A stretch of DNA of 64,000 nucleotides from Candidatus Venteria ishoeyi. GTDB lineage: Bacteria > Pseudomonadota > Gammaproteobacteria > Beggiatoales > Beggiatoaceae. The position numbers and the translations under genes were made by a program. Within the stretch, counting starts at the first letter, position 1; every line of letters starts with the position of its first letter. This document shows positions 1 to 64,000 of this stretch, one piece after another. Under the pieces are notes generated by a model. It was not told the origin of the DNA. It did not search any database and saw only the letters and a program-made list of their open reading frames with translations. The stretch is from positions 1 through 64,000 of the forward strand of contig NZ_JAUCGJ010000010.1 of assembly GCF_030378065.1 (NCBI RefSeq), read 5' to 3'.

Positions 1-3000
1 ATACTGATGCAACAGACAGTTCGGATGTGGATAACAATGCCGATAATCCGACTGATGAAATAGCCGTGGTTGCACAAGGGGGTAATGACAATACAAATGA
101 TTTTGGTTATGTACAGGGTGGCAGCATTGGTGACTTTGTATGGTTGGATGAAAATGATGATGGCATTTGGTTAGCTGGAGAAAATGGCATTAGTGGTGTC
201 ACGGTCAGACTTTATCAGGATAATAACAATGATGGTGTTGTTGATAGTGGTGATACTCTGCTTGATACTCAGACGACTGATTCTGCTGGCGCTTATAAAT
301 TTACAGATCTAAAACCTGAAAATTATCTGGTGGATGTGACAGCACCTGCAAATCATATATTGACAACAGCTAATGATCCACATTATATCGCCCTTGCTGC
401 CAGCCAGGATTATGTGCTTGCTGATTTTGGTTTCAATCATATTGCACTCCCTCCCCCCCCCTCCGGCACCATCGGCGATTTCGTCTGGTATGATCAAAGT
501 GCAGACGGGGTGCAGGATGCCGGAGAACTTGGTATAAGTGGGGTTACAATCGATTTATATCTGGATAAAAATAAAGATGGCGTGCTTGATGCCGGTGATA
601 CGCGCGTTAGCACAAAAACAACCAACAGCAGTGGTTTTTATCAATTTACCGGACTATCTCGCGATTATTATCTGGTTGAGGTGACGGATACCGCCAATAA
701 GCTGACAGGCAAATCTTTGACTGTGGGTAGTGAAAACCCCTATCAGGCTAAGATCACTACAGGCAATGATGAGCAGGCCGATTTTGGTTATGCAGATATT
801 CCTCCTGCTCAAATTGGTGATCTTATCTGGAATGACTTAAATGGTGACGGAGTACAGGATGCCGGAGAACCCGGTATTGCTGATGTCACCCTGGAACTGT
901 TTCAGGATAGCGATGGCGATGGTGTGTATGAAACCAGTGTTGGCACACAAACCACTGACGACCAGGGACTGTATGGCTTTACAGATTTAGCTGCCGGTGA
1001 TTATCAGGTGCGCGTGGTTTCCGGTGTACCTGTGGGGATGAACCAGACCAGCGACCCGGACGCTACCCTGGATGCACAGTCTAATGTCACCTTGACGGCA
1101 GGAGAAAACCGTGAAGATATGGATTTTGCTTATCAAAATCCTGTGCTGGCAAGTCTGGGCGATACGGTTTGGCAGGATTTGAATGGTGACGGGGTACAGG
1201 ATGCCGGAGAACCCGGTATTGCTGATGTCACCCTGGAACTGTTCCAGGATAGCGATGGCGATGGTGTGTATGAAACCAGTGTTGGCACACAAACCACTGA
1301 CGACCAGGGACTGTATGGCTTTACAGATTTAGCTGCCGGTGATTATCAAGTGCGCGTGGTTTCCGGTGTGCCTGTGGGGATGAACCAGACCAGCGACCCG
1401 GACGCTACCCTGGATGCACAGTCTAATGTCACCTTGACGGCAGGAGAAAACCGTGAAGATATGGATTTTGCTTATCAAAATCCTGTGCTGGCCAGTCTGG
1501 GCGATACGGTTTGGCAGGATTTGAATGGTGACGGGGTACAGGATGCCGGAGAACCCGGTATTGCCGATGTCACTCTGGAACTGTTCCAGGATAGCGATGG
1601 CGATGGTGTATATGAAACCAGCTTAGGCACCAAGGTTACTGACAATCAGGGTTTGTATGTATTTGCAGGTTTGGATGCCGGTGATTATCAAGTGCGCGTG
1701 GTTTCCGGTGTACCTGTGGGTATGAACCAGACCAGCGACCCGGACGCTACCCTGGATGCACAGTCTAATGTCACCTTGACGGCAGGAGAAAACCGTGAGG
1801 ATATGGATTTTGCTTATCAAAATCCTGTGCTGGCAAGTCTGGGCGATACGGTTTGGCAGGATTTGAATGGTGACGGGGTGCAGGATGCCGGAGAACCCGG
1901 TATTGCTGATGTCACCCTGGAACTGTTCCAGGATAGCGATGGTGATGGTGTGTATGAAACCAGCTTAGGCACCAAGGTTACTGACAATCAGGGTTTGTAT
2001 GTATTTGCAGGTTTGGATGCCGGTGATTATCAAGTGCGCGTGGTTTCCGGTGTACCTGTGGGGATGAACCAGACCAGCGACCCGGACGCTACCCTGGATG
2101 CACAGTCTAATGTCACCTTGACGGCAGGACAAAATCGTGAGGATATGGATTTTGCTTATCAAAATCCTGTGCTGGCAAGTCTGGGCGATACGGTTTGGCA
2201 GGATTTAAATGCTGACGGCGTGCAGGATGCCGGAGAAGCCGGTATCGCAGGTGTCACCCTGGAATTACGGCAGGATAATAACACTGATGGCATTTATGAA
2301 ACACTGGTGGATACACAGATAAGCGACAACGCAGGTGACTATCTGTTTGATAATCTGCCTGCGGGTGATTATCAGGTTGTGGTCAGTAATGGTGTTGCTG
2401 GTTTGCAACAGACTGGTGATCCTGATGGCGCTTATGATAATCAGACTAAAGTCACTTTAAGTGATGGCGAACAGCATTTGACGGCTGACTTTGGTTATGT
2501 TGGCATTACCAGTGTCGGCGATACCGTCTGGCACGACATGGACGGCGATCAGTTCCAGGATGCCAACGAGCCGGGTATTGCCGGGGTAACGCTAAACTTG
2601 CAGGGTGCGGGTGCTGATGGTGTGTTTGGCACAGCGGATGATACCAGCCATACGACAAGCACCAATGCTAATGGTTTGTATCTGTTTGATAAGCTGAGTG
2701 CGGGTGAATACCGCATGTCTGTGGACAGCGCAAGCGTTTCCCTGTCAGGTATTCCTGGCGCGCTGACGCTGACCACCGCTAATAATCCCAGCGTGTTCAC
2801 CCTGAGTCTGGGTGAGCAGAAAGACGATGTTGATTTTGCTTATCGCGGCGCTGGCAGCATTGGTGATACCGTGTGGCTGGATGCCAACCAAAATGGTGTG
2901 CAGGATACGGGCGAGGAAACAATTCACAATGTTGAAGTGCAAATGCGTCTGCCGGGTGCTGACAATGTACTGGGCACGGATGATGATCCGATTTATACCA

Positions 3001-6000
3001 CACGCACCAACAGCACAGGAAATTACCTGTTTGATGGTCTGCCTGCTGGCAATTATCAAATTGATGTGAATACCACAACGGCACCGGATGCATCACGTCT
3101 GACCACCACCGGCAGCTATACAGTGGCCTTGCCAGAAGGCACCGCCCATCTTGAGGCAGACTTTGGTTTTGCTCAGCCTACCGGCTCTATTGGTGATTAC
3201 GTCTGGTTGGATAGCAATGCCGATGGTATCCAGGATGCGGCTGAAAGCGGTCTGGAAAACGTGCTGGTGAATCTGCTTGGCGCGGGTGTTGACGGTATGT
3301 TGGATACCGCAGATGATACATTGGCTTCCACTACCACTGATGCCAATGGCGCTTATCTATTTGAGCAACTGGCAGCAGGTGCTTATCGCATTACCTTGGG
3401 CGGCGTGCCGATTGGCTTAACTGCAAGCACCGGCCCACAATCACTGGGCGGCACTTCTGCGGAATTCAACCTGAATGCCGATGAAAATAAACGTGATGTA
3501 GACTTTGGCTTCAGCGGTAGCCCGGCGGGTAACAGTTGGATAGGCGATCAGGTCTGGTACGATGCCGATGGTGATGGCGTCTTTGATAGTAGCGAGCCGG
3601 TTTATGCAGGGATGACGGTTACTCTGACCCATCCCGGTGCAGACGGTGTGTTTGGCAATGCTGATGACCTAACAGCAACCACCACCACCGACAGCAACGG
3701 CTTGTATCGTTTTAGTGGTTTACCGGGTGGTGATTATCAGGTTTTCGTGGCAACGCCAACGGGTACCACCAGCACCACGCCAGGTGCGTATAACACCGTC
3801 AGCCTGCCGGATAACGACCATATTGATACGCTTGATTTTGGTTTCTATGGCAATGCCAGTCTGGGCGATTATGTCTGGAATGACAGCAACAACGATGGCA
3901 TTCAGGATGCTGACGAAAACGGTCTGGGCAATGTTACGGTGCAGGCGACCTGGGCTGGTTTTGATGGTATCAGTGGTACGGGCGATGATGTGTCCTTAAC
4001 CACAACGACTGACAGCGATGGTTTATATCAGTTCAACCATCTTGCCGCAGGTGACTATACGGTTACTGTAGTGGGTGGCATTCCCGTCGGTCTAACCCCA
4101 AGCGTCGGGCCGCAGTCGGCTGGCGGACATAGCACTACGACAACATTGACGCAGGGCGAGCAAAGAACAGACATTGACTTTGGTTACACTGGTACTCCCG
4201 CAGGCAGTGGCAGCATCGGCGATCAGGTTTGGTATGACAGCGATGGTGATGGCAACTTTGATGCCGGAGAGCCAGTACATGGCGGCTTGACCGTGACCTT
4301 GACGGAAGCTGGTATTGATGGTGTGTTTGGCACTGCGGATGATTTGCTGACAAGCACCGTCACTGATGACAATGGTTTGTATCTGTTCAGTGGTTTGCCG
4401 GAAGGTGATTATAAGGTTAACGTGCAGGCACCGAATGGCACCGGCACAACCACACCAAATGCTTATGATGAATTCCACCTCAATGAGGGTGAAAAGCGTG
4501 ATATCCAGGACTTTGGTTTCCGCGGTCTGGGCAGCATTGGTGATTACGTCTGGCATGATCTGAATAATGACGGCATACAGGATATCGGTGAAGCAGGTTT
4601 GGCAGGCGTTAATCTGCAACTGCGCTGGGATGGCCCGGATGGTCTGGCTAACAGCAGTGATGATGTGATTGCCACGACCACCACCGATAGCAACGGTTAT
4701 TATCACTTTGCGCACCTGAGTGCGGGTCACTATCAAATGACCGTGGTCAGCGGTGTTCCTGTTGGTTTGACTTCCAGCTTTGGGCCGGAGTCAGTTGGCA
4801 GGGACGTTGCGCTGTTGCGCCTCTACGACTTTAATCTGGCAAATGCTCAGATTAAACAGGATGTAGATTTTGGCTACGCGGGTACGCCGATTGGTGATGG
4901 CAGTATTGGCGATCAGGTCTGGATTGACTTGGATGAAGACGGTGTTAAAGATGCCAATGAGCAGGGTATTGCCGACGTAACTGTCACCTTAACCCATCCC
5001 GGCAGTGATGGCGTGTTTGGCAGCGCGGATGATATCAGCGTGACCACCACCACCGATGCCGAGGGTATTTACCGCTTCAGCGGTTTGCCAGCCGGAGATT
5101 ATCGGGTAAGCACACCAACCCCGGCGAACACCAGTTCTACCACGCCGGATGCTTACAATACCGTAAGTCTGGCGGATAGCGAAAACCGCGATGATGTGGA
5201 CTTTGGCTTTAATGGCACGGCACAGTTTGGTGATTACATCTGGCATGATACTAATGCCGATGGCGTACAGGATGCCACTGAGATAGGTCTTGGCGGTGTC
5301 ACGGTGCAGGCGACCTGGGCTGGAGTCGATGGTGTATTTGGCTCGGCTGATGACCGTTCATACAGTACGATTACCGATAGTAATGGTTTATATCTGTTGG
5401 ATAATTTGCCAATTGGGGATTATCAGGTGACGGTGATGAATTCGCCGGTAGGTATGACGGTCAGTACTGGCCCTGATACCGCAGGTCCTGGTACTGCCAA
5501 CCTGTCCTTAAGCGCGGGTGATGATAATCGCACGGTTGACTTTGCTTATACGGGTACCTCAGCGGGCACTGGGAGCATTGGTGATACCGTGTGGCTGGAC
5601 AGTGATGGTGATGGTTTGCTGGATGCTGATGAAAACGGCATCAGCGGTGCAACCGTGACCCTGACTTATCCCGGCGCGGATGGCATCTTCGGTAACGGTG
5701 ATGATATCAGCGTGACCACCGTCACTGACAGCAACGGCAACTACCGCTTTAATGGTTTGCCAGCAGCGCAGTATCAGGTGAATGTGGTGACCCCGGATGG
5801 CACGACTTCAACCACGCCGGATGCTTATAATCCAGTGGATTTAGCGGACGGTCAGGATATTGACACGATTGATTTTGGTTTCCGTGGCACTGCGGGACTC
5901 GGTGATTTTATCTGGTATGATCTGGATAATGACGGCATACAAGATGCCGGAGAACCGGGTCTTGCTGGCGTGACACTGGAAATTATTGGCGCGGGTTCTG

Positions 6001-9000
6001 ACGGTGTGATAGGCACGTTAGATGACAGCCGCTATACCACAAGCACGGACAGTACGGGTAAATACAGCCTTGATGGTCTGCCAGCCGGTACTTATCAGGT
6101 GACGGTGGATAATGGCGTACCCGCAGGTATGCAGGGCGTGATTGGCCCGGATACCGCAGGGCTGGGCACTGCCACGCTGACCCTGGCTAATGCTCAGACC
6201 CGTGATGATATTGACTTTGCCTACAATCTGCCAACTAACGGCAGTCTGGGTGATTATGTCTGGTTTGACCAGAATCAGGATGGTATTCAAGACAGCGCAG
6301 AAACCGGGCTGGCTAATGTCGGTGTCAACCTGGTATGGAGCGGTGTGGATGGGCTGTTTGGCACTGCCGATGACATTACCCGTTCCACGGTGACTGATGC
6401 CAATGGCGCTTATTTGTTTGAGAATCTGGCAGCCGGAGAATATCTTGTCAGCGTGATAGGTGGCGTACCTGTTGGCTTCACCGCAACCACCGGGGCACAG
6501 TCAGTTGGTGGAAACAGCACTACAGTCACGTTACCACTGGACATTCCCACACAGAGCGTGGGAACGAGAACCGATATTGATTTTGGTTATGCCGGTACCC
6601 CGGCGGGGAATAGCTGGCTGGGCGACCAAGTCTGGTATGACACTGATGGCGATGGTCAGCTTGACAGTGGTGAGCCAGTATTAGCGGGTATCACCGTGAG
6701 TCTAACCCATCCCGGCAGTGATGGCGTGTTTGGCAGTGGTGATGATATTTCCGTGACCACGACGACTGACAGCAATGGCTTGTATCGCTTTACCGGTCTG
6801 CCAGGTGGCGACTATCGGGTTAATGTGCTTGCGCCGGATGGCACGCGCACGACAACGCCAGCGGCTTATAATACCGTCACCCTGCCGGATAACGACTACA
6901 ACGACCAGCTTGATTTTGGTTTCCACGGTCTGGGCAGTCTGGGTGATTATGTCTGGCTGGATGGCGATAAAGATGGCGTTCAGGACTTCGGCGAGCAGGG
7001 CTTGTCGGGTGTCACTGTACAAGCCTTATGGTCAGGTTTTGATGGTATCAGCGGCACTGCCGATGATGTCACCTTGACCACCACCACCGACAGCAACGGC
7101 GCTTATCTGTTTAACAATCTGGCAGCAGGCAGCTATCAGATTAGCGTGCTCAGCGGTGTGCCGGTGGGCTTGAGTCCCAGTATTGGGCCACAGTCGGTTG
7201 GCAGCAACAGTAGCAATATGATTTTAGATGCTGGACAAGAGCGCAAAGACGTTGACTTTGGTTATCAGGGCACACCACTGGGCAGCGCCACGATTGGCGA
7301 TCAGGTCTGGTATGACACGGATGGCGATGGTGTGGTGGATGCGGATGAACCGGTGTATGCCGGTGTCAGCGTCACCTTAACCCATCCCGGCGATGATGGC
7401 GTGTTTGGCAATGCCGATGACATCAGCGTTAGCACTGTGACTGACAGCGATGGCAAATATTTATTCAGTGGCTTGCCAGCCGGTCAGTATCAGGTGTTTA
7501 CCGATACCCCAAGCGGCACCCAAAGCACTACGCCAGATACCTATAATCCCGTTAGCGTAACGGATGGTCAGGTGTTGGATAGTGTTGATTTTGGTTTCCG
7601 TGGTCTGGGCAGTCTGGGGGATTATGTCTGGCATGACCTGGATAATGACGGCATACAGGATATAGATGAATCCGGTATCGCTAATGTCAGTGTTGAAGCG
7701 CGTTGGTCTGGTTTGGACGGGGTGTTTGGCACGGCGGATGATGTGACAAAAACCACCACCACTGACAGCAGCGGACATTATTTCTTCAATCAACTGGCAG
7801 GTGGTGTGTATCAAGTGAGCGTCACTTCCGTGCCTGTGGGCTTGACACCAACCAGCGGCCCGCAATCAGTGGGTGGCAACCAAACCAGCATTATGCTGGC
7901 ACCGGCTGAAAACCGCTTTGATATGGACTTTGGCTACAATGGCACGCTGCTGGGCGATAGCAGTATCGGCGATCAGGTCTGGCAAGACATTGATGGCGAT
8001 GGCGTAATGGATGACAGTGAATTGCCACTGGCGGATGTCACTGTGACTCTGACCCATCCGGGTGCCGATGGAACATTTGGCACGGCGGATGATATTAGCG
8101 TTACCACGCAAACTGATAATGATGGCAAATACCGTTTCAGCGGTCTGCCGGAAGGTCAGTATCAGGTCTTTGTTGATACCCCGGAACACACCCAGGCAAC
8201 AACGCCGGAAAGCTACCAAAGTATTGTGCTGGGCGCGGGTGAAAACCGTCTGGATCGTGATTTTGGCTTCCAGCCTATTGGCAGTATTGGTGATTATGTC
8301 TGGCATGATAACAATGCCAATGGCTTGCAAGATAGCGGAGAAAGCGGGCTGGCAAATGTCTTAATGCAGGCAACCTGGGTTGGTGCGGATGGCATTTCCG
8401 GTACCAATGATGACCAGCATTTTACCACCACCACCGATGAGCAAGGCTTATATCTATTTAATGCCCTGCCTGTTGGTGCTTACCAAATTGATGTTATCAG
8501 CGGTATTCCCGTGGGTTTGAGCCCCAGTATTGGCGCAGAATCTGTGGGCAGTCATAGCACCATGCTGACATTGGCAAGCGGACAGGCGATTCGGACAGTG
8601 GATTTTGGCTATCAGGGTGATTTGCTGGGTACGGCTTCTATTGGCGATGAAGTCTGGCTGGACAGCGACGGCGATGGCATCAAGGATGCCGCTGAGGCCG
8701 TCCTGCCTGGTGCTACTGTGACCTTGACCCATCCGGGTGCTGACGGTGTGTTTGGCAATGCTGATGACATTGCTGTTAATACCACCACTGATGCCAACGG
8801 CCTGTATCTGTTTAACGGCTTACCGGCTGGCGATTATCGGGTAAATGTCACCGCACCAGCAGGCACTGCCAGCACCACGCCGAATGCTTATAATACGCTG
8901 ACGGTGGCTGATGGTGATGCGCTGAGAAGCGTGGACTTTGGCTTCCTGGGCAGTGCTGAACTGGGTGATTTTGTCTGGGTCGACATTAATAAAGATGGCA

Positions 9001-12000
9001 TACAGGATACAGGTGAAACCGGTTTTGCCGGTGTCACCATGCAAGCTGTCTGGGCGGGTGCTGACGGCACGCTGGGCACGGCGGACGATGTAAGATATAC
9101 CACCGTGACCAACGCCATTGGACAGTATCTATTTAACGGACTGCCGGGGGGTTTATATCAAGTCAGCGTGGACAGTGGCATACCTGCCGGTTACACAGTG
9201 AGCAGCGGCCCACAGGTTGCAGGTCCCGGCACTGCCAGCGTGACGCTGAGCGCGGCTGGCAGCGACCTGACCATGGATTTTGCTTATGCTCTGGAGGATA
9301 CCGGCACGGCAAGCTTTGGTGATTATGTCTGGCTGGATGCCGATGGCGATGGTTTGCAAGATAGCACTGAAACCGGATTGGCGGGTGTTACGGTTGAATC
9401 CTTGTGGGCTGGTGCAGATGGTGTGTTTGGCACGGCTGATGACCAAACCCAAACCACTGTGACCGACAACAATGGTCGTTATCAGTTTGATAAGCTGCCA
9501 GCCGGTAGCTTCCGGGTGCAGGTGACAGCAGGTGTATCGGCTAATCTGACACCGACCCTGGGCGCGCACAGTATTGGCGCAGGCAGCGCAGTATTTGATT
9601 TGAGTACAGGCACAAACCGTGACGATATTGACTTTGCTTATGTGCCCACTCCAACCGGTACTGGCAGCATTGGTGATTTAATCTGGTATGACAGTGACGG
9701 CGATGGTGTGCCGGACAGCGGTGAAAACGGCTTGGCTGGCGTGAGTGTGTATTTACGCGCAGCAGGTGCTGATGGCTTATTAAATACCGCAGATGATGTA
9801 TTACGCAACACCGTGACCGATAGCACAGGCGCTTATCTGTTCAGCGATTTGCCAGTGGATCAATACCGGGTTATCGTCGATACCAGCACCTTGCCAGGTG
9901 GCATTGCCAGCGCAGTGACCAGCACCACGCCTTCAGCGGGTGACAGCTTCTCACTGGCAGATGGTGAAAATCGTCTGGACAGAGATTTTGGTTATCGCGG
10001 ATTGGCGAGTCTGGGGGATTATGTCTGGTTGGATCAGGATGCCGATGGCGTTCAAGATGCCGATGAAAGCGGTATTTCAGGCATTACTCTGGAATTAACC
10101 TGGGCCGGTAATGACGGTGTGATGGGGACGGCAGATGATCAGGTCTTTAGCACCGTGACCGACAGCAACGGACATTATTTATTTAATGATTTAGCACCGG
10201 GCGATTACCGTCTGAGCTTAAATAACAGCTCATTACCCATTGGCTTAAGCGCAACCACCGGGCCGCAGTCTATTGGTGGCAATAACCTGAACCTGACGCT
10301 GGCAGGTGGTGAAAATCATCTGGATGCTGACTTTGGTTATGTGCAGACTGGTGCGGCAGTGGGTGATTTTGTCTGGTTTGATCAAAATGCCGATGGCGTA
10401 CAGGATACAACTGAACCCGGTATTGTCGGCGCAGTTGTTACCATCACCACCGCAGGCGCGGATGGTGTATTTGGTACCGCAGATGATAACCAGCGCACGA
10501 CGACCACAGACAGCAATGGCTGGTATCAGTTTGCCGGTCTCAATGCTGGCAGCTATCAGGTGGCGGTGGATACCACCAGCGTTGGCAGCGGTCTCGGTCT
10601 GACTACCAGCAACAACAACAGCGTTACCCTGACGGACAACCAGCTACGTGATGATCAGGACTTTGGTTTTGCCGGTAATGCCTCTCTGGGCGATTTCGTC
10701 TGGCGCGACACTAACCAGGATGGTATTCAGGATGCCACTGAGCAAGGCATCAGCAATGTCACAGTCACGGCAGTCTGGGCAGGTTTTGACGGCCTTGCAG
10801 GTACGGCTGATGATGTCACCTACACCACAACAACCGACAGCAACGGCTTCTATTTGTTTGATAATCTGGCTGCGGGTGATTATCAGGTGAGTTTGACACC
10901 CAGCACAATTCCGCTGGGCTTGAACCCGACTATCGGTGCGCAATCTGTAGGTGCAAATCAAACCGTAGTCACGTTGGCAGCCAGCGAGAAACAGCAGGAT
11001 GTCGATTTCGGCTATGCGCAAACCGGTGCAGCACTGGGTGATTTTGTCTGGTTTGACCAAGATGGCGACGCTCAGCAGGATGCAGGAGAGACTGGCATTG
11101 CTGGCGTTACTGTGCGCCTGACCTTACCGGGCGCGGATGGTGTGTTGGGCACGGCGGATGACCTGATGCAGATGACAACCACTGACAGCAGCGGTTTTTA
11201 TACCTTCACTGACCTGGATGCAGGTGATTACCAAGTGAATATAGAAACCGGCAGCTTACCAAACGGCATGACCCTGACCACGCTTAACAACATCACTGCC
11301 ACGCTGGCTAACATGGAAGTCCGTGATGACATTGATTTTGGTGCAAACGGTGCTGGTACGCTGGGAGACTATATCTGGCTGGATAGTGATAAAGACGGTA
11401 TTCAGGATCCTGATGAACAGGGCATTGCCGGTGTTGACATCAATCTGCGCTGGCATGGCCTGGATGGTCTGGCAAATACCGCAGATGACGTGTCTTATCA
11501 AACCGTGACCGATGCCAATGGCTTTTATCTGTTTAATGGTCTGGCTGCGGGAGGTTATGATGTGATGCTGGATACGGCAACGCTGCCTGCTGGTCTAAGT
11601 CCAACGACAGGGCCAGCTTCAGTGGGCGCAACGCAGACCACGACAACATTAACTGCGGGTCAGGACAAACTGGATGTAGACTTTGGCTTTGCAATGGGCG
11701 ACCTGCCAGATTATGTTATCACCAAGGATGATGGTGTTACCCAGGCGATACCGGGGCAGACACTGACTTACACCATTACAGCGCAGAATGTGGGTGGTGG
11801 CGATGGGTATAACGTGATGGTCACTGATAACGTGCCAATTGACGTACTGGAGAATATCCAGGTAGACCGTGACGGTGTTGTGAATGCAGCAACCGGCGAA
11901 GTGAGCTGGACACTGTCACAAATGCTATCCGGTGAGTTACAACAGTTTACAGTGACGGCAACGGTTAAAGCGAATGCCGATCTGGCTCAGGACAGCTTTA

Positions 12001-13646
12001 CCAATACGGTCATTGTGGGCGATGACAGTGGCATACCTGACCCGACACCGGAAAATAACCGGGATGAGGATACGGATATTCTGGTGACTGAAGGGATACC
12101 TGATTATGTCATCACTAAAGATGATGAGGTGATGGAAGTTGCCGCAGGCGATATGCTGACTTATCAGATTGAAGTGAGCAACGTGGGCAGTGCTGCCGGG
12201 CAGGATGTAATTGTGACAGACACCCTGCCGCTGGATAGCCTGACCAATTTCCAGGCCAGTGATGGTGGTCAGATTAATCTGGACACAGGAGAGGTTATCT
12301 GGACATTTGACACACTGGATGCGGGAGAAAGTCACAGTCTGACACTAACGGCTGAGGTTCGGGAAGATATTGTCAGTGACAGTTTTGAAAACCTGGTTAC
12401 GGTTACGGACCTGGATGATATTCCGGATCCCACGCCGGAAAATAACCGGGATAATGATCGGGATAGCGTATTGACTACGCCGGTTGACCCTGATTCCATA
12501 CCTGATCCAACGCCAGACCCAACACCAGACCCAACACCTGAGCCGGAATCTCAGTTGCCGGATTACAGCATCACTAAAGATGATGGCTTGACCGAAGTAC
12601 AAGTCGGACAAAGCCTGATCTATACGCTAACAGTGACGAATAATGGTGCAGCCGACGGAGAACAGGTACGGGTGGTGGATGATTACCCCGCAGACCTGTT
12701 AATCAACGTCAGTGCCAATAATGGCGGTCAGGTGAATGTGGCAAACGGGCAGATTGAATGGTTGTTGCCACGTCTGGAAATGGGGGAAACCCGCACCTTT
12801 GCAGTTTCTGCAACGGTGAACCCGGAGCTGGATGCCGAGCAGGTACAGCGCATCCTGAACCGGGTTACGGTCAGCGATGACAGTGGCATTCCCGATCCCA
12901 CCCCGGAAGATAATAGTGATACGGATGAGGATGTACTGACATTCCTGGAACCAGAGGTAGATCCTAACGTTGATCCTAACGTTGATCCTAACGTTGATCC
13001 TAACGTTGATCCTAACGTTGATCCTAACGTTGATCCTAACGTTGATCCTAATGTTGATCCTAATGTTGATCCTGAGCCAGCGCCAGAACCAGAACTTTTA
13101 GCAGATAACTATGTGTATTTTTATTTCAATGATAGGGAGCCGCTGTTACATGGCATCATGCCTGAAAGAACTTTCTTTGACTGGGATGACGTGCAGTTCA
13201 AATTGCCGCCGATTCCGGTTGATCCAATTTTCAGTGGCATGATTGCCCCTGGAACCAATATCACGCTGGAATTGTATGATGGATTGGGGCAAAGTCTGGG
13301 GCAGAGCTCTGTTGTGGCGGATACCGGCGGCAACTGGTTAATTACCTTCCCCGGTTTGATATTGCAGGATCATCCACATTCCGTGGAAATCACACAGACA
13401 CGCTCGACCTTTAATATGAATCCGATGAGTGTGTTTGATGTTCGTACTTTCTTCACCCCGGCAACCGGTGGTCAATTATTCTTTGGCAGTGACATGACCC
13501 TGGATAGCGTAATGGCCTTTTCGCCGATACGGATGCTGGAAGCGATGCATGATGCGTATGCTGAACCGGTTGCAAAAGTGTGGAATGACTTTGATTCTTA
13601 TGAATTCCTGGTTTCTTCCAGTACCACTGCACAGGCAGGTTATTAA
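1..13646 (+). CDS. Giant SdrD B-like repeat surface protein, 5' end outside window
   Basis: The frame is open from the left edge of the window (a GTG at 27 is not needed as a start), so the N terminus and any signal peptide are missing. More than 4,540 residues are visible. I count 34 repeats of the SdrD B-like type, each beginning with a G-D-x-[VI]-W-x-D-x-[DN]-x-D-G motif and ending with G-x-Y-x-F-x-x-L-x-A-G-x-Y. The D-x-D/N-x-D-G loops look calcium-binding, as in Sdr proteins. Three DUF11-like domains follow (roughly residues 3900-4310 of the visible part), each starting D-Y-x-I-T-K-D-D. Then comes a DPNV tandem linker and a C-terminal region of about 190 residues that I do not recognise. 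No LPXTG sorting signal is seen. By family it is probably an exported, calcium-stiffened cell-surface or matrix fibre; the export route is not visible. Confidence 0.85.
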   Translation, partial: TDATDSSDVDNNADNPTDEIAVVAQGGNDNTNDFGYVQGGSIGDFVWLDENDDGIWLAGENGISGVTVRLYQDNNNDGVVDSGDTLLDTQTTDSAGAYKFTDLKPENYLVDVTAPANHILTTANDPHYIALAASQDYVLADFGFNHIALPPPPSGTIGDFVWYDQSADGVQDAGELGISGVTIDLYLDKNKDGVLDAGDTRVSTKTTNSSGFYQFTGLSRDYYLVEVTDTANKLTGKSLTVGSENPYQAKITTGNDEQADFGYADIPPAQIGDLIWNDLNGDGVQDAGEPGIADVTLELFQDSDGDGVYETSVGTQTTDDQGLYGFTDLAAGDYQVRVVSGVPVGMNQTSDPDATLDAQSNVTLTAGENREDMDFAYQNPVLASLGDTVWQDLNGDGVQDAGEPGIADVTLELFQDSDGDGVYETSVGTQTTDDQGLYGFTDLAAGDYQVRVVSGVPVGMNQTSDPDATLDAQSNVTLTAGENREDMDFAYQNPVLASLGDTVWQDLNGDGVQDAGEPGIADVTLELFQDSDGDGVYETSLGTKVTDNQGLYVFAGLDAGDYQVRVVSGVPVGMNQTSDPDATLDAQSNVTLTAGENREDMDFAYQNPVLASLGDTVWQDLNGDGVQDAGEPGIADVTLELFQDSDGDGVYETSLGTKVTDNQGLYVFAGLDAGDYQVRVVSGVPVGMNQTSDPDATLDAQSNVTLTAGQNREDMDFAYQNPVLASLGDTVWQDLNADGVQDAGEAGIAGVTLELRQDNNTDGIYETLVDTQISDNAGDYLFDNLPAGDYQVVVSNGVAGLQQTGDPDGAYDNQTKVTLSDGEQHLTADFGYVGITSVGDTVWHDMDGDQFQDANEPGIAGVTLNLQGAGADGVFGTADDTSHTTSTNANGLYLFDKLSAGEYRMSVDSASVSLSGIPGALTLTTANNPSVFTLSLGEQKDDVDFAYRGAGSIGDTVWLDANQNGVQDTGEETIHNVEVQMRLPGADNVLGTDDDPIYTTRTNSTGNYLFDGLPAGNYQIDVNTTTAPDASRLTTTGSYTVALPEGTAHLEADFGFAQPTGSIGDYVWLDSNADGIQDAAESGLENVLVNLLGAGVDGMLDTADDTLASTTTDANGAYLFEQLAAGAYRITLGGVPIGLTASTGPQSLGGTSAEFNLNADENKRDVDFGFSGSPAGNSWIGDQVWYDADGDGVFDSSEPVYAGMTVTLTHPGADGVFGNADDLTATTTTDSNGLYRFSGLPGGDYQVFVATPTGTTSTTPGAYNTVSLPDNDHIDTLDFGFYGNASLGDYVWNDSNNDGIQDADENGLGNVTVQATWAGFDGISGTGDDVSLTTTTDSDGLYQFNHLAAGDYTVTVVGGIPVGLTPSVGPQSAGGHSTTTTLTQGEQRTDIDFGYTGTPAGSGSIGDQVWYDSDGDGNFDAGEPVHGGLTVTLTEAGIDGVFGTADDLLTSTVTDDNGLYLFSGLPEGDYKVNVQAPNGTGTTTPNAYDEFHLNEGEKRDIQDFGFRGLGSIGDYVWHDLNNDGIQDIGEAGLAGVNLQLRWDGPDGLANSSDDVIATTTTDSNGYYHFAHLSAGHYQMTVVSGVPVGLTSSFGPESVGRDVALLRLYDFNLANAQIKQDVDFGYAGTPIGDGSIGDQVWIDLDEDGVKDANEQGIADVTVTLTHPGSDGVFGSADDISVTTTTDAEGIYRFSGLPAGDYRVSTPTPANTSSTTPDAYNTVSLADSENRDDVDFGFNGTAQFGDYIWHDTNADGVQDATEIGLGGVTVQATWAGVDGVFGSADDRSYSTITDSNGLYLLDNLPIGDYQVTVMNSPVGMTVSTGPDTAGPGTANLSLSAGDDNRTVDFAYTGTSAGTGSIGDTVWLDSDGDGLLDADENGISGATVTLTYPGADGIFGNGDDISVTTVTDSNGNYRFNGLPAAQYQVNVVTPDGTTSTTPDAYNPVDLADGQDIDTIDFGFRGTAGLGDFIWYDLDNDGIQDAGEPGLAGVTLEIIGAGSDGVIGTLDDSRYTTSTDSTGKYSLDGLPAGTYQVTVDNGVPAGMQGVIGPDTAGLGTATLTLANAQTRDDIDFAYNLPTNGSLGDYVWFDQNQDGIQDSAETGLANVGVNLVWSGVDGLFGTADDITRSTVTDANGAYLFENLAAGEYLVSVIGGVPVGFTATTGAQSVGGNSTTVTLPLDIPTQSVGTRTDIDFGYAGTPAGNSWLGDQVWYDTDGDGQLDSGEPVLAGITVSLTHPGSDGVFGSGDDISVTTTTDSNGLYRFTGLPGGDYRVNVLAPDGTRTTTPAAYNTVTLPDNDYNDQLDFGFHGLGSLGDYVWLDGDKDGVQDFGEQGLSGVTVQALWSGFDGISGTADDVTLTTTTDSNGAYLFNNLAAGSYQISVLSGVPVGLSPSIGPQSVGSNSSNMILDAGQERKDVDFGYQGTPLGSATIGDQVWYDTDGDGVVDADEPVYAGVSVTLTHPGDDGVFGNADDISVSTVTDSDGKYLFSGLPAGQYQVFTDTPSGTQSTTPDTYNPVSVTDGQVLDSVDFGFRGLGSLGDYVWHDLDNDGIQDIDESGIANVSVEARWSGLDGVFGTADDVTKTTTTDSSGHYFFNQLAGGVYQVSVTSVPVGLTPTSGPQSVGGNQTSIMLAPAENRFDMDFGYNGTLLGDSSIGDQVWQDIDGDGVMDDSELPLADVTVTLTHPGADGTFGTADDISVTTQTDNDGKYRFSGLPEGQYQVFVDTPEHTQATTPESYQSIVLGAGENRLDRDFGFQPIGSIGDYVWHDNNANGLQDSGESGLANVLMQATWVGADGISGTNDDQHFTTTTDEQGLYLFNALPVGAYQIDVISGIPVGLSPSIGAESVGSHSTMLTLASGQAIRTVDFGYQGDLLGTASIGDEVWLDSDGDGIKDAAEAVLPGATVTLTHPGADGVFGNADDIAVNTTTDANGLYLFNGLPAGDYRVNVTAPAGTASTTPNAYNTLTVADGDALRSVDFGFLGSAELGDFVWVDINKDGIQDTGETGFAGVTMQAVWAGADGTLGTADDVRYTTVTNAIGQYLFNGLPGGLYQVSVDSGIPAGYTVSSGPQVAGPGTASVTLSAAGSDLTMDFAYALEDTGTASFGDYVWLDADGDGLQDSTETGLAGVTVESLWAGADGVFGTADDQTQTTVTDNNGRYQFDKLPAGSFRVQVTAGVSANLTPTLGAHSIGAGSAVFDLSTGTNRDDIDFAYVPTPTGTGSIGDLIWYDSDGDGVPDSGENGLAGVSVYLRAAGADGLLNTADDVLRNTVTDSTGAYLFSDLPVDQYRVIVDTSTLPGGIASAVTSTTPSAGDSFSLADGENRLDRDFGYRGLASLGDYVWLDQDADGVQDADESGISGITLELTWAGNDGVMGTADDQVFSTVTDSNGHYLFNDLAPGDYRLSLNNSSLPIGLSATTGPQSIGGNNLNLTLAGGENHLDADFGYVQTGAAVGDFVWFDQNADGVQDTTEPGIVGAVVTITTAGADGVFGTADDNQRTTTTDSNGWYQFAGLNAGSYQVAVDTTSVGSGLGLTTSNNNSVTLTDNQLRDDQDFGFAGNASLGDFVWRDTNQDGIQDATEQGISNVTVTAVWAGFDGLAGTADDVTYTTTTDSNGFYLFDNLAAGDYQVSLTPSTIPLGLNPTIGAQSVGANQTVVTLAASEKQQDVDFGYAQTGAALGDFVWFDQDGDAQQDAGETGIAGVTVRLTLPGADGVLGTADDLMQMTTTDSSGFYTFTDLDAGDYQVNIETGSLPNGMTLTTLNNITATLANMEVRDDIDFGANGAGTLGDYIWLDSDKDGIQDPDEQGIAGVDINLRWHGLDGLANTADDVSYQTVTDANGFYLFNGLAAGGYDVMLDTATLPAGLSPTTGPASVGATQTTTTLTAGQDKLDVDFGFAMGDLPDYVITKDDGVTQAIPGQTLTYTITAQNVGGGDGYNVMVTDNVPIDVLENIQVDRDGVVNAATGEVSWTLSQMLSGELQQFTVTATVKANADLAQDSFTNTVIVGDDSGIPDPTPENNRDEDTDILVTEGIPDYVITKDDEVMEVAAGDMLTYQIEVSNVGSAAGQDVIVTDTLPLDSLTNFQASDGGQINLDTGEVIWTFDTLDAGESHSLTLTAEVREDIVSDSFENLVTVTDLDDIPDPTPENNRDNDRDSVLTTPVDPDSIPDPTPDPTPDPTPEPESQLPDYSITKDDGLTEVQVGQSLIYTLTVTNNGAADGEQVRVVDDYPADLLINVSANNGGQVNVANGQIEWLLPRLEMGETRTFAVSATVNPELDAEQVQRILNRVTVSDDSGIPDPTPEDNSDTDEDVLTFLEPEVDPNVDPNVDPNVDPNVDPNVDPNVDPNVDPNVDPNVDPEPAPEPELLADNYVYFYFNDREPLLHGIMPERTFFDWDDVQFKLPPIPVDPIFSGMIAPGTNITLELYDGLGQSLGQSSVVADTGGNWLITFPGLILQDHPHSVEITQTRSTFNMNPMSVFDVRTFFTPATGGQLFFGSDMTLDSVMAFSPIRMLEAMHDAYAEPVAKVWNDFDSYEFLVSSSTTAQAGY
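453..461 (+). repeat. Nine-cytosine homopolymer inside the giant gene
   Basis: A run of nine C residues encodes part of a Pro-Pro-Pro-Pro linker between the first two visible SdrD domains. Tracts of this length can slip during replication, so a one-base change would frameshift the rest of the gene. In this copy the frame is intact. Confidence 0.6.
813..2180 (+). repeat. Four near-identical 342-bp tandem units (SdrD domains)
   Basis: The string ctgggcgatacggtttggca recurs at 1155, 1497, 1839 and 2181, giving an exact 342-bp (114-residue) period. Units starting at 813, 1155, 1497 and 1839 are almost identical at DNA level, differing mainly in the segment encoding VGTQTTDDQG versus LGTKVTDNQG. 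The other SdrD repeats of the gene are much more diverged, so this block looks recently expanded or homogenised by gene conversion. Confidence 0.9.
12960..13067 (+). repeat. 12-bp tandem repeat, nine DPNV units
   Basis: Nine copies of gatcctaacgtt (the last two with aat in place of aac) encode (Asp-Pro-Asn-Val)9, followed by DPEPAPEPE. The array keeps the reading frame whatever the copy number and acts as a proline-rich spacer between the DUF11-like domains and the C-terminal region. Confidence 0.95.
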
Positions 13647-13716
13647 GGTAACTCGCCACGAATAACACCCCCCATTTCGCTCGCGCTATGGGGGTGTTAT
13701 TTCTTGCGAGTTACCT
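13646..13716 (+). terminator. Long hairpin overlapping the stop codon of the giant gene
   Basis: The arms aggtaactcgc (13646-13656) and gcgagttacct (13706-13716) pair. Inside them aataacaccccc pairs with gggggtgttatt around a loop containing cgctcgcgc. The hairpin starts at the last base of the TAA stop. There is no long T tract after it, so it may end transcription, protect the mRNA 3' end, or be a repeat element. Confidence 0.55.
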
Positions 13717-13784
13717 AAAAACTACCAGGTTTTTTGTTTAGGAACAGCCTAAAGGAATAAAGTTCAGCGTGAAGTAATGACAGT

Positions 13785-13811
13785 TTTTTTGTGCGCTTAA
13801 TGCACAAAAAA
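13785..13811. repeat. Small inverted repeat between the giant gene and the chemoreceptor
   Basis: The arms ttttttgtgc (13785-13794) and gcacaaaaaa (13802-13811) surround a 7-base loop. A-rich and T-rich ends on either side fit a weak bidirectional terminator. Apart from this and the promoter candidate, nothing else is seen in the 260 bases before the chemoreceptor gene. Confidence 0.35.
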
Positions 13812-13841
13812 GAAGTCTTTGCGTAATACCTGTGTTTAAAT

Positions 13842-13870
13842 TTGCAATTTGCTGGCTGACATTCTATAAA
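13842..13870 (+). promoter_or_regulatory. Candidate sigma70-type promoter for the chemoreceptor gene
   Basis: TTGCAA at 13842-13847 and TATAAA at 13865-13870 are separated by exactly 17 bases and lie about 110 bases upstream of the ATG. The -35 box matches 4 of 6 consensus bases and the -10 box 5 of 6. A sigma28-like box (ctcgataa near 13916) lies closer to the gene and is an alternative. Confidence 0.3.
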
Positions 13871-13977
13871 TAAACACATAAACATAAAACTTATTAACCT
13901 GGGTTCAGTGTAAGCTCGATAATGTGCTGAAAAATTCTTGCATTGAATTCAGGTTTATTATGATGGAATCATAAATT

Positions 13978-15927
13978 ATGAATATTGGTACACGATTACT
14001 ACTGGGGTTTGGCGGTGTACTGCTGCTAGTGGGCTTACTCAGTTACCTGGCGGTGGCTAATTTATCCAAACTTGCCGGGCAGACAGATAAGCTGTATCAG
14101 CACCCTTACACCGTCAGTACGGCTGCGCTGCGGGTGGGCAACAACATTATGCAGATGCACGAGCAGCTTAATCTTGCCAGTGTTACACAAAACCAAGAAA
14201 ATATACAGGTACATCAAGAAGCCATAAAACAACTACAAACACAGGTTGAAGTTGACTTCAAACTGATGCAAAGTCGTTTTCTGGGTGATAAGGCACAAAT
14301 TTCACTTGCAGAGCAAACATTTAGCGACTGGATGGTGTTTGTTGATAAGGATCTGGCACTATTGGCGGATCGTACCCGGGCTGAACAACTGGCTGCGCTT
14401 GATAAACAACTGTTGTCAGACTGGCAACAGTTACAGCAGAAGATGACCTGGATTATTGGTTTTGCCAGTGATAAAGCTGATGATTTTATGAGTGCCAGTC
14501 AAACACAGGCAAATACTAAAGAAGCGGCTCTGGAATTATTAAATAAAATGTATCGCCACCCTTTTGCCGTTAGTCGCGCAGTGCTGCGTATTGAAAGTCA
14601 TCTTGGCAAAATGCAATTTGATTTGGAGCAAATACAGCAGGATGTTGATAAAGCATTTATGCAGCAGGCGTTGGCACGTATTGAGCAAAATAAGAAAAAA
14701 ATTAAAGCTGATTTTGTGCTGGTCAAAGGACGCTTTTTAGGTAATGCAAAAGAAATTATAAAAACAGAACAGATATTTACCATCTGGGAAGCAAGTGCAG
14801 AGCAATTAATCACGTTGCTTTTAGATCAAAGTCGCCAACTTGTATTACAGGAAACTATGCAAAAAGCAGCCTTGCAACTAACAAAATTGCAGGGTTTATT
14901 ACAGGAATTTATCCAGTTTGCGGATAATAAGGCAACAGAATTTCATGCCAATGCCGGTCAGGTGCGTGATAAGACTTTGCGGGATATGTACTGGCTTATC
15001 TTTATCGTGTTAATTGTCAGTATTGTCTTTGGCTGGCTGACCCGTAACAGTATTGTATTTCCCTTAAAACGGGCAGTTGATCTTTCCACGGATTTGGCTG
15101 CGGGTGATTTAACCCGCCGGGTTACGCTTGCAAAAAATGTGCGTGATGAGAGTGGACAATTGCTGCTGGCAATGAACACGATGGCAGATAAAATTCAAAA
15201 TATTATTCGTGAGGTATGGAATGTAGCTGAGCAAATTAATGGTGCTTCAGGACAAATGAATGGCACTGCGCAGGCAATTTCCCAAAGCACGATTGAGCAA
15301 GCCTCCAGCCTGGAGGAAACCTCCGCATCAATCGAACAAATGTCTGCCAGCATTGACCAAAATGCTGAAAATGCCAACAGTACCGATAGTATTGCCAGAC
15401 AGACTGCGGCAAAATCCAGTGAAGGTGGACAGGCGGTAAAAGATACGATTGAAGCCATGAATCAAATCACTCAAAAAATTACCATTATTGAAGAGATTGC
15501 CTATCAAACCAATTTATTGGCACTCAATGCTGCCATTGAAGCAGCCAGAGCAGGAGAGCAGGGCAGAGGCTTTACTGTGGTGGCCGGGGAGATTCGTAAA
15601 TTGGCTGAGCGCAGCCAGGGTGCGGCACAGGAAATCAGAACGCTTGCCAGTAATAGCGTTGATGTATCCGAGCGCGCAGGGCAGTTGTTAAATGAAATGG
15701 TGCCAGCAATTGATAAAACGGCAGACCTGGTGACTGAGATTGCCGCGGCAAATGTTGAGCAAAGTAGCAATATTGCACAAATTAACCAGGCCATGTCACA
15801 GTTGGATCAAGTAACGCAACAAAATGCTGCGGCTTCTGAAGAGCTGGCCTCATCTGGTGAGGAAATGGCGGCACAGGCCGAGACGCTTAAAGAAATGATG
15901 GGCTATTTCAAAATCAAGGATGCTTGA
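13978..15927 (+). CDS. Methyl-accepting chemotaxis protein with a duplicated sensor module
   Basis: This is a 649-residue transmembrane chemoreceptor. A membrane helix lies near residues 5-27, a periplasmic part of about 310 residues follows, a second membrane helix lies near 335-357, then a HAMP domain and the cytoplasmic signalling coiled coil. The conserved hairpin tip with [19 protein letters not shown] is near residues 507-525. The periplasmic part contains two related helical modules: [12 protein letters not shown] at residue 42 and [12 protein letters not shown] at residue 194. Each is followed about 55 residues later by a matching stretch (QSRFLGDK and KGRFLGNA). It would pass ligand signals to CheA/CheW, for which no genes lie nearby, so it is an orphan receptor. 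The ligand is unknown. Confidence 0.92.
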
Positions 15928-16166
15928 GCTTTATAGAGATGTAGTGTTGCTACGTCTTGGAAGCTGAAACTGTTGAAATGCTTTCTGTGAACGCTTACCA
16001 CTCAACAGTATGCCTTAACACATGAAATTAATTGAACAATTACCCAAAGATGACTAATTCTGCGGGTCGTTTTTAGATACCAATACCTTGCTTAATGCTT
16101 TGATAATAAAAAAACACTGTTTTTCGGTAAGTTTTTGATAAAACAAACTAAAAATAGAGGTTTTTA

Positions 16167-16382
16167 ATGATGGAAGCCATTCGTAAAATCGAAACCGTAG
16201 AAGACGGACAAGTTCATGTCGATTTACCCAAGCAGTTTTGGGGGAAGGAAGTGGAAATTATTGTGTTATCCACGCCACAACAAGTCACACAGCCCATCAT
16301 GCGCAAGAAAAGTTTACGCAGTTGTTTGAAGCGTTATGCCAAGCCTGATTTAATTAGTCAAAAAAAAGATGCATGGCAATAA
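16167..16382 (+). CDS. Probable antitoxin of a type II toxin-antitoxin pair
   Basis: A 71-residue protein with an N-terminal segment (KQFWGKEVEIIVL) of the kind seen in small VapB-like or AbrB-like antitoxins, followed by a basic C-terminal half. The assignment rests mainly on position: nine bases downstream lies the broken remainder of a PIN-domain toxin gene in the same direction. The start is one of two adjacent ATGs. With the toxin inactivated the antitoxin would be an orphan, unless it serves another locus. I do not recognise the family firmly. Confidence 0.5.
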   Translation: MMEAIRKIETVEDGQVHVDLPKQFWGKEVEIIVLSTPQQVTQPIMRKKSLRSCLKRYAKPDLISQKKDAWQ

Positions 16383-16391
16383 GTGAAAAAC

Positions 16392-16610
16392 ATGAGTATC
16401 GTTGATGTGAATATCATTTTACGCTATGTCTTGGATGACCATGCAGAGCTATCACCCAAGGCAATAGAGATTCTTGAGTAGTATGAGGTAATATTGCCGA
16501 TAGAGGCTGCGTGCGAAGTGGTGTATGTACTGCAAAAAGTTTACGAAGTTGAGCGGGAAGATATTCGGCAACTTTTTCAAATTTTGTGGATGTATTATAA
16601 CTCACACTGA
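16392..16610 (+). pseudogene. Broken PIN-domain (VapC-like) toxin
   Basis: The frame begins MSIVDVNIILRYVLDD, a typical PIN start with the first catalytic Asp in VDVN. It then meets a TAG stop at 16479-16481 and reads on in the same frame as YEVILPIEAACEVVYVLQ up to a TGA at 16608. The stop is one base away from CAG (Gln), so a nonsense mutation is the simplest explanation. The C-terminal part with the later catalytic acidic residues is not found downstream, so the gene is also truncated. Intact family members are RNases of about 130 residues. Confidence 0.7.
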
Positions 16611-16731
16611 CTGTGCTGATGGTGATAATCAGTTATGGCTGGGGCGATGGGTTAAAAGATTTGACGACTATTTATTAGTTTCGCCTACCGACTCTATTCA
16701 TTTCTCAGTGTATCTTGGCCGGACTGGTAAC

Positions 16732-16768
16732 AGACCTTCCAGGTTTTGAAAACCTGGAAGGTCTTTTT
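16732..16768. terminator. Strong intrinsic terminator hairpin
   Basis: A perfect 16-bp stem (agaccttccaggtttt paired with aaaacctggaaggtct) has a single-base loop at 16748 and is followed by five Ts. It ends transcription rightward after the broken PIN gene. The converging cytochrome gene ends about 65 bases away. Confidence 0.7.
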
Positions 16769-16833
16769 CAAATGAAAAAATGGTAATACCCCTCGTTTTC
16801 CTATATCACCATTTTCCTAATCACATCCTCATC

Positions 16834-17496
16834 TCAATGAGAGAGAAGCCGAATATAACTAACCAGTGCCTCGACATCACTTTGACTGAGGATGCCACGC
16901 CAAGCTGGCATAAACCGTCCCTTACCATCAAGAATGCTCTTAACAAGATCATTATTGTTGAGACGGCTGGTCTCATTTTTATTAGTGTGATCCATCGGCA
17001 TAATTCCCATGAGTTTTGTCATAATTCCATCGCCATCACCTTCCACGCCGTGACAGACTTGACAATACTTCTGATAGATTTGCAGGCCAGCCTTAGGATC
17101 TCCCATCAGGTCATGCTTGGTGTTCCCCAGAAATCGAAGATAGGCAATCAATGACATAAGCTGAGACTCATTGAAGATATCTTTCCATTCCGGCATGGCA
17201 TCACTAAGCAGATTGTGTCGGTCACGACCCGTTATGGTCTGTCGACCTTTACCAGTGATGATTTTTATGAGAATGGCATCACTTCTGGAGCGTACAGTGG
17301 TGGTCAGATTTGCCGGAGTGATCTTCATTGCCTTTGCGAGAGGCCCATCCCCCTTGCCACTGATGCCATGACACAATTGGCAGTAAGAAACATACAGCCC
17401 TCTTCCCTCATAGGCAGGTGGAAGAGTTGCTGATACTGCAAGTGGATTCACTGCAAGGATAGTAAGTAAGATTACAGTATAAATTAAAAATTTCAC
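16834..17496 (-). CDS. Diheme c-type cytochrome, periplasmic
   Basis: A 220-residue protein with a Sec signal peptide (about residues 1-23, ending AVSA) and two cytochrome c domains. Heme-binding motifs are CQLCH near residue 38 and CQVCH near residue 137. Likely axial methionines lie in MPEWKD and MPAWRG. The two halves share the pattern C-x-x-C-H-G-x-x-G-x-G-D-G and are an internal duplication. The GTG start at 17496 is supported by AGGAGA seven bases upstream. It is probably a soluble electron carrier in the periplasm. No oxidase or dehydrogenase lies next to it, so its partner is unknown. Confidence 0.85.
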   Translation of the reverse strand: MKFLIYTVILLTILAVNPLAVSATLPPAYEGRGLYVSYCQLCHGISGKGDGPLAKAMKITPANLTTTVRSRSDAILIKIITGKGRQTITGRDRHNLLSDAMPEWKDIFNESQLMSLIAYLRFLGNTKHDLMGDPKAGLQIYQKYCQVCHGVEGDGDGIMTKLMGIMPMDHTNKNETSRLNNNDLVKSILDGKGRFMPAWRGILSQSDVEALVSYIRLLSH

Positions 17497-17659
17497 TATC
17501 TTTCTCCTAATTGAATGCGGATAAAATACCGTTGGACTGAGCCGCTAACGTACCTACGTTATGGGAATTCTATCGGATTTTTCCTGCTTCGGAAAGTAAG
17601 TGCAGCAGGGTAAGTAACGGCGGGTTAGATACCTGCCTTTACCCGATTAGGTGGTTTAT

Positions 17660-18262
17660 TCATAACTCTTCCACCATTACCACACTTCTGCGATAAATGA
17701 TCATACTCATCAAGAGTATACAGGTAACTGCTACGATACTTGGGAATAATACTGTTGTAATAGAATAGTTTTCTAATGCCATTACGACGATAAGATTACG
17801 AGCTGTAAAAATTGAAAAGAACACTAATGATTCAGAAAATGGTTGGTCATAGGATTTTCTAATTGTTGGCCCAAAACCTAGAACATCTACTATTGTTAGT
17901 ATAACAACAGCCCAAAGTGGATCTGAGGTTAAGTACCAAAATGGTAAAGACGACATTGCTGATATAAAAAACACCCAATCTATACGGGTAATAGAAATAT
18001 CCCCCCGCTTCATAAATGCCAATAATGCAATGAATATTGTAATTAACCCTGAAACCCCGATTGGCCATGCACCCACCCCGGCATTGTCTTGCAGTTGTGC
18101 GAGGAATACAACAAAAGTGGTGGTTCCCCAAATAACCCAGGAAAATACATGAGGTTTTACGGTACCCAGAATGATTGAGCGAATATATGGAAAAAAAGCC
18201 ATAAATGTGAGTACTATAGCAATAGCACTTAAAGTTCCCTTATATGACATGACTTCCTGCAT
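17660..18262 (-). CDS. Uncharacterised polytopic membrane protein
   Basis: About 200 residues with six or seven hydrophobic helices, and short loops containing KPHVFSW and FGPTIRKSY. It resembles a widespread small family of bacterial membrane proteins without known function, with a length and helix layout like PQ-loop transporters; that resemblance is inference. Two starts are possible: ATG at 18262, or ATG at 18250 preceded by AGGAAG. The second has the better ribosome-binding site, but its spacing is short. It is a monocistronic gene between the cytochrome and a hypothetical gene. The 160 bases between it and the cytochrome gene show no recognisable feature. Confidence 0.55.
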   Translation of the reverse strand: MQEVMSYKGTLSAIAIVLTFMAFFPYIRSIILGTVKPHVFSWVIWGTTTFVVFLAQLQDNAGVGAWPIGVSGLITIFIALLAFMKRGDISITRIDWVFFISAMSSLPFWYLTSDPLWAVVILTIVDVLGFGPTIRKSYDQPFSESLVFFSIFTARNLIVVMALENYSITTVLFPSIVAVTCILLMSMIIYRRSVVMVEEL

Positions 18263-18337
18263 TTCTTTCGCCTAATGAAAGGGGATACTTCCATTTTGTT
18301 CTAGGAGAAAACATTTAAAAGATTGAATTTTAAGCAA

Positions 18338-18874
18338 TTAAAAGGGTAGCGTCCTCTTTAATCTATGTTTTCTCATTGATTTAAATTCAACTTTTATATT
18401 TTGGAATGGGAAATGCACAAACGATTCAATCTGTTCAATAATTTTTCTCTGCGTTTCTCCCATATCAAACACTAACAACTCAAAATGCTCTAGCTCGGAT
18501 AAGATAAGCTGTATGTTTGAAATATCCTCATAATTATAAATGCTATCTATTTTTTCACATGTCAAGACTAACTTTCTCAAATTTGGAAGAGCGTATAATG
18601 CTTGCCAATCTATAAATTGGTCAGTTTGAAAATTTGCGCTATAAATATTGCTACTTATATTAGAGTCTTCATACTCATCAATAAAACCGGCCACTTTATC
18701 CAACGGAAGATGAAATATTATTTTTTCAGATATAGGCGATCTTTTTGCCTTGCTTGGAATTTCATAATCAGCCAAAGCTTCAAGTAATGATATGTTGGGT
18801 ATATCAGAAAAATATATCTCTTTAATAGAACTTCCAAGCTCCATTAATATATCGTATTTTTCGGTCTCAAGCAT
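18338..18874 (-). CDS. Hypothetical protein, AT-rich, repeat-flanked
   Basis: 178 residues from the ATG at 18874, which has GGAGG five bases upstream; an ATG 12 bases earlier overlaps that site and is less likely. The protein is acidic and rich in Leu, Ile and Glu. One segment (WQALYALPNLRKLVLT) resembles a leucine-rich-repeat strand, but no clear repeat series follows. Base composition is clearly more AT-rich than the neighbouring housekeeping genes. The string gtagcgtcc occurs just inside its 3' end (18346) and again near 18982 and 19267, so the gene may lie within or beside mobile DNA. Function is not recognised. Confidence 0.45.
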   Translation of the reverse strand: MLETEKYDILMELGSSIKEIYFSDIPNISLLEALADYEIPSKAKRSPISEKIIFHLPLDKVAGFIDEYEDSNISSNIYSANFQTDQFIDWQALYALPNLRKLVLTCEKIDSIYNYEDISNIQLILSELEHFELLVFDMGETQRKIIEQIESFVHFPFQNIKVEFKSMRKHRLKRTLPF

Positions 18875-18988
18875 AAATTCCTCCATTAGGTATTTTTAGG
18901 GTTGAATTAAAAATTAAAGAAATTAAAGAAATTAAAGTGGACGCTTTCCTTTTATCGATAGAACCCCCCTAAAAAAATGGTAGCGTCC

Positions 18989-19102
18989 TAGGAGGTTGTC
19001 CGAGAACTCAGTTTTTCAAAAAATCGGGTTTTTAACTCATTGATAAATAATGAGTTAATTTTAGTAAAATCATTGATTTTGCTATTCTCGGACAGCCTCC
19101 TA
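18989..19102. mobile_element. Miniature inverted-repeat element, copy 1
   Basis: An 18-bp terminal inverted repeat bounds this 114-bp AT-rich element: taggaggttgtccgagaa at 18989-19006 and ttctcggacagcctccta at 19085-19102. It has no coding capacity. The ends are of the kind carried by IS4/IS5-type insertion sequences, so it is probably a non-autonomous derivative. It abuts a second element and shares two bases (TA) with it. Confidence 0.7.
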
Positions 19103-19265
19103 GGAGGCTGTCCGAGAACAGAGGCCGTAGCGAGGGAAGGCTGGTTTGAGGCAGATTTTTTCATTATTTGAGGCGAATATTGGGTATATTTAACGAAAAT
19201 AAGGGAGAAATCTGACCAAATCCAGCTTTTCCGCAGTAGGTCTTGTGTTTTCGGACAGCCTCCTA
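19101..19265. mobile_element. Miniature inverted-repeat element, copy 2
   Basis: The same terminal repeats bound this 165-bp element: taggaggctgtccgagaa at 19101-19118 and ttttcggacagcctccta at 19248-19265. The interior differs from copy 1, so the two share ends but not bodies. It carries no open frame of note. No transposase gene of the family is visible in the window. Confidence 0.7.
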
Positions 19266-19407
19266 GTAGCGTCCCCTTTTAATTGAAACGCAGCTATACT
19301 TGGGACGGGTTCAACGCTTTACGTAAAGACCTGCCTCTGGCTAATAAACCACGTATTTGTCATAATGTCTAAGCAAATAAGACCGTGTGCAAAGCGAACA
19401 ACTTTGA

Positions 19408-19478
19408 AAAGCCCGGTGCGGCAGTTCCGCACGCCGGGATTTGTGAGGGGTAGTTGGGTAACTGGCTGTTCTACCTCG
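19408..19478 (+). ncRNA. Group II intron 3' end (domains V and VI) remnant
   Basis: The string aaagcccggtgcggcagttc, with the complementary gaactgccgcacgccggg-type arm after it, forms the AGC...CGG hairpin typical of group II intron domain V (about 19408-19442). It is followed by a second hairpin, gaggggtag with ctacctc around an internal bulge (about 19445-19477), that fits domain VI with its branch-point region. No reverse transcriptase frame or domain I is present upstream, where miniature elements end at 19265. It is therefore only a fragment. The identification is from the hairpin pattern alone. Confidence 0.5.
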
Positions 19479-19585
19479 ATTCCGCCATATTGGGGCTTCC
19501 CACAACGGCGCATGACGCTACCGCTTATGCGCCCTACCGCGCTTTATTGGAGCCACCATCATGGCACCATATTATTTTTTATTGC

Positions 19586-19649
19586 GCCCAACGCCGTAAA
19601 TAACACGGCAAGCGATAGCGAAGCTCGTTGTTAATTTACCTTGTTATGT
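19586..19649. other. attC-like recombination site candidate
   Basis: An imperfect 64-bp palindrome runs from gcccaac (19586-19592, R-box-like) to gttatgt (19643-19649, weak R'-box). Inside it gtaaataaca pairs with tgttaatttac with one unpaired base, the feature that gives attC sites their strand polarity. It lies just after the group II intron remnant and just before a toxin-antitoxin pair, a setting typical of integron cassettes. The right box deviates from the GTTRRRY consensus, so this is tentative. Confidence 0.3.
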
Positions 19650-19671
19650 TTCTATCAATGGCAATGGAGGA

Positions 19672-20760
19672 TTACTCATGATCCCATTTGAACCTTTGTT
19701 TTAAGTCATTACAAAAAGTTATATTTAATAAGTTTTTATGTTGCAATTGTCCAACTACAATCCCAGGTGAAATTCCAATATCCTTAGCAAATGAAATAAT
19801 TGATACTTTGCTAAACTTTTTCCTTTCAATAAATGTAGCAAATTTATGAGTTGGAATTAACTCCTGTTCAGCAAAGATATTTGCCTCATTTTCTTTATCT
19901 TTGTCTAACCCATTTGTACCTTCCAGGAATAGTTCTTTTTTACCATGGAGCAAAATATGGGCCGCCTCATGAAAAAAGGTAAACCAAAGGTGATCATCGG
20001 TCTTGTAACGAAGACTTAGCTGGATAATTGCTTTATTTTTATTGACCCAGCGTGTTGCACCACTAACACCTGTTTTAGGAAGAGCAGGTACAAAGACAAC
20101 AGCAACACCAGCTATAGAGCAAAGTTCTTGCATTTGGGGTACAAATTGCTCCGGGGTTTCAGTGGTCAAACCTCTAATTTCATCTAGTACGTTTCTGAAT
20201 TTAGCCTTATTGTATGGTTCACAGTTAATTTTAGAAGATTCTATTTCCCCTTTTCTTAGCCATGCTGATACAGCTTCAGGAAAGACCTCATAAGTATGAT
20301 TTTGACGGTATGCAACATTAAGCTTTGGCCACATTTCACTCCATTGCTCTACTCTCGCAATAGCAAAGAAGCGAAGTACCTCTACAAGTTGGGCCTTCTT
20401 GTCTCTGGTCTTTTCAATCCAGTTTAACTTTGCCATTGCATTAATAGGGATATGTTTAAGCCAATTGAGGGAGGTTTCCAATTGCTCCTCTTCCACCATA
20501 CGTGCAAGAATTTCTTGATAATGGGATTCAAGATTTAACCAATACTCTACAGGCATTCCCAGTGCACGCTCAAACTTTATAGCCGTTTCAGGAGTAACTA
20601 CTGATTTAGCCTTTAAAATTGAGATAATATGTTTAGGAGTAATACCTGTACGTTTGGCTAGCTCTTGTTGAGTCATTCCTCTTATTTCTAATTCTACGCT
20701 AAGCACTTCACCTGGAGAGACTGCATAGTCAGGATAAAATTCATTTTGTATATCAACCAT
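19672..20760 (-). CDS. higA: HigA-like XRE regulator fused to ImmA/IrrE metallopeptidase
   Basis: About 362 residues from the ATG at 20760, chosen because GGAGG stands seven bases upstream; an upstream ATG at 20775 lacks this. Residues about 15-75 form a helix-turn-helix of the HigA type (MTQQELAKRTGITPKHIISI). The C-terminal half is an ImmA/IrrE zinc peptidase domain with FFHEAAHILLHG, the HExxH zinc motif. It overlaps the toxin gene by 8 bases. In HigBA modules the antitoxin binds the toxin and represses the operon. Fusion to a peptidase domain is known in this family, and here could allow regulated cleavage. Confidence 0.82.
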   Translation of the reverse strand: MVDIQNEFYPDYAVSPGEVLSVELEIRGMTQQELAKRTGITPKHIISILKAKSVVTPETAIKFERALGMPVEYWLNLESHYQEILARMVEEEQLETSLNWLKHIPINAMAKLNWIEKTRDKKAQLVEVLRFFAIARVEQWSEMWPKLNVAYRQNHTYEVFPEAVSAWLRKGEIESSKINCEPYNKAKFRNVLDEIRGLTTETPEQFVPQMQELCSIAGVAVVFVPALPKTGVSGATRWVNKNKAIIQLSLRYKTDDHLWFTFFHEAAHILLHGKKELFLEGTNGLDKDKENEANIFAEQELIPTHKFATFIERKKFSKVSIISFAKDIGISPGIVVGQLQHKNLLNITFCNDLKQRFKWDHE

Positions 20761-21097
20761 GGGTATCCTCCACACCTTTAATTTCTATAGCTGTTACTTG
20801 AGACCAATCTAATCCACCTTCTGCTCTCATGGGTATAGGATCATTTATAGGTTTGAAAAGCAGCCTATAAGGATGATCTAAATCTACCGATAATTGCCCT
20901 TTTTTATTACCCTTCAGTTCGTGACAACGATTTGGAAGACTGTAAGGTGGGGCGAAAATACCGAGGTTTGGAGCGGCTCTTAACTGAGTCATGATAACTT
21001 TTAAAATATCAGCTCGCCTAGAGCCGTGAGCTTTAACCAAAGATTTAAATTCACTTAATTGTTTTTGGAGCTTTTTACTGGAGAAAACTATTTCCAT
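20753..21097 (-). CDS. higB: HigB/RelE-family toxin
   Basis: A 114-residue protein of the RelE/HigB fold, with a basic N terminus (FSSKKLQKQLSEFKSLVKAHG) and the C-terminal segment DLDHPYRLLFKPIND. That segment matches the plasmid maintenance killer-protein family, whose members cleave ribosome-bound mRNA. It is the first gene of a two-gene operon with the HigA-ImmA fusion, overlapping it by 8 bases. The toxin-before-antitoxin order is the HigBA arrangement. It lies in accessory DNA downstream of the attC-like site. Confidence 0.75.
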   Translation of the reverse strand: MEIVFSSKKLQKQLSEFKSLVKAHGSRRADILKVIMTQLRAAPNLGIFAPPYSLPNRCHELKGNKKGQLSVDLDHPYRLLFKPINDPIPMRAEGGLDWSQVTAIEIKGVEDTHG

Positions 21098-21270
21098 ATC
21101 AAAACCATAACCTTATAGGTTAACTATTTTAGTTTATCTATATGGCATAAGCAAGAAGATAAAATATAAACATAACATTTTATTAGACAGAACCTATGAA
21201 TATAAAAACAAACAGATTCTGTCCATTACAATACGCATAGTTTCTGTATATCCTATTTACAAAAATAATA

Positions 21271-22383
21271 TTATTTCCACGCCACCAGCGCCTCTAAAAT
21301 TTTCTGCGCAGCCGTGCCATCGCCAAATACCTGTCTGGCGCTGCTGGCCTGTTGATAGGCATTTTCATCTTCTATCATCTGTTTTGCGCCGCTGACGATT
21401 TTCTCAACATCCGTACCCACCAACTGACAAACACCGGCTTGCACGCCTTCCGGGCGTTCGGTGACATCACGCATCACCAGTACGGGTTTTCCTAAAGCGG
21501 TGGATTCTTCCTGAATGCCGCCGGAGTCGGAGATAATAAAATGGGAACGCTGCATTAAATGGATAAAAGACACGTATTCCATGGGTTCAACTAAATGAAT
21601 ATTGTTGATGTCACCCAGAATAGACAATACCGGCTTTTGTACATTAGGATTGAGATGTACCGGATAAATAATGTGATAGTCTGGATATTGCTGCGCGATT
21701 TGTTTCAAGGCTTCACAAATATCACGAAAACCCTCGCCAAAATTCTCCCGGCGGTGTCCTGTTACCAGGATAACCGGGGCATTTTCAGGTATTGCTGCCA
21801 ATTCTGGTATGGGCGCGGCCTGGGTGTGGTTTAACACCCAGAACAAGGCATCAATCACGGTATTACCGGTTACGGCAATATCCTTGTCAGCAAAACCTTC
21901 TTTTTGCAAAGCCTGTTTGGCAAACGGGGTGGGGGCAAAATGTAAATCGGTTATGGCGGATAACATTTTGCGATTAATTTCTTCCGGGTAAGGCGCATAT
22001 TTTTGATAAGAGCGCAGACCGGCTTCGACATGGCCCACAGCAATGCGAGCATGAAAGGCTGCCAGCCCTGCGGCAAAGGCGGTGGAAGTATCACCCTGCA
22101 CCAGCACCCAGTCAGGTTTTACCGCTTCCAGCAAGTCGCCCATTTGATTGAGCACCCCGGCAACCACATCATTTAAGGATTGCCCCGGTTTCATCAGGTT
22201 CAGATCATGATCGGGTTGTATGCCAAATACGCCCAATGCCTGATCCTGCATCTGGCGATGTTGCGCGGTGGCGCAAACTACGGTTTCAAAGCGCTCATCG
22301 GCGCGCAGGGCCATAATCACCGGGGCCATTTTAATCGCTTCCGGGCGGGTGCCAAACACTGGCATCACTTTGATTTTTTTCAT
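21271..22383 (-). CDS. wecB: UDP-N-acetylglucosamine 2-epimerase (non-hydrolysing)
   Basis: A 370-residue cytoplasmic enzyme that interconverts UDP-GlcNAc and UDP-ManNAc for surface polysaccharide synthesis. Family signatures seen are the N-terminal PVFGTRPEAIKMAPVI, the VQGDTSTAFAAGLAAFH and GHVEAGLRS motifs, TGHRREN near residue 210, and ISDSGGIQEES near residue 285. Length is normal. Its ATG overlaps the stop of the upstream DUF354 gene by four bases, so the two are translationally coupled. No other capsule or O-antigen genes follow within the window. Confidence 0.92.
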   Translation of the reverse strand: MKKIKVMPVFGTRPEAIKMAPVIMALRADERFETVVCATAQHRQMQDQALGVFGIQPDHDLNLMKPGQSLNDVVAGVLNQMGDLLEAVKPDWVLVQGDTSTAFAAGLAAFHARIAVGHVEAGLRSYQKYAPYPEEINRKMLSAITDLHFAPTPFAKQALQKEGFADKDIAVTGNTVIDALFWVLNHTQAAPIPELAAIPENAPVILVTGHRRENFGEGFRDICEALKQIAQQYPDYHIIYPVHLNPNVQKPVLSILGDINNIHLVEPMEYVSFIHLMQRSHFIISDSGGIQEESTALGKPVLVMRDVTERPEGVQAGVCQLVGTDVEKIVSGAKQMIEDENAYQQASSARQVFGDGTAAQKILEALVAWK

Positions 22384-23438
22384 GCCTTTTTACTCCCTGC
22401 TTTATTATCTTTTGCTAAACGGATGTATTCCTGTACGAAAAAATCCCGCACCTGGGTTTTCTGGAAATCTTTTACCGAGCGGTCAGTGCGTTTATGGTAT
22501 TCAATTTTAGCCACATCTGCCGGATCGCGTACCAACATTAAGCGTCCAAGGCGATCCAGTTCTTCATCCACTGCGCCTTGCTCGCCGGTAAATGTGGAAA
22601 ATGCGGGTACGCCCAGCGCCGCCGCTTCTCGTACCATCGTACCGCCACCGCTGATCATGGCATCGGAAATGGCAATCAAATCCAGACCCTTAACCGGAAA
22701 GGGTAAATCATTGATGTTGGGGTATTTGAGAAAATCGTTAAAGGTTTCATCATCTGCCCGGTTCATCAAAATACATTGCACATCCGGCTGTTTGGCAATA
22801 TCTTCCAGAATCTTTTGATTAATCACCACACTGGTGTGATCGTGATAATGTGCCAGGGTTGCGGGTGGGCGAATGGTGACAATAATCCGCTCCGGGTCGA
22901 GTTTGAGTTTTTCCAGCAGGCTGTAATCCGGCTCATACACGCCGGTATAGACTTCTTCTTTCAAACCCGAATAACGCAGCAGTTTATGTTCCGGTGTACC
23001 GCGTGCAGTCAGGCGCTCCAGTGGCACTTCTTGCGGCACAAAAATCCAGTCACAGAAACGATTTAAGGCACTGATAAAAACATGCTCATAATCGTATACG
23101 GTAACATTGGGCATACGCAACAGACCACAGGCCACTGCCATAGGGCGCGAGCCGAACCCCACTGCCAAATCAATGTTTTTGCCCCGGCTCCAAAGCATCA
23201 ATTGCAAACTGCGTTGCAGGCCCACCAGGATTTTACTGATTTTTTTATTGCCGCCGTGTTTTCCCACCACCGCGCCACCAATGCCGTATAGTTCAGCCAA
23301 CTCCGGTACTGCTGAATAATCACGGCTGGTGGTGTATACCGTATGCCCCAGCTCGCGCAGGGATTTGGTAATTGGTTCAAAATATAATACGTCCGGGGCG
23401 TTTTCTAGATCAAACCAGAATGTTAGTTGTTCACTCAT
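22380..23438 (-). CDS. DUF354 family protein (glycosyltransferase-like)
   Basis: 352 residues with the DUF354 start FWFDLENAPDVLYFEPI and a glycosyltransferase-B-like layout: a conserved glycine-rich C-terminal motif (DAMISGGGTMVREAAALGVP) resembles the nucleotide-sugar site of GT-B enzymes. DUF354 proteins are common beside WecB-type epimerases in bacteria and archaea, as here, where the genes overlap by 4 bases. That supports a role in making or transferring a ManNAc-type sugar. The exact reaction is not established. Confidence 0.8.
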   Translation of the reverse strand: MSEQLTFWFDLENAPDVLYFEPITKSLRELGHTVYTTSRDYSAVPELAELYGIGGAVVGKHGGNKKISKILVGLQRSLQLMLWSRGKNIDLAVGFGSRPMAVACGLLRMPNVTVYDYEHVFISALNRFCDWIFVPQEVPLERLTARGTPEHKLLRYSGLKEEVYTGVYEPDYSLLEKLKLDPERIIVTIRPPATLAHYHDHTSVVINQKILEDIAKQPDVQCILMNRADDETFNDFLKYPNINDLPFPVKGLDLIAISDAMISGGGTMVREAAALGVPAFSTFTGEQGAVDEELDRLGRLMLVRDPADVAKIEYHKRTDRSVKDFQKTQVRDFFVQEYIRLAKDNKAGSKKA

Positions 23439-23490
23439 GAGTGATAGTGTCTCCTTGTTTTGGGTTGGGATAATTACCCGGTAGTATTCT

Positions 23491-23558
23491 TTATGTGTTT
23501 TTATAGCTATCTTTACGGTGCAAAATTCGACCTATTTCAATTGTATTTTCAGTGATAT
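23491..23558 (-). pseudogene. C-terminal remnant of a ParE/RelE-type toxin
   Basis: Read on the minus strand, this stretch encodes ITENTIEIGRILHRKDSYKN followed by a TAA at 23491. It matches the typical C terminus of ParE toxins (an I-E-I-x-R-[IV]-L-H core). It begins directly after the stop of the small antitoxin-like gene, and the first 70 or so codons of a toxin are missing. A deletion that joined the antitoxin to the toxin's tail explains this arrangement. Confidence 0.5.
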
Positions 23559-23729
23559 CTACTCAGAAAATGGAATACTTTTTTCTGCTCTTGTTGCTAT
23601 TAAAAGCTTTAAGTCATTGACATCTTCCTGAGATAGTATTTCCACGCCCTCATTTTCCAGATGTTTTAAAAACCAGATAATCTTATCTTTTATATCTTCA
23701 GTCTTTATTGATACAGTAACAATTTGCAT
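23559..23729 (-). CDS. Small antitoxin-like protein
   Basis: A 56-residue frame from ATG at 23729 to TAG at 23559, preceded by gagaag as a ribosome-binding site. The product starts MQIVTVSIKTEDIKDKII and ends with EDVNDLKLLIATRAE, a mixed helical protein of antitoxin size. The call depends on the ParE-like remnant that follows immediately. Its own last codons may have been altered by the same deletion. The flanking 120 bases up to the DUF354 gene hold nothing else recognisable. Confidence 0.4.
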   Translation of the reverse strand: MQIVTVSIKTEDIKDKIIWFLKHLENEGVEILSQEDVNDLKLLIATRAEKSIPFSE

Positions 23730-23785
23730 CTTAACTTCTCTGGTTATGCTGTAAATAATACTTTTCTAAGTTACCTGAGTTCAGC

Positions 23786-24481
23786 CTAATTGGCTTTACA
23801 CTTAACTTCAAAATCAACATGATAATGTTCATCATGCCGCACCCAGGAAGGTTTTTTGGAAAACTGAATATGCTTTTGCAGATAAGTACCATACTGCGTT
23901 TTAAATAAATAAGATTGTAGCTTAGGCGCAAATATCACGCGCCACAAGCCTGCACCATGCTTGTGGGCGGCTTTATGCAGCGCGACGATATGCGCAGCCA
24001 TGGCTTCAAAATCAATCGTGTAGGCTTCATATCGTCCTTGCTTATCAAATTCTATGGCATAACCTAATTGATTAAAATAGTGCGTGGGTAAATGCACGGA
24101 GTTCCCTTTGGAATTGACAACTGGCACCATGAAATCTACTGACAAGCCATTTCTGTGGGTTTTATGTGGCTTAAATTGACCGCCTTTTTTAAACCCGGTT
24201 TCAGCATATTTGAAAACCTTTAATGGTGCCTCGGTTTCCAGCATTTTATAAGCACTTAAAATGATTCTTTTAACTTTGGAATGTACATAGGTTCTGCCCA
24301 GCAAAGCAGCCGTATCACTATAGCTGACAAAGTTTACGCCTTCGTCTGGTAACTGTACACCGCCTTCCAGCCTGCCATTGGATGTTGTGCCATAACACAT
24401 ACTTTCCTGGGCAAAAGCACTGGAAGACAGTAATAATAATGTCAGGCTTAGATAATGCCTGATTCCTGCATTAAGGTGCAT
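23786..24481 (-). CDS. Penicillin-insensitive murein endopeptidase-like protein (MepA family)
   Basis: 231 residues with a Sec signal peptide (cleavage expected after SSSAFA near residue 24). The LAS metallopeptidase zinc ligands are seen in KTHRNGLSVDFMVP (His and Asp, about residues 108-120) and RHDEHYHVDF (His-x-His near residues 215-222). MepA-type enzymes cut D-Ala-meso-DAP cross-links in periplasmic peptidoglycan. It is slightly shorter than E. coli MepA (about 270). It lies 7 bases downstream of algC in the same direction and is probably cotranscribed. Confidence 0.8.
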   Translation of the reverse strand: MHLNAGIRHYLSLTLLLLSSSAFAQESMCYGTTSNGRLEGGVQLPDEGVNFVSYSDTAALLGRTYVHSKVKRIILSAYKMLETEAPLKVFKYAETGFKKGGQFKPHKTHRNGLSVDFMVPVVNSKGNSVHLPTHYFNQLGYAIEFDKQGRYEAYTIDFEAMAAHIVALHKAAHKHGAGLWRVIFAPKLQSYLFKTQYGTYLQKHIQFSKKPSWVRHDEHYHVDFEVKCKAN

Positions 24482-24488
24482 CTCAATA

Positions 24489-25862
24489 CTAAAAAGGGAG
24501 CTTCAAATCCGCTTCCAAGGCCAATAATTGTGCACGGAAAGCCTCTTGTATCGTCTCCATCTGCGCTTGGTCATCCGCTTCAAAACGCAATACCAGGCAA
24601 GATGTGGTATTGGAAGCTCGAACCAGTCCCCAGCCATGCTCAAAATCAACCCGCAGGCCATCAATGCGCGTCACTTCTGCGTCTGCAAACTGTGCCTGTT
24701 CCAGAAAACGCTGCATGAAATCAAAATGCGTACCTTCCGGCATTTTAAGCTGTAATTCCGGGGTGTTAATTGCATCCGGCAGTTCAGCAAACACCGCTGA
24801 AGTGGGGCGGGGATCGGCGGATAAAATTTCCAGCAATCGTGCTGCGGTATATAAGCCATCATCAAAGCCATACCAGCGTTCTTTGAAGAAAATATGACCG
24901 CTCATTTCTCCCGCCAGCAAACCGCCTTCTTCCAGTTTGCTTTTCATAAAGGAATGTCCGGTTTTCCACATGAGTGGCTCGCCGCCTGCATCCTGTATCA
25001 CCTTCTCCAGATGACGACTGCATTTCACATCATAAATAATACGCGCACCGGGGTTGCGGGATAACACATCGCGGGTATATAACATCATCTGCCGGTCGGC
25101 CCAGATAATTCCTCCCTGATTATCAACAACGCCCAGGCGATCACCATCACCATCCAGCCCCAGGCCTAAATCAGCCTGATACTCTTTCACCCTCTGGATT
25201 AAATCGTGTAGATTTTCCGGGCGTGTGGGATCGGGGTGGTGGTTAGGGAAGTTGCCATCTACTTCACAATACAATTCAATGACTTCACAGCCCATTTTTT
25301 TCAGTAACTGCGGCGTCAATTCGCCTGCGGCACCATTTCCACAATCAACCACAACACGCAGCGGCTGATGATCTTTATGCAGTTTTACATCAGATAAGAT
25401 GCGCTGGAGATAATCATCGCGTACATCACGCAATTCAAATGTACCAGAACCATCAATAAAATCCTGCTGCTCAATGCGCCGTTCCAAATCGGTAATTTCA
25501 TCACCGAATAAGGTCTTGCCAGCGAGCATGATTTTCATGCCGTTATAATTTGCCGGATTATGGCTGGCGGTTAACATCACGCCACTACCGGTGTCCAGAT
25601 GCCAGGCGGCAAAATATAAAACCGGGGTGGGCACCATGCCAATATCAATAACATCACAACCACTGGCGCGCAAACCCGCCACCAGCGCCGTTAATAGCAT
25701 GGGGCCGGATAAACGCCCGTCTCTGGCAACAACAATACGTCGTTGTCCACGCGCAATGGCCTCGCTGCCAATGGCATGACCAATTTGCATGGTGCGATCT
25801 TCATCCAGATCACGTCCGACGATGCCGCGAATATCATAGGCTCTAAAAATGGACACAGACAC
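24489..25862 (-). CDS. algC: Phosphomannomutase/phosphoglucomutase
   Basis: A 457-residue member of the alpha-D-phosphohexomutase family. The N-terminal FRAYDIRG, the catalytic phosphoserine loop TASHNPANYNGMK (Ser near residue 101), the metal-binding DGDGDRLG near residue 240 and the sugar-specificity loop GEMSGH near residue 320 are all present. It converts mannose-6-P to mannose-1-P and glucose-6-P to glucose-1-P for exopolysaccharide and LPS precursors. This fits the nearby epimerase and DUF354 genes. Length matches Pseudomonas AlgC (about 460). Confidence 0.93.
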   Translation of the reverse strand: MSVSIFRAYDIRGIVGRDLDEDRTMQIGHAIGSEAIARGQRRIVVARDGRLSGPMLLTALVAGLRASGCDVIDIGMVPTPVLYFAAWHLDTGSGVMLTASHNPANYNGMKIMLAGKTLFGDEITDLERRIEQQDFIDGSGTFELRDVRDDYLQRILSDVKLHKDHQPLRVVVDCGNGAAGELTPQLLKKMGCEVIELYCEVDGNFPNHHPDPTRPENLHDLIQRVKEYQADLGLGLDGDGDRLGVVDNQGGIIWADRQMMLYTRDVLSRNPGARIIYDVKCSRHLEKVIQDAGGEPLMWKTGHSFMKSKLEEGGLLAGEMSGHIFFKERWYGFDDGLYTAARLLEILSADPRPTSAVFAELPDAINTPELQLKMPEGTHFDFMQRFLEQAQFADAEVTRIDGLRVDFEHGWGLVRASNTTSCLVLRFEADDQAQMETIQEAFRAQLLALEADLKLPF

Positions 25863-25933
25863 TCCTTGGGGATAAGATGATAAATTAAATAACCGCCTAT
25901 TATAATACGCTTAAATATTTGTATAAGGTCGAT

Positions 25934-26443
25934 ATGATGACTCAAGACGATTCAACAGAAACCCAGTGTCCACTGGTACGCGATTGCAGCAAACTCATCA
26001 GTTCGCAGGTCGCTCGTCCCGGCATGTCGGTGGATACCGCAATTTTATATTGCCTGAAAGCGGGTTTGCCGGGTATCCCCTTTTGTAATGAACAAGGGGA
26101 TGTGGTTGGCAAAGTTTCACTGAAACACTTATTAATTACATCCTGTGTACCCAAAGACATGAGTAATTATGCCCATTTAATCGCAGATAAAGCAATCCCG
26201 GAACAAGCTGCTCTTACCTTGAGAAAATTAAATAATCTGATAGACAGTTCAGTGGATACCTATGTGTTATCAGATTTTGTTGTAACCAATCCCGACACCC
26301 CACTCTATAAAGCCCTGGCATTAATGGATAAATATAAGACCAGCTACTTTTTTGTATTGGATCAAGGGCATTATATCGGTAGCCTGGACATGCATTGTCT
26401 GGCACAGCATATGGTGGATATACTGGGCATTCAGGCAAAATAA
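25934..26443 (+). CDS. CBS-domain protein
   Basis: 169 residues from the ATG at 25934, preferred because TAAGG lies 6 bases upstream; an in-frame TTG at 25919 is less likely. Two CBS motifs are seen: one around VDTAILYCLKAGLPGIPFCN followed by GDVVGKVSLKHLL, the other around PLYKALALMDKYKTSYFFVL followed by GHYIGSLDMH. CBS pairs usually bind adenine nucleotides and regulate attached or partner proteins. No catalytic domain is attached. It is divergent from algC and precedes yajC by 44 bases. Confidence 0.75.
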   Translation: MMTQDDSTETQCPLVRDCSKLISSQVARPGMSVDTAILYCLKAGLPGIPFCNEQGDVVGKVSLKHLLITSCVPKDMSNYAHLIADKAIPEQAALTLRKLNNLIDSSVDTYVLSDFVVTNPDTPLYKALALMDKYKTSYFFVLDQGHYIGSLDMHCLAQHMVDILGIQAK

Positions 26444-26487
26444 TGGCATAATGCAGGATTTTTTATTGTTTCTTTGAAGGACTGACT

Positions 26488-26820
26488 ATGGATTTTCTGA
26501 TTCGCTCTGCCTGGGCAGAAGGTGCAGCTGCGCCGGGTGGTTTGGCGGCGCTGACTGATTTATTACCGCTGGTTTTATTATTTGTGGTGTTCTACTTTTT
26601 ATTAATCCGCCCTCAGACCAAACGGGTTAAAGAACACAAACAAATGGTTGAAGCACTGAAAAAAGGTGATGAAGTGGTCACTAATGGCGGTATTATTGGC
26701 AAGATCATTGACTTGGGTGAAAATTTTGTACTGGTTGAAATCAGCCTGGATATACAGGTTAAAATACAACGTGACGCGATTGCCACCGTTATGCCTAAAG
26801 GCACGATGAAGTCATTATAA
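26488..26820 (+). CDS. yajC: Preprotein translocase subunit YajC
   Basis: A 110-residue inner-membrane protein with one hydrophobic helix (about residues 25-45, LLPLVLLFVVFYFLLIRPQ) and the conserved RPQ-x-K-R and GDEVVTNGGIIGKI segments. YajC belongs to the SecDF-YajC complex that assists SecYEG in protein export. It is the first gene of the yajC-secD-secF order and a clear ortholog in length and position. Confidence 0.95.
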   Translation: MDFLIRSAWAEGAAAPGGLAALTDLLPLVLLFVVFYFLLIRPQTKRVKEHKQMVEALKKGDEVVTNGGIIGKIIDLGENFVLVEISLDIQVKIQRDAIATVMPKGTMKSL

Positions 26821-26852
26821 AACTCACTCTCTAAACGGTTTCTGAAAACACC

Positions 26853-28685
26853 ATGATCAATCAATATCCCTTATGGAAATACGTGCTGATCGCTTTTTTA
26901 CTGGCGCTCAGCACCTTGTATGCTTTACCCAATCTATACGGTGAAGACCCTGCGGTACAAATTTCTGTGGCTTATGCCAGAGAAGGGCAGGTCGATGAAC
27001 AACTGGAAAAAAAGGTCAAAGAACTGTTAATTGCAGCCAAAATTGAACCTAAAAGCCAGGAAAGTAATCTCCGGCAGTTATTGCTGCGTTTTCCCGACAC
27101 CCAGACCCAGTTAACCGCTTATTCTGCGCTGAAAGGGCCGCTGGCAGAGATGGGTTTTGTGGTTGCACAAAATCTGGCTCCCAGCACACCGGGGTGGCTG
27201 TCGGCATTTAACGCCCAGCCTATGTCTCTGGGGCTGGATTTGCGTGGTGGCGTACACTTTCTGATGGCGATTGACATGGAAACGGCGATTACTCAGGATG
27301 AAGAAAACTTCGTTCAAGAATTTCGCAGTTTAATGCGCCAGAACAAATTGCGCTATAAAACTGTGCGGCGTCTGAAAGCAGGCGGGGTACAGGTTGGCTT
27401 TAAAGATGAAGCCGTGCGCGATCAGGCCGTTGCTTTACTGAGTAAAAATTATCCAGACTTATTGCACCGTGAAGAAGCCAATTTTGATGGTCATTTCACT
27501 ACCCTTTCCTATAGTGAAAAAGCCCTGAAAGAAGTGCAGGATATGGCTATTGAGCAGAACATCTCCACCCTGCGCAATCGTGTCAATGAACTAGGCGTGG
27601 CAGAGCCAGTGATACAACGCCAGGGTGATGATCGTATCGTGGTGCAATTACCCGGCGTACAGGATACGGCCCGTGCCAAGGAAATTCTTGGCTCTACCGC
27701 AACCCTGGAATATCGTCTGGTGACGGATGCCGGGCCTAACGCCCGCGAATATAAAAGTCGTAATGGCGGCACGGTGTGGTTAAAACGCAGCGTGATTGTC
27801 ACTGGTGATCAAATTAATCATGCCGCCTCCACTATTGACCAGCGCACGGCCCAGCCTGCGGTGGTCGTGCATCTGGACAGTAAAGGTGCCAAACGCATGT
27901 TTGACACCACCAAAGCCAATGTACTTAAACCTATGGCTGTGGTGTTTATTGAAACCACCATTACCCGTAAAACGATTAATGGCAAAGAAACCAAAATTCG
28001 CAATCGCAAAGAAGAAGTCATCAGCGTTGCCACCATTCAAGAGCCTTTTGGCAAGCAATTTCAGACTACGGGACTAGAGCAACGTGAAGCGGTGAATCTC
28101 GCGCTGTTATTACGTGCGGGTGCATTAAAAGCGCCGATTGAAATTGTGGAAGAACGTACCATCGGCCCCAGCCTGGGACAAGAAAATATCGATCAGGGTT
28201 TCAAATCCATTGTTGTCGGTTTCCTGCTGGTGCTGATTTTTATGGTATTGCGTTACAGCCAGTTTGGCATGGTAGCCAATGTTGCGCTGTTGCTTAACGT
28301 GGTTATCGTGATCGCACTGCTATCGCTGATTCAGGCAACATTAACCCTGCCGGGTATTGCCGGAATCCTGCTAACCATCGGTATGGCGATTGATGCCAAC
28401 GTCTTGATTTTTGAGCGTATCCTTGAAGAAGAGCGCAATGGCAACAGCCCCCAGGCCAGCATCCATGCCGGTTATGAAAAAGCCTTTGGCACCATTGTTG
28501 ACGCTAACATCACCACCTTGCTGGCAGCCATTGTCCTGCTCAGTTTCGGCACCGGGCCGGTGAAAGGCTTTGCTGTCACTTTGGCATTGGGTATTATCGC
28601 TTCCATGTTCACCGCGATTATGGTCAGTCGGGCAATTATCAATGGCGTATATGGTCGCCGCAAGCTGCACAAGCTGCCCCTTTAA
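26853..28685 (+). CDS. secD: Protein translocase subunit SecD
   Basis: A 610-residue RND-type membrane protein. There is a membrane helix at residues 8-25, a long periplasmic P1 region with GLDLRGGVHFLM near residue 125 and RVNELGVAEPVIQRQG near residue 245, and five C-terminal membrane helices with AIDANVLIFERILEE near residue 510. SecD uses the proton gradient to pull exported proteins out on the periplasmic side. The gene follows yajC by 32 bases. Length is normal for gammaproteobacteria. Confidence 0.96.
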   Translation: MINQYPLWKYVLIAFLLALSTLYALPNLYGEDPAVQISVAYAREGQVDEQLEKKVKELLIAAKIEPKSQESNLRQLLLRFPDTQTQLTAYSALKGPLAEMGFVVAQNLAPSTPGWLSAFNAQPMSLGLDLRGGVHFLMAIDMETAITQDEENFVQEFRSLMRQNKLRYKTVRRLKAGGVQVGFKDEAVRDQAVALLSKNYPDLLHREEANFDGHFTTLSYSEKALKEVQDMAIEQNISTLRNRVNELGVAEPVIQRQGDDRIVVQLPGVQDTARAKEILGSTATLEYRLVTDAGPNAREYKSRNGGTVWLKRSVIVTGDQINHAASTIDQRTAQPAVVVHLDSKGAKRMFDTTKANVLKPMAVVFIETTITRKTINGKETKIRNRKEEVISVATIQEPFGKQFQTTGLEQREAVNLALLLRAGALKAPIEIVEERTIGPSLGQENIDQGFKSIVVGFLLVLIFMVLRYSQFGMVANVALLLNVVIVIALLSLIQATLTLPGIAGILLTIGMAIDANVLIFERILEEERNGNSPQASIHAGYEKAFGTIVDANITTLLAAIVLLSFGTGPVKGFAVTLALGIIASMFTAIMVSRAIINGVYGRRKLHKLPL

Positions 28686-28700
28686 CAAGAGAATTTATTA

Positions 28701-29660
28701 ATGGCTATTTTGCGTTTTAATCAAACCAATTTTAATTTCCGTTTTCTGGAACCGCATAATATTAAAAAAGCAATGGTGGTCAGCGCCACTTTAATATTGA
28801 TTTCCATCGGCTCACTGATTGTCCAGGGCTTGAACTTTGGCCTGGATTTTACCGGGGGGACATTGGTAGAAGTCGGTTATGAACAAGCGGCTGACCTGGA
28901 AAAAATACGCGCCCAACTGAGTGCCGGGGGCTATGCTGATGCCGTGGTTCAACATTTTGGCACTGACAAAGAAGTTTTGATTCGCCTGGGGGTTCATGCG
29001 GACAAAAAAAATGACGTGCTCAGTAATGAAGTGCTTGCTCTGTTACGGGCTGATGGTGCCACAATTAAAATGCGCCGTGCTGAGTTTGTCGGCCCGCAAG
29101 TCGGCAAGGAACTGGTTGAAGATGGTGGCCTGGCAATTTTATACACCTTAATCGGCTTATTGATTTATGTCACTTTACGTTTTGAAAAACGCTTCTCCGT
29201 GGGCGCAGTCGTGGCATTGGTGCATGATTCACTCATCACGCTGGGGTTTTTCTCCCTGTTTCAATGGGAATTTGACCTCACGGTGCTGGCTGCGGTACTG
29301 GCGATTATCGGTTACTCGCTTAATGACACCATCGTAGTCTTTGATCGTATTCGTGATAACTTCCTGAAATTACGCAAAGGCACGCCCACAGAAGTAATGA
29401 ATATCTCCATCAACCAGACTCTGATTCGTACCTTGGTGACTTCTATCACCACCTTGTTAGTGGTACTGGCTTTGTTTTTCCTGGGTGGGGAACTGATTCA
29501 TAACTTCGCGGCGGCTTTAATCATCGGGATTATTGTGGGTACCTATTCCTCTATCTATGTTGCCAGCGCCATCACCCTGAAACTGGGCCTGACCAAACTG
29601 GATTTGATGCCGGTAGAGAAAGAAGGCGAAGATATGGATGATTTGGAGCAGATGCCTTAA
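28701..29660 (+). CDS. secF: Protein translocase subunit SecF
   Basis: A 319-residue partner of SecD with six membrane helices. It shows the periplasmic GLDFTGGTLVEVGY motif near residue 47 and the membrane motif YSLNDTIVVFDRIRDN near residue 205. SecD and SecF form one protein-export motor. The gene starts 15 bases after secD and ends just before a hairpin terminator, closing the operon. Confidence 0.96.
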   Translation: MAILRFNQTNFNFRFLEPHNIKKAMVVSATLILISIGSLIVQGLNFGLDFTGGTLVEVGYEQAADLEKIRAQLSAGGYADAVVQHFGTDKEVLIRLGVHADKKNDVLSNEVLALLRADGATIKMRRAEFVGPQVGKELVEDGGLAILYTLIGLLIYVTLRFEKRFSVGAVVALVHDSLITLGFFSLFQWEFDLTVLAAVLAIIGYSLNDTIVVFDRIRDNFLKLRKGTPTEVMNISINQTLIRTLVTSITTLLVVLALFFLGGELIHNFAAALIIGIIVGTYSSIYVASAITLKLGLTKLDLMPVEKEGEDMDDLEQMP

Positions 29661-29686
29661 AAAAATCCTTGGGGATTTTTTTAAGG
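29655..29686 (+). terminator. secF terminator
   Basis: A perfect 14-bp inverted repeat (ccttaaaaaaatcc and ggatttttttaagg) with a 4-base loop overlaps the secF stop codon and carries a seven-T run in its right arm. It ends the yajC-secD-secF transcript. Confidence 0.75.
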
Positions 29687-29853
29687 AGTGAGGATGAAAT
29701 AAATGCAGAAACTGGGCGCAGGATTTTTATTCATTTTCAAGGCGTGAAAACAGGCGCATAGCAAGCTATGTAACTGCCTAAGTCCAAACAGGCACAACGC
29801 AGAAAATGGAGGAAAAGACCAGCCAAGTTGCTGAAGTTATAAAATTCTCACTC

Positions 29854-29995
29854 CTAAACAACCACCCGCTAAAAAACGGGTGGGTTAGAGCATTTAGCGG
29901 CTGAAAGCCGAGATACAGGGCGGACAAGCCCTGTTGTTTAGCCCCAACGGGGCGCATTAATATAGCCAGGGGTAACACCCCTGGAATTATATCCG
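29854..29995. repeat. 142-bp palindrome-rich repeat, copy A
   Basis: This element matches positions 59446-59587 in reverse complement over exactly 142 bases, with about eight differences by my comparison. It consists of successive hairpins: accaccc..ggtgggt-like, cggctgaaagccg, acagggcggacaagccctgt, gccccaacggggc and ccaggggtaacacccctgg (29966-29984). It resembles REP-type palindromic elements mobilised by Y1/RAYT transposases, but no such gene is present here. The 165 bases between secF and this copy hold nothing recognisable. Confidence 0.8.
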
Positions 29996-30047
29996 CGCCA
30001 TTCACGCCTGAAAGGTCAGTAAAATGCGCCAAATCACCAAACACCTC

Positions 30048-30088
30048 AACCTGAAATATTTCATAAAAAATATTTCAGGTTTTTTTTA
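30048..30088 (+). terminator. Hairpin with T tract at island left edge
   Basis: The arms aacctgaaatatt (30048-30060) and aatatttcaggtt (30069-30081) are perfect complements and are followed by a run of eight Ts. It insulates the following DUF2726 gene from rightward transcription. Confidence 0.7.
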
Positions 30089-30118
30089 TTTATAAAACCA
30101 TAAAAAATCTACATTAAA

Positions 30119-30619
30119 ATGGAAAAAATCAACATTGGATGGTGGGTGCTGGCATTCGCTATTTTGCTGTTATATGCACTATTGCGCAATCGGCAAAAAC
30201 CCAAACCCACTGATTACCCTTATATCGCACAACCTGCATTATTTACACCCGCAGAAAAACGTTTTTACATGATACTGGATAAGGTGCTGGAGCGACGTTA
30301 CCTGATTTTCGGCAAAGTCCGTTTGGCTGATATTATCAAGGTGCAAAACAACCTTGAGCGCGGGGTATATCAAGGAGCATTTAATCGCATTGCTGCCAAA
30401 CATCTGGATTATGTAATCTGTCGCGCTGAAGATTTGACGGTATTGGGCGTGATAGAATTAGATGATCGCTCGCACAATTTGCCACATCGCAAAGCACGGG
30501 ATATTTTTGTAGATAATGCCTTGGCAGCAGCAGGCGTGCCGATTTTACATGTTAAAGTCCAGCGTTATTACCAAATGGGTGCTGTACAGCAAGCGATTAA
30601 AGATACTTTTCACATCTAA
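30119..30619 (+). CDS. DUF2726 membrane-anchored nuclease-like protein
   Basis: 166 residues. An N-terminal membrane helix (about residues 5-22) is followed by a DUF2726 domain starting FTPAEKRFYMILDKVL. The order D-Y-V-I-C near residue 100, then G-V-I-E-L-D-D-R-S-H near residues 113-122 and a final I-L-H-V-K-V resembles PD-(D/E)XK and VSR-like nuclease folds, the predicted class of this domain. Activity is unproven for the family. It stands alone at the start of the accessory region after secF. Confidence 0.72.
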   Translation: MEKINIGWWVLAFAILLLYALLRNRQKPKPTDYPYIAQPALFTPAEKRFYMILDKVLERRYLIFGKVRLADIIKVQNNLERGVYQGAFNRIAAKHLDYVICRAEDLTVLGVIELDDRSHNLPHRKARDIFVDNALAAAGVPILHVKVQRYYQMGAVQQAIKDTFHI

Positions 30620-30761
30620 CTCAGGTTTTATAACCAATACCTTTGCCAACCCTGAAAGGGTTTTATTAAAGGGGGATATTGCTTGGAACAAAAATAGTAG
30701 GAAATGATAAATATTTTACTCATCACCAGTATTTAGGTCATACAGATATAAAGGTAATTTT

Positions 30762-31790
30762 GTGTCAAGATTTTATGAAATTGAACCTACCCTAGAAAAT
30801 TACTGGCGTGCTATTATCCTGTTTGGACGTAACACAGCTTCCTATAAATTTGCATTAGCAAAAGCATTATTTGATCTTCACTCAATGGGTAAAAGTAATT
30901 TTTCATTAGAGGAATTAGCTGAACCATATTCCCGATATTTATGTGAGCATTTAAAAAGCCACCCAAAGCAAAGTACAAGAGATAAAAGTACGTTTCTTAA
31001 CTATCTACGTTCATTTAATTCTGGTGATATTAACCATGATCAAGTCATTGGACAAACAGTACGTCATGGTTTTAATTATGTACTGGATGCTTTTCACAAT
31101 GTTCATGGTGCAGAAATTGGAACACGTTTTTTTGTTGATACTCGTAAAAGTGGGGGGGGTATCGAGTTGACCAGAGAGTTTGATAGACTGGGAGAGCAAT
31201 TCCAGTTTAAGAATCTCAAGCAGGAAACTGAGGCTCGATGGCGTTTAGTGGAAACAGCGTGGGAAAATAATATTTCCCGTAATTTGATGCTGGTTGAATA
31301 TGACAATCAAAATCAAAACCTGATTGGGGTAAATTCTATTCGTCGTACAACAGTGACATCTGCTAGACCAGCACTGAATGGTTATCAAAAAGGGCGTTGT
31401 TTCTACTGCTATCAAGAAATTTCTACTATTATTGGTAGTGATGCACTGGCAGATGTAGATCACTTCTTTCCACATATGCTGAAATCTTGCGATACCAATA
31501 AGCCCATTGATGGAGTGGTTAATTTAGTATTAGCTTGCCAAGAATGTAACAGAGGTGTTGATGGTAAATTTGATAAATTACCATCAACCACATTACTCGA
31601 AAGACTTTATGATCGGAATGAGTATCTTATTACCTCACATCACCCTCTACGTGAAACTCTAATTGCTCAAACTGGGAATACTGCTACCAAACGGCAAAAT
31701 TACTTACAGGAAGCATATAACTGTGCAACACTATTTGTTGGTAGCCGTAAAAAGTGGGAGCCTAAACCACAGGGCGCAGCTATTTTCTGA
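30762..31790 (+). CDS. HNH endonuclease domain protein
   Basis: 342 residues from a GTG start at 30762. The first 200 residues are not recognised. The C-terminal part has an HNH core: GRCFYC near residue 211, a VDHFFPH segment near residue 233 carrying the catalytic His, and NLVLACQECNRG near residue 257 with the second Cys pair. Such proteins cut DNA in restriction and phage-defence systems. It converges on a methyltransferase gene with an 11-base overlap at the 3' ends, so the pair may be a small defence unit, though opposite orientation argues against one operon. Confidence 0.78.
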   Translation: MSRFYEIEPTLENYWRAIILFGRNTASYKFALAKALFDLHSMGKSNFSLEELAEPYSRYLCEHLKSHPKQSTRDKSTFLNYLRSFNSGDINHDQVIGQTVRHGFNYVLDAFHNVHGAEIGTRFFVDTRKSGGGIELTREFDRLGEQFQFKNLKQETEARWRLVETAWENNISRNLMLVEYDNQNQNLIGVNSIRRTTVTSARPALNGYQKGRCFYCYQEISTIIGSDALADVDHFFPHMLKSCDTNKPIDGVVNLVLACQECNRGVDGKFDKLPSTTLLERLYDRNEYLITSHHPLRETLIAQTGNTATKRQNYLQEAYNCATLFVGSRKKWEPKPQGAAIF

Positions 31791-32367
31791 ATACTAAGTT
31801 GTGCCAAAGATGCCCTCTACCCTGTTCTCTATCCTGACTTTGATATAATAGTAATGCATCCTGTTTTAAAAATAAATTTATAATTTGCTCCTGCGTTATT
31901 GGTGCGTAAAGTTTTCCATCTTCACGATAATTAATCGCAGAAGTACCTCGAAATGACAGTAGAATTACACCATTATTATGGGTAATTCGTAGTAAATTTT
32001 TTATTGCTATGGACAGATTTTCTGGGTTTAGATGCATAACCACTGCTGAACAAAGTACATTAACGTATTCAACATCTCTTAACTTAATTAAATTGGGTAG
32101 TGTATCGTGAATAAAATTAATCGTCGGATAACGTTGATGTGCTTGCTGTAGCATTCCCTGTGAAGCATCAATACCAGTAACCACAAAGCCTTGTTGTTGA
32201 AGCCAATAACAATCTCGACCAATACCACAACCAATATCAATTACGCTTTCATGGGGGCTAAAAAAATACCTGATTAGTTGATATAGTTTAACCGGAGTTA
32301 AATTGCAGTGTAGTTTGGCAATCTGCTTTGCATTTTTATCATAATTTGCAATAGTCAATTTATCCAT
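31780..32367 (-). CDS. SAM-dependent methyltransferase (class I)
   Basis: 195 residues of the Methyltransf_11/25 type. The SAM motif I is VIDIGCGIGRDCYWL near residue 40, followed by VVTGIDAS, and a motif IV-like region reads VLCSAVVMHL near residue 110. No DNA-recognition domain or N-P-P-Y catalytic motif is seen, so a DNA substrate is unlikely and a small-molecule or RNA target is possible. It lies on the strand opposite to all other island genes, between the HNH gene and the truncated BrxC-like gene. Confidence 0.75.
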   Translation of the reverse strand: MDKLTIANYDKNAKQIAKLHCNLTPVKLYQLIRYFFSPHESVIDIGCGIGRDCYWLQQQGFVVTGIDASQGMLQQAHQRYPTINFIHDTLPNLIKLRDVEYVNVLCSAVVMHLNPENLSIAIKNLLRITHNNGVILLSFRGTSAINYREDGKLYAPITQEQIINLFLKQDALLLYQSQDREQGRGHLWHNLVFRK

Positions 32368-32407
32368 TAATTAAATAACCTATAGTTTTTAAGCTTATGG
32401 AAATTAA

Positions 32408-35236
32408 AGCGAAAATATTGAATACCAAGCCAGCCACGCCCAGGTCAATGATATTCACCTGCTTCAACTCATTGCTGAACATGGCAAAAAAAGCAAACCC
32501 ATTCCGATTTATTTAGTTGTTTTTTTGCATCAAGCATTTGAACAATATGCGCGTGGTCTGGGTAAAAAACTCCAAGATGAATGGCTCAAAATTCAAGGAC
32601 GTTTTGAAAGCATTGCTTTTCTTGAAGCTGCGGAACAAACGTTGCATGTACTCAAGGCAACCTTTCGTCATCGCTTTAACACTAGCGAATACCCAAAACT
32701 CCAAATATTAGCACAACAAATTGCTGAGCCATTATATCAAGTAGGCGCACTGCCCGGTTCTCTTGACATTGAACAGGCCGCAGAACTATTTTACAAATGT
32801 TACCCCTTACATCCCATTGCACTCCTGCTATTACCCCAACTCTGCCAAAAAGTTGCACAAAATGAGCGCACCCTCTTTAGCTACATCGGCAGCCGTGAAG
32901 CTTATAGTTTTCAAGAACGCCTTGCACACTTAAACATTGGGGATTGGATTCAGGCAGCAGATATTTATGATTATTTTTTACTCAATCAACCTACTGCGCT
33001 AACTGATAGCTTTACCTATCATCACTGGGTGGAAGTTATTACTGCCTTAGAGCGCCTCGGCAGTGATGCACCACCTGAACAAATCAAACTACTCAAAACC
33101 ATTGGTCTGCTCAATATCGTTGGAGGGCAGGGAGGATTTAAAGCTTCTCAAGCCATACTCGCACTGAGTCATCCAGAACAAGACGCCAGCCAGCAAGAAC
33201 AGAACCTAAAAGCACTGCAAGCAGCATCCTGTATACACTTTCGCAGCTTTAGCCAAGAATACCGCGTATGGCAAGGCAGTGATTTTGATCTCAGCGGTAT
33301 CTTGGTTGAAGAGACCAATGCACTTAGAGGACTCAATCTTGCGGAAACACTGAATCAGCGTCAAGTATTAGCCCCCCTGGTTGCCCGCCGCCACACCATA
33401 GAAAGCGGTTCTCTACGCTACTTTATCCCTAGTTTTATTGATAGTGAATCAGTTCATAAATTTCAACCTGATACACAGCAGCTACAAATTTACTTTTATC
33501 TGGCAGCAGATACAGAAGAGCAAAAGATATTTGAACAGCTCCTGGAACAAGTTGGCGACCTCGTGGTGATGGTTTTTTGCCCAAACTTAGCGCGTTTGCA
33601 TGATAGCGTTATTCAGGTTATGGGGCTTGTGAATATGGCGCAACATCATACGGTATTGCAAACCGACCCTGTAGCGGAACGTGAACATAAGGCCTGGCTC
33701 AGCAATGCTCACGCCAATGAACAAAAGCTACTTAATAATTTTCTCGAAACACCTTGTTATTATTCTTGGTATTGGCGTGGTAAAGCTTGTGAAATTCCTA
33801 CTAAGCGCCGCCTACAAATTACACTTTCAGAAATTTGCGACACAATTTACTACGATACGCCAATTATTCGTAATGAACTTATTAACCGCACCCAAATTTC
33901 AGGCAGTGCCAGTACCGGGCGTAATAAGCTGTTTAACGCCATGCTTGAACATGCTGCTGAAACTAACTTGGGTATCACCAAGTTTCCGGCTGAAAAAAGC
34001 ATGTACCTGGCACTATTAAAAGAGCCTGGTCTACATCGACAAGCAGCGGATGGTCGCTGGCTATTTTCTTCTCCTGATGCAGATAACCCGTTTAAGTTTC
34101 ACAAACTCTGGCAAGCTATTGACCGCTTTCTGGACACTCATGAAACCCAAGCACAGGCTTTGACAGCACTTTATGCCATATTACAAAAACCACCTTATGG
34201 ACTTAAAAATGGTATTTTACCCGTCTTATTTGCGGCTTATTATTTAAGCCGCCAGCGTGAGATTGCACTCTATGAAGAGAATATCTTTTGCCCTTTATTC
34301 ACTTATGAACACCTTGAGCTACTGAGCAAACGACCAGAGCGTTTCAGTATTGAGCGTTTTCGCCTTCAGGGTATGCGGCTTGAAGTATTTCGCCACTATT
34401 TACAAAATATTCTTGGACATATTCCAGAACAAGCCACCCTGCTTGATATTATCCGCCCATTGGCAAAATTCATGCGTGGTTTACCTGTTTATACCCAAAA
34501 GACCAACAACCTCAGCCCTGAAACCCTGGCTGTACGTAATAGTTTCAACAAGGCCCAAAGTCCCGCTAAGTTATTATTTCAGGCACTACCCCAAGCCTGT
34601 GGTTTTACTCCTTTTGAAATCAATTCGGTAGATGAAACCTTAGCAAAAAATTATATGGAAGCACTGCTTAATAGCCTGCGTGAGCTTAAAGGTGCTTACC
34701 AGGTGCGGCTTGATGAGTTGCGCGATCAACTGGCCTATGCCCTGAAGCTACCAGAACCTTTTAACCTGCCTGCTATGCGTCAAACGATACAAGAACGTTT
34801 TACCGGCTTAGAGCAGTATACAGGGGGGGAAGGTCAAGATTTATTTGCGTTTATTCGCCGTCTCACCAGCCTTCAAAATAAAGATCAAGCCTGGCTAGAA
34901 TCTGTTGGCACCTTATTAGGCCGCATACCACCTAATAAATGGCAAGAATCTCACAGCCAACAAGCGGAACTGAAATTGAAAGAATTCAGGGAACGCTTAC
35001 ATGATGTCGCCGCACTAGATGAAGCCATTAAAAATCGTCCCAATAATCAAACCCGTACTGTTCTGATCCGGGCAGTGAGTCAAGATAAAGGTGAACAAGC
35101 AAGCAAAATTGCCTACATCAATGAAGCACAGGAACAGCAGGTAAAACAACAGGTCAGAGCAGTACAAAAAACACTAAAGGGAATAGATAAATCAATGGGG
35201 CTGGCAGTTATTGCAGAGCTATTGGAAGGGTTGTAA
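32408..35236 (+). pseudogene. BrxC-like ATPase lacking its N-terminal P-loop portion
   Basis: The frame is open from 32408, after a TAA at 32405, although the first ATG is at 32525. The residues before that ATG (IYQASHAQVNDIHLLQLIA) continue the protein homology, so the gene has lost its true 5' end. What remains aligns with the second part of the BrxC-family ATPase at 38367: QGRFESIAF with EGRFGNFHI, CYPLHPIALLLL with CYPLHPVTAAAL, and KPPYGLKNGILPVLFAAY with NPPYGIPSAAMPLFAAV. The Walker A region, about 300 residues in the intact paralog, is absent. The rest has no internal stops over 900 codons, so the loss is recent or a shortened product is still made. Confidence 0.7.
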
Positions 35237-35356
35237 ATTTTATAGCTATTTAATTTGCTGTTGGAATAACTAATTATTACATCAGTAATTAATTGATAAT
35301 ATTAAACTTAAATAAAAATTAGCAACTTATGTTGTTATTTTAACGGAAATATTACA

Positions 35357-36241
35357 ATGACAAAAAATGAATTAAAAAAACTATTTAGCCAATTAACTAT
35401 TTGGAAAACTGGAGATAAGCGAGCACCACATAAGCCATTACTTGTTTTATTGGCAATTTCCCATTGTTTAAATAAAAAAATACGTTTACTACCATATAAG
35501 GAAATAGAAAAAGATTTTGCTGACTTGGTACAAGGGTTTACTCCTCAGCGTCGAGCAGCTAATCTTCATTATCCTTTTTGGCGATTAAAATCAGATAAAA
35601 TATGGGTTTTAGAAAATACTGAACATGTTAGATCATCCAGTAGTGGTGATGCATATGTTACAGATTTACGAAAATTTGATGTAAAAGGTGGATTTACTAC
35701 TGAAATTTATGATTTGATAGCCAATGATCAATCTCTTGTTAAAGAGATTGTAGAAAGCTTATTGAAAGATACATTTCCTGAATCAATACATGAGGATATA
35801 TTGCAAGCAATAGGTATTGATTTAGAGTTGAAAACTCATAAACGTGATCCAAAATTTAGAGAACTTATTCTTAAAGCATATGAGTATCGCTGTGCTATTT
35901 GTGGTTTTGATGTAAAAATGGGGCATACACCTATTGCATTGGAAGCTGCTCATATTAAATGGCATATGCATAAAGGGCCAGATATAGAGTCAAATGGATT
36001 GGCCTTGTGTTCTTTGCATCATAAGTTATTTGATCGGGGAGCTTTTACGCTAGATGATAATCAAAGAATACAAGTATCTGATTTGGCAAATGGTACAGCA
36101 GGTTTTCAAGAATGGCTTATGGCTTATCATGGAAAAACATTGATTAAGCCTCAGCATCCAGATTATATACCTCACAAAGAATTTGTAGCTTGGCATGTTA
36201 AAGAAGTATTTTTAGGTTCATCACGTTATTTACCGGAGTAG
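35357..36241 (+). CDS. HNH endonuclease with phosphorothioate-binding (SBD) domain
   Basis: 294 residues. The N-terminal domain has the hallmarks of sulfur-binding domains of ScoMcrA-type enzymes: GDKRAPHKPLLVLLAI near residues 17-32 and ANLHYPFWRLKSD near residues 70-83. The C-terminal HNH domain has YRCAICG, LEAAHIKWH, NGLALCSLHHKLFD, i.e. the Cys pair and the H-N-H residues. Members of this family bind phosphorothioated DNA and cut nearby. It is first in a string of same-strand genes whose next member is a PAPS-reductase-like protein, 6 bases on. The gene is strongly AT-rich. The specificity cannot be read from sequence. Confidence 0.82.
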   Translation: MTKNELKKLFSQLTIWKTGDKRAPHKPLLVLLAISHCLNKKIRLLPYKEIEKDFADLVQGFTPQRRAANLHYPFWRLKSDKIWVLENTEHVRSSSSGDAYVTDLRKFDVKGGFTTEIYDLIANDQSLVKEIVESLLKDTFPESIHEDILQAIGIDLELKTHKRDPKFRELILKAYEYRCAICGFDVKMGHTPIALEAAHIKWHMHKGPDIESNGLALCSLHHKLFDRGAFTLDDNQRIQVSDLANGTAGFQEWLMAYHGKTLIKPQHPDYIPHKEFVAWHVKEVFLGSSRYLPE

Positions 36242-36247
36242 TTAAAA

Positions 36248-37042
36248 GTGGAAAAACCTATTAGACATTTACTTGGTTTATCTGGTGGAAAAGATAGTGC
36301 AGCATTAGCAATTTATATGAAAGAAAAAGTGCCTGAAATGGAGTATTTTTTTGCTGATACAGGATCAGAGTTACCAGAAACACTTGAATTTGTAAATATT
36401 ATGCAAGATTATTTAGGAAAAGAAATTACACGTATTAATTCTGGTAGAGATTTTGAACATTTTCTAAAATTAAAAGGTAATTTTTTACCTAATGCTCATT
36501 TTCGTTGGTGTACACAGTATATGAAGTTAGCACCTTTTGAAAAGTTTGTTGGTACTGATAAGGCTATCACTTATGTGGGTATTAGAGCTGATGAACTATA
36601 TCGAGAAGGTTATCTTGTTAGTAATAAGTCAAATATTCAAGCTAAATATCCATTTAAAGAAGATGGACTATTAAAAGAGGATATTCTAAGAATTTTAGAG
36701 GACTCTGGTGTTGGTATACCTAAATATTATAACTGGCGAAGTCGTTCTGGTTGTTATTTTTGTTTTTTTCAAAGGAAGGAAGAATGGGTAGGACTTTATG
36801 AAAACCATCCCGAACTTTTTGAAAAGGCAAGAGTATATGAACAATTTCATCATGAAAGAGGTAGGAATTACACTTGGTCGCCAGGTGAGTCTTTAGATCA
36901 TATCATAGCTAGAGCCGATAAAATAAAAGCAGAAGCTGAGGTTAGATATGATGCTAAACGTGCTAAAAATTTATTTGAGGCTGTTCTTCAAGAAGAAGAT
37001 GATGCACCAGAAGATCAGTCTTGCCCTATTTGCTCTATATAG
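36248..37042 (+). CDS. brxP: BrxP: PAPS-reductase/DndC-like protein of type 4 BREX
   Basis: 264 residues, GTG start. The ATP-pyrophosphatase P-loop SGGKDS is at residues 12-17. Cysteines are placed as in DndC-like sulfur-transfer proteins: RWC (Cys88), SGCYFC (Cys169 and Cys172), and a C-terminal CPIC pair (259, 262) that could hold an iron-sulfur cluster. DndC activates the DNA backbone for sulfur insertion. BrxP is the PF01507-type protein that defines type 4 BREX. It is shorter than DndC (about 500). No cysteine desulfurase gene lies nearby, so a housekeeping IscS would have to supply sulfur. The gene is AT-rich and packed between its neighbours. Confidence 0.85.
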   Translation: MEKPIRHLLGLSGGKDSAALAIYMKEKVPEMEYFFADTGSELPETLEFVNIMQDYLGKEITRINSGRDFEHFLKLKGNFLPNAHFRWCTQYMKLAPFEKFVGTDKAITYVGIRADELYREGYLVSNKSNIQAKYPFKEDGLLKEDILRILEDSGVGIPKYYNWRSRSGCYFCFFQRKEEWVGLYENHPELFEKARVYEQFHHERGRNYTWSPGESLDHIIARADKIKAEAEVRYDAKRAKNLFEAVLQEEDDAPEDQSCPICSI

Positions 37043-37054
37043 AGGTTAATTCTA

Positions 37055-37894
37055 GTGTCTTTAATCAGAACTCAAACAGCCCCTATATCAAAATGGTGGA
37101 TTACAGAAGGGCTAAAATTGATAGAAGCCCATCCTGATCTTTTCTCAAAAGATAAAATGCGGCAAATGCGTACCATGCTGATTGTTGGTTCAAATCGCTT
37201 AGATACTATAAAAGGGTGGTTACTGGCAAGTCAGATAATACAAAATGATAAACGACGGTATTATTTATCTGATTTTGGGTATGAATTAAAAAATAATGAC
37301 TCTAACTTTGAAAAGTCATCAACTTGGTGGGCATTTCATTTATCACTTTGTTTTTCTTCTCGTGGTGAACCGTATTCAACACTTTTTAAAATCTTAAATC
37401 CTAGCAATGAATGGTATGCCTCAAAAAAAATACTTAAACGTATGCAAGAAAGAATTGAGCAGTCTGATAACTATATTGAGGATGATTTTCAAGGTGTTAA
37501 AAGTATGTTTCAGGATAATAAACCTTTAGCTGATTTGGAATTAATTGAGTTTAGACCTAAAGATTTAGAAATATATATCCGCCTCGGCTCCCCCACCATA
37601 TCCGATGAAATTCTCCTTTACGCCTTAACATTAGCTCGCTTCCATGTCGCTAAAAATCGCACCAGTATCACTTTTACAGAATTATTGACCTGTGGTTTAA
37701 ATCATTTTATTTGTCTTTCCCCCGATGAGCTGCGTAAACGTTTGCGTAACTTGCATCGTTCGGCGCGTTGGCAGTCTCAATTACGTTTTGATGAGGTGAA
37801 GGGTTTGGACACGGTAGAGTTTCTCAGTGAAGACTTAAATTCACATAAGATGTTATTGAATTTGTTACAAAATCATAAGGATAGCTGGCTATGA
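37055..37894 (+). CDS. DUF4007 family protein (phosphorothioation-associated)
   Basis: 279 residues from a GTG with agaggt upstream. The beginning, WWITEGLKLIEAHPDLFSKD followed by a V-G-S-N-R-L-x-T-I-x-x-W-L segment, matches DUF4007, a family found beside dnd and related sulfur-modification genes. The helical N-terminal part looks like a winged-helix DNA-binding module, which is inference. Base composition changes near 37570: the first two thirds are AT-rich like brxP, the last third is like the following genes. Its TGA overlaps the next ATG (ATGA), so translation is coupled. Confidence 0.75.
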   Translation: MSLIRTQTAPISKWWITEGLKLIEAHPDLFSKDKMRQMRTMLIVGSNRLDTIKGWLLASQIIQNDKRRYYLSDFGYELKNNDSNFEKSSTWWAFHLSLCFSSRGEPYSTLFKILNPSNEWYASKKILKRMQERIEQSDNYIEDDFQGVKSMFQDNKPLADLELIEFRPKDLEIYIRLGSPTISDEILLYALTLARFHVAKNRTSITFTELLTCGLNHFICLSPDELRKRLRNLHRSARWQSQLRFDEVKGLDTVEFLSEDLNSHKMLLNLLQNHKDSWL

Positions 37895-38361
37895 TAGACA
37901 GGAATCTATTAGCCGAAAATTTACAAATATTTCTGAATACTTATCACCATGCACGTTATCGTGGTATTGCTTTATCCGTTAAAGAAGTATTGGATGGTCA
38001 GGTTGTTTTTGAAGTATTGCAAACGCTTTTGCCTACTTGGCGAATTTGGCAAATGGGTCAGGGAAATGATGTGCCTGATTTGTCTTGTCATCGCTTGGAT
38101 TTTATTCAGCAAAGTATTGAACAAGGGCAGCGGGAAAATTTACTTGTTTTATACCCGGAAGAGTGGATGCAAAGCTGGAATTTAGTCGATAAAGAGAGCT
38201 TTTGGACGAGTTTGGCAGAGAGTTTTGGGCGACATACGGTGATTACGATATCTTTTGAAACCCATGAGACCTTACGTTTATTAAGTGCCAGTTTTAAGGC
38301 ATGGGATATGGAAGCGAGTCCTGTACAGCTATGGCTGTCTAAACACCAACCTTGGGATTGA
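37891..38361 (+). CDS. Unrecognised 156-aa protein within the BREX gene string
   Basis: 156 residues, overlapping the DUF4007 gene by 4 bases and ending 5 bases before the ATG of brxC, so it is surely part of the operon. It has a Q-rich middle and a segment with alternating hydrophobics (ENLLVLYPEEWM, then HTVITISFETHETLRL) that resembles an alpha/beta core. In size and position next to BrxC it recalls BrxF of type 3 BREX, but no Walker A motif (GxxGxGK[ST]) is present, so either it is a degenerate relative or unrelated. The segment FGRHTVITISF might be a Walker B-like strand. Function is not known. Confidence 0.6.
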   Translation: MIDRNLLAENLQIFLNTYHHARYRGIALSVKEVLDGQVVFEVLQTLLPTWRIWQMGQGNDVPDLSCHRLDFIQQSIEQGQRENLLVLYPEEWMQSWNLVDKESFWTSLAESFGRHTVITISFETHETLRLLSASFKAWDMEASPVQLWLSKHQPWD

Positions 38362-38366
38362 AGTCA

Positions 38367-41300
38367 ATGGATTTGCAATTAAAAGATATAGTCAGTACAG
38401 AACAAACCATACAAACACAAAAGCGAGGGAAGGCTATTCGTTTGGATGATGGGCTGGCAGGGCAATCTGAAGCACTGGTATCCTATTTTACGCCTACCCA
38501 GTCAGCACTGAAAGTATTAAAAAATATTCAAAAGTCGGTATTGCCTAATGCTTCACCACAGCAGCGAGCAATGATTTGGCATGGTATTTATGGCGCAGGA
38601 AAAAGTCATTTGGGCGTACTGGTAGGCCACTTGCTACGACATGGTACAGACACAAATGCCTTTAAAGGTTTGTTAAAAAAATTAGAAAATTTAGATCAGC
38701 CTACATTGGCACGGGAACTGGCAAATACCTTCCCGGCTTTGGAAGACTCAGGAGCGCGGCCTTATTTGGTGGTGCCTTTGTATGGTTCGCAGAATGCGCC
38801 AAGTTTGCAATTAGCCTTGCTGGAAGCTTTGTATGATAGCGTTTCTCGCGCCTCTGGTTTGGATGAGAAGCTGATTATTCCAAAAACAGAATATGATGCA
38901 GCGGTTACACGGTTTGAGGATATTCTAGATCATAAGCCTGAGCTACAAGATGCCAGCTTGGATAAGTGGGGGCTGATGCAGGAGTTTTTAACGGCTGATA
39001 ATTTATTGACAGGGCTAAAAAAACGTACACCAGAAGCCTTGGAAACATTTAAAGCTTGGCATGTTAAGGTTTCAGCAGGAGCGGCGTTTCGTTCCGCAGA
39101 TGCCGGGGGGAAAAATGTTACAGAAGCCTACTTTGAAGCCTGTCAGAATTTAGCGAAGCAGCATGGTTATGCAGGTATCGCTATACTTTGGGATGAATTA
39201 GGTTATGCGCTGGAAAACCTGCTCACCAAGCGCCCATATAATGCTGTCAATGAAGTATTTGCTTTGCAGAATTTTATTGAGACTTTATGCGGCAAAAAAG
39301 ATAACGGTCATTTATTATTTATGGGGCTGACGCACAGGGATTTAGGTAATTATGGCGTAGATTCCGGAGCAGAACAGACAGTTATACAACGTCTGCGTAC
39401 TATTGAAGGCCGTTTTGGAAATTTTCATATTGAGCTAAAAGCTACTGAGCAAGAAGGCTATCACTTGTTGGGGGGATTACGGGAATTTACCTCAAGAGGA
39501 GAGGCATACCTGAATGCAGCAGATGAGAATTTGGAGGCTTTAACGGGGATATGCAGCAAGCTGGCTATATTTAATAATTTTGAGCCACAGGAATTGATGC
39601 ATGTGGCACGCTTGTGTTATCCACTACATCCAGTCACAGCCGCTGCTTTGTTTGGGATAGCTTCTCGTGGTAGTTATTCAGAAGCCAGTCGTACAATATT
39701 TACTTTTTATACTGAACTAGATAAAGAAACACAGGGCAAAGTGTTTAATCAGCAGGTGGATATACAGCGTTTGTATGGTGCTGAGTTAATTCGCTTGCCT
39801 GCATTATTGATGGTCTATGAGCAATCTATCGCCCAGGAATTGCCTGCACTAGTCGATATGTATCATAACGCAGTGGCAAAGATTAAGGCGCAAGCGGATG
39901 CTGTAGAGCGCCGGGTGGCGGTGTTGACAGTAATGTTATTGGCGCGGGTGCTGGGGGATAATTTTCAGCCGACTGAAAAATTTCTGGCAATCACTTTGTA
40001 CGATGCAACAGTAGACAGCGTGGAAGCCGCATATTTACAGGAAGACTTGGATTGGTTGAAGCAGGCACAGTTTATTTATAAGAATGATCGTACCGGCGTG
40101 TGGGAGCTGGAAAGCGGTGGCAACGTTGAAGTCGGTGGATTGATTGAAGAACAGGCGCAGCAGGTTGATGCGGGTATGGGCACGCATACCTTGTTAAATA
40201 ATCATGTGGATATGTGCGCTGATCTATTTCCCCATTTAGGTATTCATGATTTGGATCCTTCCCCTGCGGGAATTGTGCGTGCATATGCGGTGCATTTGTT
40301 AGATACACCTTTTGAATCACAATTACTGAAGTTAGACAATGAATGCCTATCGGCGCAGGTATTTCTGGTTTTACCCAAAGATGAGCGCGCCGCAGAAAAA
40401 GCGCGTATTTCATGCCGTCAGGCTATAGTAAAAAATGATCGCTTATTATATTTTTGGATTCCCCGCCAGGGTACGCGAAATCTTGATGCTCATTTACGGC
40501 GTTATGTCGCCATTGAGAGGCTATTACAGCAGGCTGGCACCGGGGACAGTATGCGTCGGCGTTTATTAATGGAGTGGGAAAATAACCGCTATGCTTTGAT
40601 TAAGTTGCTGCGCGAATATTTTGGTGGTAAAGGTCTGGAGGATGGTCAGGCACAGATTTTTGCCGCTGGAGATATAGATAATCCTTTATCTTGCCGCAGT
40701 TGGCATGAATTCCGTGATCTAGTGGGAACCCAGGTCAATCTGTTGTATCCCAAGGAAGTACCGGTGCGGGCAATGAATGTGAATCATCTCTATGTGGAGA
40801 AAGCACGAAAAATTCCCAAGCTTGAGCATTTGCTGCATCATATTTTGCATTTTGATGAGGATGTCGCGGAAAAAGATCGCAATGACTTACTCGGAGAGAA
40901 AGAGACCAGTGAGCGTGCCGCAACCATTGACGGTACTTTGGGGAAATTTGCCAATGATTTATTTATTCAAGGTGCCGATGTTTGGGATATTAAAACATTA
41001 GAACAGGTAGATGAGCCAATTAAGTCGGTATTACAATTGATGCGCGATGAGTTGGTGCGTAAACGAGAAAAAGCTTATCCCGTGTCAGAACTGCGTAAAA
41101 CCTTATTAAATCCACCGTATGGGATTCCATCTGCGGCAATGCCATTGTTTGCTGCCGTTGCCTTGCGGGCGGATTACAAACGCTTAAAGTGGGTGAATGG
41201 CAAAGGAGCATTTCATCAAAATTTAGCCTCAGCATTTAATGAGGGTACTAAGGCGCAGATTCGGCACGAGGATTTTAACCGGAAGCAGTTAAATTTATTA

Positions 41301-42092
41301 CGGGCTTTGGCTAAAGCTTTGGAATGTGAGTGGGTTATCCAAGACGAGCATCAAGCAGCGCGGGAGACATTACAGGCGTTACGCAAACATATTGAAGCAT
41401 TACCGGATGCCGTAAAATATACAGCAAAATTATCCAGGCAGGCACAGGATTTTGTTAGAGAAATCACGCAACCAGGCCGCTCATCGCATGAACTGGTAGA
41501 TTTTTTATTGTTGCTCGATGGCGTTAATGAGGCTTTACGGGATGGCTTAGAGATTGATGGCTATTCCGAGGTTACTCGTCTGTTACGAAATTTATTAGGA
41601 GAGTTTGATGAGATTGCGAATGCTCGCCAGAAAGAAATTCAGAATGTGTTATATGCTTTCCTTGATAATAAAGAAAAATTAATCGCAGGCTTGCAGGCAG
41701 GTAATCAAAACTGCATCGCTAATGCATTAAGTGCAGAAAAGGCATCGCAGATGGTTGCGCCTTTGGTTCAATGTCTGGCAAATAAGTCATTGGCAGAATG
41801 CTCTGATATGGAGACAGGGCGGCTTAGTGCAAAACTGGAAAATGTGCTGAATACCGCTTTAACACCTTTGCCACCGGTATCTTCACCGCTGACTGTGACG
41901 GGGACAACGAATAAGCCAGTAAATACATTGCCACTAGGAACAGTGAAACCAACAGAGAATACACCGGCTCGTGTCGTGATGGTGGATGATATTTTAGTGA
42001 GGTTTCGACAAGTGATCGATCACTATAAAAATAAAGCGGATAAGCAAACACTGTTGCAGGCGGTGGATGCTTTACGGACAGAGTTACAATAA
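38367..42092 (+). CDS. brxC: BrxC-family ATPase of type 4 BREX
   Basis: 1,241 residues from the ATG at 38367; a TTG 15 bases upstream, inside the preceding gene, is less likely. Walker A is GIYGAGKSH near residues 73-81 and a Walker B-like strand is AGIAILWDELGYAL near residue 272. The long C-terminal part is mainly helical. Families BrxC/PglY are large P-loop ATPases needed for BREX defence and host DNA modification, and form complexes with PglZ and the modification enzyme. A paralog without the P-loop lies at 32408. Length is normal for the family (about 1,200). Confidence 0.85.
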   Translation: MDLQLKDIVSTEQTIQTQKRGKAIRLDDGLAGQSEALVSYFTPTQSALKVLKNIQKSVLPNASPQQRAMIWHGIYGAGKSHLGVLVGHLLRHGTDTNAFKGLLKKLENLDQPTLARELANTFPALEDSGARPYLVVPLYGSQNAPSLQLALLEALYDSVSRASGLDEKLIIPKTEYDAAVTRFEDILDHKPELQDASLDKWGLMQEFLTADNLLTGLKKRTPEALETFKAWHVKVSAGAAFRSADAGGKNVTEAYFEACQNLAKQHGYAGIAILWDELGYALENLLTKRPYNAVNEVFALQNFIETLCGKKDNGHLLFMGLTHRDLGNYGVDSGAEQTVIQRLRTIEGRFGNFHIELKATEQEGYHLLGGLREFTSRGEAYLNAADENLEALTGICSKLAIFNNFEPQELMHVARLCYPLHPVTAAALFGIASRGSYSEASRTIFTFYTELDKETQGKVFNQQVDIQRLYGAELIRLPALLMVYEQSIAQELPALVDMYHNAVAKIKAQADAVERRVAVLTVMLLARVLGDNFQPTEKFLAITLYDATVDSVEAAYLQEDLDWLKQAQFIYKNDRTGVWELESGGNVEVGGLIEEQAQQVDAGMGTHTLLNNHVDMCADLFPHLGIHDLDPSPAGIVRAYAVHLLDTPFESQLLKLDNECLSAQVFLVLPKDERAAEKARISCRQAIVKNDRLLYFWIPRQGTRNLDAHLRRYVAIERLLQQAGTGDSMRRRLLMEWENNRYALIKLLREYFGGKGLEDGQAQIFAAGDIDNPLSCRSWHEFRDLVGTQVNLLYPKEVPVRAMNVNHLYVEKARKIPKLEHLLHHILHFDEDVAEKDRNDLLGEKETSERAATIDGTLGKFANDLFIQGADVWDIKTLEQVDEPIKSVLQLMRDELVRKREKAYPVSELRKTLLNPPYGIPSAAMPLFAAVALRADYKRLKWVNGKGAFHQNLASAFNEGTKAQIRHEDFNRKQLNLLRALAKALECEWVIQDEHQAARETLQALRKHIEALPDAVKYTAKLSRQAQDFVREITQPGRSSHELVDFLLLLDGVNEALRDGLEIDGYSEVTRLLRNLLGEFDEIANARQKEIQNVLYAFLDNKEKLIAGLQAGNQNCIANALSAEKASQMVAPLVQCLANKSLAECSDMETGRLSAKLENVLNTALTPLPPVSSPLTVTGTTNKPVNTLPLGTVKPTENTPARVVMVDDILVRFRQVIDHYKNKADKQTLLQAVDALRTELQ

Positions 42093-42118
42093 TCATTTAA
42101 AAGGAATACTTAATTACA

Positions 42119-44425
42119 ATGCATCCGTGTATCCAGTTGCTTGTGGATGATTTTGATTTAGAAGATGGGGAGGATATTCATCTTGTTAATCCTGATGATA
42201 TTCCCCATATTCGCCAAAAAATTTATGCTCACCTGGCATATGGACAGGGCGCTTTATCCATTCGTATGTCTTCCGTTTTTTTTCAGCGTTTTAAGAGTTT
42301 TGAGGGCGGTCAAGGTATTACAGTTAAACGTATTTCCCCCTTTTTACAGTTGTCTCATCAACTGGGTGAAGCGCCACCTTTATGGCTGACTGATGCCTTA
42401 GCCGAGAAGCTAGGCTTATATCAGCGGGGTGTATTATCTGATGAATTAAAGCGGTTAAATAACAGTACGGTGAAGGTTTTAGCTTTGCTGCACTCTGATT
42501 TATTGGCACAGGATAGTTGGCAGGCGTTTTGTGTAGCATTGCAGCAACAAACATCAGATTTTATTAATATTCTAAAAATTGATGTCGTGACTGCCTATTT
42601 ACATACGCAGTTATCCACTTTTATGCCGATTGAAATTGTTGCCGGTTTTTTAAAAAACTTGCAAGGTTGTAATGATATCGCTGAGTTTTTACGAGCACTG
42701 GCTTTGGAACAATACTGGGAAAAGCTACGGAAAGTGCTTGAACAGCATTGCTGGGTTGCTGATATTGCCTTACCTGCCCGCCAATTTTCCCCAGATTTGA
42801 TTGCGCAGTTACCAGAGCTACCTTTGCAGGAACATCAAGCGCATGATTTAGTCGTCTGTTTATGTGATTTGCTAGATACAGTCGAGCGCCGTATTCGTAT
42901 GGATGAACAGAAAGCTGGCGTATTGGCTGATTTTGTTTTTGTGGCTTGGCCACAAGTATTGGCGCATTTAGCACAGTTATTTCAGGATAACTCAGACATT
43001 GGCACTACTGCGCTACGTGATGTTTTGCAGACTATGGGAGGCGATGAGGCGCGCAAGTTAGCCGTGCGTGTCAATGAACATTTGCAATATGCACCTTGTG
43101 AAGTATTACCGGAAAATGCGCCGGTAGAGCAGGTTTTAGACTGGAGTGAGCGTTATTTTTCCTATACTTTGCGTGAGTTTTTGCATGGACGCGAACCCCA
43201 AAATAGTATTTGCCAAAGTTTCAGTCGCTGGGTATATGCGCAGCAACCTCGTATTATGCGCTCTAATGCGGATTGGCGCAGTATCGCACCAACAATTGAG
43301 CAGTATTTAAGTGAAGATTATCTGGTATTGGTGTTTATGGTTGATGCCTTAGGTGCTATTCATGCAGACATGCTGGAGAGAATTTTACGTGAGCGGGTTA
43401 ATGATTTGCATATTGATTCACGCACCGTGTTTGCACCACTACCAACTTTGACTGAAGTGGGTAAGGCTGCGGTGCTTACGGGGCAGGCTGCAAGTGAAGT
43501 TTCAAGTGATTATGAAAAGGCATTGCGACAACGTTATGCGACTTGGTTGGAACAGCCTGAATCCTTGAAAATTGTAAAAAGTTTTCGTGAATCAAGTGAA
43601 CATTTAGATGCCAATACACGTTTGTTGGTCTATTTTGAAAATCGTTTGGATGAACGTTTACATGGTTGTTTGAGCTTTGCAAAACATCGTGAGGAAGTTG
43701 AGCCAATATTAAAGCAGTTGACACGCAGTTTGGCTGACTGGGTTAAAGATGCGGTACATTTGGGTAAAAAACCTATCATTTTGATTACGGCTGATCATGG
43801 TGCAACGACAATTGCCCAAAAGGAAGCTTGTCATTTAACTGAAACGATAATCAAAGATCGGGTACTGCAAACTAATGAGGAACAAGCACATAATTTGCCA
43901 GATGATTTTGTTTTTATCCCTGGCAGGAAGCCAAAGGGTTATGCTGTACCTTTAAAGCGTATACATTTTGGTGATACGCCCTTAACTCATGGGGGGCTAA
44001 CCCCTGAAGAAGTGTTTATTCCTTTGTTTACCTTGAGCAGGGAGGCTTTGCAGGCAGATGAAAAAATACCTATTAAAGTGAATGTGCTCAAACCGCGCTG
44101 CCCAACTCTGGAAAAGGGTTGGCATTTAGAGCTATCCATATTACCCCGCATACGCCTGAATAAATTGCAGTTGCAGTTTAATGAGCCATTTGATGCCAAT
44201 ACGCCAAATTATAGTGATTTACAGGCACACAGTGAAACCAAAATTCCTTTGCAGTTGGTTTCAGAACAGGCACAGTCAGGATTAACTCAAGTGGATTTAA
44301 CATTGCGCTACCTACCAGATAAGCAGACTACATGGACATCTTTGACGGTCAATTTATCTTTAGATCTGGTTGCACCTCTCATGCAACAGACGCAGGAAGC
44401 AGATAATTTTAATAAAATGTTTTAA
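42119..44425 (+). CDS. pglZ: PglZ alkaline-phosphatase-fold protein
   Basis: 768 residues with aaggaat as ribosome-binding site. The phosphatase-superfamily metal ligands are visible: FMVDALGA (Asp409), ITADHGAT (Asp559, His560) and THGG (His624). PglZ is the one protein shared by all BREX types. Its biochemical role is still unclear, but loss abolishes defence. The N-terminal 400 residues are helical and the last 130 form a beta-rich end. It lies 26 bases after brxC and 14 before brxL. Confidence 0.9.
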   Translation: MHPCIQLLVDDFDLEDGEDIHLVNPDDIPHIRQKIYAHLAYGQGALSIRMSSVFFQRFKSFEGGQGITVKRISPFLQLSHQLGEAPPLWLTDALAEKLGLYQRGVLSDELKRLNNSTVKVLALLHSDLLAQDSWQAFCVALQQQTSDFINILKIDVVTAYLHTQLSTFMPIEIVAGFLKNLQGCNDIAEFLRALALEQYWEKLRKVLEQHCWVADIALPARQFSPDLIAQLPELPLQEHQAHDLVVCLCDLLDTVERRIRMDEQKAGVLADFVFVAWPQVLAHLAQLFQDNSDIGTTALRDVLQTMGGDEARKLAVRVNEHLQYAPCEVLPENAPVEQVLDWSERYFSYTLREFLHGREPQNSICQSFSRWVYAQQPRIMRSNADWRSIAPTIEQYLSEDYLVLVFMVDALGAIHADMLERILRERVNDLHIDSRTVFAPLPTLTEVGKAAVLTGQAASEVSSDYEKALRQRYATWLEQPESLKIVKSFRESSEHLDANTRLLVYFENRLDERLHGCLSFAKHREEVEPILKQLTRSLADWVKDAVHLGKKPIILITADHGATTIAQKEACHLTETIIKDRVLQTNEEQAHNLPDDFVFIPGRKPKGYAVPLKRIHFGDTPLTHGGLTPEEVFIPLFTLSREALQADEKIPIKVNVLKPRCPTLEKGWHLELSILPRIRLNKLQLQFNEPFDANTPNYSDLQAHSETKIPLQLVSEQAQSGLTQVDLTLRYLPDKQTTWTSLTVNLSLDLVAPLMQQTQEADNFNKMF

Positions 44426-44439
44426 GTAGGCGCATTACA

Positions 44440-45843
44440 ATGGCAATTAATTCAGATTTTGATCATAAACTCATTAGTATTTTTGGTGATATTAGTATTG
44501 ATAAAGCAGCGGTGCGAGACTTAAAAATTCGTGATGCACGCACTATTACCAGTTTTGTAGAGGAATGGCTGGTTTCACGTTATCAGCAACCGGGTAAAAG
44601 TAATGCGCAAGTGTATGCAGATATTACCGATTTCATGAGTAAGCACTTGCCGACAAAAAATGAAAAACAAACAATTAAACATCGCCTGAATCAAGGGGAG
44701 TCAATTGTATTACTTGATCGCTTTACGGTTAGTGTGGATATTAAAAAGAAGCAAAGTTTTATCAAGATACCATGTCTGGATGAGAATAATGCTGTTGTAG
44801 ATAATGGCGTTCTGGATGCAAATCCTGGTTTGCTCAGTGGTGGTCAATGGGGCGCGGGACGCTTATATGTCAGGCCGGAAGGGAATGCTCATATTATTGA
44901 ATTAGTGGAGTTTAAGCCAATGCAGTCAGGCCAGGTGCGGCTGGACAATATTATTGAAGCGCGTCAGCAATTTAGCACACAGGAATGGATACATGTACTG
45001 TTGCGTACTATGGGTTATGAGCCCAGCGCCTACTCTGAAGCCGAGCAATGCCGAATAATTTTGCGTCTATTGCCTTTGGTGCAGAAAAATTTGAATATGA
45101 TGGAGCTGGCACCCAAAGGCACGGGGAAGTCGTTTATTTATGACAATCTCAGTCGTCATGTATGGCTAACGACTGGCAAACTAAGTCGTGCTCAATTATT
45201 TAAAAATTTGAATACTAAAGAAGAAGGTTTGTTGGCACGCTTTGATGTACTTGTTTTGGATGAGGGACAGTCGCTTGAATTTACTGGTAGTGGGGATATT
45301 CATGCTAACTTCAAAAATTATCTGGAATCTGGACACTATTCTATAGGTCAGGATAAAGTTACCAGTGAATGTGGCTTGATGTTATTAGCAAATATTGATT
45401 TATCTTCAAATAAGCAACCTCGCCGCCCAGATTACATTCGCCACCTGCCGGAAATGTTTCATGATGATGCGCTGATGGATAGGTTTCATGGCATTATCCC
45501 TGGTTGGGAAATTCCTCGTTTTAGGACTGAACATGCTGCGCAAGGGCCAGGCATCAAAGCCGATGTATTTGGTGAATATGCAAACCAAATCCGAATTGCT
45601 GGGCATTATGAGCTTCCCTATGGGGAAGTGCCTATACTAAAAGGGGATACCCGTGACAAAAATGCAGTGGAGCGTTTAGCTAAGGCCTTATCAAAGTTAC
45701 TGATGTTGAATCCTGACGATGCAGAGTATGAAAATTATGTGCTGCACCCAGCAATGGACTTGCGAAAACGGGTACGAACCCAGTTAGCGGAATTGAACCC
45801 ACATGAGTTTTCAGCGGCTTTGGATGTGAGTATAAGTGCTTAA
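44440..45843 (+). CDS. brxL: BrxL, short form (AAA+ without visible Lon protease domain)
   Basis: 467 residues. The start FDHKLISIFGDISIDKAAVR is typical for BrxL. Walker A is APKGTGKS near residues 224-231 and Walker B is VLVLDEGQ near residues 270-277. Many BrxL proteins are about 680 residues and end in a Lon-like domain with a Ser-Lys dyad. Here the protein ends soon after the AAA+ part, so it corresponds to a shorter subfamily of about 450 residues. BrxL proteins assemble on DNA as a ring. The next gene starts 36 bases later. Confidence 0.85.
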   Translation: MAINSDFDHKLISIFGDISIDKAAVRDLKIRDARTITSFVEEWLVSRYQQPGKSNAQVYADITDFMSKHLPTKNEKQTIKHRLNQGESIVLLDRFTVSVDIKKKQSFIKIPCLDENNAVVDNGVLDANPGLLSGGQWGAGRLYVRPEGNAHIIELVEFKPMQSGQVRLDNIIEARQQFSTQEWIHVLLRTMGYEPSAYSEAEQCRIILRLLPLVQKNLNMMELAPKGTGKSFIYDNLSRHVWLTTGKLSRAQLFKNLNTKEEGLLARFDVLVLDEGQSLEFTGSGDIHANFKNYLESGHYSIGQDKVTSECGLMLLANIDLSSNKQPRRPDYIRHLPEMFHDDALMDRFHGIIPGWEIPRFRTEHAAQGPGIKADVFGEYANQIRIAGHYELPYGEVPILKGDTRDKNAVERLAKALSKLLMLNPDDAEYENYVLHPAMDLRKRVRTQLAELNPHEFSAALDVSISA

Positions 45844-45879
45844 ATTTCTTTTTGATGGGAAATTTATATCAACAAAAAT

Positions 45880-47919
45880 ATGAACTATACCATTTATAAA
45901 AAACTCATCCAGCAAGTGACTTCTGCAAAATATCCGGGTAAACATTTGCCTGATGCAGTTTATGTGCATAGTTCTGCGCTCACGGCTTTGCCTGTTGAAC
46001 TGCAAAGTTTGTTAAGTGATACCATCCAAAATTTAGCTTTACAGTCTTTTGAATATCAGTTGGTTAAATTCTCCAAACGCGATTTCAAGCTTTCCCTGCT
46101 GGCCTACCCAGATTTTTTCACGGAAGCCTTTCCGGTGCTGCACAGCAGTTGCACCATTGATTTAATGAAAGGCCGCTATCGCCTGACTTCTTATCTGGAA
46201 TCCAAAAATCCGCCGATTCTGCACCGCAAGGAAACCATGCTGTTAGCGGAACATCCCGATATTCCACGTTTTCAGGCTTTAACCCAGGCTTGTGAACAGG
46301 CGGGTTTATTTGAGAACCCGCGCAGCATCGGTTTTAAGCAGAACTGGTTGCGTTTGATTCGGCGTAAGGGTTATCAGTTAGTTGATGGGCAGTTGCAACA
46401 ACTGGCGCAGCTTGTTGAAGCGGCGGAACCGATAGCGCAAGATACGGCAATTCACCGCCACAAGACGGCAATTCGCCGTTATGCCTTGTCCAAACCCATG
46501 CAAACACTGATGCAGCATGATTATTTGAATGGTCATTACAGCCTGTTTGATTATGGCTGTGGGCAGGGTGATGATATACGCGAGCTGGCGGCGCATGACT
46601 TGCAGGTATCCGGTTTTGACCCGGTGCATCAGCCGGATATATCCAAACAAGCAGCAGATATTGTTAATCTGGGTTTTGTGCTTAATGTTATCGAAGACCC
46701 ACAGGAGCGCCTTGCTTGTTTGCGTGAGGCATTTAAGCTGGCGCAGCGGGTGCTGGTGGTGTCGGTGATGCTGGGCAATGCAAAGCTGCTGGCGAAGTTT
46801 CAGCGTTTTGGCGATGGCGTGTTGACGCAGCGTAATACGTTTCAGAAATATTACAGTCAGGGTGAGTTAAAAGCTTATATCGAAAGCAGCTTAGGGCTTA
46901 ATGCCATTGCGGTAGCGCCCGGTATTTTTTATGTGTTTCGTGATGCTCTGGATGAGCAGGTATTTTTAAATAAGCGTTTTCAGGTGCGGCGGGAATGGCG
47001 GCAGTTGACGCAACCGACAAAACCAATCCAGCTTAAGCAGCAACAAAACCTGTTTGATAAGCATCGGCAGTTATATGAATATCTGTGGGAGGTTGCGCTG
47101 GATTTGGGGCGTTGCCCGGTCAGCAGTGAGCTGGAGCAGACGGAGCTGATACGCCAGGCATTTGGTTCCTTGCGCAAGGCATTTGACCGCGTGGTCAACT
47201 TTTACGGGGTGGATGTATTTGAGCAGGCGCAGCAGGCGCGAGCGGAGGATTTGCGGGTGTATCTGGCGCTGGAGAAATTCAGTGGGCGCAAGCCTTATAC
47301 GCATTTACCGGAAAGCCTTAAGCGTGATGTTAAAGCCTGGTTTGGTGATTATAAAAATGCCCAGGCCAAGGCAACCCAGCTTTTGTTTGCGGTGGGCAAT
47401 GTAGAACAGATTCAAGCCGCGTGTGAGCAGGCGCAGGAGTTAGGCTATTTACAGGCGCATAAGGCACTGACCCTGCACCGTTCGCAAGTCGGTCAATTAC
47501 CGGCGATATTGCGGGTGTATATCGGCTGTGCCACGCAGTTATACGGGGATGTGGACAGCGCGGATTTAATCAAAATTCATATCTATTCCGGCAAGGTCAG
47601 TTTGATGGTGTATGATGATTTTGCCAATAAACCCCTGCCGGAATTACAGGAACGTATCAAAATCAAACTGCGTGAGCAGGCGATAGATTTTTTTGATTAT
47701 GTGGGGGAGTATCAGCCGCAGCCTTTATATCTTAAGTCTTTGTATATTCCGCCGGATTTTCCTAATTATGAGAAACAACATAAGTTTGATGAAAAACTGC
47801 TAAAAACCGGCTTGTTTGATTTATCGGCTTATGGGCCGAGACGTGATGCGTTTTATGCGGCGCTGGCGCTAAATAAATATCAGGTACGGGGTTTTCAATT
47901 GGTGAAACGGCGAAAATAA
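45880..47919 (+). CDS. DNA phosphorothioation-associated putative methyltransferase
   Basis: 679 residues matching the family named for its association with dnd loci. The N-terminal region (residues 1-200) contains CTIDLMKGRYRLTSYLESK. A SAM-binding domain follows: LFDYGCGQGDDIREL near residue 221 and IVNLGFVLNVIEDPQERL near residue 260, with VLTQRNTFQKYYSQGEL after it. The C terminus (YGPRRDAFYAALALNKYQVR) is also conserved. The substrate is unproven. Its GC content rises along the gene compared with brxP. It is the last gene of the string, followed by a hairpin at 47933. Confidence 0.82.
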   Translation: MNYTIYKKLIQQVTSAKYPGKHLPDAVYVHSSALTALPVELQSLLSDTIQNLALQSFEYQLVKFSKRDFKLSLLAYPDFFTEAFPVLHSSCTIDLMKGRYRLTSYLESKNPPILHRKETMLLAEHPDIPRFQALTQACEQAGLFENPRSIGFKQNWLRLIRRKGYQLVDGQLQQLAQLVEAAEPIAQDTAIHRHKTAIRRYALSKPMQTLMQHDYLNGHYSLFDYGCGQGDDIRELAAHDLQVSGFDPVHQPDISKQAADIVNLGFVLNVIEDPQERLACLREAFKLAQRVLVVSVMLGNAKLLAKFQRFGDGVLTQRNTFQKYYSQGELKAYIESSLGLNAIAVAPGIFYVFRDALDEQVFLNKRFQVRREWRQLTQPTKPIQLKQQQNLFDKHRQLYEYLWEVALDLGRCPVSSELEQTELIRQAFGSLRKAFDRVVNFYGVDVFEQAQQARAEDLRVYLALEKFSGRKPYTHLPESLKRDVKAWFGDYKNAQAKATQLLFAVGNVEQIQAACEQAQELGYLQAHKALTLHRSQVGQLPAILRVYIGCATQLYGDVDSADLIKIHIYSGKVSLMVYDDFANKPLPELQERIKIKLREQAIDFFDYVGEYQPQPLYLKSLYIPPDFPNYEKQHKFDEKLLKTGLFDLSAYGPRRDAFYAALALNKYQVRGFQLVKRRK

Positions 47920-47932
47920 CATGATGTAGAAA

Positions 47933-47950
47933 CGTAGAGAAGTCTCTACG
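47933..47950. terminator. Short hairpin after the defence gene string
   Basis: The arms cgtagaga and tctctacg are perfect complements with a 2-base spacer. There is no clear T tract, so termination is only possible. A similar sequence (agatgtag...gctacgtct) follows the chemoreceptor gene near 15935-15957, suggesting a small recurrent element. Confidence 0.4.
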
Positions 47951-48049
47951 ACTTGTATTAAACTTATGCCATATTATTCGCTTTTTCAAGCATTAAGCGT
48001 TATAAAATATATAGATTTAAGTACATTGACTATTTTTAAGAGAACAATC

Positions 48050-48496
48050 ATGAAAAAATTCAGAATTTCCCGCATGAAAAAACAGGCTGGTTTTACGCTG
48101 CTGGAAATGTTAGTGGTGTTGGTTATTATCGGTCTGTTGGCAGGATTGGTGGGGCCGCAGTTATTTGGTCAGGTGGATGAGGCGAAAGTCAAAACCACCA
48201 GAACCCAGATTAAAATGCTCAAAGGCGCGCTGGAAACCATGCGCCTGGATATTGGGCGCTTTCCCACTGCGGAAGAAGGCTTGGGGTTGTTGAGCGCGCC
48301 ACCGGCAGAAGAGCGGATTAAGGCCATGTGGAAAGGCCCGTATATGGATGAGACAGTGCCTAATGATCCCTGGAATGTACCTTATCAATATGCAGTGCCG
48401 GGGGGGAATGGTCGCCCGTTTGCGCTGTATTCCATGGGCGCAGATGCTAAGCGTGGTGGCGAGGCTTATGATGCGGATTTGGGGTATTTACCCTGA
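48050..48496 (+). CDS. gspG: Type II secretion major pseudopilin GspG
   Basis: 148 residues from the ATG at 48050; a longer frame upstream adds 28 unlikely residues before the leader. The prepilin leader MKKFRISRMKKQAG is cut before FTLLEMLVVLVIIGLLAGLV, the inner-membrane helix. GspG forms the pseudopilus that pushes folded proteins through the outer-membrane secretin. The body shows the family pattern QIKMLKGALETMRLDIGRFP and the late NDPWNVPYQY with a calcium-site-like end (GGEAYDADLG). It heads gspG-H-I; the rest of the system is not in the window. Confidence 0.93.
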   Translation: MKKFRISRMKKQAGFTLLEMLVVLVIIGLLAGLVGPQLFGQVDEAKVKTTRTQIKMLKGALETMRLDIGRFPTAEEGLGLLSAPPAEERIKAMWKGPYMDETVPNDPWNVPYQYAVPGGNGRPFALYSMGADAKRGGEAYDADLGYLP

Positions 48497-48909
48497 AACA
48501 GCGTTTAGTATCAGTCAATCAGGGTTATACTTTGTTGGAAATCCTGATTGTATTGTTGCTTATCGGCCTGCTGAGTGCGCTGGTGATGCCGCGCTTGTCC
48601 GGTATTTATGACAGCATTCAAGCGGCTATGCAGCGTGATGAAGTTTTTTCCCAGATTAATGCTTTGGGTTATCTGGCTTTTCAGCAAAAACAGGGCTTTG
48701 TGCTGGAAAGTCTGCCTATGGTTTCTTCTACGCTACCGTTAGAATTACCCGCTGACTGGACGCTGCAAACGGAAACGCCGATTTATTATCTTGCCAACGG
48801 GGCTTGCAGTGGTGGTAGAATTTATTTGCAATACCAACAACACACCGAGCAGGAACAAAACTGGGTTGCGGATTTAAGTCCGCCATTTTGTCACCTTCAG
48901 GCGGATTAG
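48493..48909 (+). CDS. gspH: GspH-like minor pseudopilin with apparent CTG start
   Basis: The prepilin signature is NQGYTLLEILIVLLLIGLLS. There is no in-frame ATG or GTG upstream of it, and the first TTG (48532) lies inside the membrane helix signature. The best start is CTG at 48493, overlapping the gspG TGA by 4 bases in a coupled CTGA arrangement, giving 138 residues with leader LKQRLVSVNQG. GspH sits near the pseudopilus tip. A frameshift at the gene start is an alternative reading, but the protein is otherwise full length. Confidence 0.75.
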   Translation: MKQRLVSVNQGYTLLEILIVLLLIGLLSALVMPRLSGIYDSIQAAMQRDEVFSQINALGYLAFQQKQGFVLESLPMVSSTLPLELPADWTLQTETPIYYLANGACSGGRIYLQYQQHTEQEQNWVADLSPPFCHLQAD

Positions 48910-48910
48910 C

Positions 48911-49363
48911 ATGCACCAGCTAATATCTAACCGGCAAAAAGGTTTCACCTTACTGGAAGCCATTGTTGCGCTGGTGCTGATTGCCACCGTGGGCATGACT
49001 TTGCTGGCCTGGATTAACAGTCAGTTGATTACCCTGCAACGGATACAGGATAAGCAACGCGCTGATGTGGCGATTCAAAATACCCTGGATTTTATTCAGA
49101 CACTAAATCCATTGCAACAACCCACAGGAAAGGCAAACCTGGGTATGTATCAGATTTCCTGGCAAAGTACACTGCTAGAACCAGCCAAAGATGGCAAGTC
49201 TCCAGCGGGTACTTTGAGTTATTTCCAGGTGGGTTTATTTGAAATGGATGTGCAAGTGGCGCAAAATGAGCAGGAAATTATCACTTATCAAGTGCGTCAG
49301 GCCGGTTATAAACAAGTGCGTTTTCCAGAGGAACCCGATAGTCCGTTTTTTTTTAGGAGGTAA
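48911..49363 (+). CDS. gspI: Type II secretion minor pseudopilin GspI
   Basis: 150 residues, starting one base after the gspH stop. The prepilin leader MHQLISNRQKG is followed by FTLLEAIVALVLIATVGMTL. GspI is the minor pseudopilin that nucleates the pseudopilus tip together with GspJ and GspK. The rest of the sequence is compatible but weakly conserved. No gspJ or gspK follows. The ribosome-binding site of ubiK is inside its last codons. Confidence 0.78.
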   Translation: MHQLISNRQKGFTLLEAIVALVLIATVGMTLLAWINSQLITLQRIQDKQRADVAIQNTLDFIQTLNPLQQPTGKANLGMYQISWQSTLLEPAKDGKSPAGTLSYFQVGLFEMDVQVAQNEQEIITYQVRQAGYKQVRFPEEPDSPFFFRR

Positions 49364-49651
49364 ATGATGAAATCCCCCGAATTTGAAAGTTTTTTTAAAC
49401 AGTTTAATGATGTCTTACCACGCGACCCGCTAGGGTTGAAAGCTGATTTTGAAAAAAATCTGCGCGCTGCCATGCAAACCGCATTTAATAAAATGAATCT
49501 GGTCAGCCGTGAAGAATTTGATGTGCAGGCTGCTGTTTTATTACGCACCCGTGAAAAACTTGAAGCCCTGGAAGCCAAGGTCACGGCGCTGGAAGTCAGG
49601 CTACAGGCACAGGATGAGGAAGAACAACGCAGGCGCAGTGCATTCGGCTGA
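49364..49651 (+). CDS. ubiK: Ubiquinone biosynthesis accessory factor UbiK
   Basis: 95 residues of the BMFP/YqiC family, starting directly after the gspI stop with a perfect AGGAGG upstream. The middle is amphipathic (FEKNLRAAMQTAFNKMNLVS), then VSREEFDVQAAVLLRTREKL, then a C-terminal coiled coil (LEALEAKVTALEVRLQ) that mediates trimerisation. UbiK supports the late aerobic steps of ubiquinone synthesis with UbiJ. Its stop overlaps comM by one base. Confidence 0.9.
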   Translation: MMKSPEFESFFKQFNDVLPRDPLGLKADFEKNLRAAMQTAFNKMNLVSREEFDVQAAVLLRTREKLEALEAKVTALEVRLQAQDEEEQRRRSAFG

Positions 49652-51159
49652 TGTCTCTCGCCGTCGTTCACAGTCGGGCGCAACAAGGCATTGATGCGCT
49701 GTCTGTCACTATTGAAGTCCATCTGACCAACGGCAGCACTTTTCTCTCCATTGTTGGTTTGCCGGAAACTGCGGTTAAAGAAAGCAAGGATCGCGTGCGT
49801 AGCGCCTTGCTCAATGCCTTGTTTGAGTTCCCCAATAAACGTTTCACCATCAACCTGGCACCCGCCGATCTACCCAAGGAAGGCGGACGTTTTGACTTGC
49901 CGATTGCGCTGGGTATATTGGCGGCTTCCGGGCAGATTTCCGGGGACTTGCTTGGTCAATATGAATGTGTGGGAGAGCTGGCGCTCAGTGGCGAGTTGCG
50001 CCCGGTGCGGGGTGTTTTGCCGGTGGCGCTGGCGGCGCGGGATGCCGGACGCAAGTTGATCGTGCCCTTAGCCAATGCCGAAGAAGCGGCAATGGTGGAA
50101 GGTGCGGAAGTGTTTCCGGCGCGGCATTTATTGGATGTCTGCAATCATCTGGGGCAGCAAAACAGTTTATCCCAACAGGCGCGCAGTGAATGGGCCAGTC
50201 AAGCCCCGTATTATGCCGATCTTAAAGAGGTTTATGGGCAGCACCAGGCCAAACGTGCGTTAGAAATCGCCGCTGCCGGTGGTCATCATTTATTATTTGT
50301 CGGCCCACCGGGTACTGGCAAAACCATGTTAGCCAGCCGTCTGCCCGGCATTCTGCCCATGATGACTGAAGCGGAAAGCATTGCCTGCGCCGCCGTGCAA
50401 TCCATTACCACTTCCGGTTTTAATCCTGAGCATTGGGGTGAGCGCCCATTTCGCGCACCACATCATACTGCTTCCGGGGTGGCTTTGGTGGGTGGCGGCA
50501 ATCAGCCGCGTCCTGGCGAAATTTCTATGGCGCATCACGGGGTCTTGTTTTTGGATGAATTGCCGGAATTCAGTCGTCAGGTGCTGGAAGTATTGCGCGA
50601 GCCTCTGGAATCGGGGCATATCACTATTTCCCGCGCTGCACAGCAAGCCAACTTTCCGGCAGAGTTTCAATTGATCGCGGCGATGAATCCCTGCCCTTGC
50701 GGTTATTTGGGTGATGCCGGTGGGCGTTGTCATTGCACAGCAGAGCAGGTGCAGCGTTATCAAAGCCGGATTTCCGGGCCGTTGCTGGATCGCATTGATT
50801 TACATGTCACGGTGTTAAACATCCCCCGCGCGCAACGCCGGGAAAGTCATACCCAACGCGAGGACAGTCGCAGTGTGCAGGCGCGGGTCAGCGCCGCCCG
50901 CGAGCGGCAGTTATTACGGCGCAATAAACCCAATCATGCGCTGAATAATACGGAAATCGAATATGATTGCGCCTTATCCCCGGCAGATGAGCAATTACTG
51001 GACAGCGCGATTGATAAACTGGGGCTTTCTGCGCGCGCCTGGCATCGGGTTTTAAAAGTGGCGCGCACCATTGCTGATTTGGATGCTGCGCCCAAAATTC
51101 AAAGCCAGCACCTCAGTGAAGCCTTGAGTTATCGGCAACTGGATCGAAAGCGAATATGA
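49651..51159 (+). CDS. comM: YifB/ComM-family Mg-chelatase-like ATPase
   Basis: 502 residues. The N-terminal Lon-fold region starts SLAVVHSRAQQGIDALSV, the Walker A is VGPPGTGKTMLASRLPGILP near residue 217, the Walker B is GVLFLDELPEF near residue 297, and a Cys cluster CPCGYLGDAGGRCHC is near residue 350. ComM acts as a hexameric helicase that moves branch points during integration of DNA taken up by transformation. Order ubiK-comM is common in gammaproteobacteria. It overlaps the next gene by 4 bases. Confidence 0.94.
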   Translation: MSLAVVHSRAQQGIDALSVTIEVHLTNGSTFLSIVGLPETAVKESKDRVRSALLNALFEFPNKRFTINLAPADLPKEGGRFDLPIALGILAASGQISGDLLGQYECVGELALSGELRPVRGVLPVALAARDAGRKLIVPLANAEEAAMVEGAEVFPARHLLDVCNHLGQQNSLSQQARSEWASQAPYYADLKEVYGQHQAKRALEIAAAGGHHLLFVGPPGTGKTMLASRLPGILPMMTEAESIACAAVQSITTSGFNPEHWGERPFRAPHHTASGVALVGGGNQPRPGEISMAHHGVLFLDELPEFSRQVLEVLREPLESGHITISRAAQQANFPAEFQLIAAMNPCPCGYLGDAGGRCHCTAEQVQRYQSRISGPLLDRIDLHVTVLNIPRAQRRESHTQREDSRSVQARVSAARERQLLRRNKPNHALNNTEIEYDCALSPADEQLLDSAIDKLGLSARAWHRVLKVARTIADLDAAPKIQSQHLSEALSYRQLDRKRI

Positions 51160-51578
51160 GCTTTTCTATTATCACCACGGATTGGTTGTCCCAGCAAGGT
51201 GCATTAAAGTTCATTCGTGAGCAGGTCTTTATTGCAGAACAAGCCGTGCCGCTGGCATTGGAATGGGACGGCCTGGATGAAGCTGCCCGGCATTGGCTGG
51301 CAGTGGATAAAAAACATCAGCCCATAGGCTGTGCGCGTTTGCTCAGTACCGGGCAAATCGGGCGCATGGCAGTATTAAAACCCTGGCGTGGTCAGGGTGT
51401 GGGACGCGCCTTGTTGACTGCAATTTTAAGCGCCAGCACAGCCCAAAATGGGGTTAAGCTATTTTTACACGCACAGACAGATGCCATTGATTTTTATTTG
51501 GCTTTTGGCTTTAATGCGCGGGGTTCGGTCTTTTATGAAGCCGATATTCCCCATATCTATATGGAGTCATCAGCATAG
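51156..51578 (+). CDS. GNAT-family N-acetyltransferase
   Basis: 140 residues with the ElaA/YjcF-like GNAT pattern: FIREQVFIAEQAVPLALEWD at the N terminus, then GRMAVLKPWRGQGVGRALL near residue 70, the acetyl-CoA-binding Q/R-x-x-G-x-G/A motif. The C-terminal part FYLAFGFNARGSVFYEADIP is also typical. The substrate is unknown. It overlaps comM by four bases and the histidine kinase by one. Confidence 0.85.
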   Translation: MSFSIITTDWLSQQGALKFIREQVFIAEQAVPLALEWDGLDEAARHWLAVDKKHQPIGCARLLSTGQIGRMAVLKPWRGQGVGRALLTAILSASTAQNGVKLFLHAQTDAIDFYLAFGFNARGSVFYEADIPHIYMESSA

Positions 51579-54500
51579 TGTCTGCAACAGCCTCCCATGC
51601 CAATTCGTCCAATCCTTATTGGCTGTCAGAACGTTATGCCCTGGCGATGAGTGCTGGCAAAACAGGCATACTGGACTGGAGCCTGGAAACTGGTGAGTTT
51701 TATATTGATCCCACCTTAAAAGCACTGCTGGGTTATCAGGATGATGAGGTGGAAAATACCCTGGAAAGCTGGTATGCCTTAACCCACCAGGATGATCAGA
51801 CACGCTTGAAACAGGTATTTGAGCAATGCCTGCAAGGCGGCTTACAAAATTTTGAAATTGATCGGCGCATGTTGCGCAAAGATCATTCAATTTGTTGGTT
51901 TATTGCCAGGGGTCGGGTATTACGGGATGAGCAAGGGCGTTTATTACGTCTGATTGGTACGGATACCGATATTTCCATGCGTAAACAGATTGGCCTGGAT
52001 TTACAACAACGTGATCACTTGTTACAGGGTTTGTCTCGCGCCACGCAGCAATTACTCACCACGCCGGATTACGAAGCCGCCATTTATCAGGCGCTAAAAA
52101 AGCTGGGGGAAGCTGCCAGCGTTGATCGGGTTTATGTGCTGGAAAATCGTGTCAATCTCCAGGGCGAGCAGGAAATGTGGCAACAATACCACTGGTTAAG
52201 TCCGAAGATCCCCCCCACGCCATTACAGCGCCAAAATGGACAGAAATTCTCTTATGATCGGCAGTTACCAAGCTGGTATCAGCAATTGGAAACGGGGCAG
52301 GCGATTGCCGCCAGTATTAAAAACCTGTCAACAACTGAACAAGCCGTTTTAACGCCGCTGGGCATTGCTTCCATTCTGGTGATGCCGATTCATTTTCAAG
52401 GCAGTTTCTGGGGCTGCATCGCATTTGATGACTGTCGCCAGCAGCGCGATTGGTCGCCGCATGAAATGACCATGTTGCAGGTGGCCGGGGACAGTATTCG
52501 CGCCACCATTGCCCGCCAGCAATCAGAATATGCTTTGCGGGAAAGTGAAATTAAATTTCGCAGTATTATTGAAAACAGCCGTGATGCGATTTTAATTGTG
52601 GATCAGCAAGGCTGTATTTTGTTTGCCAATCCTGCTGCTGAAACCTTGTTTCAGCGTTCCAGTGAGCAATTGACAGGGCAGCCGTTTGCCCTGGATATGC
52701 CATTGCAGGAAGGCAGCCAGGAAATGGAAATTTCTGATCAAGCGGGTAATATTCATATTATCGAACGCCAGATTGCCCGTAGCCGCTGGGAAGATCAAGA
52801 TGTCTTTATTGCGTCTTTGCATGAGATTACCACCCGTAAACAAGCGGAACAAGCCTTACTGCATGCCAAAGAAAGTGCGGAATCGGCTAACCGGGTTAAA
52901 AGTGAGTTTCTGGCAACCATGAGCCATGAAATTCGCACCCCCATGAATGGGGTGATTGGCATGACGGAGTTATTATTACAGACTTCCCTCACGCCATTGC
53001 AACGCCAATATATTGATACCCTGCGCAGTTCCGGTAAAGGCTTGCTTTCCGTCATTAACGACATTCTTGATTTCTCTAAAATAGAAGCGGGCAAACTGGA
53101 GCTTGATCATATTGATTATGAGTTGCCTGCTTTAATTGAAGATATTGTTATGATGTTTGCCAGCCAGGCTCAGCAAAAAGGTCTGGAACTGCTTTATCAA
53201 CTCCCATTAAGCCTGCCCACGCAAACCTTTAACGGTGATCCCGGACGCCTGCGCCAGATTCTGGTGAATTTGCTGGGCAATGCAATTAAATTTACCCATC
53301 ATGGTGCGGTATTTCTGCAAGTGGAGTGTAGCCATGCATCCACGCAGGCTTTACTGGAATTTAAGGTCAGTGACACTGGCATCGGCATTAAAGCCGAAGA
53401 TCAGATACGTTTATTTACGCCATTCACTCAGGCAGACAGCTCTACCACCCGGTATTATGGCGGTACCGGGCTGGGTTTGGTGATTGCACGTAAACTGGTG
53501 GCATTAATGGCGGGTGAAATTGGCGTACACAGCCAACCACAGCAGGGTTCAACCTTCTGGTTTAAAGTGCCGCTGCAACTGGGCACTACGCTGTCTAATA
53601 TGCGCGTTGCTGAAAAACGCCCGGAACTGTCGGGGCTGCGCGTGCTTATTGTGGATGATCATCCCGATAGTCAGAATCTGCTGAGCAGACAGTTACAACA
53701 TTGGGGAATGTTGACACAAGTGGCTGGTTATGGTGAGGAAGCCTTATCCCTCATGAATGAACTGCGTACCATTGATGGTGTCGTGCCATTGGATTTAATT
53801 ATTATTGATCAGGACATGCCGGATATGAATGGCATCATGCTGGCCACCCGTATTCGTCAGCAAGCCTCCTTAAAAAGTCTGCCTTTATTATTTCTGATGC
53901 CCATACATCATCTGGAACGTATTGAGATTGATTATCAACTACTGCCTTTTATTCATAAACCGGTCAATAGCATTACATTACAGCAGGGTGTTTTACAGGC
54001 ACTGGGGTATGAATCGATAGAATCTGCGGACAATGAAGAACTCAACCAGCATAATCATTTACGAACCGAGCATATCGATCCCCATTGGCAATGCCCATAC
54101 CGCCTCTTGTTGGTGGAAGACAATTTAATTAATCAGCAAGTTATCTTAAAAATGCTGAATAACCTGAGCTGCACTGTGGACGTGGCGAATAATGGTAAAC
54201 ACGCATTGGAAATGCTGAAAAAACATCATTATGCTTTAATTTTTATGGATTGCCATATGCCGGGTATGGATGGTTTTGAAACCACCGCCGTGATCCGTGA
54301 GCAGGAAGATAAGCTTAGTGAACAACAAGCAATGCCCATTATTGCCTTGACTGCTAATGCCATGCCAGGTGATAGAGATCGTTGCTTGCAGGCAGGCATG
54401 AGTGATTATCTCAGTAAGCCTGTCAGCAGTCATGATCTCTATCAAATGCTCAGACGTTGGTTAGAAGCAGTAACAGAAACCACGCCAAAAACCCCGGCAA

Positions 54501-54898
54501 GTCATAAACCAGATGACAGTAAGGCAACAAGGGATACAACAAAGGCCACTACAAAATTACTGGTGATTAGTCAAACCATGATTCAACGTCTGCGCAAGGA
54601 ACAAAAAGACGGCAACATTAACTGGCTGATTGATTTATACTTGCAAGAACTACCACATTATTTACAGGAAATTGAGCAGGCACTGAACCTACAGGATGCT
54701 GACGCACTTTATCTGTCGGCACACAAATGCAAAGGCAGTACCAGCAGTTTTGGCGGGCAGGAACTCTGCGGCATCTGCCTGCAACTGGAACAGGCTGCCA
54801 GGAAAATGGAATTGGATGCGGCGCAAGACTATATCAAGGCCCTTAAACCTGCTGCTGCGCGTATCAAAACTGCGTTGGAGTCGTTGAAATATGCTTAA
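51578..54898 (+). CDS. Hybrid sensor histidine kinase (PAS-GAF-PAS-HisKA-HATPase-REC-REC-HPt)
   Basis: 1,106 residues from a GTG overlapping the previous stop. Order: PAS (about 15-135), GAF (about 160-320), PAS (about 325-440), HisKA with phospho-accepting His450 in MSHEIRTPMNG, HATPase with VNLLGNAIKF, DTGIGI and GGTGLGLV, a first receiver (VLIVDDHPDSQ, IIIDQDMPDMNG), a second receiver (LLLVEDNLINQQ, IFMDCHMPGMDG) and an HPt with His1049 in SAHKCKGS. No membrane helix is seen, so it is cytoplasmic and senses through PAS/GAF. The HPt probably passes phosphate to the receiver of the next gene, which overlaps by 8 bases. The signal is unknown. Confidence 0.92.
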   Translation: MSATASHANSSNPYWLSERYALAMSAGKTGILDWSLETGEFYIDPTLKALLGYQDDEVENTLESWYALTHQDDQTRLKQVFEQCLQGGLQNFEIDRRMLRKDHSICWFIARGRVLRDEQGRLLRLIGTDTDISMRKQIGLDLQQRDHLLQGLSRATQQLLTTPDYEAAIYQALKKLGEAASVDRVYVLENRVNLQGEQEMWQQYHWLSPKIPPTPLQRQNGQKFSYDRQLPSWYQQLETGQAIAASIKNLSTTEQAVLTPLGIASILVMPIHFQGSFWGCIAFDDCRQQRDWSPHEMTMLQVAGDSIRATIARQQSEYALRESEIKFRSIIENSRDAILIVDQQGCILFANPAAETLFQRSSEQLTGQPFALDMPLQEGSQEMEISDQAGNIHIIERQIARSRWEDQDVFIASLHEITTRKQAEQALLHAKESAESANRVKSEFLATMSHEIRTPMNGVIGMTELLLQTSLTPLQRQYIDTLRSSGKGLLSVINDILDFSKIEAGKLELDHIDYELPALIEDIVMMFASQAQQKGLELLYQLPLSLPTQTFNGDPGRLRQILVNLLGNAIKFTHHGAVFLQVECSHASTQALLEFKVSDTGIGIKAEDQIRLFTPFTQADSSTTRYYGGTGLGLVIARKLVALMAGEIGVHSQPQQGSTFWFKVPLQLGTTLSNMRVAEKRPELSGLRVLIVDDHPDSQNLLSRQLQHWGMLTQVAGYGEEALSLMNELRTIDGVVPLDLIIIDQDMPDMNGIMLATRIRQQASLKSLPLLFLMPIHHLERIEIDYQLLPFIHKPVNSITLQQGVLQALGYESIESADNEELNQHNHLRTEHIDPHWQCPYRLLLVEDNLINQQVILKMLNNLSCTVDVANNGKHALEMLKKHHYALIFMDCHMPGMDGFETTAVIREQEDKLSEQQAMPIIALTANAMPGDRDRCLQAGMSDYLSKPVSSHDLYQMLRRWLEAVTETTPKTPASHKPDDSKATRDTTKATTKLLVISQTMIQRLRKEQKDGNINWLIDLYLQELPHYLQEIEQALNLQDADALYLSAHKCKGSTSSFGGQELCGICLQLEQAARKMELDAAQDYIKALKPAAARIKTALESLKYA

Positions 54899-56573
54899 TT
54901 TGTGTTCACAAGATGATGTCCAAAAACTCTTGGTTGTTGATGATGACCTGGTTGTACGCAGCATGTTGCAACGTTTACTGGAAGAACAGAATTATCAGGT
55001 GGTGACGGCGGAAAATGGTGAACAGGCCGTCTTGGAAGTCGCCAAACATCTGCCTGACCTAGTCTTAATGGATGCCGCCATGCCGGTTATGGATGGGTTT
55101 CAGGCTTGCCAGTTCCTGCGCGAACACCCGGAAAGCGCAGAAATTCCCGTCATAATGCTGACCTCACTAAATGATGAAGAATCAGTGGATAAAGCCTTTG
55201 ACAGCGGTGCCGTCGAATACATTACCAAACCAATCAACTGGGCGGTGCTGCGTAACCGTATCTCATTACTGATTAATACAAAACGTGCGCTGAGTGCACT
55301 TAGTAATAGCGAAGCGCGGTTTCGCTGCCTCTATGAACAAGCCACCATTGGCATTGCCATCACCAGCACCCAGGGACAAATTCAGGATGCCAATCCCACA
55401 TTGCAAAATCTGCTGGATCAAGATGATGAGCAACTATGCGAGCGTTTTATTAACGAATTGTTTTTACCTGCCGACAGCCCGATTGAGGCAGAATTTCAAA
55501 AACAACTTTATAATGGCGAGCGCAATGATTACCAGATGGACAAGTATTTTTTCCGCAAAGACGGGCAGCGCGGCTGGGCGCGGCTGACGACTTCTCTGGT
55601 ATTTGATGATGAGGGAGATCCGGTTTCCAGTATTTATTTAATTGAAGATATTACCCGGCAGACTCAGAACCGCACCCGCCAGCGTATTGCTGCCAAAGTT
55701 TTTGAAACTACCACAGAACCGGTTATGATCACTGATGCCAATGGCGTGATTATGGATGTCAATCAAGCGTTTACCCAGTTAACCGGTTATCATTACGAAG
55801 AACTGCTGGATCAACATCCCACCCTGTTTGACTCTGGTCGCCAGGATGAGATGTTTTTCAGCCAGATGTGGAATACGCTGAGAGATACCGGCGGCTGGCA
55901 AGGGCAAATCAGCAATCGCTATAAAGATGGTGGTATTTACCAGCAAATGCTGAGTATCAGCGGCGTGCGTGATGAACAAAATGAAATCAGCGCGTATGTT
56001 GCGTTTTATTCTGACTGTCGAGCAGAAACCCAGGCCAGTCCACGCGCTGAAACCCCGAAAACGGATCACAGCCTGGATATGCTCACCGGTTTGCCAGGAC
56101 GTCAGCGTTTTCAGGGACAACTCACCCGCGCCTGTCGCAATGGCAGTAGTCTGGCCCTGTTTATTATCGACTTTGACAACTTTCGCGCCATTAATAAAAA
56201 TTTTGGTTATGAAATGGGCGATCAATGCCTGCAAGAACTCGCTAAACGCCTGCGCCTGTGCGCGCCTGATGAACACATGCTGGCGCGCCTGGAAGAAGAC
56301 AGTTTTGCCCTGCTGTTATACCCGCTGGAACAGCGTTATGATATTAACCTGATGGCGGAAAGAATTATTGCCAACCTGATTCCCGTCATGCAAATCGGGA
56401 TTCACGACATTCAGATCGACTGTAATATCGGTATTGGTTTTCACCCCGGCGGCCTCAAGGAGAAAACCAGCGAGTGTATGGAAGCACTGCAACAACACGC
56501 TGATCTGGCAATGCATTTATCTCGCCAGTCGGGCAAAAATACCTATCAGATTTTTTCCGAAATTGAGTTCTAA
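54891..56573 (+). CDS. Response regulator with PAS-PAS and degenerate GGDEF domain
   Basis: 560 residues. An N-terminal receiver (residues 13-130) has VVDDDL and phospho-acceptor Asp61 in LMDAAMPVMDG. Two PAS domains follow (about 145-250 and 265-380). The C-terminal domain has the start of a diguanylate cyclase (LDMLTGLPGRQRFQGQL) and DFDNFRAINKNFGYEMGD. At the signature position, however, the expected GGDEF is EEDSF within LARLEEDSFALLLYP, so cyclase activity is unlikely and the domain may instead bind nucleotide or act as a partner. No EAL domain is attached. It is translationally coupled to the hybrid kinase. Confidence 0.88.
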   Translation: MLNLCSQDDVQKLLVVDDDLVVRSMLQRLLEEQNYQVVTAENGEQAVLEVAKHLPDLVLMDAAMPVMDGFQACQFLREHPESAEIPVIMLTSLNDEESVDKAFDSGAVEYITKPINWAVLRNRISLLINTKRALSALSNSEARFRCLYEQATIGIAITSTQGQIQDANPTLQNLLDQDDEQLCERFINELFLPADSPIEAEFQKQLYNGERNDYQMDKYFFRKDGQRGWARLTTSLVFDDEGDPVSSIYLIEDITRQTQNRTRQRIAAKVFETTTEPVMITDANGVIMDVNQAFTQLTGYHYEELLDQHPTLFDSGRQDEMFFSQMWNTLRDTGGWQGQISNRYKDGGIYQQMLSISGVRDEQNEISAYVAFYSDCRAETQASPRAETPKTDHSLDMLTGLPGRQRFQGQLTRACRNGSSLALFIIDFDNFRAINKNFGYEMGDQCLQELAKRLRLCAPDEHMLARLEEDSFALLLYPLEQRYDINLMAERIIANLIPVMQIGIHDIQIDCNIGIGFHPGGLKEKTSECMEALQQHADLAMHLSRQSGKNTYQIFSEIEF

Positions 56574-56614
56574 AACAAATACAACTTATGATATTCCATG
56601 GAAGGATGCCCACA

Positions 56615-58402
56615 ATGTTATGTAAAATAAGTTATAGTCTCATTTTTAGCCTTGTACTGGTGTTTTATAACACAACAGTCAACGCATTCAGCGTAGATAA
56701 GGGACAGCTTTATAATGCTCAAAACCAGCCTATCGTATTACAAGGCGTAAACTGGTTTGGTTTTGAAACCCAGGATCATGTGGTGCATGGGCTGTGGGCG
56801 CGTAACTGGCAGGACATGATAGGGCAAATCAAAACCGCAGGATTTAACGCCGTGCGTCTGCCATTCTGCCCTGGCACCCTGCAAGGTGTTACCCCCGGTG
56901 CGATTGATGCGCAGCAAAACCCGGATTTACAAGGCCTGGATTCACTGCAACTACTCGATAAGGTCATTGCAGAATTAGATAAGCAAGGGCTGTATATTTT
57001 ACTGGATCACCATCGCCCGGACTGCAAGGCAATTTCCAACTTATGGTACACCGACAGCTACAGCGAAGCCCAGTGGCTTGAAGACTTGTCTTTTGTGGCA
57101 CAGCGTTATGCGGGTATTTCCCATGTTATCGGCATTGACTTAAAAAATGAGCCACATGGTGAAGCCACCTGGGGTACTGGCAATGTGGCTACGGATTGGA
57201 ACACTGCCGCAGAAAAAGCGGCTGCCGCTGTTTTAGCCGTTAATCCCCATTTATTGATATTTGTTGAAGGTGTGGAAAACAACCCACAGTGCAGCGGCGC
57301 GATCAACCACTGGTGGGGCGGCAACCTGGAGCCACAAGCCTGCCACCCGCTGGCAATTCCTGCCGATAAGCTGGTGTTTTCGCCTCATGTTTACGGGCCG
57401 GACGTGTATGCGCAGGATTATTTCCAGGCCGCTGATTTTCCCGAAAATTTACCCGCAATTTGGGATGCCCATTTTGGTTATCTGGCAGCGCAAGGGCAAG
57501 CAGTGGTTCCGGGTGAATTTGGTGGTCACTACGCCCCTGGCAGTGCCGATCAACAATGGCAGGATGCCTTTGTCAGCTATTTGCTCAACAAGAACATGCG
57601 CAGCTTTTTTTACTGGTCATGGAATCCTAACAGCGGCGATACCGGCGGCATTCTCAATGATGATTGGCAGACGCTGCGGGAAGACAAACTGACCCTGCTA
57701 CGGCGTTTAATGACAACAGATAATAGCAATACAAGCGAGCCTGTTACTGAACCCGTCACCGATCCCGCACCGGAAACCGATCCCCAGACACCGCCCGTTA
57801 CCACGCCTGATTTTGACAGCCTGATACAAAACGGAACCTGTGCAGCCCGTTACCAGATTCGCAGCCAATGGCAGCAGGGCATGGTAGTGCAGGTTGAAAT
57901 TTATAATACTGGCACGCAGGCGCTCAGCCCCTGGCAGTTGAACTGGCAGTTCCCCGCAGACCTGCGTATCGACAATTACTGGAATATCGCCTTGCAAAAC
58001 CAAAACAGCCTGAGTGCCATCCCCCTGGCCTGGAATAACATGATTCCTGCTGGTGGCAAAATTGAATTTGGTTTGCAACTGGGTTTTGCGCAGGCACCCA
58101 CCCACTTATTTCTGCAACCCGACTTAAGCTGTGGACAACAGCAAAGCACGCCTGAAATACCCCCGCTAACCGATAGCCGTTATACCCAGGGACATGCAGA
58201 CGGTATCGCTTACTGCCAGCAAAATCCTGCGGCCTGTGGTTTGAGCCAGTGCCAGGACGATAGCGCACGTTATCACCCGGACAGCGGAGCCTTATATTTG
58301 CCACAGGTGCAACTGACGGGTCATGCCGAGCAGGGTTGGGAAGTGCATATGCAGCAACACAATGGCCTGTTTGAACTACGTGCCATATTACCCGTTGAGT
58401 AA
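56615..58402 (+). CDS. Secreted GH5 endoglucanase with CBM2-like domain
   Basis: 595 residues from the ATG at 56615, chosen for GGAAGG nine bases upstream and a clean signal peptide (MLCKISYSLIFSLVLVFYNT, then VNA). The GH5 catalytic domain (about 25-365) has the acid/base Glu179 in LKNEPHG and the nucleophile Glu301 in VVPGEFGGHY. A Pro/Thr linker (about 370-400) leads to a CBM2-like domain (about 405-510) with the two end cysteines and tryptophans (SPWQLNWQF). A last segment contains DGIAYCQQNPAACGL, a short Cys motif I believe recurs at the ends of other secreted proteins. It hydrolyses beta-1,4-glucan outside the cell, and the nearby T2SS pseudopilins suggest a secretion route. Confidence 0.9.
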   Translation: MLCKISYSLIFSLVLVFYNTTVNAFSVDKGQLYNAQNQPIVLQGVNWFGFETQDHVVHGLWARNWQDMIGQIKTAGFNAVRLPFCPGTLQGVTPGAIDAQQNPDLQGLDSLQLLDKVIAELDKQGLYILLDHHRPDCKAISNLWYTDSYSEAQWLEDLSFVAQRYAGISHVIGIDLKNEPHGEATWGTGNVATDWNTAAEKAAAAVLAVNPHLLIFVEGVENNPQCSGAINHWWGGNLEPQACHPLAIPADKLVFSPHVYGPDVYAQDYFQAADFPENLPAIWDAHFGYLAAQGQAVVPGEFGGHYAPGSADQQWQDAFVSYLLNKNMRSFFYWSWNPNSGDTGGILNDDWQTLREDKLTLLRRLMTTDNSNTSEPVTEPVTDPAPETDPQTPPVTTPDFDSLIQNGTCAARYQIRSQWQQGMVVQVEIYNTGTQALSPWQLNWQFPADLRIDNYWNIALQNQNSLSAIPLAWNNMIPAGGKIEFGLQLGFAQAPTHLFLQPDLSCGQQQSTPEIPPLTDSRYTQGHADGIAYCQQNPAACGLSQCQDDSARYHPDSGALYLPQVQLTGHAEQGWEVHMQQHNGLFELRAILPVE

Positions 58403-58416
58403 TAAGAGTCTATACG

Positions 58417-59163
58417 ATGCTATTTAATTGGTTTGACAAAGCGCCACTGTTGGAAGAAGCTTCTACACAGTGGTTATTACAAAGTTTTTCCTGGTGCAGA
58501 GATCACTTCGATGCAGATTTTTTTTACCAGCAAACCCCCTTGGTGATTCCCAGTAATCAGTTTTTCCCTGGACGTGCCGATAGTGTTCACGGTATGGCAG
58601 AATTGATTTTTGAGCGGGTTAAAACCTATGCGGGCATGGCGCACTGGCCTTTTGAACTGCTGGAGCCAGGGCAGTGCGCTCTGGATGCACCGCTTCAGAT
58701 ACAGATTGAAGACCCTTTGCGTGGCACAGACCTGCCACCAGCGGCGGCAGATTTGCCCCGCCTTCCCGTGCAATACGATCCCCGGCAAATCAACAACCCG
58801 GAAGCGATGATCGCCACCTATGCTCACGCCCTGGCTTATTATCTCAGCGGCACCGCCACTCAGCCCCCGCCCGGTGACCCCGAACACCACCCTCATGCCA
58901 CTGAAGTGCTGGCTATTTTTATGGGTTTTGGCCTGATGTTCGCCAACAGCGCCTTTACCTTTCGCGGTGGCTGTGGCAGTTGTCAAACCGTAGGTCGTGC
59001 CGCATATCTATCGGAGTTTGAAGCCACCTATGCGCTGGCAATTTTTTGTGTATTAAAAGAAATCCCGCCACGGCAGGTAACACCCTATTTGAAAAAACAC
59101 TTGCGTGGTTTTTTCAAACGCGCAATGCGGGAAGTTTCTGTGGAAAATATTAAGAAAGGTTAA
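58417..59163 (+). CDS. Conserved hypothetical protein
   Basis: 248 residues, 14 bases after the cellulase gene. No signal peptide or membrane helix is obvious. A histidine-rich DPEHHPHATE segment lies near residue 155, followed by LAIFMGFGLMFANSAFTF and a glycine/cysteine stretch (FRGGCGSCQTVGRAAYLSE) near residues 187-206. These are likely conserved core features, and a metal site using the His and Cys residues is possible but not shown. I do not recognise the family. Confidence 0.6.
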   Translation: MLFNWFDKAPLLEEASTQWLLQSFSWCRDHFDADFFYQQTPLVIPSNQFFPGRADSVHGMAELIFERVKTYAGMAHWPFELLEPGQCALDAPLQIQIEDPLRGTDLPPAAADLPRLPVQYDPRQINNPEAMIATYAHALAYYLSGTATQPPPGDPEHHPHATEVLAIFMGFGLMFANSAFTFRGGCGSCQTVGRAAYLSEFEATYALAIFCVLKEIPPRQVTPYLKKHLRGFFKRAMREVSVENIKKG

Positions 59164-59445
59164 AACCTTCGCCTTTCAGGCGAACAGATTTATTTCTAAT
59201 GTTTAACGGTAAAACTTAAAATATGGGTTTTAGCGCTAACACCCCAAAGGGGTATTTTAATATAGCCTGGGGCAGCGCCCCAGGTAGGTTGTTTTGTTGA
59301 ATTAGAGCCCTGAAAGGGCTCTGGTATCATCACATTACACACCCAGGGCGTTGCCCTGGGCTGGTATGTTATACCCCTTTGGGGCTGGCTGAATATTTTC
59401 TTAAGTTAATGGTAGTGGGGCAGCGCCCCAGGGTAGAGAATGACA
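59164..59445. repeat. Cluster of short GC palindromes
   Basis: Several perfect or near-perfect palindromes lie in this gene-free stretch: cctggggcagcgccccagg (59266-59284), agagccctgaaagggctct (59304-59322), cccagggcgttgccctggg (59342-59360) and ggggcagcgcccc (59417-59429). The spacing sequences (ccccaaaggggtattttaat, tataccccttt) are also related to each other. They look like REP-type hairpins related in style to the 142-bp element that follows. No gene is supported here. Confidence 0.75.
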
Positions 59446-59587
59446 CGGATACAATTCCAGGGGTGTTACCCCTGGCTATATTAATGCGCCCCGTTGGGGC
59501 TAAACAACAGGGTTTGTCCGCCCTGTATCTTGGCTTTCAGCCGCCAAACGCTCTAATCCACTCGTCTTTTAGCGGGTGGTTGTTTAG
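59446..59587. repeat. 142-bp palindrome-rich repeat, copy B
   Basis: The reverse complement of this element matches 29854-29995 over 142 bases with about eight differences. It begins cggatacaattcc and ends ttttagcgggtggttgttta with g. Hairpins include ccaggggtgttacccctgg (59458-59476) and gccccgttggggc. It lies about 90 bases before the fumarase gene, on the opposite orientation to copy A. A long open frame runs through both copies in one orientation, but it is probably a by-product of the repeat. Confidence 0.8.
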
Positions 59588-59674
59588 TTCCATCTCGCCC
59601 AGTGAATTTTTCACTGGGAATTTACCCAGATATTTCATAAATATGCTCATCGTTAATATGTTAAATCCAGCACC

Positions 59675-61180
59675 ATGACAACATCTATTAAAAAAAATGA
59701 TTTTATTCAAAGCATCGCTGATGGTTTTCAGTTTATTTCCTATTACCATCCCATAGATTACATTCAAAGTCTGCACCAGGCCTGGCAAAAGGAGAAATCA
59801 CCGGCAGCCAAAGATGCCATGGCACAGATTTTAATCAACTCCAGAATGTGCGCCCAGGGCCATCGCCCAATTTGCCAGGATACCGGTATTGCCGTGGTGT
59901 TTCTGGACATTGGTATGGATGTTTCCTGGGATACGGATTTAAGCATTCAGGAGATGGTGGATGAAGGTGTGCGCCGTGCTTATAACCACCCGGATAACCG
60001 CCTGCGCGCTTCAGTGTTAGATGATCCTGCGGGGCGACGACAAAATACCCGCGATAATACTCCGGCAGTGGTGCATATCAATCTGGTGCCGGGCAATACG
60101 CTGGAAGTGCGTCTGGCAGCCAAAGGCGGTGGCTCGGAAAACAAGGCTCGGTTTGCCATGCTCAATCCCGGTGCATCTATTGTTGACTGGGTGTTGGACA
60201 CAGTGCCGGGGATGGGCGCGGGTTGGTGTCCGCCGGGTATGCTGGGCATCGGTATTGGCGGCACGGCGGAAAAAGCCATGTTACTGGCAAAGCAAGCCTT
60301 GCTGGAACCCATTGATATTCAACTCTTGCGGGAAAAAGGTGCAGACAATCATCTGCAAGCTTTGCGCCTGGAACTCTATGAAAAAGTCAATGCACTGGGT
60401 ATCGGCGCACAAGGCCTGGGTGGCTTGACCACGGTGCTGGATGTAAAAATTCTGGATTACCCAACACATGCAGCTTCCTTGCCTGTTGCCATGATCCCCA
60501 ACTGCGCCGCCACCCGGCATATACATTTCAGCCTGGATGGTAGTGGCCCGGTGGCGTTACAAGCACCTGCACTGGAAGATTGGCCGGATATTACTTACAC
60601 ACCACAAGCACAGGTACGCCGCGTAAATCTGGAGAATCTGGATAAGGCCGACATTCAAAGCTGGAAAGCCGGAGAGCAGATATTATTATCCGGGAAAATC
60701 CTGACCGGACGTGATGCCGCGCATCAACGTATTCAACAAATGCTGGCGCAAGGCCAAAGCTTACCCGTTGATTTTCAGGGACGTTTTATTTATTACGTAG
60801 GGCCAGTTGATCCGATTGCCGGTGAAGTAGTTGGCCCGGCAGGCCCGACCACTGCCACCCGCATGGACCCTTATACCGACATGATGCTGACAGAAACCGG
60901 CTTGCTGGGCATGATAGGCAAGGCAGAGCGAGGGCAGGCCACCATAGACAGCATCGCCAAACATGGCTCTGTGTACTTAATGGCTGTCGGCGGCGCGGCT
61001 TATCTGGTGTCTAAAGCGATTTGTAAAGCGCAAGTTTTAGCTTTTGAAGATTTGGGTATGGAAGCGATTTATGAATTTGAAATCAAAGATATGCCCGTGA
61101 CCGTTGCCGTGGATGCAAAAGGCCGCGCCGTACATCAAACCGGGCCGTTGGAATGGCGGATTCCGGTTTCTGATATTTAA
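59675..61180 (+). CDS. Fumarate hydratase, class I
   Basis: 501 residues, with fused alpha and beta domains as in class I fumarases of gammaproteobacteria. The three iron-sulfur ligands can be placed in RPICQDTGIAV (near residue 66), PNCAATRHIHF (near residue 275) and a C-terminal cysteine (near residue 320-450 region, probable AICKAQV). The active-site regions AKGGGSENKARFAML and GPTTATRMDPYTD are present. The enzyme converts fumarate to malate in the TCA cycle with an oxygen-sensitive [4Fe-4S] cluster. It is monocistronic. The exact position of the third cysteine is not certain from inspection. Confidence 0.93.
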   Translation: MTTSIKKNDFIQSIADGFQFISYYHPIDYIQSLHQAWQKEKSPAAKDAMAQILINSRMCAQGHRPICQDTGIAVVFLDIGMDVSWDTDLSIQEMVDEGVRRAYNHPDNRLRASVLDDPAGRRQNTRDNTPAVVHINLVPGNTLEVRLAAKGGGSENKARFAMLNPGASIVDWVLDTVPGMGAGWCPPGMLGIGIGGTAEKAMLLAKQALLEPIDIQLLREKGADNHLQALRLELYEKVNALGIGAQGLGGLTTVLDVKILDYPTHAASLPVAMIPNCAATRHIHFSLDGSGPVALQAPALEDWPDITYTPQAQVRRVNLENLDKADIQSWKAGEQILLSGKILTGRDAAHQRIQQMLAQGQSLPVDFQGRFIYYVGPVDPIAGEVVGPAGPTTATRMDPYTDMMLTETGLLGMIGKAERGQATIDSIAKHGSVYLMAVGGAAYLVSKAICKAQVLAFEDLGMEAIYEFEIKDMPVTVAVDAKGRAVHQTGPLEWRIPVSDI

Positions 61181-61190
61181 CCTGAGGTTC

Positions 61191-61244
61191 GACGTAAGCT
61201 TCTTTCAGCCGTGATACGGCTGAAAACCGCTTCCGTCTTACGTC
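61191..61244. terminator. Bidirectional hairpin between fumarase and recA
   Basis: An outer stem gacgtaag (61191-61198) pairs with cttacgtc (61237-61244) and an inner hairpin ttcagccgt/acggctgaa (61204-61224) stands inside it. The genes on both sides converge here, so it probably ends both transcripts. A T-rich stretch follows on the right. Confidence 0.55.
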
Positions 61245-61247
61245 AGC

Positions 61248-62297
61248 TTATTTGTTTTTTTTAGCACTTTCCTTGCTTTCTTTTTCTTTCGTTTCCTCTG
61301 TCGCTTTTTGAGGCATCATTTTTTCGCGGATTAGTTTCTCAATACCAGCAGCAGTTTCCGGGTTTTCTTTCATATACAAGCGTACATTTTCCTTACCCTG
61401 ACCAATACGATCACCATTGTAACTGTACCAGGCTCCCGCCTTGTTAATCAGTCCCTGTTTAACGCCCATATCGATAATTTCACTTTCGCGGGAAATGCCT
61501 TCGCCATAGATAATGTCGAAAATCACTTCCTTAAAGGGCGGCGCGATTTTGTTTTTTAACACCTTCACCCGGGTTTCATTACCGACCACTTCATCACCGC
61601 GTTTAATCGCACCGATACGGCGTATATCCAGGCGCACTGAGGCATAAAATTTCAGCGCGTTACCACCGGTGGTGGTTTCCGGGTTGCCGAACATAACACC
61701 GATTTTCATACGAATCTGGTTAATAAAAACAACCAAAGTATTAGAGCGTTTGATATTGGCGGTTAATTTACGCAGTGCCTGAGACATTAAACGCGCCTGC
61801 AAACCCACATGGGTGTCGCCCATTTCCCCTTCAATTTCTGCTTTAGGCGTTAGCGCGGCAACGGAATCAATGACGACAACATCAACAGCACTGGAGCGTA
61901 CCAGCATATCGGCAATTTCCAGCGCCTGTTCGCCAGTATCCGGCTGGGAAACCAGTAGTTCATCAACATCGACACCAAGATTTTCCGCATAAGCGGGGTC
62001 TAAAGCATGTTCGGCATCAATAAAAGCCGCCGTGCCACCTTGTTTTTGAATTTCCGCTACCACATGCAAGGTCAAGGTGGTTTTACCGGAAGATTCCGGG
62101 CCGTAGATTTCAACCACGCGCCCCCGAGGCAGACCGCCGATGCCCAGCGCAATATCCAGACCCAGTGAGCCGGTTGAAACGCTTTCGATATTAGTCACCG
62201 CACGATCATCACCCAAACGCATGACTGCGCCTTTGCCAAATTGTTTTTCGATTTGCAGCAAGGTGGTGCCCAGGGCTTTTTTACGATTCTCATCCAT
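61248..62297 (-). CDS. recA: RecA recombinase
   Basis: 349 residues. Walker [11 protein letters not shown] is near residues 67-76, the Walker B-like [10 protein letters not shown] is near residue 142, and the DNA-binding loops with [20 protein letters not shown] and [17 protein letters not shown] follow. The C terminus is a lysine- and serine-rich tail ([13 protein letters not shown]) in place of the more acidic tail of E. coli RecA. RecA catalyses strand exchange and stimulates LexA self-cleavage. It has a LexA-type box and a duplicated 17-base leader segment upstream. Confidence 0.97.
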
Positions 62298-62304
62298 TTT
62301 TTTC

Positions 62305-62338
62305 AGCCTCTTGATAGTATTAGCCTCTTGATAGTATT
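62305..62338 (-). repeat. Perfect 17-bp tandem duplication in the recA leader
   Basis: The string agcctcttgatagtatt is present twice in direct succession (62305-62321 and 62322-62338). On the recA strand this gives two copies of aatactatcaagaggct, each containing AAGAGG, just before the ATG at 62297. The duplication therefore doubles the ribosome-binding region; the copy nearest the ATG has the normal spacing. Confidence 0.9.
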
Positions 62339-62339
62339 C

Positions 62340-62355
62340 CTGTATAAATATACAT
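62340..62355 (-). promoter_or_regulatory. LexA-binding (SOS) box upstream of recA
   Basis: ctgtataaatatacat matches the gammaproteobacterial SOS consensus CTGT-(AT)4-ACAG except for the last two bases (AT instead of AG), 43 bases upstream of the recA ATG. This is the expected location for LexA repression of recA. The AT-rich core would also contain the -10 region. Confidence 0.7.
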
Positions 62356-62513
62356 GTATATTAACACAGTAACATTGGAATCGCTTTAATAATTCCTGGC
62401 TGAAAAATAAGCAGATAAAATTCTCGCTCCTAAGGCAATACTTTAATTATGCAGCGTAATCACAATGCTGATACCAATAACCTGAACTGGCAGTCCTTGA
62501 TAAGTGGCGTTAT

Positions 62514-62587
62514 AACTGAAAACTCCGAAGAACTTTTTTGCTTTTAATAAAATCAATGGCTTACAGGCTTTTCCAGAGTTTTCAGTT
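62514..62587 (-). terminator. Inverted repeat after the YdbH-like gene
   Basis: Arms aactgaaaactc (62514-62525) and gagttttcagtt (62576-62587) are perfect complements around a 50-base loop. The right arm overlaps the stop codon of the minus-strand gene. It may serve as a terminator or as an mRNA end structure. The 110 bases between it and the recA leader show nothing recognisable. Confidence 0.45.
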
Positions 62588-64000
62588 ACTCAATAACCGG
62601 TGCACCAATATTGGTGGCGCTTTTCAGACGTTGCAGTAAAGTCTGCCAGTTTACTCGATGATTAAAACCAATCACATCAATACGTGGCAGGCCGCCGCCT
62701 TTGACGATGTAATAACCCTGTTTGGCAGGTTCCACGCCACTCATCTGGCAGGTGTTATTTTTTAGCACACAGCCCCAGCCGATACGAGCATAAGAAAATG
62801 CGGAAAATACTCGTAATATACTGCGGGATAAGGCATCAGTGACGCTGGCACCGCCGAGGCTGGAGAGGTTGTTCAATGCCTTCTGGCTGATTTTATGCGG
62901 ACTGCGATCCTTTTCAGGGGTACCAAACCAGGCGTCAAAAGCGACAGGTTGCCAGTTGTACAAATGCAGTTTGCGAATATAACCATCCAGTCGCCCGGAA
63001 ATCTCGCCAAATTCAAAAAAGCGTGTAAGCAATTCTAAATCCAGTTGCTTAAAATCAACCTTGCCCCGCAATTGTGGGGTTTCGCCGAAAGGATTTTGCA
63101 GGCTTAAATTGTGAATAATGACATCACCATCAAACACTTTCAGTAATAACGCGCCTTCAATACGCAATTGCTGTTTCTGGTAGTGAATTGCAGGAATCAC
63201 TGCCGCCAATTCACCACCCAATTCAGGAAATCCCAGTGTATGTGATAAGGCAGACATGGAAATGGGTTTGAAATTAGCGGAAAGTTTTGCGCTATAGTTT
63301 GCTGGTTTTCCTCCCAGACCACTGATTTCCAGTGTATTTAGCGTCACAGAGCCATCTAATAAGCGACTTTTCCAGGGTTGTAATAAACGCAATTTGTCGC
63401 CAAGTATTTCCAGTTTGCAATAAGCCGCAGGCAAGCTTAATGTTCCCAGTTGCAGCCCTGACCAGCTTATCTGACTGGGTTTTATGGGTGCATTATTAGG
63501 TGGTTTTTCTGATAACCAGTGCAAGCTGCCATTGATGCTCCGAATGCTTGTTGTAGCAGTGCTGAGACTGACCCGAGACAGCGTCAGCGTTGCGCTGCTG
63601 GCCTTATCCCAATCCAGGCGAGCACTGATTAAACCGCGCAGACGTAAATTGGATTGTGCTGTCTCCAGCCATGCTTGCAGATAGTATTTTTGTAAATTTT
63701 TCAGTGAACTGGGAAATAATTCCAGATGCAGTTTTTTAAATGCGCTGGCTTTGCCTGGAAAATAAAAACCACGCGCCTGCCATTCCAGAATGTCTTTATG
63801 TAGATAATGCAATTTCCGAACATGCAGACGGGATTTGCGTGCAGACCAATCCAGTTCTGTTTGTATGACTATCGGTGCTTTTTGAACTTCGATAAAGGCA
63901 GGTTCGGCATAAACTGCACCGCTGTATAATTTCAGCCGCGTGGAAATTGCCCAGTCTTGTTTAACTTGGCGTAGATTCAGTGCCAACTCAAATTTCAGGT
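62586..64000 (-). CDS. YdbH/AsmA-like envelope protein, 5' end outside window
   Basis: The frame is open to the right edge (the TTG at 63986 is not needed), so only the last 470 or so residues are visible. The protein is beta-rich with repeated amphipathic strands. The C-terminal region carries conserved segments: GRLDGYIRKLHLYNWQPVAF with DAWFGTPE, then ISQKALNNLSSLGGASV, then QGYYIVKGGGLPRIDVIGF. These match the end of YdbH/DUF748-type AsmA-like proteins, which span from the inner membrane and are thought to ferry phospholipids to the outer membrane. The N-terminal membrane anchor would lie outside the window. Confidence 0.72.
   Translation of the reverse strand, partial: LKFELALNLRQVKQDWAISTRLKLYSGAVYAEPAFIEVQKAPIVIQTELDWSARKSRLHVRKLHYLHKDILEWQARGFYFPGKASAFKKLHLELFPSSLKNLQKYYLQAWLETAQSNLRLRGLISARLDWDKASSATLTLSRVSLSTATTSIRSINGSLHWLSEKPPNNAPIKPSQISWSGLQLGTLSLPAAYCKLEILGDKLRLLQPWKSRLLDGSVTLNTLEISGLGGKPANYSAKLSANFKPISMSALSHTLGFPELGGELAAVIPAIHYQKQQLRIEGALLLKVFDGDVIIHNLSLQNPFGETPQLRGKVDFKQLDLELLTRFFEFGEISGRLDGYIRKLHLYNWQPVAFDAWFGTPEKDRSPHKISQKALNNLSSLGGASVTDALSRSILRVFSAFSYARIGWGCVLKNNTCQMSGVEPAKQGYYIVKGGGLPRIDVIGFNHRVNWQTLLQRLKSATNIGAPVIE

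What the first reader, a model, noticed from the sequence alone, without database searches (positions are those of the whole stretch)
35357..47919. Composite type 4 BREX and phosphorothioation-type defence operon
Seen: eight consecutive same-strand genes with overlaps or short gaps: SBD-HNH nuclease, PAPS-reductase-like BrxP, DUF4007, unknown 156-aa protein, BrxC-type ATPase, PglZ, short BrxL, phosphorothioation-associated methyltransferase. Known: BrxP-BrxC-PglZ-BrxL is the core of type 4 BREX, while the SBD-HNH, DUF4007 and this methyltransferase family are known from dnd-type loci. Inference: the locus sulfur-modifies host DNA, may add a methyl mark, and excludes phage by a BREX mechanism plus a sulfur-reading nuclease. 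DndB, DndD, DndE and DndA are absent, so BrxP would have to act with a different partner set.
Basis: partly seen in the sequence, partly recalled or inferred. Interest (0 to 1): 0.85.

Follow-up and report, generated by a model that had tools for sequence, protein, structure and literature searches.

The report
Hybrid sulfur-marking and BREX phage defence
These genes look like a damaged copy of a bacterial anti-virus system that joins a sulfur-marking kit for DNA to a second, virus-blocking machine, and relatives with the same layout occur in other bacteria.

Summary
The eight genes are real, same-strand, tightly packed and in the named families at the stated coordinates. Two corrections matter. 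The "BrxP" is SspD (352 bits against 42), and the DUF4007 and ATPase genes are SspB- and SspC/BrxC-like, so the partner set is Ssp, not Dnd. Intact Methylococcales relatives have sspB1-sspC1-sspD-sspB2-small protein-brxC-pglZ-brxL, about half with a sulfur-binding domain (SBD) on or beside SspB2; a Thermomicrobium and a cyanobacterial plasmid have the same layout with a divergent second large protein. The small protein folds like a Walker-less AAA+/STAND domain, as BrxB does. In BREX-less relatives SspFGH-type genes can follow sspD, and there a similar SBD is fused to SspF. My reading: a modular phosphorothioate defence with an SspB1-SspC1-SspD writer, an SBD reader and a BREX-like effector in the SspFGH slot. 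Here the writer pair is broken and the effector frames are intact. Type 4 BREX as a phosphorothioate system is known, and the Thermomicrobium locus apparently already seeds BREX models; I found no print account of the two-ATPase hybrid or shared reader. No phenotype was tested.

The parts
35357..36241 (+). SBD-HNH, PT-DNA-binding HNH endonuclease
   Evidence: NF045808 357 bits, HNH_2 Pfam 46 bits; SBD aligns to ScoMcrA 5zmm; Y-P-F-W and H-N-H motifs
   Evidence: PADLOC SspD 352 bits versus BrxP 42; SGGKDS, RWC, CxxC motifs; only SspD match in the genome
37055..37894 (+). sspB2, DUF4007 DNA-recognition protein
   Evidence: Pfam DUF4007 71.6 bits, PADLOC SspB; only DUF4007 match in the genome
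37891..38361 (+). 156-aa BrxB-like (inactive AAA+/STAND fold) protein
   Evidence: no family hit; AlphaFold2 pLDDT 87.6; best PDB folds are AAA+/ORC/STAND, Foldseek E 0.026 and up, VIA Z up to 9.8; no Walker A in 8 of 8 aligned members
38352..42092 (+). brxC (second SspC/BrxC-type AAA+ ATPase); start codon uncertain
   Evidence: PADLOC SspC 154 bits; GIYGAGKS and WDE motifs; clade separate from SspC1
42119..44425 (+). pglZ, alkaline-phosphatase-fold effector
   Evidence: NF033445 50 bits, Pfam PglZ 24.7, both under cut-off; D409, T443, D559, H560, H624 invariant in window and 9 relatives; model's best PDB match is PorX
44440..45843 (+). brxL, short form
   Evidence: TIGR02688 382 bits, BrxL_ATPase 306 bits; GTGKS motif
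45880..47919 (+). TIGR04096 phosphorothioation-associated methyltransferase
   Evidence: 668 bits over cut-off 150; homologues beside sspA in 7 of 11 loci
32417..35236 (+). 5'-truncated remnant of canonical sspC1 (lacks about 200 N-terminal residues including Walker A; no sspB1 before it)
   Evidence: tblastn with full-length SspC1 from three relatives, homology starts at 32417; SspC 1047.8 bits; no Walker A; no other SspC in genome
30762..32367 (.). convergent HNH (30762-31790 +) and small methyltransferase (31780-32367 -) pair at the truncation junction; a companion, not core

Best explanation
The locus is a writer-damaged copy of a modular phosphorothioate (PT) defence system. In intact relatives SspB1, SspC1 and SspD, fed by a cysteine desulfurase, put sulfur into one DNA strand. 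A sulfur-binding domain (SBD), where present, reads the mark. A BREX-like machine (SspB2, a BrxB-like inactive AAA+ protein, a second SspC/BrxC ATPase ring, PglZ and BrxL) is the effector that stops phage DNA, in the position that SspFGH holds in other Ssp loci. In this strain sspB1 is gone and sspC1 is truncated, while sspD and all effector reading frames are intact and the SBD is carried by an HNH nuclease. Shown by computation: gene families, order, module association, reader fusion, truncation. Inferred: that pair 1 writes, that the SBD gates the effector, that PglZ/BrxL act on phage DNA, and that this strain makes little or no PT by the normal route.
For: SspC1 groups with SspC of two of three canonical Ssp loci (SH-aLRT 100), the Methylococcales second ATPases form another clade (100). 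SspC1 is in 23 of 25 BrxC-positive and 29 of 226 BrxC-negative Methylococcales genomes, Fisher p 4e-16, relatedness not corrected. Distance correlations over 10 loci (two with partial BrxC, one with partial SspD): SspB1-SspC1 0.97, SspC1-BrxC -0.02; over 9 loci BrxC-PglZ 0.85. Same layout on a Thermomicrobium and a Pseudanabaena plasmid. SBD fused to SspB2 or stand-alone beside it. In 5 of the 10 BREX-negative ssp loci fetched an SspF-type gene follows sspD (in 3 of the other 5 the contig ends first), 4 of 5 with an N-terminal SBD up to 58% identical to SspB2-fused SBDs. In G965, G898 and G881 the SspB1-SspC1 pair lies on another contig with no sspD beside it, and the only strong SspD match is at the BREX locus. 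Truncation and missing genes.
Against: SspD distances follow SspB2 (0.64, p 0.001) more than SspC1 (0.37, p 0.05), which suits a split BrxP. G912 keeps sspD-brxL without SspC1, though with a split sspA. Nine of 19 inspected sspD-sspB2 intervals show no SBD. The Thermomicrobium and Pseudanabaena proteins in the brxC place match no PADLOC or Pfam family, resemble the window-type BrxC only over 282 and 132 residues at 26%, show no Walker A by pattern and are not joined to the Methylococcales clade, so that layout may have been assembled separately. The 156-aa protein shows no sequence similarity to BrxB or to the proteins in the same slot elsewhere. No PT measurement exists.
Confidence: 0.55

Rival explanations
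1. A split-BrxP type 4 BREX that works alone: SspD with SspB2 and BrxC writes PT, PglZ and BrxL exclude phage, and SspB1-SspC1 in relatives is a second, independent Ssp writer sharing the donor.
For: The PADLOC BrxP model covers both window proteins, SspD with positions 137-317 and SspB2 with 550-776, and matches a canonical type 4 BrxP of 785 aa end to end (Methanosphaera pNP174); SspD covaries with SspB2; G912 and the window keep the set without a full SspC1; type 4 BREX is described as a PT system.
Against: SspC1 accompanies the module in 23 of 25 genomes; PglZ is far under the type 4 model cut-off; SspD is the Ssp form; the Thermomicrobium and Pseudanabaena second large proteins show no Walker A.
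Confidence: 0.3
2. A decaying defence locus with no current role: the writer is lost, the remaining frames have not yet been hit by stops.
For: sspC1 truncated, sspB1 lost, no second copies; other members are visibly decaying (G952, G820, split sspA in G912).
Against: Eight intact frames with the motifs checked in place; the sspC1 remnant keeps 209 of 239 family-invariant residues against 219-225 in three full-length relatives, so the truncation looks recent or tolerated.
Confidence: 0.12
3. One reading: BrxP marks DNA, the methyltransferase adds a second mark, BREX excludes phage and SBD-HNH cuts sulfur-bearing DNA.
For: All families present.
Against: An SBD-HNH that cuts PT DNA beside a working PT writer would threaten the host unless their sequence contexts differ (inference); the relatives read lack the HNH; the methyltransferase also occurs beside sspA with no BREX gene in view.
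Confidence: 0.1

Closest known systems
Type 4 BREX (BrxP-BrxC-PglZ-BrxL; PMC12839542 section 34)
   Same: PAPS-reductase, DUF4007, SspC/BrxC-type ATPase, PglZ and short BrxL in that order; PT chemistry. PADLOC's BrxC model PDLC02478 and PglZ model PDLC02549 match the Thermomicrobium SspC1 and PglZ over their whole lengths, so that locus has evidently been counted as BREX before
   Different: PAPS-reductase and DUF4007 are separate genes and the former is SspD-type; a separate small AAA+-fold protein; PglZ far below the type 4 model; normally a second SspB-SspC pair, and an SBD reader in about half
SspABCD-SspFGH (PMC8092258)
   Same: Canonical SspB1-SspC1-SspD writer in relatives, effector genes directly after sspD
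   Different: Effector is SspB2-156-BrxC-PglZ-BrxL instead of SspFGH; the SBD is on SspB2 or a separate gene instead of SspF
PT-dependent SBD-HNH endonucleases (ScoMcrA, SprMcrA; PMC6224610 listing only, PMC7470945 passages)
   Same: The window's first gene is a full-length member
   Different: Here it sits in one apparent operon with an SspD; relatives use the SBD without a nuclease
Type 1 BREX (e.g. Methylomonas koyamae pLM6)
   Same: Order small DNA-binding protein, BrxB, BrxC, PglZ, BrxL
   Different: No PglX methyltransferase; PT genes instead

Membership tests
Type 4 BREX | BrxP: PAPS-reductase fused to DUF4007 | tested here: not met
   Two genes, 36248-37042 and 37055-37894; SspD model 352 bits, BrxP 42. 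The source calls the fusion frequent, not universal
Type 4 BREX | PglZ of the type 4 subfamily (NF033445 cut-off 140) | tested here: not met
   50.2 bits, yet the best of the BREX PglZ models
Type 4 BREX | BrxC/SspC ATPase and BrxL | tested here: met
   PADLOC SspC 154 bits; TIGR02688 382 over 329
Type 4 BREX | DNA phosphorothioation by the locus | not testable with these tools
   needs mass spectrometry
SspABCD | SspD | tested here: met
   PDLC02782 351.8 bits, residues 6-263 of 264
SspABCD | intact SspB1 and SspC1 | tested here: not met
   sspC1 lacks about 200 N-terminal residues; only one DUF4007, the SspB2, in the genome. Met in relatives
SspABCD | SspA or a substitute cysteine desulfurase | tested here: inconclusive
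   none seen in the locus; one 47% identical desulfurase elsewhere in the genome
PT-dependent SBD-HNH endonuclease | NF045808 above cut-off, HNH motif | tested here: met
   357 over 180 bits; motifs
BrxB (156-aa protein) | AAA+/STAND fold without Walker motifs, next to BrxC/PglZ | tested here: inconclusive
   fold and missing Walker A agree; no sequence match to one BrxB
Dnd system | DndC | tested here: not met
   TIGR03183 19.9 bits against 290.4; DndD and DndE were not searched in the genome

The most novel reading that the evidence does not exclude
One PT writer kit (SspB1-SspC1-SspD) serves interchangeable effectors that share a portable sulfur-reading domain. Either SspFGH (SBD on SspF) or a whole BREX machine (SBD on or beside SspB2) is plugged in behind sspD, so BREX here is a sulfur-gated effector and two AAA+ rings share one sulfur donor.
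Probability: 0.42. Interest if true: 0.85.

Novelty: new variant of a known kind. Interest (0 to 1): 0.66.

Why it matters
How BREX tells self from non-self and what its core ring does are open questions. A system with two SspC/BrxC rings, one donor and a detachable sulfur reader separates marking from blocking, so each step can be tested by itself. The shared SBD suggests a common sensing principle for two otherwise unlike PT effectors. With present profile models such a locus scores as parts of Ssp and parts of BREX, so it is easily split or misnamed.

Tried and rejected
Rejected: that the gene is a BrxP or DndC; that the ATPase is an ordinary BrxC by PADLOC. A scan of viral contigs with the BrxC alignment found 96 pattern matches and no relative. 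The BREX_PglZ_4 model over 398 genomes of the phylum matched 15 including the window's, none above cut-off, so no canonical type 4 comparator came from there; one was taken from a Methanosphaera plasmid. hhalign of the 156-aa family against the proteins in the same slot in Thermomicrobium, Pseudanabaena and Abditibacteriota and against a type 1 BrxB gave nothing; the BrxB claim rests on fold, missing Walker motif and position. The VIA Z of 9.8 is only modestly above what unrelated models reach (7 to 8, note). Low GC3 of sspD suggested a mosaic, but SspD has the lowest GC3 of the tabulated genes in 7 of 14 relatives, so I dropped it. Trees of SspB and of the ATPases (quick method) do not place the Thermomicrobium and Pseudanabaena second copies or canonical type 4 (long branches). 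The PglZ model (mean pLDDT 78, pTM 0.48) only supports the PglZ domain; whether its N-terminus holds a STAND domain was not settled.

Rows dropped before counts: 29 of 54 matches (at most 61.3 bits) were counted as SspC cross-matches, the 25 kept have at least 248 bits and include fragments, 9 of 61 below 190 bits were dropped. In one search two partial ATPase rows were left out of the tree. From the SBD tally I left out L025/L105 (SBD and SspB2 on separate broken frames) and the degraded L104; loci of the same genome were counted once. From the SspF tally nothing was dropped.

I weakened the cross-phylum claim and lowered the interest from 0.70 to 0.66 and the novel case from 0.45 to 0.42; the other odds stand, as they rest on the Methylococcales loci.

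Print search. DUF4007 with PglZ gave one paper, SspC with PglZ two; of 21 papers holding two of SspFGH/SBD/SspF, 20 were listed and one of these holds both SBD and SspF (PMC9239176, seen in the listing only). In PMC12839542 I read sections 14, 21, 29, 34, part 1 of 35, the outline and passages; its supplements were not available. PMC10853773 and PMC12707154 were seen as passages. Yuan et al. 2024 on type 4 BREX phosphorothioation is not held; I know it only from reference lists and recall, so it may describe such loci.
Full report
What is there. Profile searches identify SBD-HNH, SspD (not BrxP: 352 against 42 bits), DUF4007/SspB, an orphan of 156 aa, an SspC/BrxC-type ATPase, PglZ (weak by profile, but with the five residues I checked invariant in the window and 9 relatives), short BrxL, and the TIGR04096 methyltransferase. 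Upstream, and missing from the finding, is a canonical SspC that has lost its N-terminal part: homology to three full-length relatives begins at 32417, at residue 196-203 of 1129-1143, just after an in-frame stop. The genome (98.8% complete) shows no other SspC, one DUF4007 protein, the SspB2, one SspD and a desulfurase elsewhere 47% identical to an SspA. The junction lies inside a 102,618-bp contig, so a contig end does not explain it.

Relatives. A scan of the species-genome collection with the second ATPase gave 10 loci out of 57 candidate stretches: seven titled Methylococcales or members of it, two Parabeggiatoa, one unnamed proteobacterium. In 251 sampled Methylococcales genomes 25 have it. 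In the window's own order 3 of 41 other genomes have a strong match, all in one genus (g527, by coordinates the Parabeggiatoa), and the two Parabeggiatoa loci read carry this ATPase without PglZ or BrxL. Reading 20 fetched regions plus the loci gives the order sspB1-sspC1-(variable)-sspD-[SBD]-sspB2-156-brxC-pglZ-brxL. Ten of the 25 genomes have the full sspB1-sspC1 pair upstream on the same contig, and in G813 and G994 two contigs end inside the same sspD, so those are probably continuous as well.

Two modules. SspC1 falls with SspC of two of three canonical Ssp loci and the Methylococcales second ATPases in their own clade. SspC1 occurs in 23 of 25 BrxC-positive genomes and 29 of 226 others (Fisher p 4e-16, not corrected for relatedness); the exceptions are G912 and G840. 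Evolutionary distances tie SspB1 to SspC1 (Mantel r 0.97) and BrxC to PglZ (0.85), but not SspC1 to BrxC (-0.02); SspD follows SspB2 (0.64) more than SspC1 (0.37) or BrxC (0.10), and SspB2 follows PglZ (0.52) and BrxC (0.38). In G965, G898 and G881 the sspB1-sspC1 pair lies on another contig with no sspD beside it, and the only strong SspD match is at the BREX locus; G905 is similar but has a further ssp cluster with its own SspD. SspC1 is often found without the BREX module; the reverse is rare.

Of 19 Methylococcales sspD-sspB2 intervals read, the SBD is fused to SspB2 in eight (one partial), a separate 158-aa gene in two and not seen in nine. All five that I scanned match only the SBD half of NF045808, at 78-89 bits, under that full-length model's cut-off of 180. 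The tyrosine that I align with the sulfur-pocket Y78 of SprMcrA (pocket residues from PMC7470945 passages; the mapping is mine) is kept in 10 of 11. Of the 10 BREX-negative ssp loci fetched, five have an SspF-type gene directly after sspD, in three the contig ends first, two have something else; in 4 of the five SspF carries an N-terminal SBD up to 58% identical to the SspB2-fused ones. Profiles confirm SspF and SspG in both loci tested, SspH in one; the third gene of the other matched nothing. The same slot and a similar reader with a different effector is the strongest reason to see the BREX-like module as an effector.

Other phyla. Thermomicrobium roseum's plasmid has DUF4007-SspC-SspD-DUF4007-166 aa-1401 aa-PglZ-BrxL-desulfurase. 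Pseudanabaena galeata pPg_05 has the TIGR04096 methyltransferase, DUF4007, an SspC-like protein, SspD, DUF4007, 142 aa, 1803 aa, PglZ, BrxL and desulfurase. No SBD was seen there by similarity. SspC1, SspD, SspB2 and PglZ of Thermomicrobium, and SspB2 and PglZ of Pseudanabaena, are confirmed by profile; the 1401- and 1803-aa proteins match no PADLOC or Pfam family, show no Walker A and resemble the window-type BrxC only over part of their length. That fits a non-writing role but also a separate origin. Two PADLOC BREX models match the Thermomicrobium SspC1 and PglZ from end to end, so this locus has evidently been catalogued as BREX already.

The 156-aa protein. The model (mean pLDDT 87.6) is an alpha/beta domain whose best PDB matches are AAA+, ORC/Cdc6 and the STAND protein Avs4. 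Foldseek E-values are only 0.026 and up; VIA-align gives Z up to 9.8 over 136 residues at 3.1 A. None of the 8 aligned members has a Walker A, as described for BrxB in PMC12839542 section 21. In the Abditibacteriota relative the same slot holds a protein with a Walker A. BrxB binds PglZ in type 1 BREX (PMC12205998, passages).

How it likely works here. Shown: intact effector frames and motifs, a broken writer pair, an SBD joined to HNH. Inferred: this strain either lacks PT and keeps the BREX module silent until sulfur-marked DNA appears, with SBD-HNH cutting such DNA, or still marks DNA with SspD-SspB2-BrxC as a split-BrxP system would. I prefer the first, at 0.55 against 0.3. The effector may be harmless without the writer, as SspE and PbeABCD are and SspFGH is not (PMC8092258 section 5 part 1; PMC6459918 passages).

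Novelty. PT-based type 4 BREX, SspFGH and SBD-HNH are known. I found no print account of the two-ATPase hybrid, of SBD fused to SspB2 or SspF, or of effector exchange behind sspD, but the main type 4 paper was not available to me. I rate it a new variant of a known kind.

Noticed in passing
window 30762-32367; L098, L104, L149, L151, L153-L157, L159, L160: A convergent pair, HNH (342 aa) and small methyltransferase (195 aa), sits at the broken end of sspC1 here. The HNH occurs in 18 of 251 Methylococcales genomes; in six of the 18 (G808, G840, G952, G980, G981, G923) it lies within about 7 kb of a truncated or fragmentary ssp or brxC gene. It may be a cassette that lands in, or replaces parts of, these loci.
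   Followed up: partly
L020 5102-7349 (Methylotuvimicrobium buryatense 5G): sspD is interrupted by an insertion whose product resembles an IS66-type transposase (my label, no profile run); two sspD pieces flank it. This methanotroph may be a natural PT-negative carrier.
   Followed up: partly
L016, L022; G1020-G1022: Parabeggiatoa carries the window-type BrxC; at L016 and L022 it follows a gene with an HCxxGxSRS phosphatase-like motif, with no PglZ or BrxL in the stretch read.
   Followed up: no
L047 1733-14383 (Abditibacteriota plasmid pIAD-21): A DrmMI/type IIG-like methyltransferase, SspB, a small protein with Walker A, BrxC-like ATPase, PglZ and BrxL in a row: a possible methylation version of the same architecture.
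   Followed up: partly
L019 7817-13507 (UBA6146): The sspC1 N-terminal part runs into brxC in another frame, with sspD, sspB2 and the 156-aa gene missing: a deletion or an assembly error.
   Followed up: no
L017 17312-19654, L019 17229-20564, L092 7684-8433, L093 8875-9273, L094 10406-11287: Variable companions of the module: protein kinase, SIR2 with STAND-like ATPase, Fic-like, VapC, protein kinase.
   Followed up: no
window 26853-29660 and 47966-48496: The island lies between secD-secF and the type II secretion gene gspG.
   Followed up: no
window 3-13646: A single open frame of more than 4500 codons, open at the window's left edge.
   Followed up: no
window 19672-20775: HTH plus IrrE-like peptidase protein resembling PD-Lambda-2 component B.
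   Followed up: no
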